A stretch of DNA of 45,657 nucleotides. Origin: Bdellovibrionales bacterium (GTDB taxonomy: Bacteria > Bdellovibrionota > UBA1018 > CAIMNF01). The stretch spans positions 1 through 45,657 of the forward strand of contig JAGWXK010000008.1 in NCBI GenBank assembly GCA_018969905.1. Reading direction: 5' to 3'. The notes beneath the pieces were generated by a model. That model saw only the letters and a program-made list of their open reading frames with translations. It was not told where the DNA came from and searched no databases. How positions within the stretch are numbered: position 1 is the stretch's first letter; each line of letters starts with the position of its first letter. The position numbers and the translations under genes were made by a program. This document shows, piece by piece, positions 1 through 45,657 of this stretch.

Positions 1-2537
1 AGCTCGGGATACCTTGGAGAAACCTGGAAAACCTTGTCGAGTTCGGCTTCGGCCTGTTGAAAATCGGAATCCTTTACGAAGATCTCGAACCTCTTCAAAT
101 ACCCGTAAGGATCAGAAACCTTTCGATCGGAGTACGCCCTCAAAGCATCAAGCGCGCTTTCTTTCACATCCTTCCTGACTAGCATTTGCCTCAAATACAA
201 GTCTCCCTCTATCCTGTAAGTCTCAGGATAGTCAGGATCCACCTCCTTCGCCTGTTGGATGAACTGCTGACATTTCTCATCATCGTAATTCAGAAAATAG
301 AGTTCAGCGATTCCGGCAATCAGGTCTGCCCGCGCCTTGGGTAATTTGGTGAGCTCTTCTTGAACACGACCAACAGCCGAATCAATTCCGTCAGTCTTGA
401 GCATGCACCTTGCTGAACCCATAATGGCCCGCAATGAAAATGGATCAAGCCTTTGTGCTAGTGAGTAAAAAAACTGGGCATCCCGACACTCATTCACCTC
501 ACGCATGACATCCGCATAGGCGGAATACACATCGGTATCAATTGAATCCCGTGACATGGCTTTTCGGTAAAAGGTGATCGCAAGCTGATAGTTGTTCTGA
601 TGAAGGGCCAAATCACCTGCAAGGCGATCCACGGAACTTTTCAATTTGGGATGGCTTCGGTATTTGGCCAGCGTCTTCTCTGCGTCTTCCCACTCATGAT
701 TCTGGATGAGGGTGTCGATTACCTTGATCGCAATTTCCCCCGAGTCGGGATTGACCTTGAGTGCTTTCTTGTAGTTTGTCTGTGCCCGAAGAAATTCCCC
801 GCTCTTGTAAAACAGATCACCCATTTTCTCGAAAGGAACCGTCGAATCCGAAAACGCATCCTGTGCCTGCAGAAAAACAGACTTGGCCTCATGATTCCGA
901 CCCGCCTTCAGATCTCTTTCTCCCTGGAGAACAAGCGCGTACATTTGCGCAAGTTTCTGATACTTCGGGTTTTTTCCAGAACTTGAAAGGAGGGAATAAT
1001 ACTCAAGTCGGAGGGTTTCATTTTTTGGATCAATTGAAATCGCAACCTCCAAAGCCTTGATCGCACCCTCAATGTTTTGATCAATTAAAAAAAGTTTCGC
1101 CCGATAAATCAAGGACTCCACATACTCTCTGGGGTTTTGATAACTCGGATTTGCAACCAGGAACCCTACATCAGACTCCCTTTTCTTCAGTTCTCCCTTT
1201 TTTTCACTAATTCTCACCAGACCAATCCTTGCTTTCGCGTGAAACTTGGAAAGTGCGAGCGCCCTGCCGTACTCGGCCTCTGCCTCGTCATATTCCTTGT
1301 TTTCTTCGTGAAGATATCCGCGCAAAAAATAAAGTCTGGGAATCCTAAGCGCGCTGGCCGGAATAAGGTTCAGATACTTCATTGCATTCGAGAACTCGCC
1401 CTTTTGTGAGTAGAGCCAACTCAAATAAAAATAGAGGGCCGGGTCGAACTTTCCCGTTTTCTTCGAATGTTCGACCAGTCGTTGGATTCCGGCATCATAG
1501 CGACCCTGAACCGCCAGAAACTCAACTTCAGCAAGAAGCGTTTCCACCAAATCCAATTGTCGTGCGCCCGACAGATCGATGAGTTTCTTGATTACAGAAA
1601 AAGTGAATTCGTCCTTGTTGGAGGATTCAATCAAGTTCAAATAGCTCGACGCAAGCATGGCGAGGGCCTTTACATTCTGCGAGTCAACATTCAGAGCCTT
1701 GTGAAATACACTGGCTGCATTCCGATATCCCTGAACGTGGTCCTCCGCGTAATATGCGAGTCCACGTTCATAGATCTTTGAGCCGGCCTCAGGGTCAGGG
1801 CGGTCTGCCCCCGAAGCTGGTAGTTTGGGCCTGATGGGGACCATTTGAACTTTCGGGCGCGCTCTTTGGAGAGCCTCTTCATCCTCCTCCAAGATAAGCT
1901 CATAGAAGAGATATCCGATGCAAAGAAACCCAAGAAGACCGACTCCGGGAAGCAGGCGCTTGCCTTTCTTTCTTGCCTCAGAAAGGTCTTTAGATATTAG
2001 TTCTTTTGGCCTCTCCAGCACTACGGTTTTCTCTGATGCGGTCGCGGCATTCGCAAAATCGCTCATGGGCACAGGTTCAATGGCTGGGCTCGGCGGTGTT
2101 GCCCCCGGAGCAGGGACATTTGCCCTTGAGCGCTCTTGAACCCGGGTCAGTTGATTCTCGGGCAGAGCGCTCATCCTCGTGTTGAGCACGGTTTTCTCTT
2201 CGCCCGAAAATCCGGTTTCTGTCAGTTTGTCGCTTTTCCCTGAAGGATTAACGGAATTAGTGTTGATGAAAATCGATTTTGTTGGGTCCGTATTTCCAGA
2301 AACTCCCGATCTCGTCCCAAGACCGGTTCGGGTTGGCTCCACTTCCCGCGGGCTCTCCTGAAAAAAAGATTCAAATTCCGGATAATCTTTGACCTCAAGA
2401 GCAAATTTCGCAGGATACAAGGAAAGCTCGTCACTCTCCTTGAGCTCCCCGCCTTTAATTCGCCTGATAATTTGCTCCGAACTAAGAGGGGTGCTGGAGT
2501 TCCCGTCCCGGTACCGGATCACATACAGTTTCGCCAT
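1..2537 (-). CDS. GYF_2-like / single-pass membrane / TPR-repeat protein, 3' end cut by window edge
   Basis: About 845 residues are visible and the reading frame runs off the left edge. The ATG at 2537 follows AAGGG at a short distance, 6 bases after the nuoN stop, so it is probably the last part of the nuo transcript. Residues ~1-60 resemble a GYF_2 module (a TPLSSEQI...GGELKESDEL pattern, ending in an acidic/aromatic segment). Residues ~65-185 are a low-complexity Ser/Pro/Thr linker. A basic stretch (RKKGKR) precedes one membrane helix at ~194-214, so the positive-inside rule puts the N-terminus in the cytoplasm and the rest in the periplasm. From ~230 onward there are many degenerate TPR-type helix pairs (A..Y..A.......P patterns). 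This architecture suggests a scaffold linking a cytoplasmic peptide-binding module to a periplasmic TPR array. Such proteins are common in predatory/gliding delta-type bacteria, but I cannot name a specific role. The GYF assignment is by eye. Confidence 0.75.
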   Translation of the reverse strand, partial: MAKLYVIRYRDGNSSTPLSSEQIIRRIKGGELKESDELSLYPAKFALEVKDYPEFESFFQESPREVEPTRTGLGTRSGVSGNTDPTKSIFINTNSVNPSGKSDKLTETGFSGEEKTVLNTRMSALPENQLTRVQERSRANVPAPGATPPSPAIEPVPMSDFANAATASEKTVVLERPKELISKDLSEARKKGKRLLPGVGLLGFLCIGYLFYELILEEDEEALQRARPKVQMVPIRPKLPASGADRPDPEAGSKIYERGLAYYAEDHVQGYRNAASVFHKALNVDSQNVKALAMLASSYLNLIESSNKDEFTFSVIKKLIDLSGARQLDLVETLLAEVEFLAVQGRYDAGIQRLVEHSKKTGKFDPALYFYLSWLYSQKGEFSNAMKYLNLIPASALRIPRLYFLRGYLHEENKEYDEAEAEYGRALALSKFHAKARIGLVRISEKKGELKKRESDVGFLVANPSYQNPREYVESLIYRAKLFLIDQNIEGAIKALEVAISIDPKNETLRLEYYSLLSSSGKNPKYQKLAQMYALVLQGERDLKAGRNHEAKSVFLQAQDAFSDSTVPFEKMGDLFYKSGEFLRAQTNYKKALKVNPDSGEIAIKVIDTLIQNHEWEDAEKTLAKYRSHPKLKSSVDRLAGDLALHQNNYQLAITFYRKAMSRDSIDTDVYSAYADVMREVNECRDAQFFYSLAQRLDPFSLRAIMGSARCMLKTDGIDSAVGRVQEELTKLPKARADLIAGIAELYFLNYDDEKCQQFIQQAKEVDPDYPETYRIEGDLYLRQMLVRKDVKESALDALRAYSDRKVSDPYGYLKRFEIFVKDSDFQQAEAELDKVFQVSPRYPE

Positions 2538-2543
2538 TTTCCC

Positions 2544-3995
2544 TTAATGGATCAGAGGGATCCCTTTTAGGTATTGTATCATGGCATTCGGAATTATCCC
2601 GAGGAAGAGCACGAACCCGGCCGCAACAATGGCAACAATTTGACTCCCGGGAGAAAACTCCCAATCCCCGGCAGCGGGAGCAGCATCACGCATGGTCATC
2701 AGAGCTATGGCTCTCAAATAAGCATAGGCGCCAACGACCGTGCAAATCGCGGCCAAAATTACAAGAACGGTTTCTCCTCCACCCAAGGAGGCCATGAACA
2801 CTGAATACTTGGTGAAAAATCCTACGGTAAAAGGCATCCCGGCCATGGAAAAGAAGAACACAGTCCACAAAAAGGTCAAAAATGGTGACCGCTTGATCAA
2901 CCCCGTCAGGTCGATCAGCTCCGTCCCCGTATCTGCGGGCGCTTTTGCTAGTGTCAGAAGAACGAAAGCCCCGGTGCTCATCACACAGTATCCGAGTAGG
3001 TAAACCAAAACAGAAGTAATCCCGACCTTTTCATCGAAGGCTCCAAGCACCCCAAGAAGGAGATACCCGGTATGGGTAATGGAGGAGTAGGCAAGCATAC
3101 GCTTCAAGCTCCGCTGGGTGATCATCACACTCGATCCGACTACCAAACTCGCAATCGCCGCCACTCTTAGTGCCGATTTCATTAGTTCCAGATATCCGAC
3201 CGTACCCGGGGAGCTGAAATCAATCATGTGGATCAGTCGAATCAAGCCGAGAAACGAGGCCGAAGTGATGATCGTGGCCATAATTCCAGTCACAGGAGTG
3301 GGAGCCCCTTCGTACACATCAGGCTTCCAAAAATGCAAGGGCGCTGCTGCAACCTTGAAGAGAAACGCCAAAACAACGAGCAAGTGCCCAAGTTGAAGCA
3401 GAAGCGAAGTTCCTCCCTTGGACTCGGTAAAAACCGCCGACAAATCGAGGGTTCCGGTTGCGCCAAAAATAAAGGAGCTGCCGAGCAGAAAAACTGCCCC
3501 CATGGCGCCGCCCAAAATGAAATACTTTAGTGCCGCCTCATTTGATCTGGAATCGTTCCGTCGAAACCCGACAAGGGTGTATGCTGGAAGCGACATCACC
3601 TCAAGGGCGATAAAGCTTAGCAGTAGATTTCGAGAGGCAACCAGCACAGAGCCACCTAAAACCAAAATGAGCAGTAGGTGATAATAGTCGGAAATGTGAA
3701 TTTTTTCGCGAGTCAAATAGTGGCCCGTACCGAGAATGAACATTGCCGCCAAAACACTCATTCCGCCAAGTGCGAAAAGGGAAAGAGAAGACACCTCCAG
3801 GGCTCCAGAGAACAAAAAAACCGCCTCGGAAGGCGGGCTCTTGAAACTGAAGATCGCGGTCCCCAGAACCGTGAGCAAAGCGGAAATCTGAGCGGGGCGC
3901 TTGGACTCGGTCCTGATCACGCTGATCAGCAGAGTAAGGAGAATTCCGGAAGCAAGAAATATCCAGGGTCGAAGCATTTCCAAATCTGCCATCAT
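2544..3995 (-). CDS. nuoN: NADH-quinone oxidoreductase subunit N
   Basis: Encodes a 483-residue antiporter-like membrane subunit of complex I, one of three proton-translocating channels in the membrane arm. Length and hydrophobic profile (about 14 helices) fit the family. The buried Glu of the first half-channel is seen in the segment ALEVMSLPAY. The channel Lys and broken-helix motif are seen in FKVAAAPLHFWKPDVYEGAP, and the family-typical segment AGMPFTVGFFTKY is near residue 385. The ATG at 3995 lies one base after the nuoM stop and has AAGGGA about 8 bases upstream. It is the last nuo gene before the TPR membrane protein. All expected catalytic residues appear intact, in contrast to the nuoN-like gene at 15588-16952. 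Confidence 0.96.
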   Translation of the reverse strand: MMADLEMLRPWIFLASGILLTLLISVIRTESKRPAQISALLTVLGTAIFSFKSPPSEAVFLFSGALEVSSLSLFALGGMSVLAAMFILGTGHYLTREKIHISDYYHLLLILVLGGSVLVASRNLLLSFIALEVMSLPAYTLVGFRRNDSRSNEAALKYFILGGAMGAVFLLGSSFIFGATGTLDLSAVFTESKGGTSLLLQLGHLLVVLAFLFKVAAAPLHFWKPDVYEGAPTPVTGIMATIITSASFLGLIRLIHMIDFSSPGTVGYLELMKSALRVAAIASLVVGSSVMITQRSLKRMLAYSSITHTGYLLLGVLGAFDEKVGITSVLVYLLGYCVMSTGAFVLLTLAKAPADTGTELIDLTGLIKRSPFLTFLWTVFFFSMAGMPFTVGFFTKYSVFMASLGGGETVLVILAAICTVVGAYAYLRAIALMTMRDAAPAAGDWEFSPGSQIVAIVAAGFVLFLGIIPNAMIQYLKGIPLIH

Positions 3996-3996
3996 C

Positions 3997-5463
3997 TCAA
4001 TTTCCCTTCAAAAACACCGACGTTTGAAATCCAAAATAAAAAACAAACAAGATCAAAACAAACACAAGCACCAACTCAAAACCGCCAAGGTCATCCCCAC
4101 GCGTGACCTGCTCCGAAGTGCCTGACGACGGAGTGCCGAAACCCATTTGCTGGTAGAACTTGAGCATGTAGGCGGCCCCCAACACCGCTCCGAATCCCGC
4201 CAAAATCGTGCAGAAGGCACTTACCGGGTATGCGTTCAGCAGGACGAGAAACTCTCCGGCAAAATTGAGTGTTCCCGGCAAAGAAACAGATGCAAGAACC
4301 GCCACAAAAAGCGCCACGAACAGCACTGGATACCGCCTGGAAAGACCGTGAACCGAAAGCAGGTCCAACCCCTCCTTTTTTTCCTCAACCTTGGATAAAA
4401 GAAAGAACAAAAGGGCGCTCACAAGAGTATGGCCGACACTCAAAAGGATCGCCGATGAGATGCCCTGAGCCTTCAAGGTAAACACTCCCAGCATCACAAA
4501 CCCCAAGTGACTGATGGAAGAATAGGCAAGGAGTTCCTTAGGATGATTGGCTCGATAGGCCAATAAGGCAGCGTAAATTACCGAGACCGCAGCCAAGAAC
4601 AGGAGGCCCCCCTGAAAAAAGCCCAAAACCTGAGGAAACAACGGTTCAACAAAACGAATCACCCCATAAACACCCAGTTTGGAAAGAATGGCTGACATCC
4701 AAATAGTCGCCGGAAAAGGGGCAAGGTTATAGACATCCTTGAGCCAGGAGTGAAATGGTACGAGCGGAACCTTGATTGCAAATGCGAGAAAAAACCCAAG
4801 AAACACAAGCTTTGCTTCTGCTCCTTCCAGTCCACTTGACAAGGCTACCAAATCAGAAAGATGGGAGGAAACACCTGCCCCTGACTTCACCTGTTTTGAC
4901 AGAAGAAAAAACAGGGATACCAACATGAGGATTGAACCAAGAAAACTCATTAGGAAAAATCGGAAAACCGCTGTTGCCTTTTGCCTTTCACCCCAAACCC
5001 CAACCATGAAGATCATGGGAATAAAAACCGATTCATAGGCCAGGTAGAATACCACCAGGTCAAGACTCAAAAAGGCTGCATTCAATCCAAAAAGCAGAAA
5101 AAAACCAAGAGAGGTGAACAGCTTCGGGTTCTTTCGGTACCACGCCCCTTTGGTACTGAATGCGATAACCGCCGTCAATGCGTTCAGGACCACAAACCAA
5201 GCCGAAACAGAATCAAGCTTTAACGACAATCTTGATCCAAGCTGCGGCAACCAGAGCAGCTGGTGTTCCACTGAAAGTCTCGCCGCCAGTTCAGAAGAGC
5301 CCGCAAAAAGAATCCCGGAGGCCTCATACACGGTAAGAGCTAGAAAAAGTAAGCTTGCAAAAATGGCATAAATTCTTTGAACCCCCCTGGGAATCAGAAG
5401 GCTGAGAACCATTCCAAAAAGCGGTAGCGTCAGAAAAAAACTCAATGAATCACTAATTTCCAT
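3997..5463 (-). CDS. nuoM: NADH-quinone oxidoreductase subunit M
   Basis: Proton-translocating antiporter-like subunit of the complex I membrane arm, 488 residues. I place the start at ATG 5463: GGAG lies 9 bases upstream, and the start sits just inside the end of nuoL. In-frame ATG 5469 and TTG 5478 lie too close to that Shine-Dalgarno. The first-channel Glu is at residue 144 (YLAYESVFIP), the same number as in E. coli. Lys231 lies in AFAIKVPLVPFHSW, and the second-channel Glu is seen in NFAGEFLVLL near the C-terminus. The loop after the broken helix reads KDVYNLAPFP, where most NuoM proteins have PDAH..APT, which is a modest divergence. It overlaps nuoL by 11 bases and sits 1 base before nuoN. 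Confidence 0.95.
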   Translation of the reverse strand: MEISDSLSFFLTLPLFGMVLSLLIPRGVQRIYAIFASLLFLALTVYEASGILFAGSSELAARLSVEHQLLWLPQLGSRLSLKLDSVSAWFVVLNALTAVIAFSTKGAWYRKNPKLFTSLGFFLLFGLNAAFLSLDLVVFYLAYESVFIPMIFMVGVWGERQKATAVFRFFLMSFLGSILMLVSLFFLLSKQVKSGAGVSSHLSDLVALSSGLEGAEAKLVFLGFFLAFAIKVPLVPFHSWLKDVYNLAPFPATIWMSAILSKLGVYGVIRFVEPLFPQVLGFFQGGLLFLAAVSVIYAALLAYRANHPKELLAYSSISHLGFVMLGVFTLKAQGISSAILLSVGHTLVSALLFFLLSKVEEKKEGLDLLSVHGLSRRYPVLFVALFVAVLASVSLPGTLNFAGEFLVLLNAYPVSAFCTILAGFGAVLGAAYMLKFYQQMGFGTPSSGTSEQVTRGDDLGGFELVLVFVLILFVFYFGFQTSVFLKGN

Positions 5464-7300
5464 AACCATGGACTCCAAAAATCAACCCACAAACCAATGC
5501 AACGACTGCAAGAACCATCATCAATAAATACCCCTGGGCAGATCCGGTCTGGACGGTTTTGAAAAGATTGCCTCCTAGATCCACTGCAGCTCCGGAGAAC
5601 TGAAGAATCCTCTGAAAAACCCCTTCCTCAATGAACCGGCTACAAAAAGATGCAACCATCTCAGTACCCCGACCAAAAACCACCGTATAAATCTCATCCA
5701 CACGGAAAGGATCTCTTGTCTTTTCTGAGTGATTCGACCGAAAGTATTTTCGGTATCCCAGGAATGCTCCCGCTGCCGCAATGAAAACACTGATCACCAT
5801 GATGAGGTAAGGAGAAACCTCTCCAACACCACCATGATGCCCGGACTCGAATCGAACGGGCGCTCCGAACCACCCGCCAGCAAGGGCGGCAAGGCCAAGA
5901 AACAAGAGAGGAAGAGTCATTACGATTGGGGATTCATGAACATGCTTCCTCACACCTTCGCTCAATCGCGACTGCCCAAAGAACACAAGAATATAGAGCC
6001 TTGTCATGTAGAAGGCCGTAAGGAATGCGGTGAAAGCAAGCACTGCAAAGATCACCCGGCTTCCATGAGCTGCCACCAGGCTCTCGTGGAGGATTCCATC
6101 CTTGGAAAAAAAACCGCTGAAGGGCGGCAGGCCAAGAATTGCGGCCCACCCTGCGGTGAAGGTCCAGAAGGTAAGGGGTAGACTAGACCTAAGGCCACCC
6201 ATCTTAAAAATGTCCTGGGTTCCGGAGAGAGCGTGAATCACACTGCCGGCACCCAAAAAAAGAAGCGCTTTGAAAAAGGCATGCGTCATAACGTGAAAAA
6301 CCCCGGTTTCAGGTGAACCGACACCGCAAGCCACGAACATGAATCCAAGCTGAGAGATTGTTGAATAAGCGAGAACCTTTTTGATGTCTGATTGGAAACA
6401 GGCGGTAATTGCCGACATGAGAGCCGTACCTGCACCCACCGCTGCGATCACAAACAGCACAGTAGGGGATTGGCCCATCACCGGATTGAGTCGAGCAAGA
6501 AGATAGATGCCGCTCGTTACCATGGTTGCGGCATGAATCAGGGCGGAGACCGGGGTCGGGCCGGCCATGGCATCAGGGAGCCAAGTGAACAATGGTATCT
6601 GGGCAGACTTCCCTGTACAGGCAAGAAAAATCAGAAGTCCGAATGCCGTAGCGACCTCGGGCTTGAAAGAATAAGATGACAGATCCGCAAGATCAAGGGT
6701 TCCTGCGAATTTGAACGCGATGAACATGGCAAACAGCAGGCCAAGATCCCCGACTCTGTTCATAAGAAATGCTTTTTGTGCCGCCATGATGTTTGCCATT
6801 TCACCGGACCAAAATCCAATCAGTAGATAGCTAGCGAGACCTACGCCCTCCCAGCCCAAAAAGACCAGGGGCAGGGATGAGCCGAGCACAAGATTGAGCA
6901 TCATGAAACAAAACAGATTCAGATATGCAAAATACCGAGCTGAACCCTTGTTCTCCATATAGCCAATTGAATAAAGATGGATCAGGGATCCCACTCCCGT
7001 GATCACAAGCGTAAATATCCCGCTCAATCGATCAAGACGATAGCCAAACTCCACATGCAAGGTGCCCAGCTTCATCCACGAAAAAAGCCGCTCCTCGATT
7101 CCAACGTCCCAGGCTCCGGACTTCCCCAGACTCAACCAGGCCACCACAGCGAGAGCGAAAGCCGCAAACAGGGCGATCGTACCAATGACGCCCGCAACCA
7201 CAACCGACGGTTCCGTTTTGCGGGCTTGCGCGCTGAAATGATAAAATCCATTCAGAAAAAAGCCCAGCAAGGGCAACAAAACCAATAAAGTGATCATCAT
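5453..7300 (-). CDS. nuoL: NADH-quinone oxidoreductase subunit L
   Basis: The largest, distal antiporter-like subunit of complex I, 615 residues, matching family size. It carries the long C-terminal extension that includes the lateral helix and last anchor helix. Visible hallmarks are FLGWEGVGLASY (first-channel Glu), TGKSAQIPLFTWLPDAMAGP (channel Lys and broken helix), ALIHAATMV (channel His) and PPFSGFFSKD (second-channel Lys region). The gene starts ATGATG at 7300, with GAGGGA about 10 bases upstream and only 4 bases after the nuoK stop. It is fully intact, unlike the much shorter gene in the equivalent position of the nuo' module (17938-18783). Confidence 0.97.
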   Translation of the reverse strand: MMITLLVLLPLLGFFLNGFYHFSAQARKTEPSVVVAGVIGTIALFAAFALAVVAWLSLGKSGAWDVGIEERLFSWMKLGTLHVEFGYRLDRLSGIFTLVITGVGSLIHLYSIGYMENKGSARYFAYLNLFCFMMLNLVLGSSLPLVFLGWEGVGLASYLLIGFWSGEMANIMAAQKAFLMNRVGDLGLLFAMFIAFKFAGTLDLADLSSYSFKPEVATAFGLLIFLACTGKSAQIPLFTWLPDAMAGPTPVSALIHAATMVTSGIYLLARLNPVMGQSPTVLFVIAAVGAGTALMSAITACFQSDIKKVLAYSTISQLGFMFVACGVGSPETGVFHVMTHAFFKALLFLGAGSVIHALSGTQDIFKMGGLRSSLPLTFWTFTAGWAAILGLPPFSGFFSKDGILHESLVAAHGSRVIFAVLAFTAFLTAFYMTRLYILVFFGQSRLSEGVRKHVHESPIVMTLPLLFLGLAALAGGWFGAPVRFESGHHGGVGEVSPYLIMVISVFIAAAGAFLGYRKYFRSNHSEKTRDPFRVDEIYTVVFGRGTEMVASFCSRFIEEGVFQRILQFSGAAVDLGGNLFKTVQTGSAQGYLLMMVLAVVALVCGLIFGVHGYGN

Positions 7301-7304
7301 TATT

Positions 7305-7613
7305 CTAGTCCCTCAAAATCTGAATTTGATCCGAGTCTACTGTTCTCAAGGTCCTGAAAAGCGCGATCACCAGTCCGAGACCAACTGCAGACTCGGCTGC
7401 AGCAACCGTCATCACAAACAACACAGCAAGATGGCCGTCCAGCGAGTGATGGATTTTGGAGAAAGCGACAAAGCTCAAGTTCACTCCGTTCAACATCAAC
7501 TCAACACACATCAGCATCACAAGCAGGTTTTTGCGAATCAAAAGCCCAAGTAGGCCGATGCCGAAAATGACCATTGAAACAACCAACATCATCCAGGGCT
7601 CAAGTAGGCTCAT
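7305..7613 (-). CDS. nuoK: NADH-quinone oxidoreductase subunit K
   Basis: Small three-helix complex I subunit (102 residues) that forms part of the fourth proton path. The two conserved membrane glutamates are present at residues 38 (CVELMLNGVN) and 74 (AAAESAVGLG). The ATG at 7613 overlaps the nuoJ stop as ATGA, so translation is coupled. It is a useful internal reference because the nuo' paralogue (18770-19009) aligns over its whole length but lacks both glutamates. Confidence 0.97.
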   Translation of the reverse strand: MSLLEPWMMLVVSMVIFGIGLLGLLIRKNLLVMLMCVELMLNGVNLSFVAFSKIHHSLDGHLAVLFVMTVAAAESAVGLGLVIALFRTLRTVDSDQIQILRD

Positions 7614-8155
7614 GAGTGACCCCTCCCCGAATGCGCCTTTCTCTTGGCGAGAGCAATGGTGGCTACTATCGCTGCCAAAATAAGGAAAGACGTGATCTCA
7701 AACTGAAGAACATGGTCTGAAAACAATGACTCCGCGATTGCCTTAACGTTTCCACCCAGTTCTGAAATCTTTTCTTCTGTCATATCACCCCTCGGGGTCA
7801 ACGACCGGGCCAAAAGAGCAACCTTCACAAGAGCGAAAACGAAACCGGATACTGCGATGCCGGAGAGAAGCTTGAAAATTCCGCTCGAAGACTTGAAATC
7901 CTCCACAGGCCTATCCTGATTGAGCAGCATGATGACGAAAACGAAAAGAACCATGATCGCTCCGGTATAGACCAGAATCTGGAGGGCTGCGACCAGGTGA
8001 GCTGACATCAGGGCATAAAGGCCTGCAAAGGAAAAAAACACCGCAACAAGTGCGAATGCGGAGGCTACCGGGTTCTTTTTGAATATGACCATCAAGGAAC
8101 CAAGAATCGCAATGGTCGAAAAAGCGGAGAATGCCAATAGAGGATAATCGATCAT
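7610..8155 (-). CDS. nuoJ: NADH-quinone oxidoreductase subunit J
   Basis: Five-helix complex I membrane subunit, 181 residues. The conserved third helix is seen in LQILVYTGAIMVLFVFVIML, the segment that carries the pi-bulge coupling redox changes to the membrane arm. The C-terminal helix is preceded by an amphipathic stretch (NVKAIAESLF). It overlaps nuoI by ATGA at 8152-8155 and nuoK by ATGA at 7610-7613, which indicates tight translational coupling through the membrane-arm genes. Confidence 0.95.
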   Translation of the reverse strand: MIDYPLLAFSAFSTIAILGSLMVIFKKNPVASAFALVAVFFSFAGLYALMSAHLVAALQILVYTGAIMVLFVFVIMLLNQDRPVEDFKSSSGIFKLLSGIAVSGFVFALVKVALLARSLTPRGDMTEEKISELGGNVKAIAESLFSDHVLQFEITSFLILAAIVATIALAKRKAHSGRGHS

Positions 8156-8595
8156 TTGTTTCCCCTTTGTTCGAGCAGGAAGTCCTTCTCGTAGACCGTT
8201 CGGGTCTGTTGACTCATTTCATAAATATTCGAAAGCTTGATCGCATCCTTGGGGCAAGCCTCCTCACACATTCCGCAAAAACAGCAGCGCAAGGAATCAA
8301 TCTCGAATTTAACCGGATATTTCTCTTTGTCTTCGCGCTCTCCGGCCACAATGTGAATGCATTCAGCGGGGCAAACCGTCGGACACAACATGCATGCTGT
8401 ACAATTTTCAACTCCATTCACTGCCTTAATGTAGTGCTGCCCTCGATACCGGTTTGAATAATCGCGACGCTGCTCAGGAAACTGGAGAGTGACTTTCTTG
8501 TGAAAAAGAAAATTCTTCATCGTAATCCATAAGCCCCGAATGATTTCAATCAGGTAAAGTCGGTTGAGAAAACCGGGTTTTCGAATTGCTAACAT
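8152..8595 (-). CDS. nuoI: NADH-quinone oxidoreductase subunit I, 2x[4Fe-4S] ferredoxin-like
   Basis: Peripheral-arm subunit (147 residues) carrying clusters N6a and N6b, which pass electrons from NuoG to NuoB. Two CxxCxxCxxxCP motifs are visible: Cys65/68/71/75 (CTACMLCPTVCP) and Cys104/107/110/114 (CFCGMCEEACP, with an extra adjacent Cys105). The N-terminal ~50 residues are the amphipathic segment that lies on the membrane. The start at ATG 8595 follows the nuoH stop (TGA) by one base, and GGAG about 8 bases upstream lies inside the nuoH end. Confidence 0.97.
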   Translation of the reverse strand: MLAIRKPGFLNRLYLIEIIRGLWITMKNFLFHKKVTLQFPEQRRDYSNRYRGQHYIKAVNGVENCTACMLCPTVCPAECIHIVAGEREDKEKYPVKFEIDSLRCCFCGMCEEACPKDAIKLSNIYEMSQQTRTVYEKDFLLEQRGNK

Positions 8596-8596
8596 A

Positions 8597-9688
8597 TCAG
8601 AGCACTCCTTTATAAATCAGGAAACCGGTCACAAGGACATTCAAGAGCCCGACGGGAAACAAAACCTTCCAACCGAGGTTCATCAGTTGATCGAAGCGAA
8701 ACCTTGGAAGCGTCCAGCGTACCCAAACGAAGAACCACATCCAGAAGGCCACCTTGATGATAAAAGACAAGCCCTGAAAAATGACTTCCACCAGGTTGGG
8801 ATCTGGAATCAGTCCCAATGATTGAACGTGGGAAACCAGCACTGAAAAAAACGGTAAAAGTTGCCACCCCCCAAAAAACAAGGTTGTGATCAACGCCGAG
8901 GCAACTGCCATATTGATGAATTCCGCCATCATGAATAGAGCGAATCTCATGGAACCGTACTCCAAGTGATATCCGGCAATCAACTCGGACTCCCCCTCAG
9001 GAAGATCAAACGGAAGGCGATTCGTTTCCGCGAAAACCGAAACGAGAAACAAAAGAAATCCGACCGGCTGAATGAAGATACCCCACTTGGGCACCGCAAT
9101 CGCTCCCAACGTGAAGAGAGTTTCTCCCTGCTCAAAAACAATGTCCCCCAGTTTCACGGATTGAAAAACCATCATCAGGCCAACTAGCGATAACCCGAGC
9201 GTGAGCTCATAACTGATCATTTGGGCTGAACTTCTGAGACTCCCCAGGAGCGAATAGTGATTATTAGAGGCCCAACCAGCCATGATAATTCCGTAAACGC
9301 CGAGTGATGCAATCGAAAAGCAGTAAAGAACCCCGACATCTAGATTCGCGATCTGGAAGTGGGTGGTCGTGCCGTCGAGCGTAAGGGATCCTGCAAACGG
9401 AATTACCGCAAAAGTCATGAAAGCCGGAATCACAGCGACCCAAGGGGCAATCGTGTAGTAAAATTTATTTACATGTCCTGGAGCTCGGTCTTCTTTGAAG
9501 ATAAACTTAATCACATCACAGGCGGCTTGGAACAAACCAAACGGCCCCATCCGGTTGGGTCCGAGCCGGTTTTGCATCAATGCCGAACCTCTGCGCTCCA
9601 CAAATAGCATGATCGGAACCGTGGCCAGTAATCCGGCGAGCACGATTCCAATCTTTATGAACATCATCATCGGTTCAAGACTGCTCAT
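8597..9688 (-). CDS. nuoH: NADH-quinone oxidoreductase subunit H
   Basis: Eight-helix subunit (363 residues) that forms the base of the quinone chamber and links the peripheral and membrane arms. Recognisable elements are FVERRGSALMQNRLGPNRMG near residue 30, the charged loop AETNRLPFDLPEGESEL near residue 220, and WVRWTLPRFRFDQLM near the C-terminus. The start ATG at 9688 overlaps the nuoG stop as ATGA. Its short paralogue at 19750-20547 keeps the first and last of these regions but not the charged acidic loop. Confidence 0.97.
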   Translation of the reverse strand: MSSLEPMMMFIKIGIVLAGLLATVPIMLFVERRGSALMQNRLGPNRMGPFGLFQAACDVIKFIFKEDRAPGHVNKFYYTIAPWVAVIPAFMTFAVIPFAGSLTLDGTTTHFQIANLDVGVLYCFSIASLGVYGIIMAGWASNNHYSLLGSLRSSAQMISYELTLGLSLVGLMMVFQSVKLGDIVFEQGETLFTLGAIAVPKWGIFIQPVGFLLFLVSVFAETNRLPFDLPEGESELIAGYHLEYGSMRFALFMMAEFINMAVASALITTLFFGGWQLLPFFSVLVSHVQSLGLIPDPNLVEVIFQGLSFIIKVAFWMWFFVWVRWTLPRFRFDQLMNLGWKVLFPVGLLNVLVTGFLIYKGVL

Positions 9689-11103
9689 GCGGTTACCTCA
9701 TTGTTTCGTTGATTCAGCATCAACATCAACATTTCACCAGTCGACTTACATCTTCCCCTGGGCAGCAAAGCGCGCTTCATACCTTGTGGAACTCCCTGGT
9801 GATTGATGACGGTTCCATCCTTTTCAAGAAAACTGAGGCCGGGCAGGATTGCATGGAAAAAGTTCCGTTCTTTCTCAAGGAATACACCGACTCCGTAAGC
9901 CTTTTTGGCTTCGATTCTGGGCAGTTCCGCACGCCCGCCACGAAACACAACCACCACGTCGGACTTTGCGCTTCCAAGAAGCGGAGAGATGCCGAGGGAC
10001 TCAGCACCCTTTAAATTCGCGGTTTTGCTCTTCATTTTCAATATCTGATCCCTCGGGCCATCCTGTCCTGAGGTTTCCACTCCCGGAGTCCCAAAACTCT
10101 GAATCTGAATCTTGGGCGACAAAGCCCGGGCGGCGTCTTGAATCGCCTTCATCTCCTCATTTGTTAGGTCGGTACCAACCAAAAAAAGCACACTGGCACC
10201 AGCTGCATCAGTCCGCAGCCCGGAGAGGAGCTCCTCCCACCTGGCAACGAGCCAAGAGTCTCCGGCTTTTTTCATCGGATCGACGATGCGGCTCGGATCC
10301 TGTACATATTGATAATTGAATCTGCCTTCATCACACATCCAGTACTTGTTGATCTCAAGATTCTCACGAGGCACACAGCGATAAACCACGTTCCCCTCAT
10401 GTTGAACCTCCATGTTGCAGCCCTTAGAGCATCCCTCACAGACCGTGGGCGTTTTTTTCAGCATCCACGCCCGCTTCTTGAATCGGAAATCCTTCAAAGT
10501 AAGTGATCCCGTAGGGCAAATATCGGAATAGTTGCCGGCATATTCGGTTTTCAACTGCTTCCCATCAATCGTTGTGATGTCGATATTGTTGCCGCGCTTA
10601 ATGGCAACCATCTCATGAATTCCGGCAACCTCATCCCCAAAGCGAATGCAGCGGGTACAGTGAATGCAACGATTCATGTTTTTCTGAATGACCGGCCCCA
10701 TGTCAACATCCACATAGGTTCGTCGCTCTTCGGAATGTCTCATGAACTCACTTCCGTGCCCGAAAGAGTTATCCTGTAGGTCACACTCCCCTGATTTGTC
10801 ACAAATTGGACAATCCAATGGATGATTCAAGAGTAAAAACTCCATCGTTCCGGCACGGCCCTTTTTAACGGCCTCGGACTGGGTTTTCACCACCATCCCC
10901 TCTGCCGCCTGTGTCGAACAGGCGGTCTGCAGCTTAGGCATCTTTTCCACTTCCACGTAACACATCCGACACTGGGCAACGACCGAAAGCCCAGGATGAT
11001 AACAAAAAACAGGAATTTCTATTCCGGCTCTTTTGGCAACTGAAACCAGGTTTTCTCCCGGCTTGAACTCCACTTCTTTTCCGTCAATGGTACACTTAGG
11101 CAT
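9685..11103 (-). CDS. nuoG: NADH-quinone oxidoreductase subunit G, short form with N7-type ligands
   Basis: Iron-sulfur subunit of the NADH dehydrogenase module, 472 residues compared with ~780-910 in many bacteria. Ligands are visible for the [2Fe-2S] cluster N1b (Cys34/45/48/62), for the His-containing [4Fe-4S] cluster (His94, Cys98/101/107) and for N4 (Cys146/149/152/196). Cys222/225/229/257 also form the C-x2-C-x3-C-x27-C pattern of the extra cluster N7. The molybdopterin-oxidoreductase-like part after N7 is reduced to about 200 residues. The start at 11103 overlaps the end of nuoF by 8 bases. Together with nuoE and nuoF it gives this complex I its NADH-oxidising arm, which the nuo' module lacks. 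Confidence 0.95.
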   Translation of the reverse strand: MPKCTIDGKEVEFKPGENLVSVAKRAGIEIPVFCYHPGLSVVAQCRMCYVEVEKMPKLQTACSTQAAEGMVVKTQSEAVKKGRAGTMEFLLLNHPLDCPICDKSGECDLQDNSFGHGSEFMRHSEERRTYVDVDMGPVIQKNMNRCIHCTRCIRFGDEVAGIHEMVAIKRGNNIDITTIDGKQLKTEYAGNYSDICPTGSLTLKDFRFKKRAWMLKKTPTVCEGCSKGCNMEVQHEGNVVYRCVPRENLEINKYWMCDEGRFNYQYVQDPSRIVDPMKKAGDSWLVARWEELLSGLRTDAAGASVLFLVGTDLTNEEMKAIQDAARALSPKIQIQSFGTPGVETSGQDGPRDQILKMKSKTANLKGAESLGISPLLGSAKSDVVVVFRGGRAELPRIEAKKAYGVGVFLEKERNFFHAILPGLSFLEKDGTVINHQGVPQGMKRALLPRGRCKSTGEMLMLMLNQRNNEVTA

Positions 11104-12376
11104 GGCGACTTTGTCCCTTCACGTAAGCATCAAATTCGGACCTGAATTTCTTCACAAAACTCTGGACAGGCATCGCTGCCGCATCCCCAAGAGCGCAAAG
11201 AGTCTTGCCTCCGATGTTGCCGGCAACATCCACCAGCAAGTCAATATCGGCGGGCTTCGCCTCACCATGAATCACTTTATGCAGAAGAGACTCCATCCAG
11301 TGGCAACCCTCGCGGCAAGGCGTACATTGGCCACATGATTCATGGGCATAGAATTTTGTGATTCGAAGCAGAAGCTTTACGAGATCGGTATCCTCATCGA
11401 TCACCATGATCGCAGCTGATCCCATCATCGTTCCAATTTTCATCAAGGGCTCAACATCATAAACAGCATCAATCTCATCCGCAGTGAGAACCGGAGAGGA
11501 TGAGCCGCCCGGAATTACTGCCTTGAGTTTTTTGCCCTTCCAAACGCCGCCACCCAAATCATCAATAATTTGCCTCAAGGTCATTGACCCGGCCGCCACC
11601 TCATAAACTCCCGGACGGTTCACATGACCGGAGAGTGAAATCAGCCGCGTACCCCCGGATTTGTCGATCCTTCCAAGTTTAGCAAAAACCTCCCCACCCA
11701 ACCGGATGATGTGAGGCACATTCGCAATGGATTCGACATTGTTTACAGCCGTAGGGCATGAAAACGCTCCGGAAACAGCTGGAAAAGGGGGTTTTACTCG
11801 GGGCTCACCGCGTTTCCCTTCGAGGGAATTCAACAGGCCGGTCTCCTCTCCGCAGATATAAGCTCCGGCCCCACGATGAACCGTGATTTCCAGGTCAAAT
11901 CCAGACCCGAAAATATCTTTTCCGAGATATCCCTTCGCACGAGCCTCTTCGATCGCTTCCTCTAGAAGCTGCGCTTCACGAACATATTCTCCACGGATGT
12001 AGACATAGGCGTGCTTGCAGCCGATGGCAAAGGATCCGATCAGAAGACCCTCAATCAAAAGGTGAGGGGTGTACCGGATGATTTGCCGGTCTTTGCAGGT
12101 TCCCGGCTCGGACTCGTCGGCGTTGCACACGAGGTATTTCGGCTTTTCGGAGTTCTTTGGAATGAAGCTCCATTTCATGCCCATGGGAAATCCCGCTCCA
12201 CCCCGCCCACGAATATTGGCTTTTTTTACCTCTTCTACAACCTGATCCGGCGCCATGCTACCAAGCACTTTTCTTGCAGCCTCGTATCCATTCATTTCTT
12301 TGAGGTAATAGTCCAATGTCCTATTCGAATCCTTCCAAAAGTGCTGAACAAAAAGGGTTTGTGGATTAGCGCTCAT
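11096..12376 (-). CDS. nuoF: NADH-quinone oxidoreductase subunit F, NADH/FMN-binding
   Basis: Subunit that binds NADH and FMN and carries cluster N3 (426 residues). The glycine-rich nucleotide site is at residues 57-69 (GRGGAGFPMGMKW). The FMN/NADH region GAGAYICGEETGLL is near 170-182. The N3 ligands Cys348/351/354 (CGQCTPCREG) and Cys394 (LCALGD) are all present. It overlaps nuoE by 11 bases and nuoG by 8. There is no counterpart in the nuo' cluster. Confidence 0.97.
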   Translation of the reverse strand: MSANPQTLFVQHFWKDSNRTLDYYLKEMNGYEAARKVLGSMAPDQVVEEVKKANIRGRGGAGFPMGMKWSFIPKNSEKPKYLVCNADESEPGTCKDRQIIRYTPHLLIEGLLIGSFAIGCKHAYVYIRGEYVREAQLLEEAIEEARAKGYLGKDIFGSGFDLEITVHRGAGAYICGEETGLLNSLEGKRGEPRVKPPFPAVSGAFSCPTAVNNVESIANVPHIIRLGGEVFAKLGRIDKSGGTRLISLSGHVNRPGVYEVAAGSMTLRQIIDDLGGGVWKGKKLKAVIPGGSSSPVLTADEIDAVYDVEPLMKIGTMMGSAAIMVIDEDTDLVKLLLRITKFYAHESCGQCTPCREGCHWMESLLHKVIHGEAKPADIDLLVDVAGNIGGKTLCALGDAAAMPVQSFVKKFRSEFDAYVKGQSRHA

Positions 12377-12851
12377 GCTTCACCTTCTCAATAAAATCAT
12401 TCATGGAATTGATGTCGAGATTTTCGATGTAATCATCATTGGCCATCATCACGGGGGCAGTCGTACACGCTCCGAGGCATTCTTCTTCTGAAAGAGTGAA
12501 GGCCCCATCAGGAGTGGTTTCACCACATTTCACTCCAAGCTTTTTTTCGGCGAACTCCATTAGTTCGTTCGCCCCCCTCAAACAGCACGCCACATTGGTA
12601 CAGAGCTTCAGGTGCATTTTTCCCACCGGCTTCAGGTTGTACATGGTGTAGAAACTCGCCACCTCCCGGATCTGGGCCTCATGAACCCCGATGTATTCTG
12701 CTATCTCTGCCAAAATCTCTTTCGGCAGCCATCCAAATTCGGCCTGCGCCTGATGCAGGGACGGAAGGATCAACGCCTTTCGATCGGGATATCTCGGCTC
12801 TTTCTGCCTCATTGCCTCGTAAAATTTTTCCGAAAGGAGTCTCTCTTTCAT
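12366..12851 (-). CDS. nuoE: NADH-quinone oxidoreductase subunit E, [2Fe-2S]
   Basis: Thioredoxin-fold [2Fe-2S] subunit (161 residues) of the NADH dehydrogenase module. The N1a ligands are Cys84 and Cys89 (LCTNVACCLRG) and Cys125 and Cys129 (ECLGAC). I start it at ATG 12851, which forms an ATGA overlap with the nuoD stop. The frame stays open upstream to 12953, but that extension lies inside nuoD, is rich in Arg/Gly/Cys and does not look like NuoE. The sequence from MKERLLSEKF matches the usual NuoE N-terminal helical bundle. Confidence 0.95.
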   Translation of the reverse strand: MKERLLSEKFYEAMRQKEPRYPDRKALILPSLHQAQAEFGWLPKEILAEIAEYIGVHEAQIREVASFYTMYNLKPVGKMHLKLCTNVACCLRGANELMEFAEKKLGVKCGETTPDGAFTLSEEECLGACTTAPVMMANDDYIENLDINSMNDFIEKVKHER

Positions 12852-14128
12852 CGATCCAGCTCTCCCGCAATTACGTTGATACTTCCAAGAGCAGCCACGA
12901 GGTCCGCAATATATTCTCCTTGAATCATGGGGTCGAGCCCCTGGTAATGCCAAAAAGAGGGTGATCGGATTCTCATACGATGAGCCATTGGGCCGCCCTT
13001 GCTGATGATGTAAAAGCCAAGTTCTCCATTGGCGGCCTCGAACGGGGTGTATGCCTCACCAACCGGAACATCAAAGCCCGTCATGAAAAACTTGAAATGA
13101 TGAATGAGTCCCTCCATGGTGTTGTATACTCTTTCTTTTTCTGGAATGCGGGTCCGCTTGTCATCGGCCCAAACGGGCCCCTTTTTAATTCGATCCGCAC
13201 ACTGAGTGAGAATGTTCAGACTTTGTTTTATCTCTTCAACGCGGACAAAATAGCGATCAAAAACATCTCCTGTCTGGGCTACAGGAACATCGAATTCCAT
13301 TTTGTCATAAAACATGCACGGCTGATCTCGTCTCAGATCAATGTCGAGTCCTGCTGCTCGAGCATTCGGCCCTGTATAGCTGTATCTCAGACAGTCTTCC
13401 TTGTTGAAGATTGCCACGCCCTTGGTTCGCTTCAGCCAGATCCGGTTTTCAGTCAGCAAGCGATCCATCTCCTCGATGACTTCCCGCGTTTGCTTGACCC
13501 AATCTTTCACCTCGCGCTCCCAACCCTCCGGTGCATCAGCCATGAGGCCTCCGATTCGTGTGTAGGAGGTCGTCAGCCTGGCGCCACAGAGCTTTTCAAT
13601 AAGCGTGTAAGCCCTTTCGCGCTGATGATATCCGTAAAGAAAATACGAAAAAGCACCAAGATCGACTGCATTGATCCCGATACAGATCAAGTGATCAATC
13701 ACTCTCGCCAGTTCTGCGCACATCATTCGTATCCACACCGCTCGCTCTGGAACCTCGACGCCCAGCAATCGCTCAACGGACATCGCGTAAGCGACATTGT
13801 TTGCGAGGGCGGAACAATAGTTCAAACGATCCGTATAGACTACGAATTGATGGTAGGTCCTGTTCTCACCAAGCTTCTCTTTCGCGCGGTGGGTATACCC
13901 GAATTCGCAAACTGATTTTTCAATGACCTCACCATTCAGCCTTGCCATACAACGAAAGGCGCCGTGCATTGCGGGATGCGTGGGACCGATATTCACTAGA
14001 ACCTTGGAGTCTTCGAAGATGTCGTCCGAATCCCTTTTCAGCGAAACATCATAGGTTGCTGGAAAGCCCCAACGGGAGACATCAAGGGGGGCATCCGTTC
14101 TGAAATTTTTGGAATTTTCCTGACTCAT
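12848..14128 (-). CDS. nuoD: NADH-quinone oxidoreductase subunit D
   Basis: The 49-kDa-type subunit (426 residues) that forms the quinone-reduction pocket next to cluster N2. Quinone-headgroup residues are present: His55 in GPTHPAMHG (residues 48-56) and Tyr104 in DRLNYCSALANN. The conserved C-terminus SINVIAGELDR is intact. It overlaps nuoC (ATGA at 14125-14128) and nuoE (ATGA). It is a stand-alone NuoD rather than a NuoCD fusion, since nuoC is a separate gene upstream. Confidence 0.97.
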   Translation of the reverse strand: MSQENSKNFRTDAPLDVSRWGFPATYDVSLKRDSDDIFEDSKVLVNIGPTHPAMHGAFRCMARLNGEVIEKSVCEFGYTHRAKEKLGENRTYHQFVVYTDRLNYCSALANNVAYAMSVERLLGVEVPERAVWIRMMCAELARVIDHLICIGINAVDLGAFSYFLYGYHQRERAYTLIEKLCGARLTTSYTRIGGLMADAPEGWEREVKDWVKQTREVIEEMDRLLTENRIWLKRTKGVAIFNKEDCLRYSYTGPNARAAGLDIDLRRDQPCMFYDKMEFDVPVAQTGDVFDRYFVRVEEIKQSLNILTQCADRIKKGPVWADDKRTRIPEKERVYNTMEGLIHHFKFFMTGFDVPVGEAYTPFEAANGELGFYIISKGGPMAHRMRIRSPSFWHYQGLDPMIQGEYIADLVAALGSINVIAGELDR

Positions 14129-14685
14129 TTGAACAGCTCCGGGTCGATTGGCTCGGGGGAAAGAAAAACCTGATAGCCCCGCAGTGGATAATCTTTTCGA
14201 AGAGGGTGGCCCTCCCAGCGTACGTCCATGAGAATCCTTCTCAGATCGGGATGGCCCTCAAAGCGTATTCCGAACATATCGAAAATCTCACGTTCGGCCC
14301 AATTCGCGCCCTCCCATAGAGGTATGAGCGAAGGGAAGAGCTCGCTTTCTGCGATTCGAATCTTAATGCGAAGCCTCACCTTGGTCGCAACACCCATCAA
14401 GTGAAGGATCAAATGAAAACGCTTCTCACCTCCCTCATCAGACGCCGTATAATCGGTAAGAAATGAAAGCCCATGAACTTCTTTCAGTTCCCGAAGAACT
14501 TCCAAAGCCCCCGTTTTTTCCAAAAACAAGGTCGGAATATCCACCGGATGGGCATCAGGAAGCAGAACCTCCTCAATATGGTCTGGAAACTTCGTCTTCA
14601 GGGCTTCGATCATCGAGCCCCACTGGGTTGAAAACTTTTCTTTCCAGCCTCCGTAAATTGTCGGAATCAGGGTTTGAACATTCAT
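14125..14685 (-). CDS. nuoC: NADH-quinone oxidoreductase subunit C
   Basis: The 30-kDa-type peripheral subunit (186 residues). The C-terminal family signature is clear: [22 protein letters not shown] followed by [12 protein letters not shown]. It starts at ATG 14685, overlapping the nuoB stop as ATGA. It helps hold NuoD, NuoB and NuoI together. No equivalent exists in the nuo' module, where the B-like gene runs straight into the D-like gene. Confidence 0.96.
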
Positions 14686-15185
14686 GAGCGTGACTCCTTC
14701 AGAGCCCGCTCTCTACGCTGTGAGTGCGTCTCACCCAAAGCGATCATATCCTTCAGGCGCAGCAGACCATTCAAAAGACCCTCGGGTGCGGGTGGGCATC
14801 CCGGCACATACACATCAACCGGCACGACCGTATCAATCCCTTGGGTGACACTGTAAACATTGAAAATACCTCCGGATGAAGCACATGCCCCCATGGAGAT
14901 CACCCACTTGGGATCGGCCATCTGATCATAAATGTTTCTCAACACCGGAGCCATTTTCAGGTTCACAATTCCCGCAACGATCAAGAGATCGCTTTGCCGG
15001 GGAGAAAAGCGGACAACCTCCGCTCCGAATCTTGCCATGTCATAGCCCGAAGCAAGGGTGGACATGAGCTCGATCCCACAGCAGCTCGTGCCGAAGGGCA
15101 GGGGAAAAAGGGAATGCTTCCTTGCCCAATTCACCATGTCTTCAAGCCTTGTTGTAAAAAAATCCGACGAGCCATCCTTACTCAT
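14682..15185 (-). CDS. nuoB: NADH-quinone oxidoreductase subunit B, cluster N2
   Basis: Carries [4Fe-4S] cluster N2, which gives electrons to quinone (167 residues). The tandem cysteines Cys35-Cys36 (GTSCCGIE), Cys101 (GACASSGG) and Cys130 (PGCPPAPE) make the four ligands. The start at 15185 is 3 bases after the nuoA stop, with GGGAG a few bases upstream. The gene is followed by separate nuoC and nuoD genes. Confidence 0.97.
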
Positions 15186-15188
15186 AAC

Positions 15189-15551
15189 TCACTCCCACTC
15201 CAGAGCGCCCTTGCGCAGAACGTACACATAACCGACAAAGAGCACCGCAACGAAGGCGAGCATCTCAACAAGGATGAAAGTCCCTGTACTCATGAACTTT
15301 TTGTAAACCACCGCCCAAGGGTAAAAAAATACGGTTTCCACATCAAAAAGCAAAAATAAGATCGCCACCAGATAGAAACGAACAGAGATTCTCTGTTTTT
15401 TTACGTTCTCATTGATGGGCACTCCGCATTCCGCAGGTGAGTCTTTTGTTTTATTGGGCAACTTCGGTCCAAGCCAAGTGGTAATCAGCAGCACGGCTCC
15501 GCCAATGCCCACTCCTGCTGCCATTAGGACCAGCACAGGAAGGTACTCCAT
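15189..15551 (-). CDS. nuoA: NADH-quinone oxidoreductase subunit A
   Basis: Three-helix subunit (120 residues) at the junction of the two complex I arms. The long first loop (SPAECGVP, carrying the family Cys) and the FDVETVFFYPWAVVYK motif are present. ATG 15551 has AAGGAA about 7 bases upstream. The preceding gap to the nuoN-like gene is only 36 bases and holds no hairpin or obvious promoter, so the canonical operon may be transcribed together with the nuo' genes upstream. Confidence 0.97.
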   Translation of the reverse strand: MEYLPVLVLMAAGVGIGGAVLLITTWLGPKLPNKTKDSPAECGVPINENVKKQRISVRFYLVAILFLLFDVETVFFYPWAVVYKKFMSTGTFILVEMLAFVAVLFVGYVYVLRKGALEWE

Positions 15552-15587
15552 TATCGTTTCCTTTCTGATGTTGTAACGAAGAAGACC

Positions 15588-16952
15588 TTACCACAAATTC
15601 AGGGGCGGATGACGATATAAAACCGCAATCAACTGCGGATGCAAGGAGGAGAGGGTAATGACTCCGATCAGATAAAAAACCAAAAAGAAGGCCTCGCCAG
15701 GAGTAAATGGCCTTTGATTCTCTTTGGAAACACGAACCAGAAGCACTTTTCCAATGATTTGAGTTGAAGCGATGAGCATTACCAGCCAGACCACCGCGAT
15801 CCCGATAGCCGAAATGAAATTGGAAGCACCCAATAAATCAGAGATCATCTGATAATATCGATCGCCCATTACAAGTGGGGGAGCGCCCGGAACGGCGATG
15901 AGGGCGAAAAGAATCAGGGTTTTATTTCTATACTCCGATTCCAGAAAGGCGTGAGAAAGCAATATGAAAGTAAGAAAGGTTCCAATGGTCAGAATGAACA
16001 AGCTAGGAATCGCCCGATCGCCTGGAAGAAGAATGGAAAATACCACCAAACCGATCAGGACGGGATATATGGCAGACAGCCAAGCGTGATGGTCACGCGT
16101 AACTATCGACTTAAGGGCGGACCTGAGGGTGATTGCAGAAATAGCGGCGCCAAGAAACCAACGAGGCATCTGATTGGACACTGCTGAAAAAGATTCCAGC
16201 ACCGGAACTCCAACCCTTGTCCAAAAAGCTATCAGCACAATCAGCTGGCCAAACCATGCCACCGCAAGCCCTAGAGGGCCTTTTCCCGTGTAACCACCGC
16301 TCGCAAGCGGCATCAAACCACACAAAACCACAAGGACAACCAGGGTCGCATGGGGCCAGCCCCCAGGCCCTGCCGCTTCCAAAGCAGTGCTCCACTCGGA
16401 AAACCTAACCGTGCGAAGGACGGAAGTGGAAAGAACGAACAGGATGGCGATCAGCAGTGACCAGGTTCCCATCCAAACCGACTTTTCCCTGAATACTTTC
16501 ACCCATGATTGAGAGCCTGCAGATTCGATGAAAATGACGCTGGAGGCGGAAAAATAAACCCCGAGAGAAGAGACAAGAAAGCCAACCAGGTTCTGCGAAA
16601 GCGCAACTCCACAGAGAAAGAGTGAGAAAAACTGAAGAAATAAAACAGCCCTCTGCTTGTCCCGCAAACTCAAATTTCCATGAAAAAACACCGAGAGCGT
16701 GAACCCTCCCAGAGACAATAGCGCAATCATCCGCAGAAAAAATGAAATGGAGTCGGACAAGACCATGGAGCCCGAAGCTTCAAAAAATGAAAGATCGGAG
16801 CGGAGAAAATAATAAACCAATCCAGAAAATGCCGAAATCGAAACAAGAATGGGATGGGATCCACGGGTGGGCATAAAAAACGCCGTCAGCAGAAGAGAAC
16901 CAAGAAGCAAACCCGTGATCAGGACTTCCGGAATGAAGTTCAAAAGAATCAC
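15588..16952 (-). CDS. NuoN-like divergent membrane protein of the nuo' module
   Basis: A 454-residue polytopic membrane protein with about 13 helices. The start is GTG 16952, overlapping the upstream stop as GTGA, with GGGAGG 6 bases upstream. The frame is open to 17126, but that part lies within the preceding gene and is not membrane-like. Similarity to NuoN is spread along the chain: PEVLITGLLL at the start, SFFLRMIALLSLGGF near the third helix pair, and a PGAPPLVMG segment where NuoN has AGMPFTVGF. The first-channel Glu position reads SSLG, and the channel Lys position reads LVVLCGLMP. I infer a NuoN descendant that can no longer move protons through the usual path. It is the last gene of nuo', 36 bases before nuoA. 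Confidence 0.8.
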   Translation of the reverse strand: MILLNFIPEVLITGLLLGSLLLTAFFMPTRGSHPILVSISAFSGLVYYFLRSDLSFFEASGSMVLSDSISFFLRMIALLSLGGFTLSVFFHGNLSLRDKQRAVLFLQFFSLFLCGVALSQNLVGFLVSSLGVYFSASSVIFIESAGSQSWVKVFREKSVWMGTWSLLIAILFVLSTSVLRTVRFSEWSTALEAAGPGGWPHATLVVLVVLCGLMPLASGGYTGKGPLGLAVAWFGQLIVLIAFWTRVGVPVLESFSAVSNQMPRWFLGAAISAITLRSALKSIVTRDHHAWLSAIYPVLIGLVVFSILLPGDRAIPSLFILTIGTFLTFILLSHAFLESEYRNKTLILFALIAVPGAPPLVMGDRYYQMISDLLGASNFISAIGIAVVWLVMLIASTQIIGKVLLVRVSKENQRPFTPGEAFFLVFYLIGVITLSSLHPQLIAVLYRHPPLNLW

Positions 16953-17941
16953 TTTAGCCCTCCCATCAGAAACCAGAGCATTCCGCCCCCGGAAACCCCT
17001 TGAACTGCAACCACCGTCCAAAACCGGATTCTCGCTTTTCGATTTGAAACCTGGGGTGTTTTGGGATGACAGAGAACCAGCGTAATTGCTTGCATGATGA
17101 ACCCGATGAATCCAAGAGCTGCCCAACCAAGACCCAGCTCAATCAGAACCTTCACCATAAAGTAAAGCGCCATGAAGCCGACCAGCCCGGGAAATCCAAG
17201 CGACGAAACCCTGGAAAAAACAAAATGTCCTTTTCCAAGTTGTAAGGCGCAGGTCATCAACACAACCGAACTCACAGCAAACGTGGCGATTGCGGCCAGC
17301 GCCTGACTCATTAAGGACTCGCTTGGAGCCGCCAAAACCAAAAGCGCAAAACCAATCCAGGAATGGCTCCAAAAAACCATAACAGAGCGCACCCTAAGTC
17401 GGGCAAGGCCCATCACTCCTGCGACAAGTACGGTAATACTACCAACGGACAGAAGGGCGTAGCGCCAACCCTCTTCCAAGTCTCCCGAAATCTCCTCTTT
17501 CCATCGCGAAAGAATGTAAATTGCGGCAAAAGCCGGAATGACCACAGATCCCAGGAATGCCCTCAGAGTGAGTCTCTCGTAAAAACGCGCGAAAAGCAGG
17601 GTGGTAACTCCATTTGGAATGAGCAACAACAAACCAAAGAGCCCAAGAATCCTTCCCTGCCAGCACGAGCCCAATGCATGTCCGAAGATTGCAATCACAC
17701 CCCCGGCCATGACCATCGCAAATCTTTTTTGTGCCACCCCGTTGTTTTCACGCCTCATTCCGACCGAAGCCTGAACAAATGCAAAAATCTGCACGAGAAG
17801 CAACATCAGAAGCCCGAACGAAATGGAAGTGAAACAAAAAATCAGAAGACACAGAAGAACGGGCACCAAATGCTGCCTTGAAACACAAAAAAGCCATGAA
17901 AGGACAACCATCGCACCCCAAGGAGAATATTCGAAAATCAA
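16949..17941 (-). CDS. NuoM-like divergent, internally shortened membrane protein of the nuo' module
   Basis: A 330-residue hydrophobic protein starting at TTG 17941, with a TTGA overlap with the previous gene and GGGGGTGA just upstream. Similarity to NuoM can be traced. A segment ending ARFYERLTLRAFLGS matches NuoM GERQKATAVFRFFLMSFLGS. SHSWIGFALLVL matches SISHLGFVMLGV. SSLGFPGLVGFMALYF matches ASVSLPGTLNFAGEFL. At the Glu144 position it has Gly (GLLLIP against ESVFIP). About 100 residues covering the channel Lys and broken helix are missing between these blocks, and the second Glu is also lost. The subunit therefore looks like a structural remnant of an antiporter-like protein that is still translated within the operon. 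Confidence 0.75.
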   Translation of the reverse strand: MIFEYSPWGAMVVLSWLFCVSRQHLVPVLLCLLIFCFTSISFGLLMLLLVQIFAFVQASVGMRRENNGVAQKRFAMVMAGGVIAIFGHALGSCWQGRILGLFGLLLLIPNGVTTLLFARFYERLTLRAFLGSVVIPAFAAIYILSRWKEEISGDLEEGWRYALLSVGSITVLVAGVMGLARLRVRSVMVFWSHSWIGFALLVLAAPSESLMSQALAAIATFAVSSVVLMTCALQLGKGHFVFSRVSSLGFPGLVGFMALYFMVKVLIELGLGWAALGFIGFIMQAITLVLCHPKTPQVSNRKARIRFWTVVAVQGVSGGGMLWFLMGGLK

Positions 17942-18783
17942 AATTCACCCCCATGCAAAAGCAATCCGGACAAAACACTGGTGATGACAAGCCCCATGAT
18001 CCACCAAAAAACCTCTTTGATTCCGGAATTGATGTCTGGCGCGACCGTAACGGACTCTCTCCTGGCCCAGGGTTCATCTCCTGAAACCAATCGACCACCC
18101 CAAAAAATAAAACTTTCCAAACGAGGCCTCAATCGCTGAAAGAAGCCAAAGAATCCTTCAGGACGCAAAAGACCCCACAGTGTCGTGGAAAAGAGTGATG
18201 CAAAAAGGAATCCCCCCGCAATCGTCAACTCCGGATTCGCAATCATGATCCCAATCTCGTCCTTGAAACTGGAAAGAATCAGTAGGGTAGCCAAGACTTC
18301 AGCCCATGACAGGACTCGATGCTCCCCCGGGATTTCTGTCCAGCGCGACACTTCAACCAAAATCCAATAGGAGGCGTGCCCGACAAGGGCAACTTCAAGG
18401 TATTCAGGATTGGGATGGTACTGCCTCAGAAACAGAATCGCGGGCAAGGTCCCGAGGGCACTTCCTCCAAAGTTCGCCGCAATCAAAATCACTCCGAAGA
18501 CCGAAAAAAACGCTCGGACAGGATCTGGTGCAATCGCACCCGAGAGAATGAAAAAAACACCCGCAAAATCCTTGATCTGAATCCATTTACCGCACCCCGC
18601 ACCCATTCGATGCCAGACCACCATGGCGGCAACAAAACACGGGATTACGGGTCCGTGAAAAAAAGCTCCCACCAGGACCATCAGAAACGGAAGAACTCTT
18701 CGTTCTCGGACCAAGGAAAAACCGCAAATCAAAGAAAGAAGAACCGCAGTTTGATCAAATCGGGTGAGTTCAATGCCGGTCAT
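17938..18783 (-). CDS. Membrane protein in the NuoL position of the nuo' module
   Basis: A 281-residue protein with about 8 hydrophobic segments. I choose ATG 18783 (MTGIELTRFD) over an upstream TTG at 18810 because GGGTGG lies just upstream; the ATG overlaps the K-like gene by 14 bases. It lies exactly where nuoL lies in the canonical operon but is less than half its length. Similarity to NuoL is weak: VALVGHASYWILVEVSRW may match FLGWEGVGLASYLLIGFW. None of the NuoL channel Lys/His motifs is visible. Assignment rests mostly on gene order. The C-terminal ~70 residues (PRLESFIFWGG...DINSGIKEVFWW plus one helix) loosely recall the NuoL C-terminal anchor. Confidence 0.6.
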   Translation of the reverse strand: MTGIELTRFDQTAVLLSLICGFSLVRERRVLPFLMVLVGAFFHGPVIPCFVAAMVVWHRMGAGCGKWIQIKDFAGVFFILSGAIAPDPVRAFFSVFGVILIAANFGGSALGTLPAILFLRQYHPNPEYLEVALVGHASYWILVEVSRWTEIPGEHRVLSWAEVLATLLILSSFKDEIGIMIANPELTIAGGFLFASLFSTTLWGLLRPEGFFGFFQRLRPRLESFIFWGGRLVSGDEPWARRESVTVAPDINSGIKEVFWWIMGLVITSVLSGLLLHGGEF

Positions 18784-19009
18784 TTTCCACCCGAACTTCA
18801 ACGCGAACAAATGCGTAAAGGGCCATTTGAATCACCACCAACAACAAAACAACTCCCTCGAGGGGCAAGACTTCTGAAAACCGTTCACAACACACAAACA
18901 CGAGAACCAAAAGAACCCTCATTGCACCTCGGGCGATCTCCAAGGAATCGATCGCGATAAACATCGAGTAAAATCCAAAAAAGAAAACACCCATGGAAAG
19001 AAGGATCAT
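18770..19009 (-). CDS. NuoK-like small membrane protein of the nuo' module
   Basis: A 79-residue protein with three hydrophobic helices that aligns end to end with NuoK of the adjacent operon: ILLSMGVFFFGFYSM against LVVSMVIFGIGLLGL, then a matching second and third helix. The start ATG 19009 forms an ATGA overlap with the J-like gene; longer starts lie inside that gene. The two NuoK membrane glutamates (38 and 74) correspond to hydrophobic residues here (about Met30 and Leu64). It keeps the NuoK fold and place in the operon but not the proton-path acids. Confidence 0.75.
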   Translation of the reverse strand: MILLSMGVFFFGFYSMFIAIDSLEIARGAMRVLLVLVFVCCERFSEVLPLEGVVLLLVVIQMALYAFVRVEVRVENDRH

Positions 19010-19368
19010 CGCCTTCTCCTTTCCACGCCCAGAGCCACCATCAGCATTGCACACAAAAAACCAAGGAGAACAACCACGGGCAAGGCCCAATCCTGCCCCT
19101 CTGCAACGGTCTTCACATCCAAACGGGGCCGTTCGCCAATCAGTGCCGGCAACAAAAACACAACCATCAAGAGCGCCAGTACCGAAGACCTAATTTTTGA
19201 AAGGAGTGGGACTTTTTTCTCGGTGAATCCGAGCAAAAGCCTGGTTCTTCGCAATTGAAACTCAAAAAGGAACCCGAGCACAAATACCGCGATTCCAAGA
19301 AATAGCTCGCGAGTGCCCAGCCAAATCGATACTCCGGCAAGTATTGACAGATCGATCCAGAGGATCAC
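19006..19368 (-). CDS. NuoJ-like membrane protein of the nuo' module
   Basis: A 120-residue protein with about four helices, starting at GTG 19368 (GTGA overlap with the ferredoxin-like gene and a strong AGGGGGGAG just upstream). The clearest match to NuoJ is at the C-terminus: DVKTVAEG...VVLLGFLCAMLMVALGVERRR against NVKAIAES...FLILAAIVATIALAKRK. The NuoJ third-helix signature (LVYTGAIMVLFVF) is not seen, and the protein is 60 residues shorter. Identification combines this C-terminal similarity with its position between the I-like and K-like genes. Confidence 0.7.
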   Translation of the reverse strand: MILWIDLSILAGVSIWLGTRELFLGIAVFVLGFLFEFQLRRTRLLLGFTEKKVPLLSKIRSSVLALLMVVFLLPALIGERPRLDVKTVAEGQDWALPVVVLLGFLCAMLMVALGVERRRR

Positions 19369-19757
19369 AGCTCCCCCCTTCCAAAACTCATCTTCAGGTC
19401 TTTCTTGTCAAACACTGCCGCCTGTACCTCTTTGGTTTGAATCAGTGAATTTGGCTCACAGACATCAACACAAAGACCGCAGAACACACAATTAGAAAAA
19501 TCAATGTCAAATTTCGAAACCCATGGCCGATTGTTTCTCTCCTTGATGTGTGAATCCACTTCGATGCAACTTGTGGGACAAGCCCTTGCGCAATCCCCAC
19601 ACCCGGTACACTTGTCAATTTCATTGAAGACCAAACCTCGAGCTCGGGCCGGAAAATCATCCTTTCCCCTTGAAGAAACAGGATCAGGATAAAACTCAGT
19701 ATCCACTTTGCGAGTCCCCCGAATGTTAAAAAAATGCTCAAGAACCCTCTTAAACAA
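19365..19757 (-). CDS. NuoI-like 2x[4Fe-4S] protein of the nuo' module
   Basis: A 130-residue ferredoxin-like subunit. Both cluster motifs are complete: Cys50/53/56/60 (CTGCGDCARACP) and Cys90/93/96/100 (CVFCGLCVDVCE). It should therefore bind two [4Fe-4S] clusters equivalent to N6a and N6b. The start is TTG 19757: no ATG or GTG occurs before the first cluster motif, and a perfect AGGAGG lies 8 bases upstream. It overlaps the H-like gene by 8 bases and the J-like gene by 4. The N-terminal region is shorter than in canonical NuoI, so the membrane-contacting helix may differ. With NuoB' it makes a continuous iron-sulfur path, although no donor subunit is encoded nearby. Confidence 0.85.
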   Translation of the reverse strand: MFKRVLEHFFNIRGTRKVDTEFYPDPVSSRGKDDFPARARGLVFNEIDKCTGCGDCARACPTSCIEVDSHIKERNNRPWVSKFDIDFSNCVFCGLCVDVCEPNSLIQTKEVQAAVFDKKDLKMSFGRGEL

Positions 19758-20547
19758 AGCCGCTTCCTCCTGACATCAGGGCAAACGCCAACATGACCAC
19801 AAGCCAAAAAACACCCGTAAGAGGCAAAAGATACGTCATGGAAACCCTCAGTAGATCCTCTTGCCTTAGTCTTGGAAAATAAATGGCAAAAAGACGTGAG
19901 ACGAGGAATAAAAGTCCAGCCTTCAGGTTAAAATCAAGAAAGTACTCGCCTCCACCAAGAAATAGCCGCACAGTAACCATGCACCATCCGTAGAAACGGA
20001 CTGACTCCAACCAGGATGCCCGCTCCAAAAAACCCCTGAAGGGATGCTCTTGAAACAAAATCATTCCAGCGATCTGAAAAGGAATCACAAAAATCAAGTG
20101 AAGAGGGGACCAGGAAATTCGCCCTAAATCCGCGGTCCCGGACAGACTGAATCCTCCGATGATGCACAAAAGAGAGATCCCTGATGCGACCGCGAATGCA
20201 ACCTGCCTTTGATCCGAATCAATCCTCGCAAGTACGCCTTCTTTTCCCGTGGTCATTGCCGCCAACGAGAAACCCGCAAGTACCATCCACGGAAACACGA
20301 GATATTCGAGCCTCAAGACATATAAAAATGGCAGAGCACATTGAAACCCAAAAAAAAGCCACACCCACGGAGACCTTCTGGTTCTGACTTCAAGGAGTGT
20401 ATCCACCCAAGTCTGCCAAAAAAAACCGGTAAGTGCGATATCCTTGCCCACTCTGGATTCGTGACGGGCCTGTACTCGCTCTGTCCACGAATAAACCAAA
20501 AAAGACACAGGAAAAATCGAGAACAAAGTGAAGGCAACATCAATCAT
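19750..20547 (-). CDS. NuoH-like membrane protein of the nuo' module
   Basis: A 265-residue membrane protein starting at ATG 20547 (ATGA overlap with the D-like gene). The N-terminal part aligns with NuoH: YSWTERVQARHESRVGKDIA then a WQTWVDTLLE region, against FVERRGSALMQNRLGPNRMG then LFQAACDVIK. The C-terminal part also aligns: RLFAIYFPRLRQEDLLRVS against WVRWTLPRFRFDQLMNLG. It is about 100 residues shorter than NuoH, and the acidic quinone-chamber loop (NRLPFDLPEGESEL in the true NuoH) is not recognisable. It probably anchors the D'/B'/I' iron-sulfur arm to the membrane, but I doubt that it forms a normal quinone entry tunnel. Confidence 0.8.
   Translation of the reverse strand: MIDVAFTLFSIFPVSFLVYSWTERVQARHESRVGKDIALTGFFWQTWVDTLLEVRTRRSPWVWLFFGFQCALPFLYVLRLEYLVFPWMVLAGFSLAAMTTGKEGVLARIDSDQRQVAFAVASGISLLCIIGGFSLSGTADLGRISWSPLHLIFVIPFQIAGMILFQEHPFRGFLERASWLESVRFYGWCMVTVRLFLGGGEYFLDFNLKAGLLFLVSRLFAIYFPRLRQEDLLRVSMTYLLPLTGVFWLVVMLAFALMSGGSGFV
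19766..19771 (-). promoter_or_regulatory. Shine-Dalgarno deciding the TTG start of the NuoI-like gene
   Basis: Perfect AGGAGG on the - strand, 8 bases before TTG 19757. It decides an otherwise uncertain non-ATG start and argues that the nuo' genes are still translated. Confidence 0.75.
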
Positions 20548-21557
20548 CGATCTACCTCCGAAACAGAAATAGACAAACTCTCCAAAATCAACGGAAGGTC
20601 TTCAATCGACTCCCCCTCGAGTGCTGGAAACATCGCCTCCTTGATCTTGTCCGATGGAGCTTGTACAGCGAAGGTTTCGATCCGGTGCTCCCGGTCAAGG
20701 GTCAATTCCACCTTCCAATTTCCCCGAATGGTTTCGAGCACCTCTTCCACCCTGACATCCGGAGAGCTTTCTGGGAGTTTGTGTCGGTAAACCCCGGCGG
20801 GGCTCTGCCGAATGAGTTCTGCAAGCGCCGCGGAGATCTCCCTGCAGCGCTCTAGTGAAAAATGAAGCCTTGACTCCACGTGACTCGCCTGACCATAACG
20901 TGTGCTTTCGATTGCCGATTGACTCACAAAGCCATACTCACCACCATCCAGAACAACACCCAAAGAACTCAAGCGATTGTGAAAGGGGTGAGTCCAGCAA
21001 AAAAGTCCGCGTATGCGGTCATGATCCTTAAGAAAAGTTTCAAGCCAAGACTCCAGCCGCACCTGAAATCCCTCAGTCAAATCATAGCGGGCTCCGCCGG
21101 GCAAAAGATAAAAATATCCGTATCTCGAACCGGAAAGAAGCTCAAAAAGATCAAGGAGTGTTTCCCTGTGTTTTAAAATGGAATGGTAAAGAATCCTGAT
21201 CCCGAGTCTCCAAGCCATTCTTGAGAGGTATTTGAGCTGAAAATTCAACTCGCTCAGTTGGCTCGAAATCTCTCTCAACCACAAAACCCGCTCTCCCACC
21301 TCGATGCCCACGGCAGCTTCGATCGCTTCACCGTACAGCCGATCCAGCAACAAAGCGCTCTCGGGCTCGATCCGACTAAAAATGATCTGTGCGGATGAAT
21401 AGTGCTTTCCAAGCATTTTTGATTCAATCTCTCGAGAGGCGAAACCGAATCCCGCCTCCAATTCGCGAATGACATCGCCATACATTCCCAAACGCAGTCT
21501 CATTGGCCCCGGCAGCCATTCGTGCACCGGACCAATCTCAAGGGTCTGCTGAATCAC
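20544..21557 (-). CDS. NuoD-like protein of the nuo' module, quinone ligands substituted
   Basis: A 337-residue soluble protein homologous to the 49-kDa subunit, starting at GTG 21557 (GTGA overlap). GPVHEWLPG (residues 9-17) aligns with NuoD GPTHPAMHG, and the quinone-binding His is Pro16 here. SRIEPESALL aligns with DRLNYCSALA, and the quinone-binding Tyr is Pro65. The middle block ending FSLERCREISAALAELI matches the NuoD helix FVRVEEIKQSLNILTQ. The C-terminus SLSISVSEVDR matches SINVIAGELDR, including the final Asp-Arg. It lacks the two CxxC pairs of [NiFe] hydrogenase large subunits, so it is not a hydrogenase. I infer a NuoD scaffold without an ordinary quinone site. Confidence 0.85.
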   Translation of the reverse strand: MIQQTLEIGPVHEWLPGPMRLRLGMYGDVIRELEAGFGFASREIESKMLGKHYSSAQIIFSRIEPESALLLDRLYGEAIEAAVGIEVGERVLWLREISSQLSELNFQLKYLSRMAWRLGIRILYHSILKHRETLLDLFELLSGSRYGYFYLLPGGARYDLTEGFQVRLESWLETFLKDHDRIRGLFCWTHPFHNRLSSLGVVLDGGEYGFVSQSAIESTRYGQASHVESRLHFSLERCREISAALAELIRQSPAGVYRHKLPESSPDVRVEEVLETIRGNWKVELTLDREHRIETFAVQAPSDKIKEAMFPALEGESIEDLPLILESLSISVSEVDR

Positions 21558-21937
21558 GGCTGCACCTCACGCAAGGAAATAACACCATTCATGATTGCTT
21601 CAGGTCTAGGAGGGCATCCTGTGACGTAGACATTCACTGGAAGCGCACCGACTCCGGCACCAGGAAACAAACCACCTCCGCATGCGCAGGTCCCCACGGC
21701 CATGACATATTTCGGCGAGGGCATGGCTTCGAAAAACTTCAAAACTTCGACTTGAAGAACTGAATTCAAAGATCCTTGAATGATCAAGAGGTTTGCCTGC
21801 TCGCCTTGCTCAGCCGGAACACAACCAAGCCGCTCCAGATCATAGCGACTGGACTCAGTTTGAATCCAATCATCACCACAACAAGAAATGCCAACGCGCA
21901 TGTACTTCAAAGTAGGCTTAAGGGGACTCATGATCAT
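21554..21937 (-). CDS. NuoB-like [4Fe-4S] protein of the nuo' module
   Basis: A 127-residue protein with all four N2-type ligands: Cys19-Cys20 (GISCCGDD), Cys84 (GTCACGGG, with an extra Cys86) and Cys108 (VTGCPPRPE). It is shorter than NuoB (167) at the N-terminus and in one loop. The start is placed at ATG 21937, inside the end of the upstream small gene; ATG 21931 is a possible alternative. Because the cluster ligands are fully kept while the neighbouring quinone pocket is changed, the cluster may have a different terminal acceptor or a structural role. Confidence 0.87.
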   Translation of the reverse strand: MIMSPLKPTLKYMRVGISCCGDDWIQTESSRYDLERLGCVPAEQGEQANLLIIQGSLNSVLQVEVLKFFEAMPSPKYVMAVGTCACGGGLFPGAGVGALPVNVYVTGCPPRPEAIMNGVISLREVQP

Positions 21938-22142
21938 CTTTCTTCGTTGACTCGTGCGTTGCGAGAAAGAACGACAAAAACACTACCATCATGACGAAAA
22001 TCAAGATTAAATACGGAATGATCCGGATTCGCTCCGTTACAAATACCGGTACAGTCACAAGCATCGCAACCCAAAGGTAAACGACAACTTGAGTGAACTG
22101 TGTGGTTTTGAGTTCAAAGGGCAAAATTCTTTTCGGATCCAT
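21918..22142 (-). CDS. Small two-helix membrane protein, first gene of the nuo' module
   Basis: A 74-residue protein with two hydrophobic helices (about residues 20-35 and 41-60), a basic turn between them (TERIRIIP) and a charged His/Asp/Lys C-terminus. It occupies the nuoA position but I see no convincing NuoA motif (no FDVE..F.YPW). It could be a strongly reduced NuoA or an unrelated small subunit. ATG 22142 lies only a few bases after a candidate promoter, with no clear Shine-Dalgarno. It overlaps the B-like gene by 20 bases. Confidence 0.6.
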   Translation of the reverse strand: MDPKRILPFELKTTQFTQVVVYLWVAMLVTVPVFVTERIRIIPYLILIFVMMVVFLSFFLATHESTKKDDHESP

Positions 22143-22154
22143 TTGTTAACGAGA

Positions 22155-22183
22155 AGGCTACTGAGAATGAAAGGGCGAGTCAA
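22155..22183 (-). promoter_or_regulatory. Candidate promoter for the nuo' (and perhaps whole nuo) operon
   Basis: On the - strand TTGACT (22183-22178) and TAGCCT (22160-22155) are spaced by exactly 17 bases in the 40-base gap between divergent mfd and nuo'. The -10 fits only 3 of 6 consensus bases. Transcription would begin about 5-7 bases before ATG 22142, giving an almost leaderless message. The dnaA upstream region shows a similar TTGTCT-17-TAACCT. Confidence 0.35.
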
Positions 22184-25100
22184 TGCCTCGTGGCGGCCAA
22201 GAGTTAAAATTCTACTCTCCTCTGAATCAGGCTCTTGCCTCAGTGGAGCGTGCCCGATCAAACCCTGGATCGATTCAGGTACTTTGCTTTCCCAGAGCGG
22301 AGTGGATTGATGATTTCCAACCCCTAATCGAGTGTCTGATAGAGCCTGGGGCCGAGGGCACCTCACCGATCGACGTTTGTATTTGGAGCCCCTGGGAACA
22401 CTCACCGTATTCACCAATTGCATCCTCCGTGAATCAAAGACGCGAACGACTTAGAACCCTTTCCGCGCTTCATCATCGCAGAAAATCAATGATCATTCTC
22501 TCCTCCGCGGAAACATGGAAATTGCCCACCATTCCCTATGACGAATACGCCGAGTCAATTCTTAATTTCTCCGCGGGCGAGGAACCGGGGAGCCGGGACT
22601 TCCTGAAAAGGAAATTGAAATCCCTAGGTTATCTTCCATCTGATCTTGTGGAAGAACCCGGGCAGTTCGCACTGCGTGGCGAGATCCTGGATATTTTCGA
22701 TCCCGGACGCAGGCTTCCGAATCGGATTGAGTTTTTCGATACGGTTGTGGAGTCAATCCGTACCTTCCACCCGGAAACCCAGCGTACACTGAGGAACAAT
22801 GCCGTGATCAACACGCTAAGCATCCACCCGGCAGAAGAGATCCTTTTTCCCTGGGATCAGACAGAGGCGGTTCTCGAGAAAATCAAAACCTACGCAGACC
22901 AGGAACAAATCTCGAGAAAAATACGTGACCCCATTTTTGAGAACGTGCGGAATGGCATTTTGCCCGAACACCACCGGTATTGGTTCCCATTCACCTACCG
23001 AACCATGGCAACGCTTGAAAACCATTTGCCAAAAGACGCGATCCGAATCCTTTTCGAACCAGAGCAGTTTTCAGCCGAGTTCGAAAGATTTATTTCAGGC
23101 ATGGAAAAGGACAAGGCAAAATATCCATCGCCCTACTGGATCACTCCGAACCTAGAGCGCCTCTTTCCGGATGCTTCAAGCAAGTCAATCTCCACCCTCA
23201 ATCATGCGGATTTAATTGTTCGCACCAGTCCGGACTCTCCCTTGGTCGCCTCACCTCTGATCGCCGAGCAGATTCACCCGGACCAGATTAATCCGTCAAA
23301 AATTCGTGCTTGGCTCGAAGAAGGCTTCTTGGTCTGGATCGGCTGTCGCGGACTAAGCCACCAAGAGCGGATTCGCTTTTTGCTAAAAAACGAATCCAAA
23401 AGTCCGGGGTTCCGAATCCTTTCCCACGATTGCGGAGAGTCGCTTATTTTTCCAGCTCAGAAGCTCCTGGTCCTTTCAGAAACCCTTCTTTTTGGATCAA
23501 ATAGGCTCGCGCGACCCGCTCCCTCGGGGGCCCACCCTCGATTTGACACTAAGGGCGATGGCCTAGAGTTCCGTCATCACGAAGATCTCTCAGTGGGAGA
23601 CCTGGTGGTTCACGCCGTTCATGGAGTGGGAAGATATGTCGGCCTTCAGGAAATCCGATCGGGCGACAAGCATCTTGGCGAATATCTTCTTCTAGAGTAC
23701 GCCGGCGGAGACAAGCTTTACGTCCCAATCTATCGCCTCAACACGATCCAGCGTTACATCACCTCCGGAGAGTCCGGCTCGCTCGACAAGCTGGGCACGG
23801 GTCAGTTCGAGAAAGCCAAACAGAAGGCTCGCGAATCCGCGAGAAAACTTGCGATTAACCTCGTAGACATTTATGCAAGGCGGGCTTTCATGAAAGGTCC
23901 GAAATTTTTACCTCGTGATGAGCTATATGATGAGTTTTGTGATTCATTCGAATTCACCGAAACGGAGGGACAGCTTCGCGCAACCCAGGAGGTTCTTTCG
24001 GATCTTGAGAGCGGAAGGCTTCTTGATCGGCTCGTTTGCGGTGACGTGGGTTTTGGAAAAACCGAGGTGGCAATTCGCGCGGCGTTCCAGGCCGTTCAGA
24101 GCGGCCTTCAGGTCGCAGTATTGGTTCCAACGACACTTCTCGCGTTTCAACACGAACAATCTTTTCGCCGAAGAATGGAGTCTCACCCGATTCGAACTGA
24201 ATCACTCTCCCGCTTCAAATCAAAAAAACAACAATCTGAACTCCTGAAAGACCTGCATTCCGGAAAAATCGACATCATGGTCGGAACCCACCGACTGCTT
24301 TCAAAGGATGTCGAGTGGAGCCGCCTGGGTCTTTTGATCGTGGATGAGGAGCATCGCTTCGGGGTGGAACACAAGGAAAAAATCAAAGCCATTCAAGCGA
24401 ACACCCATACCCTCACTCTCTCGGCAACGCCGATTCCCCGCACGCTGAATATGGCTCTCTCGGGCCTTAAGGACATCAGCACAATCAAAACTCCACCCAC
24501 CAACAGACAGCCCATCAAAACCTATGTATCCAACTACTCGCCAGAGATTGTGAAATCCGCGATTGAAGCCGAGCTGTCAAGAGGAGGTCAGGTATTCTAC
24601 CTTTACAACCGCGTTCAATCCATTCACGCAAAGGCCGAGGAAATACGAAAATGGATTCCTCATGCCAAAGTCCTCGTGGCCCACGGCCAGATGTCCGAGA
24701 CCGAAATCGAGGAGAAAATGCTCGAATTTTATCAAGGGCGCGCCCAGGTGCTGGTTTGCACCACCATCATCGAGTCGGGAATTGACGTGCCCAATGCCGG
24801 AACAATACTGATTCATCGGGCAGACCAGTTGGGCTTGGCCCAACTTTATCAGATCCGGGGGCGCGTAGGTCGAAGTCACAGAAAAGCCTTTGCCTATTTG
24901 CTCGTTGAGGAAGATCAATCCCTCAGCCGGGAAGCAAAAATGCGCCTGGACGTGCTTCAGCGGTTCGTTGAACTCGGAAGCGGCTTTCAAATCGCATCTT
25001 TTGACCTTGAAATCCGAGGCGGCGGCAATCTTCTGGGAGGCGAACAATCAGGCCACATTGCCACCGTCGGCCTCGACCTGTTTACGAAACTTCTCGAAGA

Positions 25101-25626
25101 GGCCATCTCGGAACTCAGGGGCGACAGCAAGACCATAGAGCAACAATCTTTCGAACCCGAAATCCAAGTTCCAGTGGTCTGTGAAATCAACCCGAAAACC
25201 GTGCCGGATTCTCGGACCAGACTCACACTGTACCGTAAGATCTCTTCAGCCCGAAACTCAGAACAAATCGATTCCTTTACAGAGGAGTTCATGGATCGTT
25301 TTGGGGAAATCCCGCCTGAAACCGAAAACCTGTTCTGGCTTATCAGAATTAAGAACCTTTTGATTCTCGCCGAAATTGAAGCATTGTCGATCACTCCTGC
25401 GAAAACATCGCTTACCGTCAGAAAATCATCGCCTGTGGAAATCAACGAGGTGATGAAGAAGGTAGCGGGCCCGAAAGGACATCGTGATCCAAGAATACAG
25501 ATCACCCCTGACTCCAAGATCATACTCCAGATTCCCTTCGAAAATTTGAAGAGTCACATTTTTGAACTGGAGAATTTTCTTCGGCAAGTCGCACCTAAAG
25601 CATTTGAAAAGCAAAACGCCCACTGA
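22183..25626 (+). CDS. mfd: Transcription-repair coupling factor
   Basis: Mfd (1147 residues) removes RNA polymerase stalled at DNA damage and recruits UvrA. In order: a UvrB-like N-terminal part (GYLPSDLVEEPGQFALRGEI, then DIFDPG, around residues 145-170), the RNA-polymerase-interacting domain around residue 474 (LVVHAVHGVGRYVG), and the RecG-type translocase with Walker A GDVGFGKTE near 620 and DEEH near 720. SATPIPRT, QIRGRVGRS and the C-terminal TRCF domain follow. Length is typical of the family. The ATG at 22183 is preceded by AAGGG. It is transcribed away from nuo' with a 40-base gap and begins a + strand run that ends with its functional partner uvrA. Confidence 0.97.
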   Translation: MPRGGQELKFYSPLNQALASVERARSNPGSIQVLCFPRAEWIDDFQPLIECLIEPGAEGTSPIDVCIWSPWEHSPYSPIASSVNQRRERLRTLSALHHRRKSMIILSSAETWKLPTIPYDEYAESILNFSAGEEPGSRDFLKRKLKSLGYLPSDLVEEPGQFALRGEILDIFDPGRRLPNRIEFFDTVVESIRTFHPETQRTLRNNAVINTLSIHPAEEILFPWDQTEAVLEKIKTYADQEQISRKIRDPIFENVRNGILPEHHRYWFPFTYRTMATLENHLPKDAIRILFEPEQFSAEFERFISGMEKDKAKYPSPYWITPNLERLFPDASSKSISTLNHADLIVRTSPDSPLVASPLIAEQIHPDQINPSKIRAWLEEGFLVWIGCRGLSHQERIRFLLKNESKSPGFRILSHDCGESLIFPAQKLLVLSETLLFGSNRLARPAPSGAHPRFDTKGDGLEFRHHEDLSVGDLVVHAVHGVGRYVGLQEIRSGDKHLGEYLLLEYAGGDKLYVPIYRLNTIQRYITSGESGSLDKLGTGQFEKAKQKARESARKLAINLVDIYARRAFMKGPKFLPRDELYDEFCDSFEFTETEGQLRATQEVLSDLESGRLLDRLVCGDVGFGKTEVAIRAAFQAVQSGLQVAVLVPTTLLAFQHEQSFRRRMESHPIRTESLSRFKSKKQQSELLKDLHSGKIDIMVGTHRLLSKDVEWSRLGLLIVDEEHRFGVEHKEKIKAIQANTHTLTLSATPIPRTLNMALSGLKDISTIKTPPTNRQPIKTYVSNYSPEIVKSAIEAELSRGGQVFYLYNRVQSIHAKAEEIRKWIPHAKVLVAHGQMSETEIEEKMLEFYQGRAQVLVCTTIIESGIDVPNAGTILIHRADQLGLAQLYQIRGRVGRSHRKAFAYLLVEEDQSLSREAKMRLDVLQRFVELGSGFQIASFDLEIRGGGNLLGGEQSGHIATVGLDLFTKLLEEAISELRGDSKTIEQQSFEPEIQVPVVCEINPKTVPDSRTRLTLYRKISSARNSEQIDSFTEEFMDRFGEIPPETENLFWLIRIKNLLILAEIEALSITPAKTSLTVRKSSPVEINEVMKKVAGPKGHRDPRIQITPDSKIILQIPFENLKSHIFELENFLRQVAPKAFEKQNAH

Positions 25627-25638
25627 TATGCTTTACAT

Positions 25639-26460
25639 ATGAAAAAACTACTTTCCGGCGCTGTTGCTGCAGGATTTCTTCTGTCCCTCAATGTTTCACT
25701 GGCTGCCACCGAGGTGGCCCGGGTGAATGACAAGGCAATCACCATCGACGATGTAAACTCCAAGCTGCTTGAAGCATCTCGAGGAAATCCAATGGCTGCG
25801 CCATCCAAAAAACAGGTATTGGACGAACTGATCAAACGGGAGGCTGCCGTTCAGGAAGCAAAAAAAATGAAACTCGATCAGGATCCTGTTGTGGTTGATC
25901 GAATCAACAACGTCTTGTTTTATGCGCTTATTGAAAAAAAACTCGGGGCTGATTTTGACCGGATCTCATTTACGGAATCCGATACGAAAAACTGGTACGA
26001 AAAAAATCCGGAGATCCGAACCAGTCACATCTTCATTTCACTTCCTGTAGGGACAACTGCCGATGAGGAATCAAAGGCGGAAAAACGCTTGGGCGAAATC
26101 CTTGCAGAGGTGAAATCCGGCAAAAGGTCTTTTGCTGAAGCAGCCCAGCAGTATTCAGAGGATCCCAGCGCTCCTATGGGGGGAGATCTTGATTACAGAA
26201 TGAAGGACAGGCTCGATCCCGCATTCTTCAAGGCCGCGGTTAAGCTTGGCAAAACCGGCGATATCGCGGGCCCCGTAAGAACCCCTTTTGGATTACATTT
26301 GATCCGCCTCACAGGAAAACGTTCCTGGCTGGAGGCCGATCGAGGGCGAATAAAGAGGTTGATCATGGAGGAGAAACGCCAGGACTTGGTGGGAAGGTTT
26401 CTCAACGATTTACGTCAAAAAGCCAAGGTCTCAACGAATGAGAAGGCACTAAAGGACTGA
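25639..26460 (+). CDS. Periplasmic parvulin-type peptidyl-prolyl isomerase (PpiC/SurA family)
   Basis: A 273-residue exported foldase. Residues 1-22 are a Sec signal peptide (MKKLLSGAV...SLA, with cleavage likely before ATE). A SurA-type N-terminal helical domain with TIDDVNSKLL and VLDELIKREAAVQEA follows. A parvulin domain occupies about residues 128-235 (TSHIFISL, FAEAAQQYSEDPSA..GGDLDY, TPFGLHLIRLTG). It lies 12 bases after mfd and is followed by a second gene of the same family, so the pair probably arose by duplication and serves outer-membrane protein folding. Confidence 0.9.
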   Translation: MKKLLSGAVAAGFLLSLNVSLAATEVARVNDKAITIDDVNSKLLEASRGNPMAAPSKKQVLDELIKREAAVQEAKKMKLDQDPVVVDRINNVLFYALIEKKLGADFDRISFTESDTKNWYEKNPEIRTSHIFISLPVGTTADEESKAEKRLGEILAEVKSGKRSFAEAAQQYSEDPSAPMGGDLDYRMKDRLDPAFFKAAVKLGKTGDIAGPVRTPFGLHLIRLTGKRSWLEADRGRIKRLIMEEKRQDLVGRFLNDLRQKAKVSTNEKALKD

Positions 26461-26519
26461 TCGAAGTCTGTCGGTTTGTAATTGGATTCATTGGGAATCT
26501 ATGAGAAATCTTGGGAACT

Positions 26520-27479
26520 ATGAACCTCCGGGATTTTTCATTTTTGGTCATTTTAGGGCTATTCATCTCCGCGCCATCCCGGGCGGAGGTAGTCGATCGT
26601 CTCGAAGCAATTGTAAATAAATCTCCAATCTTCAAGTCTGACATGGAGCGCTTCAAGATCACGGCTCCTCTTCGCGCAAAAGTGGATCCACTTTTCGCAA
26701 ATGAGCCTCTCTCGAAAAAAGTGAAGCCGACCGATTCCGAGATCCTCGATTTTCTCATAGATGAATCCATTATCCTTGGAAAGTTTCCAGTGTCAGATGG
26801 TGAGGTCGAGCAAGAGATCAACGCAATACAGAGCAATCTGAAAATTGATCGCGAAAATCTGAAAGCCGCCATTCTGAGGGAAGGGTTCAAGTTTGAGGAC
26901 TACTTCAGGATGATGCGGGTGTCGGTTGCAAAAAGGCAGTTGGTCGACCGGGAGATACGAAACAAGGCTGCGGTGTCCGATGATGATGTGCGGGCTGAGT
27001 TCAACCGAAGCCGATCCGGCTCCAAAGCCTTCAGAGGCTCTTTTCGTCTTCAATTGATTCGTATTTCAAAGAGCAACTACAAGTCCGTTGCAACAGCAAA
27101 AGAGGAGGCAACACGAGCGCTGGACTCTCTTAAGCGCGGAGCCGCATTTGCGGATGTTGCAAAATCCGTTAGCGATGACCCCTCACAGGAGAGTGGCGGC
27201 GACCTTGGATTTCTTTCCTATTCAGAAATGTCGCCTCTTCTGCAGAAAGAAGTGCAACGACTCGGGCCCGAAAAAACAAGCAACATTCTTGAAGATAAAA
27301 ACTCCTTTTTGATTGTAAAAATTGGTGAGATTAGGGCTGATGGGGATGCGGCATACGAAAAAGAAAAAGATGTGATCAGGAGTCGCCTCATGGAAAGTGA
27401 GTTCCAACATCAAGTTCGGATCTGGCTTGACCGCGAACGAAGCCTCAATTTTGTTAAGGTAAATCAGAAATCCAAATGA
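26520..27479 (+). CDS. surA: SurA-like periplasmic chaperone / peptidyl-prolyl isomerase
   Basis: A 319-residue protein with a signal peptide (NLRDFSFLVILGLFISAPSRA|E). A SurA N-terminal chaperone domain follows (VDRLEAIVNKSPIFKSDMERF, EILDFLIDESIILGKF). There is one parvulin domain at about residues 175-280 (FRLQLIRIS, FADVAKSVSDDPSQESGGDLGF). E. coli SurA has two parvulin domains and 428 residues, so this is the shorter one-domain form. I start at ATG 26520; an in-frame TTG at 26511 is possible but neither has a strong Shine-Dalgarno. It overlaps pdxA by ATGA, an arrangement (surA-pdxA) also known from enterobacteria. Confidence 0.85.
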   Translation: MNLRDFSFLVILGLFISAPSRAEVVDRLEAIVNKSPIFKSDMERFKITAPLRAKVDPLFANEPLSKKVKPTDSEILDFLIDESIILGKFPVSDGEVEQEINAIQSNLKIDRENLKAAILREGFKFEDYFRMMRVSVAKRQLVDREIRNKAAVSDDDVRAEFNRSRSGSKAFRGSFRLQLIRISKSNYKSVATAKEEATRALDSLKRGAAFADVAKSVSDDPSQESGGDLGFLSYSEMSPLLQKEVQRLGPEKTSNILEDKNSFLIVKIGEIRADGDAAYEKEKDVIRSRLMESEFQHQVRIWLDRERSLNFVKVNQKSK

Positions 27480-28420
27480 AGAATATCGATCTTGTCATTA
27501 CACCCGGAGACCCGCAAGGAATCGGCCCCGAGGTCACCGCCAAGGCCATACTTCATCTGAGCGGCAAAATCGGTAGGGTTTCCATATTCATTCACGCATC
27601 CAAAGAATCATTCAAGCGAGAGCGCCTGTTTTTACGTAAATCACTTGCAACTTTCGTCGAGCCTCCGAAGGAAACCACCCCGGGATATCAGTCTGCGTGG
27701 GCGATACAGTCAGCAACCCGATTCGTCATGCATAGTCCTCGAACCCGTGCCCTGGTCACGGGCCCCATCAGCAAGGAGCGAATCCGGGAGGCTGGCTTTA
27801 AATATTCAGGTCATACCGACCTTCTGGCGGATCTTACTGGGACTCCCGAGGTTACCATGATGTTGGCAAACGAGACCTTTAGGGTAGCCCTTGTCACCAA
27901 TCACTGTCCCCTTAAAGATGTCAGCCAACAAATCACTTCAAAAAGACTGGAGCGAGCGGTCCAGCATTCCATTGCCTATTGCAAAGTGAACCTTGGAAAG
28001 CAGAAGCCTAAAATTGCAATACTGGGATTGAATCCACATTGCGGTGAGGGCGGCATTCTTGGCCAAGAGGATACTCTTGTCATCGCACCCACAATCAAAG
28101 CCCTTTCACGGAAGTTTCCAGACATTCGCCTGAGCGGTCCCTTTCCAGCGGATTCATTTTTTGCAATTGAGTCGGGGAGATCAAAGCGACGGCGGCATGA
28201 TATCATCATCGCCCAATACCACGACCAAGGGTTGATCCCTGTTAAACTCAGCGGATTTTCCAGAAGCATGAACATGACCCTCGGGCTACCCATCATTCGC
28301 ACCTCAGTGGATCACGGCACTGCGTTCGACATAGCGGGAAAGAACCAAGCTGACCCGGGAAGCATGATATACGCAATTGAGAATGCGATTTTATATTTGA
28401 ATCAAAGGAGTAACAGATGA
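27476..28420 (+). CDS. pdxA: 4-hydroxythreonine-4-phosphate dehydrogenase
   Basis: PdxA (314 residues) oxidises 4-phosphohydroxy-L-threonine in the DXP-dependent route to pyridoxal 5'-phosphate. Family motifs visible: TPGDPQGIGPEV at the N-terminus, GPISKERI, the metal-site block YSGHTDLLADLTG near residue 118, LGLNPHCGEGG near 182, QYHDQGLIPVKL near 247 and TSVDHGTAFDIAG near 280. It starts ATGA at the surA stop and ends in a similar overlap with the phosphomutase gene. Confidence 0.96.
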   Translation: MKNIDLVITPGDPQGIGPEVTAKAILHLSGKIGRVSIFIHASKESFKRERLFLRKSLATFVEPPKETTPGYQSAWAIQSATRFVMHSPRTRALVTGPISKERIREAGFKYSGHTDLLADLTGTPEVTMMLANETFRVALVTNHCPLKDVSQQITSKRLERAVQHSIAYCKVNLGKQKPKIAILGLNPHCGEGGILGQEDTLVIAPTIKALSRKFPDIRLSGPFPADSFFAIESGRSKRRRHDIIIAQYHDQGLIPVKLSGFSRSMNMTLGLPIIRTSVDHGTAFDIAGKNQADPGSMIYAIENAILYLNQRSNR

Positions 28421-29808
28421 ACCCTTCAATCTTTCGCGAGTATGACATCAGGGGCCTTGCCGGCAAGGACCTCACTTCGGATTTTGCAAGGAAGCTCGGG
28501 CAGACCTATGCCGAGTGGGCTTATCAAAAAACCGGCAAGAACAAGCTGCTGATTTCCATTGGGCAAGATTGCCGCCTCACCAGCGAAGAGTACGCCAATG
28601 CCCTCATCTCAGGCTTGCGAGAGTCCGGCGTAGACATACTGGACTTGGGAGTTTGCCCGACTCCGCTCACTTATTTTTCGGTTCATCACTATCACACTGA
28701 TGGGGCGATCATGATCACTGGTTCGCACAATCCGGCGGAGTACAATGGATTCAAAATCGGTCTTGGAAAAGACACCCTTCATGGAGACCAGATTCAAGAG
28801 CTCAAAAGAGTGATGCTTCGGGGGCTGTTTAACAAGCGATCGGAAGGAAGCCTGAGAAAAGTCACCATCATTCCGGAATACCTTTCCTATGTGAGTAATC
28901 AGATCAAACCAAAACGCAAACTCCGGGTGGTGCTCGATGCGGGAAACGGAACTGCTTCAAATGTTGCCCCTGAATTGTTCACCCTTATGGGGGCCGAAGT
29001 GATTCCGCTCTATTGCACACTCGATGGGCGCTTTCCCAATCATCACCCCGATCCGACAGTTCCCGCAAATCTTGGTTCCTTGATCTCAGCGGTTCGGGAA
29101 CACAAGGCAGACTTCGGTGTTGGGTATGACGGGGATTCCGACCGAATTGGGGCCGTTGATGAAAATGGAAAGATCATTTATGGAGATGAACTCATGGTGA
29201 TTTTCTCGCGCGAGGTACTTAAGACCCACCCAGGGGCTACAATCATTTCAGAAGTTAAGTCGAGCCAACGTCTCTATCAGGATATTGCAAAACATGGGGG
29301 CAAGGGAATCATGTGGAAAACAGGGCATTCCCTCATCAAATCCAAAATGAAAGAGACGAAAGCTGCGCTCGCCGGAGAGATGTCTGGACACATTTTTTTT
29401 GCGGATCGGTGGTTCGGATTTGATGATGCAATATATTCTTCGGCTCGACTTTACGAAATCGTTGCGCAAAACGCATCTTTGTCCTCACTCCTTTCTGATT
29501 TGAAACCCGCCGTAAACACACCCGAGATCCGTATAGACTGCGAGGAGGACAAAAAATTCGCACTCATCGAGGAAGCCGCCAAGCTACTGATGGACTCAAG
29601 GGCAACCCTGACCACCATTGACGGATTGCGAGTGGACTTCGAGGATCACTGGGGCTTGATTCGGGCGTCGAATACTCAACCTGTAATCGTAATGCGCTTT
29701 GAGGCTCAGAGCGAGGAAAAGCTGCAAGAAATCCGTAATAAGTTTGAGGGTGCCTTAAGCGCCGCCGCAAAGAAAATTGGACATGGGCCATTCAAATACG
29801 GGCACTGA
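28417..29808 (+). CDS. Phosphomannomutase / phosphoglucomutase
   Basis: A 463-residue alpha-D-phosphohexomutase of the AlgC/ManB type. The phosphoserine loop TGSHNP is at about residues 100-105, the Mg-binding loop DGDSDR near 238, the sugar-specificity motif GEMSGH near 322, and a phosphate-contact loop RASNTQP in the C-terminal domain. It interconverts hexose 6- and 1-phosphates for nucleotide-sugar and envelope polysaccharide synthesis. Whether mannose or glucose is preferred cannot be decided by eye. It is coupled to pdxA (ATGA) and overlaps uvrA by 26 bases. Confidence 0.92.
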   Translation: MNPSIFREYDIRGLAGKDLTSDFARKLGQTYAEWAYQKTGKNKLLISIGQDCRLTSEEYANALISGLRESGVDILDLGVCPTPLTYFSVHHYHTDGAIMITGSHNPAEYNGFKIGLGKDTLHGDQIQELKRVMLRGLFNKRSEGSLRKVTIIPEYLSYVSNQIKPKRKLRVVLDAGNGTASNVAPELFTLMGAEVIPLYCTLDGRFPNHHPDPTVPANLGSLISAVREHKADFGVGYDGDSDRIGAVDENGKIIYGDELMVIFSREVLKTHPGATIISEVKSSQRLYQDIAKHGGKGIMWKTGHSLIKSKMKETKAALAGEMSGHIFFADRWFGFDDAIYSSARLYEIVAQNASLSSLLSDLKPAVNTPEIRIDCEEDKKFALIEEAAKLLMDSRATLTTIDGLRVDFEDHWGLIRASNTQPVIVMRFEAQSEEKLQEIRNKFEGALSAAAKKIGHGPFKYGH

Positions 29809-32353
29809 AATCCTGGTCAAGGGCGCCCGCGTACACAACCTTAAGAACGTAACGCTCCGGATTCCACACGGCTCATTTTCGGTGATTACAGGTCCATCCG
29901 GATCCGGAAAATCCTCGATTGCTTTTGACACGATCCATGCGGAAGGTCAGCGAAGATACATTGAAACTTTCTCCACATATGCTCGGCAGTTTTTGGAGCA
30001 AATGGAAAAACCAGACGTGGATGTGCTGGAGGGTCTTTCTCCCACCATTGCGATTCTTCAAAAAACCACTTCATACAATCCTCGTTCAACAGTTGGAACC
30101 GTTACAGAGATTCTCGATCATCTGCGACTCCTGTACGCAAGGGTATCCAAAGCCCAGTGTCCGGAATGCGCCTCTCCAATAGAGTCACTATCGACACAAC
30201 AAATCGCAGACTCCATTTCAGCCCTCCCGGAAGGCTCCAAACTCATTATTTACTCTCCCATAGCCCGAGCAAAGAAAGGCGAGTTCCAGAAGGAACTGCT
30301 TGCACTTCGCCAGAAAGGTTTTACAAAAGTCAGGGTAGATGGACAGGTAAGGGATCTTGCGGATCCGATTCGACTTGAAAAAAACCTTAAGCATTCCATT
30401 GATGTCGTCGTTGACCGCATCATCCTCAAACATCAGGACTCTTCTCTTGGCTCACGGCTTTATGAGAGCGCCGAGCTTGCTCTGAAGCTTTCAAATGGTG
30501 TACTCCTCCTGTCGGAACAGTCAGCCGCCGGAAAGTTTCCGACTGAAAGACTGCTTTCCCGAAACTTTGCCTGCAGTCAGTGTGATATTTATTTACCCGC
30601 TCCGGAACCCAGACTTTTCTCCTTCAACAGTCCCGTGGGAGCCTGCAAGCGGTGCGACGGATTGGGAATTGAGTCACTTCTAGAAGCTTCTCGCGACGAT
30701 GAATCGTCTGACGATGTGAACACAGTCTATGAGTTCCATTCTTCATGCACCGAGTGCGACGGGGCCCGGCTGAATCGCGAGGCGAGGGCGTTCCGGATTT
30801 CGGGGCTTGATTTGCCTGCGGTCTGTGAGCTACCCATCGACAAGCTGCCTGAATTCCTCAGAAAGATACGTCTTTCTGATCGGGAGAACCGGATAGCCGG
30901 CGGCCTGATTCGAGAGCTTCTTGAACGGGTGGGGTTTTTGTCAAAAGTTGGAGTGGGATATTTGTCGCTTTCCCGACCCCTTTTTTCGCTCTCCGGGGGC
31001 GAGTCTCAGAGGATTCGCCTGGCCTCTCAATTGGGAAGCTCTCTTGTGGGAATCACATACATCCTGGATGAGCCCTCCATTGGCCTGCATCCCCGTGACA
31101 ACCAACTCCTGATCAGCAGCCTCAAGAGATTGCGGGATCTTGGCAATACAGTGATTGTCGTCGAACATGACGAAGAGACCATGCGCGAAAGCGACTATCT
31201 AATTGACGTCGGCCCTGGCGCCGGAATTCGCGGTGGGAATATCATTTCTGCGGGCACCCCAAAAGAGGTTCTGTCGAACCGGGAAAGCATCACTGCCGGA
31301 TACCTTAGAAAGGAGCTGGCAGTGTCCCCCCCAAAGACCAGAAGGAAACCATCTCCTGGAAATCAGCTTCTGCTTGAGCATGTGAATATTCACAATCTCA
31401 AGAATGTAAAGATCAGTATCCCGCTTGGGGTATTCACTTGCGTTACGGGAGTATCTGGGAGCGGCAAAAGCTCCCTTATCATGGACACCCTTCATCCGCT
31501 GCTGCTCAAACATTTTTATGGATCAAAGATTCCGGAGATGACAGCAAAACTGGGCAAGGGAGTTGAGAATCTGGACAAGGCTATTCAAATCGATCAGGAC
31601 CCCATCGGCCGGACCCCCCGGTCAAATCCTGCCACTTACACGGGCATATTCAGCTTCATTCGTTCCTTGTTTTCTCAGCTGCCCGAGTCACGCCTCCGCT
31701 CGTTTCAGCCAGGCAGATTCTCTTTCAACGTAAAAGGTGGGCGCTGTGATGATTGCGAAGGTGATGGCGTAAAAAAAATCTCGATGAGCTTCATGGCGGA
31801 TGCCTACGTGACCTGCGATACATGCAAAGGATCGAGATACAAAGCGGACACACTGCAAGTTCTATATAAAGGAAAAAACATTGCCGAGGTCCTATCCCTT
31901 TCCGTGGAAGACGCACTCGACTTCTTTCAGAACATTCCGCAGGTCCGTGAAAAATTGCAGGTGCTTACGGACGTTGGTCTTGGCTACATCAAGCTTGGAC
32001 AAAGCGCGACCACCCTTTCAGGTGGTGAGGCTCAGAGGATCAAGCTTGCGAAGGAACTCTCCAGGCGCTCCACCGGTAAGACGCTCTATATCCTTGATGA
32101 ACCGTCTACTGGTTTACATTTCGATGACATCAAAAAGCTTCTCGGAATTCTTCACCGTTTGGTTGAACAAGGAAACACTGTGCTAGTAATCGAGCACAAT
32201 CTGGATATCATTTGTTCAGCAGACCACCTGATTGATCTGGGCCCAGAGGGTGGGGCCGCCGGAGGTCAAATTGTTGCGGAAGGCACCCCTGAGAACGTGG
32301 CAAAGGTGAAGGAAAGTCGAATTTCACCTTTTCTACAAGTGAAACTCAAATAA
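29783..32353 (+). CDS. uvrA: Excinuclease ABC subunit A lacking most of the insertion domain
   Basis: Damage-recognition ATPase of nucleotide excision repair, 856 residues against ~940 in E. coli. In order: Walker A GPSGSGKS at 37-44, the UvrB-binding domain at about 120-245, a first zinc module (Cys264/267/288/291), LSGGE at 403 and Walker B ILDEPS, then the second ABC unit with GVSGSGKSS, a second zinc module (CDDCEG ... CDTCKG), LSGGE and ILDEPSTGLH. The segment between the first zinc module and CTECDGARL is only about 30 residues, where other UvrA proteins have a ~110-residue insertion domain. The UvrB-binding domain argues for a true UvrA1, not UvrA2. The start is ATG 29783, with a TTG at 29777 as an alternative. 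A terminator follows directly. Confidence 0.95.
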   Translation: MGHSNTGTEILVKGARVHNLKNVTLRIPHGSFSVITGPSGSGKSSIAFDTIHAEGQRRYIETFSTYARQFLEQMEKPDVDVLEGLSPTIAILQKTTSYNPRSTVGTVTEILDHLRLLYARVSKAQCPECASPIESLSTQQIADSISALPEGSKLIIYSPIARAKKGEFQKELLALRQKGFTKVRVDGQVRDLADPIRLEKNLKHSIDVVVDRIILKHQDSSLGSRLYESAELALKLSNGVLLLSEQSAAGKFPTERLLSRNFACSQCDIYLPAPEPRLFSFNSPVGACKRCDGLGIESLLEASRDDESSDDVNTVYEFHSSCTECDGARLNREARAFRISGLDLPAVCELPIDKLPEFLRKIRLSDRENRIAGGLIRELLERVGFLSKVGVGYLSLSRPLFSLSGGESQRIRLASQLGSSLVGITYILDEPSIGLHPRDNQLLISSLKRLRDLGNTVIVVEHDEETMRESDYLIDVGPGAGIRGGNIISAGTPKEVLSNRESITAGYLRKELAVSPPKTRRKPSPGNQLLLEHVNIHNLKNVKISIPLGVFTCVTGVSGSGKSSLIMDTLHPLLLKHFYGSKIPEMTAKLGKGVENLDKAIQIDQDPIGRTPRSNPATYTGIFSFIRSLFSQLPESRLRSFQPGRFSFNVKGGRCDDCEGDGVKKISMSFMADAYVTCDTCKGSRYKADTLQVLYKGKNIAEVLSLSVEDALDFFQNIPQVREKLQVLTDVGLGYIKLGQSATTLSGGEAQRIKLAKELSRRSTGKTLYILDEPSTGLHFDDIKKLLGILHRLVEQGNTVLVIEHNLDIICSADHLIDLGPEGGAAGGQIVAEGTPENVAKVKESRISPFLQVKLK

Positions 32354-32390
32354 AAAAGCCCACCCTCCAAGAGGAGGGGAGGGCTTTTTT
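32352..32390. terminator. Bidirectional rho-independent terminator between uvrA and atpE
   Basis: Beginning inside the uvrA stop codon, AAAAAAGCCCACCCTCC is followed by a short AAGA loop and GGAGGGGAGGGCTTTTTT. The arms pair with one small bulge. With A6 on the left and T6 on the right, the hairpin can end transcription from both convergent units: uvrA (+) and the gyr/atp unit (-). Confidence 0.88.
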
Positions 32391-32409
32391 GGTATCAATT
32401 TCTAGGTGA

Positions 32410-32724
32410 TTACCGGATCTTGAGGAACGCGATCACGAATGCGTAAAGCACCAGTGACTCGATCAGCGCCAAACCGATAATCATCGGAGTGAATACTTTA
32501 TCAGCAGCAGCAGGGTTTCGAGCAATTCCTTCAAGGGCAGCAGTAGCCGTACGACCCTGACCAAGAGCTCCCCCAAGGGCCGCAAGCCCGAGGCCGATGC
32601 CGGCACCCATTCCCGCCATATCCATTCCACCGGAGGCTGCTGCCGTGTGCGCCGCCTCTTGAGCAAATGCAGCACCTGTCATCATCACACCCGCGATTGT
32701 CATCAAAACTGTCTTGAATTTCAT
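32410..32724 (-). CDS. atpE: F-type ATP synthase subunit c with N-terminal leader
   Basis: A 104-residue proteolipid. Residues 1-21 look like a signal peptide ([22 protein letters not shown]), which is followed by an Ala/Gly/Met-rich stretch and then the two c-ring helices. The polar loop is ARNP at 68-71 and the ion-binding Glu is residue 89. Gln56 lies 33 residues before Glu89, Ser90 follows it and Tyr94 is 5 residues later. This spacing matches Gln32/Glu65/Ser66/Tyr70 of the Na+-binding c subunit of Ilyobacter, but Leu91 replaces the Thr. It is the last gene of the convergent atp group, 43 bases after atpB. Confidence 0.95.
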
Positions 32725-32767
32725 ATTTCGTTTCCTTTCATTGTTTTTGAGTTTTGAATTTGTTTTG

Positions 32768-33490
32768 TCAGTGATCGTGACTCGCAGATAACGAGATATA
32801 AACCATCGTCATCAAACAGAAAACGAACGCCTGAACCAATGATACAAAAAGTCCGACGCCGTAGAAAATAGCAGGAACCACGTATGGCAGCAAGTCATTA
32901 AAGATGCCAAGCACAACGTGATCACCCATGATGTTTCCTCTCAGTCGCAAGCCAAGAGAAATTGGCCGAAAAACATGCGAGGCTATTTCAACAATCAACA
33001 TCAAAGGAGCGAGCCAAAGAATGGGCCCTGCAAAATGCTTTAAATAAGCCAAGCCGTTTTCCTTAAGGCCAACATAGTTGTAGTAAAGGAACACAAAGGC
33101 GCCCAGGGCAAAAGTGGTGTTAAGATTGTCGGTCGGCGGAAGAAGGCCCGGTATCAAGCCGATAAAGTTGGACACAAAAATAAACAAAAACAACGCCGCA
33201 ATTACAGGAAAGTACTTTTCTGCACCATGCTTCCCCATCACATTCACCGCGAGACCATAGAGCTTTTCGGCAACAATTTCGAAAAAATTGCGAAGCGTGA
33301 ATTTCTCATCGGGAATGAGACCTTCATCTTCCCTCTTTTGGGCTGCGTTTAGCTGAAGTCTTGCCGCCAAGGCCAAAACAACAATCAAGATTACGATGGC
33401 GACCGCCATAAACACGTGTCCATAGTGGTGAACGTTGTCGTTTTCACTCATGAAGGGAATCAAACTCAACCAATTAAATCCGTGCTCCAC
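32768..33490 (-). CDS. atpB: F-type ATP synthase subunit a
   Basis: Membrane stator subunit that forms the ion half-channels against the c ring, 240 residues. The essential Arg is residue 182 in [10 protein letters not shown]. About six helices are visible, including [17 protein letters not shown] place the start at GTG 33490, with AAGGA exactly 8 bases upstream and beginning 11 bases after the preceding stop. A GTG at 33523 would add 11 residues and overlap the upstream gene. The neighbouring genes are atpE and two small accessory genes; no b, delta, alpha, gamma, beta or epsilon subunit lies in the window. Confidence 0.93.
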
Positions 33491-33498
33491 TGTAACTG

Positions 33499-33503
33499 TC
33501 CTT
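33499..33503 (-). promoter_or_regulatory. Shine-Dalgarno supporting the GTG start of atpB
   Basis: AAGGA on the - strand, overlapping the stop codon of the preceding gene and lying 8 bases before GTG 33490. It favours this start over GTG 33523. Confidence 0.55.
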
Positions 33504-33876
33504 ATTTTGTTTTGAACCTCCACTTCATCAGAATCGCCGAAAACAATGGTCCCGCTCCCATGAAGAGAACGGCCATCGCGGCCGGAAGTGGCGGATCATT
33601 TCTTAATCTTTTCAGGGTTATAGCTAAAAAACCCAGACAAACCAACTTAAAAGTGAAGTAGAGAAAAACCCGAATTTTCCGAACAGGTTTTGAGGCAAAA
33701 AACAACTCCCAGAAAAGGAGCACCAAAAACACCAAGTCAAGAAGGACGGCCTCGTAGGCTCGAAAAAAAACTCGAAGCTCCGGGGGACTCTTGGAAAACA
33801 GCAATATTCCCAACAAGCACCAAATCAGGCCAAGAACGAGTAGAAATCTTAAGAAAGCCTTACTTTCAATGATCAT
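33502..33876 (-). CDS. Small membrane protein of the atp cluster (AtpI-like position)
   Basis: A 124-residue protein with four hydrophobic segments, rich in Leu/Phe, with Lys/Arg-rich loops (KPVRKIR, LKRLRND). It lies between the AtpZ-like gene and atpB, coupled to the former by ATGA. AtpI, which helps c-ring assembly and Mg uptake, commonly occupies this place and has four helices. I see no decisive AtpI signature, so the name is positional. Confidence 0.7.
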   Translation of the reverse strand: MIIESKAFLRFLLVLGLIWCLLGILLFSKSPPELRVFFRAYEAVLLDLVFLVLLFWELFFASKPVRKIRVFLYFTFKLVCLGFLAITLKRLRNDPPLPAAMAVLFMGAGPLFSAILMKWRFKTK

Positions 33877-34085
33877 TTTTTGGAACCCTTTTTTACCATT
33901 TGGCCAATCCGATAAAATGCGATTGCGAGTCCCGCCAGAGCGCCAATAACTGTGATTCCGACTTTGGACGGATGATTGCGGAAAACTAAGCCCAATAACC
34001 CTCCGATGACCAGAGGGGTGCCCACAACCTCTACAACGATCACCGAAAAGACCGCCAGCTGGCGGTATCGCTCATCTTCTCTCAT
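33873..34085 (-). CDS. AtpZ / ATPase_gene1-like small membrane protein
   Basis: A 70-residue protein with two helices. The pattern matches the AtpZ (ATPase_gene1) family: a polar N-terminus, a glycine-rich first helix (TPLVIGGLLGLVF), a short loop, a second helix (VGITVIGALAGLAIAFY) and a basic tail (MVKKGSKK). AtpZ acts with AtpI in Mg transport and Fo assembly. It is linked to the TPR gene upstream and the AtpI-position gene downstream by ATGA overlaps. Confidence 0.75.
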   Translation of the reverse strand: MREDERYRQLAVFSVIVVEVVGTPLVIGGLLGLVFRNHPSKVGITVIGALAGLAIAFYRIGQMVKKGSKK

Positions 34086-34894
34086 TTTCGCTTCTTTCTG
34101 ATTCTTTCCGAAAGACGATGCATTCGAACCTTGACCACATTTGGTGCCGGATAATCAGATTGAATGCTTTCAAAGAGTGCGTATGCCTTCTCAAACTCAT
34201 CCAACTCTTCCCATGTGGAAGCCTCTCCAAAGATTGATTGAACATAAAGCCTGTGGTCAGTCGTCCTGATGGACAACGCCAAATCCTGAAAGACCTTGAG
34301 CGCTTTTGCATAGGCCGCTTTATCGTTTTCCCCGAGGGCATACCAGGTGTGAGCGAGGTCAAACTTCATTTTCGGATTCAATGTTGAACTCGAATAGTCC
34401 TTCAAGCCCCGCTCGTACCATTCTTGAGACTTCCGGATTTGATTCAAGAGAAAATAACCCCTTGCGATGCGATAGACGAACCTTGACTCCTCATCATGGG
34501 AAAACTTCTTCAAATCGAGAAGTTTCTGATAATGATCAATCGCCTTCTGATACAGGGCCAGCTTCGAAAAGAGGATTTCTCCAATCTCTAGTTGCGCCTG
34601 TGGTGCCAGATCCGATCCGCTGGCCCTCTCCAAAAAAAGTTCAAAGTTCCTCAAAGCTTCCTCTGACTGGCCGAGAAACAACTCTCGTGTCATCGCCGCT
34701 CTCCAGAGAGACTGTAATCCGATTGCTGAATTGGGAGCTTCCTTAACAACAAAGTCAAACTCGGACACTGCTGCAGGGTAGTTTTTCTCTGTCCAGAGTT
34801 TTTCTGCCATCAGGTAATGGTTCGAAATGGATGATTGAACCGTACACCCGGATCCACTCACCACAAAGATAGCGATGATGACCCTCAAAAGCAT
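34082..34894 (-). CDS. TPR-repeat protein, probable lipoprotein
   Basis: A 270-residue protein with a short hydrophobic N-terminus ending in VVSGSGC (Cys17). This resembles a lipobox, although the residue three before Cys is Gly rather than Leu/Val. The remainder is helical with TPR-like repeats: YLMAEKLWTEKNYPAAVSEFDFVV, ALRNFELFLERA, AIDHYQKLLDL, SQEWYERGLKDY, ALKVFQDLAL and AYALFESIQSDYP. The layout recalls BamD/YbgF-type envelope proteins, but I cannot assign it to either. It starts directly after the gyrA stop (TAAATG) and is coupled to the AtpZ-like gene, so it lies within a gyrA-to-atpE transcription run. Confidence 0.8.
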   Translation of the reverse strand: MLLRVIIAIFVVSGSGCTVQSSISNHYLMAEKLWTEKNYPAAVSEFDFVVKEAPNSAIGLQSLWRAAMTRELFLGQSEEALRNFELFLERASGSDLAPQAQLEIGEILFSKLALYQKAIDHYQKLLDLKKFSHDEESRFVYRIARGYFLLNQIRKSQEWYERGLKDYSSSTLNPKMKFDLAHTWYALGENDKAAYAKALKVFQDLALSIRTTDHRLYVQSIFGEASTWEELDEFEKAYALFESIQSDYPAPNVVKVRMHRLSERIRKKRK

Positions 34895-37369
34895 TTACTG
34901 GCTGATTTCCGTGGCAGCAGAGTCATCCGGAAGATTCTCTACCGCGACAACCTTTTCTCCCGAATCCACAGCCATCAGACGCACTCCTTGGGTATTCCGA
35001 CTTTGTTCGCTGATCTCTCCAATCCGGATCCGAATCAATTTCCCACGACTTGAGAACAGCATCAAATCATCAGTCGGGGTGACCTGACGCGCAGACATCA
35101 ATTTTCCTGTTTTTTCCGTCATTTTAAGTGTGATGATCCCTTTGCCTCCGCGAGTTTGAAGGCGATACTCACTCACCGAGGTGCGCTTGCCATATCCCAA
35201 CTCCGAAACCACGAGAATTTCATTTGTGGACTCTGCAGGGTGGATCAACTCCATTCCGACGACCGCGTCTCCCTCCTCAAGAGACATTCCATAAACTCCG
35301 TAGGCGGTTCGGCCCATCGGACGAACATCCTTTTCTGAGAACCGAATACTCATTCCACTTGCGGAAGTCATGAAAACCTCGTTGGTTCCATCCGAAATTC
35401 TCGCTCCGATGAGTGCATCTCCTTCTTCAATAGAAATAGCGTTGATGCCGCTGGTTCGAACATTTCGGTATTCGCTCAAGGCAGTTTTCTTGACGATTCC
35501 GGATCTGGTTGCCATGACAAGGAAGTTGTTTTCATTGTATTCCTTCACGGGGAGGATCATCATCACCTTTTCGTCGGTCTGTAGAGCCAGTAAGTTCACA
35601 ATCGCGCGCCCGCGCGAAGTGCGGTTGCCCTCGGGAACCTTGTAAACCTTCACCACATACAACCGACCCTTATCCGTGAGGCAGAACAACTGGCTCAAAG
35701 TTGTTGTCCGGAAGATCTGAGTAACAAAATCCTCCTCATCGGTGTTCATTCCGATGATTCCTTTTCCTCCGCGCCCTTGAGACTTGAATTGGGCAGGGTC
35801 TTGCCGTTTTATGTACCCGGTGCGGGTAATGCTCACCAGTGTTGGCTCGTCTGTGATGAGAGCCTCCATGTCTATTTCTACGCTTTCATCGACCGTAATT
35901 TCGGTCCGGCGCTCATCCGCATAGCGCTCTCGAATCTCTGCAAGCTCCGTCTGGATGATCTCATAGACTCGCGATTCGCGGCCGAGAATATCTTTCAGGT
36001 CTCCTATCAATCGTAGTACTTCGTTGTATTCCTCGATTATTTTATCACGCTCCAGACCGGTGAGGCGTTGAAGCCGCATGTCCAGGATGGCTTGAGCTTG
36101 AAGTTGTGTGAAGTTGAACTTTCCCATCAGCCCCATCAAAGCTTCTGGCGCGTTAGCGCTTGCGCGTATCAACGCGATGACTTCATCAAGGTGTTCAACT
36201 GCGCGCTTCAAACCCTCTAAAATATGGAGCCGGGCCTCAGCCTTTTTCAGATCAAAGATCGTTCTTCGAATCACAACGTCTTTACGGTGCTCAATGAAGG
36301 CCTGAAGCATTTCTTTCAAGTTAAAAATCTTTGGCTGCTGGTGATCGATTGCGAGTAGCGCGATCCCGTAGCTATCCTGAAGCTGGGTCATTTTATAAAG
36401 TCGGTTTAGAACGACGTTGGAACTTTCGTTCTTCTTGATCTCAATCACGATTCTCATTCCGGTCCGATCAGACTCATCCCGAATGTCCGAAATTCCCTCC
36501 AACTTTTGTTCGTTCACCAAGTCCGCAATCTTTTCAATCAACCTTGCCTTGTTCACTTGGTAGGGAAGTTCGGTTACAATGATTCTCTCACGGTCGTTCT
36601 TGAACGTTTCGATTTCAGTCTTGGCGCGAATGGTGATCACTGCGCGCCCGGTTTTATACGCCAGCTTGAGTGCATTCCCGAAAACAATCCCACCCGTTGG
36701 AAAATCCGGACCCTTGACATGCTCCATGAGCGCATCGATCGAGAGAGTTGGATCCTTGATGAGCGCCGTTGTGGCATCAATCACTTCGCCAAGGTTATGC
36801 GGGGGAATGTTGGTTGCCATTCCAACAGCGATGCCTGTGGAGCCATTGATCAGAAGATTTGGTATCTTGGTCGGAAGCACTAGCGGCTCTTGTAAGGATC
36901 CGTCATAGTTGGGTCCGAAATCCACGGTCTCTTTTTCAAGATCCGTAAGGATTTCATCCGTGACCTTCTCCATGCGGATCTCCGTGTAGCGCATTGCGGC
37001 GGCGGAGTCTCCGTCAATGGACCCGAAGTTCCCTTGCCCGTCAATCAAAGGATAACGCAGGGAAAAATCCTGTGCCATCCTGACAATGGTGTCATAGACT
37101 GCACTGTCTCCATGCGGGTGGTATTTACCGATCACATCCCCGACGACGCGTGCAGATTTTTTATAGGCTTTGTTGAATGTATTCCCGAGGTCATACATGG
37201 CATACAAAACCCTCCTGTGTACAGGCTTCAAGCCATCCCTGACATCGGGGAGCGCCCTGCCAATAATCACGGACATCGCATAATCAAGATATGCTCCGCG
37301 CATTTCCTCTTCGATGTTGACCTGAACTACGCTCTTTTTTTCCGGCGGTTGGTGATTTGATGATTCCAT
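34895..37369 (-). CDS. gyrA: DNA gyrase subunit A
   Basis: Breakage-reunion subunit of gyrase, 824 residues. The catalytic Tyr128 lies in [10 protein letters not shown]. The quinolone-region motif [10 protein letters not shown] is wild-type at the Ser and Asp positions (Ser89, Asp93), so no target-site resistance change is visible. The C-terminal pinwheel carries QGRGGKG and QTRGGKG, close to the gyrase-specific GyrA box. The E. coli-type acidic tail is short here. ATG 37369 has AGGAA about 8 bases upstream. The gene follows fabH by 17 bases. Confidence 0.97.
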
Positions 37370-37386
37370 CGCTTATTCCTGCTTCC

Positions 37387-38397
37387 CTAAAATCTATAGA
37401 TTGCCGATCCCCATGTGAATCCGCTCCCAAAAGCGGCTGAGGCAACCAACATTCCCTTTTTCAATTTCCCCGCACGCACCGCCTCGTCCAGTCCGATTGG
37501 AATGGTTGCAGCCGTGGTATTTGCAAATTTTTGTATTGTGTTAAAAACCTTTTCTTCAGGAATCCCGAATTGCTTTGCGATCATGTCATTGATTCGGAGA
37601 TTTGCCTGATGAAAGACAAACAGGTCGATGTCTGCTGGGCTCAACTTATTGGCCTTGAGGCCCTCGTTCAATGCTTCGGGCATTCGCTTTACTGCATGCA
37701 TGAAAACGGTCTTTCCGTTCATACGGGGCCAGTGAAGTCCTTGTTCGAGCTCGCTTGCCCCCACTCGGTCCTTCGAGTTACCGGTTCCCGGTGCCGGAGT
37801 CCAAAGCTCTTCGGCAAAAGTTCCATCTGCGTGCAGGTGTGTTGAGAGTAAAAAAGAGTCTTTTTTCGGATCCTTCACCTCGACCGCACCCAAAACCACG
37901 GCCCCTGCGCCGTCGCCAAAAAGAACCGTCACATCACGACCTCGGTCACTTTTCTCCAGCCCTTTGGAGTGGATTTCCGCCCCGACGATCAAAGCATTCC
38001 GATAAACCCCGTTTCTGATGAATTGATCGGCAATTGCCATCGAATAAATGAATCCCGTACATTGTTGACGCACGTCCAAGGCCGGAATTCCAGGTATCCC
38101 TAGCTTTTTCTGTAAAAAGCAGGCCGTTCCTGGGAACTCATGGTCTGGAGAGAGCGTAGCAAGGATGATCATCTCAATTTCAGACTTCTGGATTCCCGCT
38201 CTTTCAATTGCTAACTCTGATGCTTTGAGCGCTAGATCCGAAGTCGACTCATTGCCCTCTACCCAAAATCTTTGCTCAATTCCGGTCCGCTGACGAATCC
38301 ATTCATCGGATGTGTCCATGAGTTTCGACAAATCATGGTTTGTCACCCTTAAAGGGGGCACATACATTCCGGTAGAAAGAATTCGACTCCTCAACAT
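37387..38397 (-). CDS. fabH: 3-oxoacyl-[acyl-carrier-protein] synthase III
   Basis: FabH (336 residues) starts fatty-acid synthesis by condensing an acyl-CoA with malonyl-ACP. The catalytic triad is visible: Cys113 (VRQQCTGFIY), His263 (VFHQANLRI) and Asn293 (KFANTTAATIP). LFGDGAGAVVL near 160-170 and the C-terminal glycine loop AAFGSGFTWGS are typical. ATG 38397 has AGGAG 9 bases upstream; a TTG at 38403 is less likely. It is inserted between gyrB and gyrA, away from plsX/acpP/fabD, which is an uncommon place. Related beta-ketoacyl-CoA synthases share the triad, so the exact substrate is uncertain. Confidence 0.9.
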   Translation of the reverse strand: MLRSRILSTGMYVPPLRVTNHDLSKLMDTSDEWIRQRTGIEQRFWVEGNESTSDLALKASELAIERAGIQKSEIEMIILATLSPDHEFPGTACFLQKKLGIPGIPALDVRQQCTGFIYSMAIADQFIRNGVYRNALIVGAEIHSKGLEKSDRGRDVTVLFGDGAGAVVLGAVEVKDPKKDSFLLSTHLHADGTFAEELWTPAPGTGNSKDRVGASELEQGLHWPRMNGKTVFMHAVKRMPEALNEGLKANKLSPADIDLFVFHQANLRINDMIAKQFGIPEEKVFNTIQKFANTTAATIPIGLDEAVRAGKLKKGMLVASAAFGSGFTWGSAIYRF

Positions 38398-38409
38398 GAT
38401 CAAAAACTC

Positions 38410-41993
<3,584 letters not shown>

Positions 41994-41999
41994 GTCCCT

Positions 42000-43103
42000 C
42001 TAGAGTCTCATGGGCATGATGACGTAACAGTGGTTTTTATGAGCCGCAGATTGAATCAAGCCTGGCTTGGTTTTATCCTTGAAGTTGAATTCAATCTCCT
42101 CTTCTTTCATGACTTCAAGACAATCGAGGATATATTTGGCATTAAATCCAATTTCAAAAGTTTCACCTTGATAGCTCAAGCTGATTTCATCTCTCGCTTC
42201 GCCCATATCGGGATTAGATGAAGCAACAGCCAAAACGCCATCTTGAATACTCAGCTTCACTCCCTTGCTTTTCTCATGCGCTAGCAAAGATACTCTCTTA
42301 AGTGCACCCAGGAGGTCCTCTCGCCTCAAGCGAACGGCCTTATCGAGATTTTGTGGAATGACTTGTCTGTAGTCAGGATAGTCCGCTTCGATCAAGCGAA
42401 TGAAGAGATAAGCTTGCTCTGTTTTTGCGTAAAGATATCCCTTCTCAAAGGCGATTCCGATATTTTTAGTGCCTTGAATCATTTTGTGGAGCTCTGAAAG
42501 ACCTTTACTTGGAATGACTACTCCACGTTTGAGATCTATTGGCTTGGTGAATACCTCATGATCAATATAGGAAAGACGATGACCATCCGTTGCGGTCATA
42601 CGGACAAGAGAGTTTGGAAGGACTTCAAAATAAACACCATTCAAATGATAGCGGGTTGCATCCGTGGATACAGCAAATTCGGTTTTGGAAATCATCTCAC
42701 TCAAACGATCAGAATTCGCGTAGGTATAGTTTTTTTCATCGAATAACGGAAGAGTAGGGTAACCATCCGCTGAGATGCTCACCAGATTGAATCTAGCTTT
42801 TGAACAAAAGATTTCAACCCAATGATTTGGTTTGAGATTGAAATGCATAGGCTGATTCGGAAGTTCTTTGGTGATGTCGAGAATGTGTTTAGTGGGAAGA
42901 GTCATTCGTCCCGGTTGATCGATTTGGGCATCGAGATTGATTTGAATTCCAACCTCAAGGTCTGTTCCACTAAGTGTCAGTTTTTGGTTTCGGGTTTCAA
43001 AGAGAATGTTCCCGAGAATCTCCATGGTGTGTTTTTTTTCGATTACCGAGGAGATTTTTTGTAACGCTGTTAAGAGCTGATCCCTTTGAATACTGAACTT
43101 CAT
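42000..43103 (-). CDS. dnaN: DNA polymerase III beta sliding clamp
   Basis: Ring-shaped processivity clamp, 367 residues. The N-terminus MKFSIQRDQLLTALQKISSVIE and the C-terminus NHCYVIMPMRL are diagnostic. I choose ATG 43103 over ATG 43109 because AAGGTGG lies 9 bases before the former but only 3 before the latter, and clamps from other bacteria begin with MKF. It is separated from dnaA by the probable oriC. Confidence 0.97.
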   Translation of the reverse strand: MKFSIQRDQLLTALQKISSVIEKKHTMEILGNILFETRNQKLTLSGTDLEVGIQINLDAQIDQPGRMTLPTKHILDITKELPNQPMHFNLKPNHWVEIFCSKARFNLVSISADGYPTLPLFDEKNYTYANSDRLSEMISKTEFAVSTDATRYHLNGVYFEVLPNSLVRMTATDGHRLSYIDHEVFTKPIDLKRGVVIPSKGLSELHKMIQGTKNIGIAFEKGYLYAKTEQAYLFIRLIEADYPDYRQVIPQNLDKAVRLRREDLLGALKRVSLLAHEKSKGVKLSIQDGVLAVASSNPDMGEARDEISLSYQGETFEIGFNAKYILDCLEVMKEEEIEFNFKDKTKPGLIQSAAHKNHCYVIMPMRL

Positions 43104-43145
43104 ATTCATTCACCACCTTGAGTGAAAGATGACTCTCATAAAAAC

Positions 43146-43238
43146 ATATATATATAAAGACCTTAGTAGTATTAGTGGTGTGAATCTGGGGGATAAGTAA
43201 TCAAGACTTCGATTTTATTAATTTATTTTGAAATAAAC
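43146..43238. other. AT-rich segment, possible DNA-unwinding element
   Basis: Contains an 11-base alternating AT run at 43146-43156 and an A/T-dominated stretch around 43210-43238, separated by a moderately mixed segment. It lies on the dnaN side of the proposed oriC and could also hold the dnaN promoter. Confidence 0.4.
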
Positions 43239-43441
43239 CGGTTTAGAAACCCCGGAGCATTGTTTTTCGCTTTTGGGGGATAGGTCAGGATGGCCCATCG
43301 GTTGATCCTTAGTGGGAGTTTTCCACCCACCCGTCCACCGATATTTGACGGACTATTTTATTCAAATTCTGCGAAGACAAGAATTTTTCAAGAATTCCAC
43401 CGAAACCATCCCCAAGTGAGGTGAAAAGGTGGTGAATTGTG

Positions 43442-43450
43442 TGTGGAAGA
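43442..43450 (-). promoter_or_regulatory. Candidate DnaA box
   Basis: Reads TCTTCCACA on the - strand. It fits NN(A/T)TCCACA, the relaxed box that I recall being proposed for Bdellovibrio, with two mismatches to the E. coli TTATCCACA. Related one-off motifs ending TTCCACC are at 43319-43327, 43393-43401 and 43512-43520 (+ strand). Confidence 0.35.
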
Positions 43451-43551
43451 TTCCGAATTGGTTCACCAGGGAAAGAAAATGGCTTCAAATGCTTAATATC
43501 AAAAACAATTTTTTTCCACCATGTCGGCGGTTTCTTGGTGGATGATTCTTG

Positions 43552-43569
43552 AATACTCAGAATACTCAG
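43552..43569. repeat. 9-base tandem repeat in the oriC candidate
   Basis: AATACTCAG occurs twice with no gap (43552-43560 and 43561-43569). The function is unknown; it could be an origin-associated protein site or chance. Confidence 0.4.
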
Positions 43570-43737
43570 CAATGAGGTACACTTAACTTTAGAAATCGCT
43601 TCAAACTCATCCTCGATGAGGTGGTTTAGTTCTCGTTTGAGACCGGGGCTGCAAGGGAGATGATAGGGATTAGAAACAGGTCTTTAGTGCAGAGCGTGAA
43701 ATCGTATCGGGCTTAGGAATAAAGGCACATTTGCTTT

Positions 43738-45201
43738 CTAAAGCTGCTCACGAATTGACTCAATCTGTCTTTTGAGATCCGGATCGGATTCCACTTCAGA
43801 TTCGATTTTTTGGTGGGCATGTACGGCAGTAGAGTGATCTTTTCCAAAGATTTGGCCAATTTCCCTGAAGCCAAGGTTAGTGTATCTGCGGATTAATGAC
43901 ATTGCGATTTGACGAGGCAAGGCGAAGTTTTTCGCCCGTGATATTCCTTTGAGATCCTTGATCTTGATTTGGTAATGTTTGCAGACAGCACTCATGATCA
44001 TCTCAACGGTGTACTCCTGGCCCTCCTCGGGAATGGCGCTTTGAAGAACTTGTTTTGCAAGATCCAGTGTAATCTCAGATCCGGTAAGTGATGCATACTG
44101 TTGAAGTTTTACCAAGGCCCCGTGAAGGTTCCTTACGGTATCCTTGACATAGGTTCCAAGAAATGTGGCAACCTCATCTGGAAGGTAAATGTCGTCTGAT
44201 TCAGCCTTCGCCTTGAGAATTGCGATTCGAGTTTCAATTTCGGGTGGTCTGATATCAGCCACAAGCCCCATTTCAAAACGTGTGCGTATTCTTTCTTCAA
44301 GGCCGTCGATGTCTTTAGGGGCCTTGTCCGAGGTGAGAACGATCATTTTTTTCATGCTCACCAGGGTGTTGAACGTGTGGATGAATTCTTCCTCGGATCT
44401 GTCCTTGCCTACGATAAATTGAACATCATCGATCAGTAGCAAGTCGACGCTTTCCCGGTATTTGGCTCTAAATTCGCCAGGCTTCTTGTGTTGAAGGCTT
44501 TCAATGAACTCATTCACAAAGTTCTCAGCAGAGATAAAATACACCCTGATATGTGGGTTTTTCTTGCGTATGTGATTTCCAATCGCGTGCAAGAGGTGGG
44601 TTTTTCCGACTGCGGGCTGGCCGTAAATGAACAATGGATTGAATTGAGCAGCGGGGTTTTCAGCCGTGGAAAATGCCGAGGCATAAGCAAATTGATTTGA
44701 GGGTCCGACGATATAGTTGTCAAAAGTGAGGTTCGGGTCAACGCGGTCATCAAGAAGCTTGAGTGAACCTTCTGCTCGGCTTGGCCTTTGGATGAACTGG
44801 GTAGCGGGTGAAGCCATTGTGGGGGAGGGCGGCTTCAGCGGTCCTAAGGACTCTATGTCCAAGGGGCGGGGAGGCGCCAGTGGGTTGATTTCAAGGGTTT
44901 GAAATGATGAGGTTTTTTCAGTATCCGTGCCTTTGCCGTCTCTCTCAATGTCTATGGAGACCTCGCAGGATTCACCCAAAACTCTCGAAACGGCCTCTTC
45001 GATTTCCTCCTTGAATGTGGAATGAATGAAGTTTTTGTAGAACTGGTTCGGAGCCAAAAGGACAATTCGAACCCGCCCCGGGCCAAGGCGCTCGGCCTTG
45101 CCCCATTTCAAGGAGTCCAGCCAGAACTTCACCTCGCCAGCGTCGTGATGATTCAGAAGGATGTTGTGATACGTTGATGCCCAAAGGTTAGTTTGATTCA
45201 T
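43738..45201 (-). CDS. dnaA: Chromosomal replication initiator protein DnaA
   Basis: AAA+ initiator, 487 residues. Domain I is at about 1-85 (WASTYHNILL...FKEEIEEAV). A Pro-rich linker of about 70 residues follows. Domain III begins at DPNLTFDNYIVGPSNQFAYA, with Walker A GQPAVGKT at 194-201 (an unusual Gln-Pro-Ala where GGxGLGKT is common) and Walker B LLLIDDVQF. The C-terminal box-binding signature is FGKDHSTAVHAHQKIE. Domain boundaries and length fit the family. No clear Shine-Dalgarno precedes ATG 45201. The gene is transcribed toward the proposed oriC and dnaN. Confidence 0.97.
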   Translation of the reverse strand: MNQTNLWASTYHNILLNHHDAGEVKFWLDSLKWGKAERLGPGRVRIVLLAPNQFYKNFIHSTFKEEIEEAVSRVLGESCEVSIDIERDGKGTDTEKTSSFQTLEINPLAPPRPLDIESLGPLKPPSPTMASPATQFIQRPSRAEGSLKLLDDRVDPNLTFDNYIVGPSNQFAYASAFSTAENPAAQFNPLFIYGQPAVGKTHLLHAIGNHIRKKNPHIRVYFISAENFVNEFIESLQHKKPGEFRAKYRESVDLLLIDDVQFIVGKDRSEEEFIHTFNTLVSMKKMIVLTSDKAPKDIDGLEERIRTRFEMGLVADIRPPEIETRIAILKAKAESDDIYLPDEVATFLGTYVKDTVRNLHGALVKLQQYASLTGSEITLDLAKQVLQSAIPEEGQEYTVEMIMSAVCKHYQIKIKDLKGISRAKNFALPRQIAMSLIRRYTNLGFREIGQIFGKDHSTAVHAHQKIESEVESDPDLKRQIESIREQL

Positions 45202-45232
45202 TAAAACAATCCCGATTCAATTGAGAACGGCG

Positions 45233-45261
45233 AGGTTAGCACGAGATCAGCCTCTAGACAA
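45233..45261 (-). promoter_or_regulatory. Candidate dnaA promoter
   Basis: On the - strand TTGTCT (45261-45256) and TAACCT (45238-45233) are 17 bases apart, in the 148-base dnaA/rpmH divergent gap and about 30 bases upstream of dnaA. The -35 matches 4 of 6 and the -10 matches 3 of 6 consensus bases. Confidence 0.4.
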
Positions 45262-45282
45262 AGGGTTTGGTGGATCGCTTTG

Positions 45283-45311
45283 TTGACAAATACCCTAGAG
45301 ATCCAGTAAAA
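45283..45311 (+). promoter_or_regulatory. Candidate rpmH promoter
   Basis: A perfect -35 hexamer TTGACA at 45283-45288 is followed after 16-17 bases by a weak -10 (AGTAAA/GTAAAA at about 45305-45311). It lies about 40 bases upstream of rpmH in the gap shared with dnaA. Confidence 0.45.
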
Positions 45312-45349
45312 CTTGGTTTCTGCAAAATTTGAGAATAAAGGATTAAGTC

Positions 45350-45499
45350 ATGAAACGTACATTTCAACCATCACGGAAAAAGAGAACCAAAACTCACGGG
45401 TTCCGCGCCCGAATGGCGACAGCAAACGGGCAAAAGGTGTTAAAACGCCGTCGCGCGCGAGGAAGAAAAAACCTGGTTCCAACTGTAGCTTCTAAGTAG
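45350..45499 (+). CDS. rpmH: 50S ribosomal protein L34
   Basis: Complete 49-residue basic ribosomal protein. It begins [20 protein letters not shown] and contains the family core [25 protein letters not shown] 45350 has AAAGGA about 8 bases upstream. It diverges from dnaA and is followed by rnpA, the standard origin-side arrangement (rnpA-rpmH/dnaA). It is below the size that automatic ORF callers usually report. Confidence 0.97.
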
Positions 45500-45517
45500 T
45501 TTTATTATCAACTTAGC

Positions 45518-45657
45518 ATGAATTTCCCCAAGTCCGCTCGTGTTCGCTCGCGTGGCGAGTATCTCCGTTTTTTTGAAGGGAGTCAGGTCAGGCGGTTGGG
45601 CTTGTGTACGGTTTTCCGAATTCGTGGGAGACATGAGAGTCCCCGTTTGGGAATTAC
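45518..45657 (+). CDS. rnpA: Ribonuclease P protein component, 5' part only
   Basis: The first 46 codons of RnpA, cut by the window end. MNFPKSARVRSRGEYLRFFEGSQ matches the family start (a (K/R)S.RI....EF..vf pattern), and the ARVRSRGEY motif is the best marker. ATG 45518 lies 18 bases after the rpmH stop with no strong Shine-Dalgarno. The protein assists the catalytic RNA in tRNA 5' maturation. The catalytically important RNR motif would lie beyond the edge. Confidence 0.85.
   Translation, partial: MNFPKSARVRSRGEYLRFFEGSQVRRLGLCTVFRIRGRHESPRLGI

Follow-up and report, generated by a model that had tools for sequence, protein, structure and literature searches.

What does a second set of complex I-like genes do directly upstream of a complete complex I operon, and where does it come from? 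We addressed this question for a locus in a 45,657-nucleotide stretch of DNA (the window), part of a draft genome of 2.73 Mb (180 contigs, 97% complete) whose named relatives are Bdellovibrionales/Oligoflexia metagenome-assembled genomes. Here, the 14 genes of the canonical nuoA-N operon occupy positions 2544..15551 on the minus strand. Between nuoA and the divergent neighbor mfd (22183..25626, plus strand), the original prediction had placed ten overlapping open genes on the minus strand. We confirmed these frames at 15588–22142 and refer to them as the module, with a prime marking each of its genes.

Gene layout and subunit identities

According to the ORF coordinates, neighboring module genes share 4 to 20 bases; 40 bases separate the module from mfd and 36 from nuoA. 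This packing on the same strand, 36 bases upstream of nuoA, suggests that the module is co-expressed with complex I. A promoter and terminator consensus scan of the module returned one promoter-like site, upstream of nuoA, against five expected. Elsewhere in the window, atpB, gyrA, gyrB, and dnaA are found on the minus strand (32768–45201), which probably places both complex I loci close to the origin of replication. The region following mfd (25639–32353) encodes two PPIC-type isomerases, pdxA, a phosphomannomutase, and uvrA. Since genes of like size recur downstream of mfd in relatives, the neighborhood appears to be old and stable.

The order A?-B-D-H-I-J-K-L-M-N repeats the canonical one, as had been claimed, with the A', K', and L' slots assigned by position only. 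Strong NCBIfam matches to NuoB, NuoD, and NuoI were obtained for B' (21554..21937, 127 aa; 1.8e-31), D' (20544..21557, 337 aa; 2.4e-34, and 8.9e-19 to T. thermophilus Nqo4), and I' (19365..19757, 130 aa; 4.1e-20). Domain matches were weak for H' (19750..20547, 265 aa; PF00146, 1e-5, just below the curated cut-off) and for the shortened antiporter-like protein M' (16949..17941, 330 aa; PF00361, 1.8e-5). In the domain libraries, nothing relevant was matched by A', J', K', L', or N'. Profile–profile comparison (hhalign) with the full-length second complex found throughout the order (see below) gave 100% for B', D', and I', 98.5% for H', and 94% for both M' and N'. The antiporter-like NuoN relative N' (15588..16952) reaches 454 aa, in agreement with its relatives, after correction of its start to ∼16952, and aligned over its full length with canonical NuoN (83%). 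For J' (19006..19368, 120 aa), the direct comparison gave 15%, which rose to 87–88% through intermediates. In contrast, essentially no similarity to NuoA, NuoK, or NuoL of the second complex was detected by this method for A' (21918..22142), a 74-aa ORF with two predicted transmembrane helices that is kept in the genus, for the 79-aa membrane protein K' (18770..19009, corrected start 19009), or for the 281-aa membrane protein L' (17938..18783; 1%).

Structure searches, which the original prediction had named as a way in which the proteins might be placed outside complex I, did not do so for M': its AF2 model (pLDDT 90) matched NuoM/ND4/NdhD in Foldseek with a probability of 1.00, TM of ∼0.6–0.8, and E of ∼1e-6. 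The model of L' is of low confidence (pLDDT 71) and found no match in a Foldseek search against the PDB, so that its assignment is positional only. Taken together, six of the ten proteins (B', D', H', I', M', and N') are complex I subunits, J' is probably a remnant of NuoJ, and A', K', and L' are placed by gene order only. The earlier count of at least eight proteins aligning with Nuo subunits thus stands for these six and probably for J'; for K', position is all that remains of it.

The second complex in the order and its origin

In other genomes of the order, the same slot harbors a second complex I-type operon, which in the least reduced genomes comprises the full set ABCDHIJKLMN at near-canonical lengths (loci L042, L045, L050, L060, L061, and others). 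The NADH module NuoEFG is present neither in the module operon nor in the second complex of the relatives. All 11 full-length subunits match their Nuo counterparts one-to-one in profile–profile comparisons (93–100% on the diagonal); off the diagonal, notable matches are confined to the homologous L, M, and N and to C against D. Pfam searches with the L042 proteins also support this homology. Slot and gene order, with mfd as the marker, are identical in all of the relatives' loci that were read, and the operon lies roughly 20–200 bases from nuoA on the same strand.

To follow the distribution, we used a NuoI' profile that carries the signature TE-x-YPDPVSSR and eight cysteines invariant in all 13 aligned sequences. 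At E < 1e-50, it matched 48 of the 55 genomes of the order. Absence of the cluster from close relatives, named beforehand as an outcome that would speak against the module, is therefore not what we observed. Five of the seven genomes without a match are only 56–82% complete. G005 and G008, which make up the remainder, belong to the window's own genus and are sisters in the canonical NuoD tree; in both, mfd lies directly beside nuoA and nuo is intact. Their lack of the module would most simply reflect one loss, and it means that the module is dispensable. Among 369 genomes of the phylum, matches of this strength outside the order were restricted to the class relatives G055 and G057, and a genome-wide scan with the single NuoB' sequence matched close kin only. 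The loci of these two class relatives (L047 and L049, respectively) encode a second complex with a fourth antiporter-sized subunit, reminiscent of "2M"-type complex I, and have lost the pump residues too.

The form found in the window is more reduced. NuoC is missing, as it also is from the second complex of G016, G026, and G012, and A, K, and L are unrecognizable. In the window's genus, L is halved (from 656 to 281 aa) and M is cut by a third (from 506 to 330 aa); H is likewise shorter than in the full-length 11-subunit relatives. The module of the window is thus very probably a shortened, genus-level form of an 11-subunit second complex that occurs throughout the order. Since relatives retain NuoC in the same slot, its loss appears to be secondary and the stripped form a later reduction in one genus. 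This departs from the earlier idea that C, E, F, and G were removed from a copy of the neighboring operon, because the ancestor in this slot had 11 subunits, including NuoC, and no EFG.

The tandem position and identical gene order would be expected if the adjacent nuo operon had been duplicated and had then lost C, E, F, and G. The trees argue against such an event. For NuoD, the genus form is nested within the second-complex clade (SH-aLRT 99), and the canonical NuoD of the whole phylum forms a separate clade (100). In a six-gene tree (B, D, H, I, M, and N), the second complex (96/100) and canonical nuo (100/100) are again apart, and the canonical clade also holds members from other classes within the phylum. 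Placing the second complex and canonical nuo in one clade was rejected (p-AU 1.4e-10), a result that holds under the model used and with the caveat that the D' branches are much longer than the canonical ones. With NuoC present in the second complex of the relatives as well, we rejected duplication of the adjacent operon and regard it as extremely unlikely. The module would instead represent an old 11-subunit lineage, with NuoC and without EFG. Of the "ancient operon duplication" originally proposed, an ancient second complex I-type assembly is what survives, and derivation from the adjacent nuo is not.

Iron–sulfur ligands, catalytic residues, and selection

We then compared residues of known function (E. 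coli numbering), with canonical operons of the same order, among them that of the window, as positive control; these keep nearly 100% of them. The four cysteines of NuoB' that bind the [4Fe-4S] cluster N2 are present in the window and were found in 10/10 sequences of the genus and 10/10 of the order. The eight [4Fe-4S] cysteines of NuoI' are as invariant (13/13). The picture is reversed for the catalytic residues. Tyr277 of NuoD, which has a role in the quinone site, is kept in 3 of 24 second complexes, all from the deepest branches (the basal order member G014, locus L058, and two class relatives). His228 and Asp329, the quinone-protonating pair of NuoD (for this and the roles of the residues that follow, see PMC10212512), are kept in none of the 24. 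The window has P, R, and P at positions 228, 329, and 277, respectively. No second complex keeps NuoH E157, and most acids of the NuoH chamber are lost as well. Likewise, none keeps NuoA D79/E81, NuoJ Y59, NuoK E36/E72, or NuoL E144, losses that rest on the full-length relatives, the alignments of A, J, K, and L being unsure in the genus form. Of the pump residues, nearly every Glu/Lys in L, M, and N has disappeared: NuoM E144 and K234 (mostly Arg) and NuoN K217 are gone throughout, and NuoM E407 and NuoN E133 each persist in 1 of 11; M' and N' of the window lack the pump Glu/Lys. As read from these alignments, the second complex has lost the residues that protonate quinone and bind its head group, along with those of the E-channel and of the antiporter half-channels, and its Fe-S ligands are intact.

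These losses form a graded series, which runs from G014, still in possession of NuoD Tyr277, NuoM K265/E407, and NuoN E133, through most of the order, where these are lost, to G016/G012 and finally the window's genus. The residues that replaced the former quinone site of D' are themselves conserved (P16 in 19/22, P65 in 19/22, E66 in 20/22) and form the motifs LPG and R-x-x-P-E-S/A.

Stepwise loss of residues, of NuoC, of half of L and M, and finally of the whole module (G005/G008), together with the long D' branches, could be read as the gradual decay of an ancient complex that is dispensable and heading for disappearance. Yet the frames are open in all congeners read. Relative to G002 and G009, dN of the module genes is 0.06–0.34, far below the synonymous divergence in all ten. 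Where computable, dN/dS is 0.03–0.29, compared with 0.083 for mfd and 0.01–0.08 for canonical nuo; in most module genes, synonymous sites are saturated. The ratio near 1 that the original prediction had associated with a decaying copy was not seen. I' and B' are the best conserved larger proteins, closely followed by D', and low dN was also found in A', which has only 74 codons. The comparison indicates purifying selection on the module genes, and we rejected a pseudogene cluster on these grounds. Purifying selection and conserved replacements together argue against simple decay. As the residues now occupying the former active site are conserved from family to family and the Fe-S ligands are fully kept, we also rejected decay as the sole explanation and consider slow decay toward loss very unlikely.

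Possible function and comparison with known systems

Cluster cysteines kept under purifying selection and pump residues lost agree well with the earlier suggestion of a membrane-bound iron–sulfur assembly with a new job. The best explanation, to which we give about an even chance, is that the module works without pumping and without the classical quinone site, as an Fe-S electron relay in the membrane or as a redox switch. How it would work is more tentative. A soluble low-potential donor, presumably ferredoxin-like because the NADH module is absent and, with NuoC lost, part of a platform for one is missing too, may reduce the clusters of NuoI'. Ferredoxin has been proposed as the electron source of 11-subunit enzymes (PMC11238625). 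From NuoI', electrons would pass to N2 in NuoB' and on to an acceptor other than a deep-site quinone at the remodeled D'/B' pocket; the residues lost from the classical deep site make quinone an unlikely acceptor there. Alternatively, redox switching may be all that the cluster chain does. The shortened membrane arm would serve as an anchor and not for pumping. The module cluster contains no donor or acceptor genes. Several points weigh against a relay: another part of the cavity could bind quinone, the progressive shrinkage (L, M, and NuoC) fits slow decay too, and the module is dispensable, given G005 and G008.

The main rival reading, unlikely in our judgment but deserving weight, is that the module partners the true complex I in a regulatory or structural way, by assembling with it, chaperoning it, or sensing its redox state, and does not transfer electrons to a substrate. 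Its constant same-strand position directly upstream of nuoA, at gaps of roughly 20–200 bases, and the retention of fold and Fe-S sites after loss of the catalytic residues are in line with such a role. On the other hand, G005 and G008 have nuo without the module, and the invariant maintenance of eight plus four cluster cysteines favors redox traffic. We find it decidedly unlikely that quinone is still reduced at a shallower or altered site without pumping, as by a non-coupled ferredoxin:quinone oxidoreductase. Architecture and N2 are kept, and the Tyr277 of G014 and two class relatives, together with the few pump residues of G014, indicates that the lineage probably started out with quinone as its substrate; however, His228-Asp329 is lost in 24/24 sequences, Tyr277 in 21/24, and most of the NuoH chamber acids are gone.

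If the relay is correct, the second complex may, as we suggest with some reserve, add another functional class to the quinone-reducing and hydrogen/sulfur-reducing machines of complex I type, one in which a membrane-anchored Fe-S chain leads to a new conserved D'/B' site without pumping, order-wide beside complex I and probably co-expressed with it. We found no previous description of such a module in the literature searched. The locus offers a natural experiment on complex I: the Fe-S wiring is retained, and quinone site, E-channel, and pumps are discarded. A working complex I lies alongside to serve as the internal control, intermediates exist in graded steps, and the locus can reveal the role of complex I parts freed from coupling electron transfer to pumping. 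It is also a warning, since annotation by subunit homology would credit such genomes with two working complexes I.

Related loci came to light during these searches. The 11-subunit operon L088 (G045:C104) adjoins apparent [NiFe] hydrogenase genes and L095 (G032:C147) apparent 2-oxoacid:ferredoxin oxidoreductase genes, both read from sequence; these two and L089 (G186:C10) have nearly all catalytic residues intact. Other Bdellovibrionota families contain NuoB-C-D-I clusters without membrane-arm genes nearby: L092 (G113), L093 (G341), L097 (G060), and L090 (G352, at a contig edge). NuoD with a complete N-terminus keeps the quinone His and Tyr there, and the clusters possibly encode a soluble or partner-borrowing Q-module. 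On plasmids of Rhodococcus (L106) and Variovorax (L108), hydrogenase-4-like NuoD homologues carry RISGDTT where the Ni-binding CxxC would stand and would belong to plasmid-borne Ehr-like complexes.

Ehr complexes are relatives of complex I without the catalytic metal site, and relatives of D' carry a GPxHPAL-P motif reminiscent of the large subunits of hydrogenases. Membership in the Ehr/group 4 [NiFe] hydrogenases was nevertheless rejected: in the tree, D' falls on the side of complex I (SH-aLRT 99); it has RIEPES instead of the hydrogenase RVCGIC and no CxxC; and the full-length relatives of the module possess NuoA, J, and K. Compared with 14-subunit Nuo/NDH-1, its genomic neighbor, the module has homologous subunits but lacks the NADH module, the quinone His/Asp/Tyr, the E-channel Glu, and the pump Lys, and falls into a separate clade. 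Closest in subunit set and order to the full-length relatives are the 11-subunit enzymes (Desulfitobacterium NuoABCDHIJKLMN, cyanobacterial NDH-1, and archaeal Fpo), which share with the second complex the lack of NuoEFG and the Fe-S ligands in NuoB and NuoI. The form in the window differs from them in its missing NuoC and its shortened L, M, and H. With quinone-site and pump residues gone in addition, it is not a canonical Fpo or NDH, as had been supposed from the start; the other 11-subunit operons of the phylum (L088, L089, and L095) retain these residues nearly completely, whereas the second complex does not.

Follow-up and report, generated by a model that had tools for sequence, protein, structure and literature searches.

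We found that a Bdellovibrionales genome carries, next to its canonical nuo operon, a second complex I operon whose products, judged from sequence, probably form an iron-sulphur electron-transfer complex that is uncoupled from proton pumping and has been kept under strong selection in these relatives of predatory bacteria. The window, meaning the whole 45,657-nucleotide stretch that was analysed, belongs to a draft genome of 2.73 Mb, as its contig 24. We put at roughly 0.55 the probability that, with the electron wire and a membrane arm kept but the proton path and the usual NuoD quinone ligands gone, the complex passes electrons from a low-potential soluble donor through cluster N2 to an acceptor other than a normally bound quinone, without pumping. 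Electron transfer without pumping is suggested because the proton-carrying and quinone-binding residues have been lost and the iron-sulphur wiring has been kept. Literature searches returned no description of a non-pumping second complex I in Bdellovibrionales, and none surfaced there of an order-wide paralogue of complex I that is degenerate and selected and whose electron wire is intact.

Both nuo operons lie on the minus strand, the ten primed genes being 5' of canonical nuoA-N with 36 bp between N' and the canonical start. The primed operon (order A' B' D' H' I' J' K' L' M' N', 15588-22142) consists of intact open reading frames with overlapping ends, and mfd diverges upstream of it. The features are as follows.

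A', 21918..22142, minus strand: 74 aa with about 2 predicted TM helices; NuoA equivalent by position, with orthologues in the genus; no accepted family and no sequence link to NuoA.
NuoB', 21554..21937, minus strand: Pfam Oxidored_q6 (1.8e-18); all four of the four Cys ligands of cluster N2.
NuoD', 20544..21557, minus strand: 337 aa; Pfam Complex1_49kDa (4.3e-15); Pro at the His224 position, Tyr273 position lost.
NuoH', 19750..20547, minus strand: 265 aa with about 6 TM helices against 8; NADHdh at 1e-5, just below the cut-off; hhalign to H2 96-99.6%.
NuoI', 19365..19757, minus strand: two CxxCxxCxxxC sets (N6a, N6b); TIGR01971 at 4.1e-20, below its cut-off.
J', 19006..19368, minus strand: 120 aa with about 3 TM helices against 5; NuoJ by position, with orthologues in the genus; no sequence link.
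K', 18770..19009, minus strand: 79 aa, 3 TM helices; NuoK by position; E36 position non-acidic.
L', 17938..18783, minus strand: 281 aa with about 8 TM helices against 15-16; NuoL by position; bridged to the 466-aa protein of G006 at 97.9%.
NuoM', 16949..17941, minus strand: 330 aa with about 11 TM helices; Pfam Proton_antipo_M at 1.8e-5, above the cut-off; hhalign 97.8%.
NuoN', 15588..16952, minus strand: 454 aa with about 14 TM helices; hhalign to N2 98.9% over 442 columns; E133, K217, K247 and K395 lost.
Canonical nuoA-N, 14 genes, 2544..15551, minus strand: comparison operon, separate from the degenerate complex.
mfd, 22183..25626, plus strand: TIGR00580 (8.6e-289); divergent locus marker.

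Matches above the Pfam cut-offs were obtained for B', D', I' and M', with H' slightly below, and the same search gave no accepted family for A', J', K', L' and N'. NuoB', NuoD' and NuoI' are complex I homologues that include the ligands of N2, N6a and N6b. Among the membrane subunits, N', M' and H' are linked to their counterparts by profile, and A', J', K' and L' are placed by position only, direct profile links of these four to the canonical subunits having yielded none; L' could be linked to NuoL neither by sequence nor by fold. A Foldseek search with the N' model placed complex I chains, mostly labelled N or 2, in its first 17 places, with weak values (E 0.04-0.8), the search with the L' model returned nothing meaningful, and no match came from searching PDB sequences with the profile of M'. 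The AlphaFold models had mean pLDDT values of 49.7 (N', 5 sequences) and 55.7 (L', 6 sequences), too low for judging buried charges.

The loss of the proton path in the window was seen most clearly in N'. Profile alignment to the full-length NuoN2 proteins of the order placed a Leu of the motif SSLG at E133, a gap beside LVVLCGLMP at K217, Leu at K247 and Tyr at K395, bearing out what the preliminary description of this DNA had reported for the first-channel Glu and the channel Lys; the span it gave for the losses (16949-19009), however, does not contain N'. M' could be aligned only over residues 83-209, to M2 209-335, where Leu replaces K234 and Phe replaces K265; the E144 position, given as Gly in the preliminary description, falls outside the alignable part. 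Both glutamates of NuoK' had been described as replaced by hydrophobic residues, which is correct for E36, where small or hydrophobic residues stand, but not for the E72 region, which reads VVIQMAL with a Gln; the NuoK alignment itself is without statistical support. The 281-residue L', against 615 residues in canonical NuoL, likewise lacks any NuoL signature, as had been claimed of its Lys/His motif. As had also been noted, no stop codons accompany the losses in K and the antiporter-like subunits, and these proteins proved to be under selection. The canonical operon of the same window has its key residues intact in NuoK, NuoL and NuoM, with Thr at the NuoN K247 position.

These losses are older than the window's genome, which the preliminary description had treated as their setting, and extend across the order. 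The counts that follow are from second-operon copies of the order, n being the number of aligned sequences that have a residue at the site concerned, and canonical comparison rows were few (3-6). NuoK has neither E36 (0/31, 24 Gln) nor E72 (0/31, 20 Gln). NuoL lacks E144 (0/29), H254 (0/30) and K399 (0/30), and retains K229 in 1 of 30 (20 Gln), that single Lys (G039) being alignment-dependent; this mapping is the least certain of all, since L2 has no Pfam match, but a full-length profile alignment links complete L2 with the NuoL of the outgroups at 99.7%. In NuoM, E144 is absent and uncharged in all 35, K234 is Arg in all 35, K265 is kept in 2 of 35 (29 Pro) and E407 in 3 of 38. NuoN keeps E133 in 3 of 40 (24 Gln) and K217 in none of 40 (23 Gln), whereas position 247 is Lys in 1 and Arg in 32 (Lys/Arg 33/40) and position 395 is Lys in 29 and Arg in 9 (Lys/Arg 38/40), the bases at these two positions being gone only in the window's genus. 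Family f3 is intermediate: G014 keeps N E133 together with M K265, H322 and E407, and the Tyr273 of NuoD is kept in G014, G023 and G019. That the residue loss exceeds chance is confirmed by its recurrence throughout the order and by purifying selection on the genes.

The roles of the membrane residues were taken from PMC9271201 and PMC13073174, the latter of which describes E133A in E. coli NuoN as silent and K247A and K395A as severe, these being the Ala mutants that hurt complex I most. Since the two severe positions stay basic in order-wide NuoN2, a full loss of the NuoN bases is firm for the window's genus only, and some proton function may persist in the full-length relatives. These bases, together with the f3 copies that keep E133, K265 and E407, speak against a non-pumping reading. 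The bases also lend something to the idea that the complex still pumps protons or another ion through rearranged buried charges or chains of Gln and water, as do the conserved charges close to predicted helix cores of L' (R26, E27, K71, D72 and E162). We nevertheless regard continued pumping as very improbable. In the window's genus both NuoN bases are gone as well; the conserved core charges number 0 in M' and 1 in N', against 7 and 4 in the canonical proteins by a crude hydropathy-based count, so that the compensating charged axis that might have overturned the preliminary description was not seen in these two subunits; and the quinone ligands, which in a normal enzyme drive the pumping, have been lost. 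Across the second operon, the residue set of a pumping arm (the Glu pair of NuoK, and the Glu/Lys pair and central Lys/His of NuoL, NuoM and NuoN) was not found, with the exception that NuoN2 of the order is basic at 247 and 395.

At the quinone site, NuoD His224 and Tyr273, which we take to be the quinone ligands, are kept in 0 of 29 (24 Pro) and 3 of 29 second-operon copies of the order, and the window has Pro at the first position and has lost the second. The cysteine ligands, by contrast with the quinone ligands, are kept order-wide in 111 of 112 cells of the NuoB alignment and 255 of 255 of NuoI, and all 9 B' and all 9 I' sequences of the genus have the N2 and N6 cysteines; we presume that these cysteines hold clusters N2, N6a and N6b. 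Because the quinone His and Tyr of NuoD are gone and subunit C is missing, more than pumping has been altered.

Of 11 genomes of the same genus, 9 have an orthologue of NuoD', as does the single genome from the same family, and the gene order is kept wherever a contig covers the locus, K' of G011 having been recognised by reading the frame. Other families of the order have at the same place A2 B2 C2 D2 H2 I2 J2 K2 L2 M2 N2, with near-normal lengths and without E, F and G, and the two operons are adjacent throughout the order. Profile matches to NuoN2 were present in 40 of the 42 listed genomes that belong to the order but to other families; the two without a match are 71-75% complete, and the count omits 10 unlisted genomes without a match, whose kinship is unplaced. 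Most relatives thus have the 11 genes A-D and H-N, and the window has 10, without C. In the phylum's other classes, the genes that follow mfd (its identity confirmed for one of them) are A H J K L M N, and B C D I form an operon of their own; this outgroup arm retains the path residues of K, L, M and N, and H224 and Y273 of NuoD are kept in all five of the type-1 operons examined. In the NuoH and NuoM trees, the second operon of the order joins this mfd-locus operon of other classes. Taken together, the 11-gene operon of the order, the intact outgroup residues and the two trees suggest that the ancestor was likely a working 11-subunit complex I, of whose operon the window's is a reduced descendant.

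The reduction is stepwise along the order, from G029 (L 544 aa) through G016 (L 529, no C), G012 (L 414, M 353, N 389, no C) and G006 (L 466) to the rest of the genus (L about 280, M about 330). A simple count from hydropathy gives, for the window's genus, 2 predicted helices in A, 6 in H, 3 in J, 3 in K, 8 in L, 11 in M and 14 in N, as against 3, 8, 5, 3, 15-16, 14 and 14 in the canonical proteins and the full-length second copies. After the order-wide residue loss, this genus lost NuoC and some 16 predicted helices of the arm. We tentatively propose, at somewhat less than even odds, a fuller history in which a selected iron-sulphur conduit arose from complex I: coupling would have been lost first, order-wide, by charge-neutral Glu-to-Gln and Lys-to-Gln and conservative Lys-to-Arg replacements, the arm would then have been pared helix by helix, and the complex would now serve a non-quinone acceptor with an arm kept for a purpose other than proton translocation.

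The same shrinkage series may also be read as slow decay of a relic that is translated but functionless and is on its way to outright deletion. Such a deletion has occurred: in G005 and G008 all ten primed genes are absent, mfd adjoins nuoA and the canonical operon is kept, and the two genomes are sisters (support 0.999 in a tree of canonical subunits), so that a single clean loss accounts for both, which we count in favour of the preferred reading; the deletion also shows that the genes are dispensable. In addition, over longer branches the membrane subunits change quickly (L' 53%, M' 61% and N' 62% identity between the window and G009, against 93% for canonical F; the canonical B and D rows of this pair are invalid, the locus used having carried primed paralogues only), and single in-frame stops occur in other families, in N2 of G157 and G185 and in D2 of G017. 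This divergence, the stops and the two-genome deletion also count against the selected, non-pumping complex. However, dN/dS was 0.018-0.052 in all ten primed genes (G010 vs G001), compared with 0.006-0.055 for eight genes of the canonical operon, a result that rests on this one pair because dS was saturated in many window pairs. All ten primed genes are under purifying selection and behave as functional proteins. No frame break was found among the genus genomes examined, so that neither broken frames nor relaxed dN/dS mark the genes as pseudogenes in the genus, and with the cluster cysteines kept and the operon persisting order-wide, we consider a decaying relic improbable. An outright pseudogene reading and a foreign-gene island were rejected on the grounds of selection, the mfd synteny and the H and M trees, in which the second operon groups with the one that other classes have at mfd.

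The closeness of the two operons, which share a strand, are separated by 36 bp and lie side by side order-wide, raises the further possibility that the primed proteins are accessory or assembly partners of the canonical complex I, in mixed complexes, as a docking platform or as an assembly factor, with the arm kept for structure; the replacement of Glu and Lys by Gln, which neutralises charge at nearly constant size, would fit such a role. We think this unlikely, since G005 and G008 keep the canonical operon without any of the ten genes, the complete retention of the iron-sulphur ligands would be left unexplained, and other classes encode the orthologous arm in one operon and B, C, D and I in another. 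The preliminary description had suggested that the arm was retained for structure and that pumping was lost; the residue loss on which it drew is real and larger than it stated, but structure is one possibility among several, so that a real phenomenon had been framed too narrowly, with the K' E72 claim and the span in error, the M' E144 claim beyond the reach of the alignment, and its purpose over-read.

Under the preferred reading of an uncoupled electron-transfer complex, electrons from a soluble donor, for example ferredoxin, would enter at NuoI', E, F and G being absent, would run from N6a to N6b and N2, and would leave at the B'/D'/H' interface to a non-standard acceptor, with no proton being pumped. 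Among the closest known systems is the NDH-1 of cyanobacteria and plastids. The energy-converting hydrogenase-related (Ehr) complexes are relatives of complex I that have lost an active-site function ([NiFe] ligands) while the complex was kept; here, unlike in Ehr, the ancestor was a complex I with the NuoD-type His and Tyr, and the parts lost are the quinone ligands and the proton path. Compared with 14-subunit NDH-1, both that of E. coli and the canonical one of this genome, the subunit order is the same and B, D, H, I, M and N are homologous by profile, but the primed operon lacks E, F, G and C and has lost K E36/E72, M K234/K265, N E133/K217/K247/K395 and D H224/Y273. The order-wide relatives, with A B C D H I J K L M N and no E, F or G, are like the 11-subunit type of Desulfitobacterium hafniense DCB-2, as given in PMC11238625, which treats the donor of 11-subunit enzymes as unsettled, with ferredoxin a main candidate. 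As in that type, the iron-sulphur ligands of B and I are conserved, and the homologues in other classes are intact. Unlike it, the order-wide copies are without the quinone His (and in most the Tyr) and without nearly all proton-path residues, and the window version also lacks C and has A, H, J, L and M shortened.

Charged residues of the membrane arm are probed by single mutants, but here evolution has stripped nearly all of them together, along with the quinone ligands, while the electron wire and selection persist, and one tree holds the intermediates along with a relative whose copy at this locus is still intact. The operon opens direct tests of a non-pumping complex I arm and offers a natural series of uncoupled variants. 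Metazoan complex I still pumps protons. The ND2 of higher metazoans is truncated, with TM1-3 missing (PMC13073174 and PMC3046159), so that helices have been lost from an antiporter-like subunit there as they have here; in the window's lineage, unlike in ND2, the truncation came after the path residues had been lost in all subunits.

In the canonical complex I operon of the window, two subunits departed from their counterparts elsewhere:

2544-3995, minus strand, canonical NuoN
9685-11103, minus strand, canonical NuoG (472 aa)

In the canonical NuoN proteins of the window's genus, the position of the E. coli central Lys247 is occupied by Thr or Ser, while the remaining residues seen of those thought to carry protons through the membrane arm (path residues) are intact. 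A family profile search confined the NuoG match to residues 1-328 of 472, and the C-terminal portion of longer NuoG proteins is absent or substituted.

Among relatives, genomes of families f10/f21 (loci L081, L085, L092 and L095) carry two tandem sets of membrane subunits of complex I (A H J K L ...), in both of which the path residues are intact where compared. In G046 (family f15), an additional NuoB/NuoD/NuoI-like trio, whose D-like protein has 536 aa, stands alone (L130:8904-11411); it may be a further relative of complex I or of hydrogenases.

In the fuller-length second operon of other families of the order, in-frame stops were found in the NuoD copy of G017 (L059) and the NuoN copies of G157 (C3) and G185 (C8), representing either local decay or sequencing errors.

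For an orthologue (L036:11775-12614, plus strand) of L', the NuoL-position protein of the degenerate second operon, a match to HlyIII scored below threshold (24.0 bits versus a cut-off of 26.2) and probably reflects chance similarity between membrane proteins.
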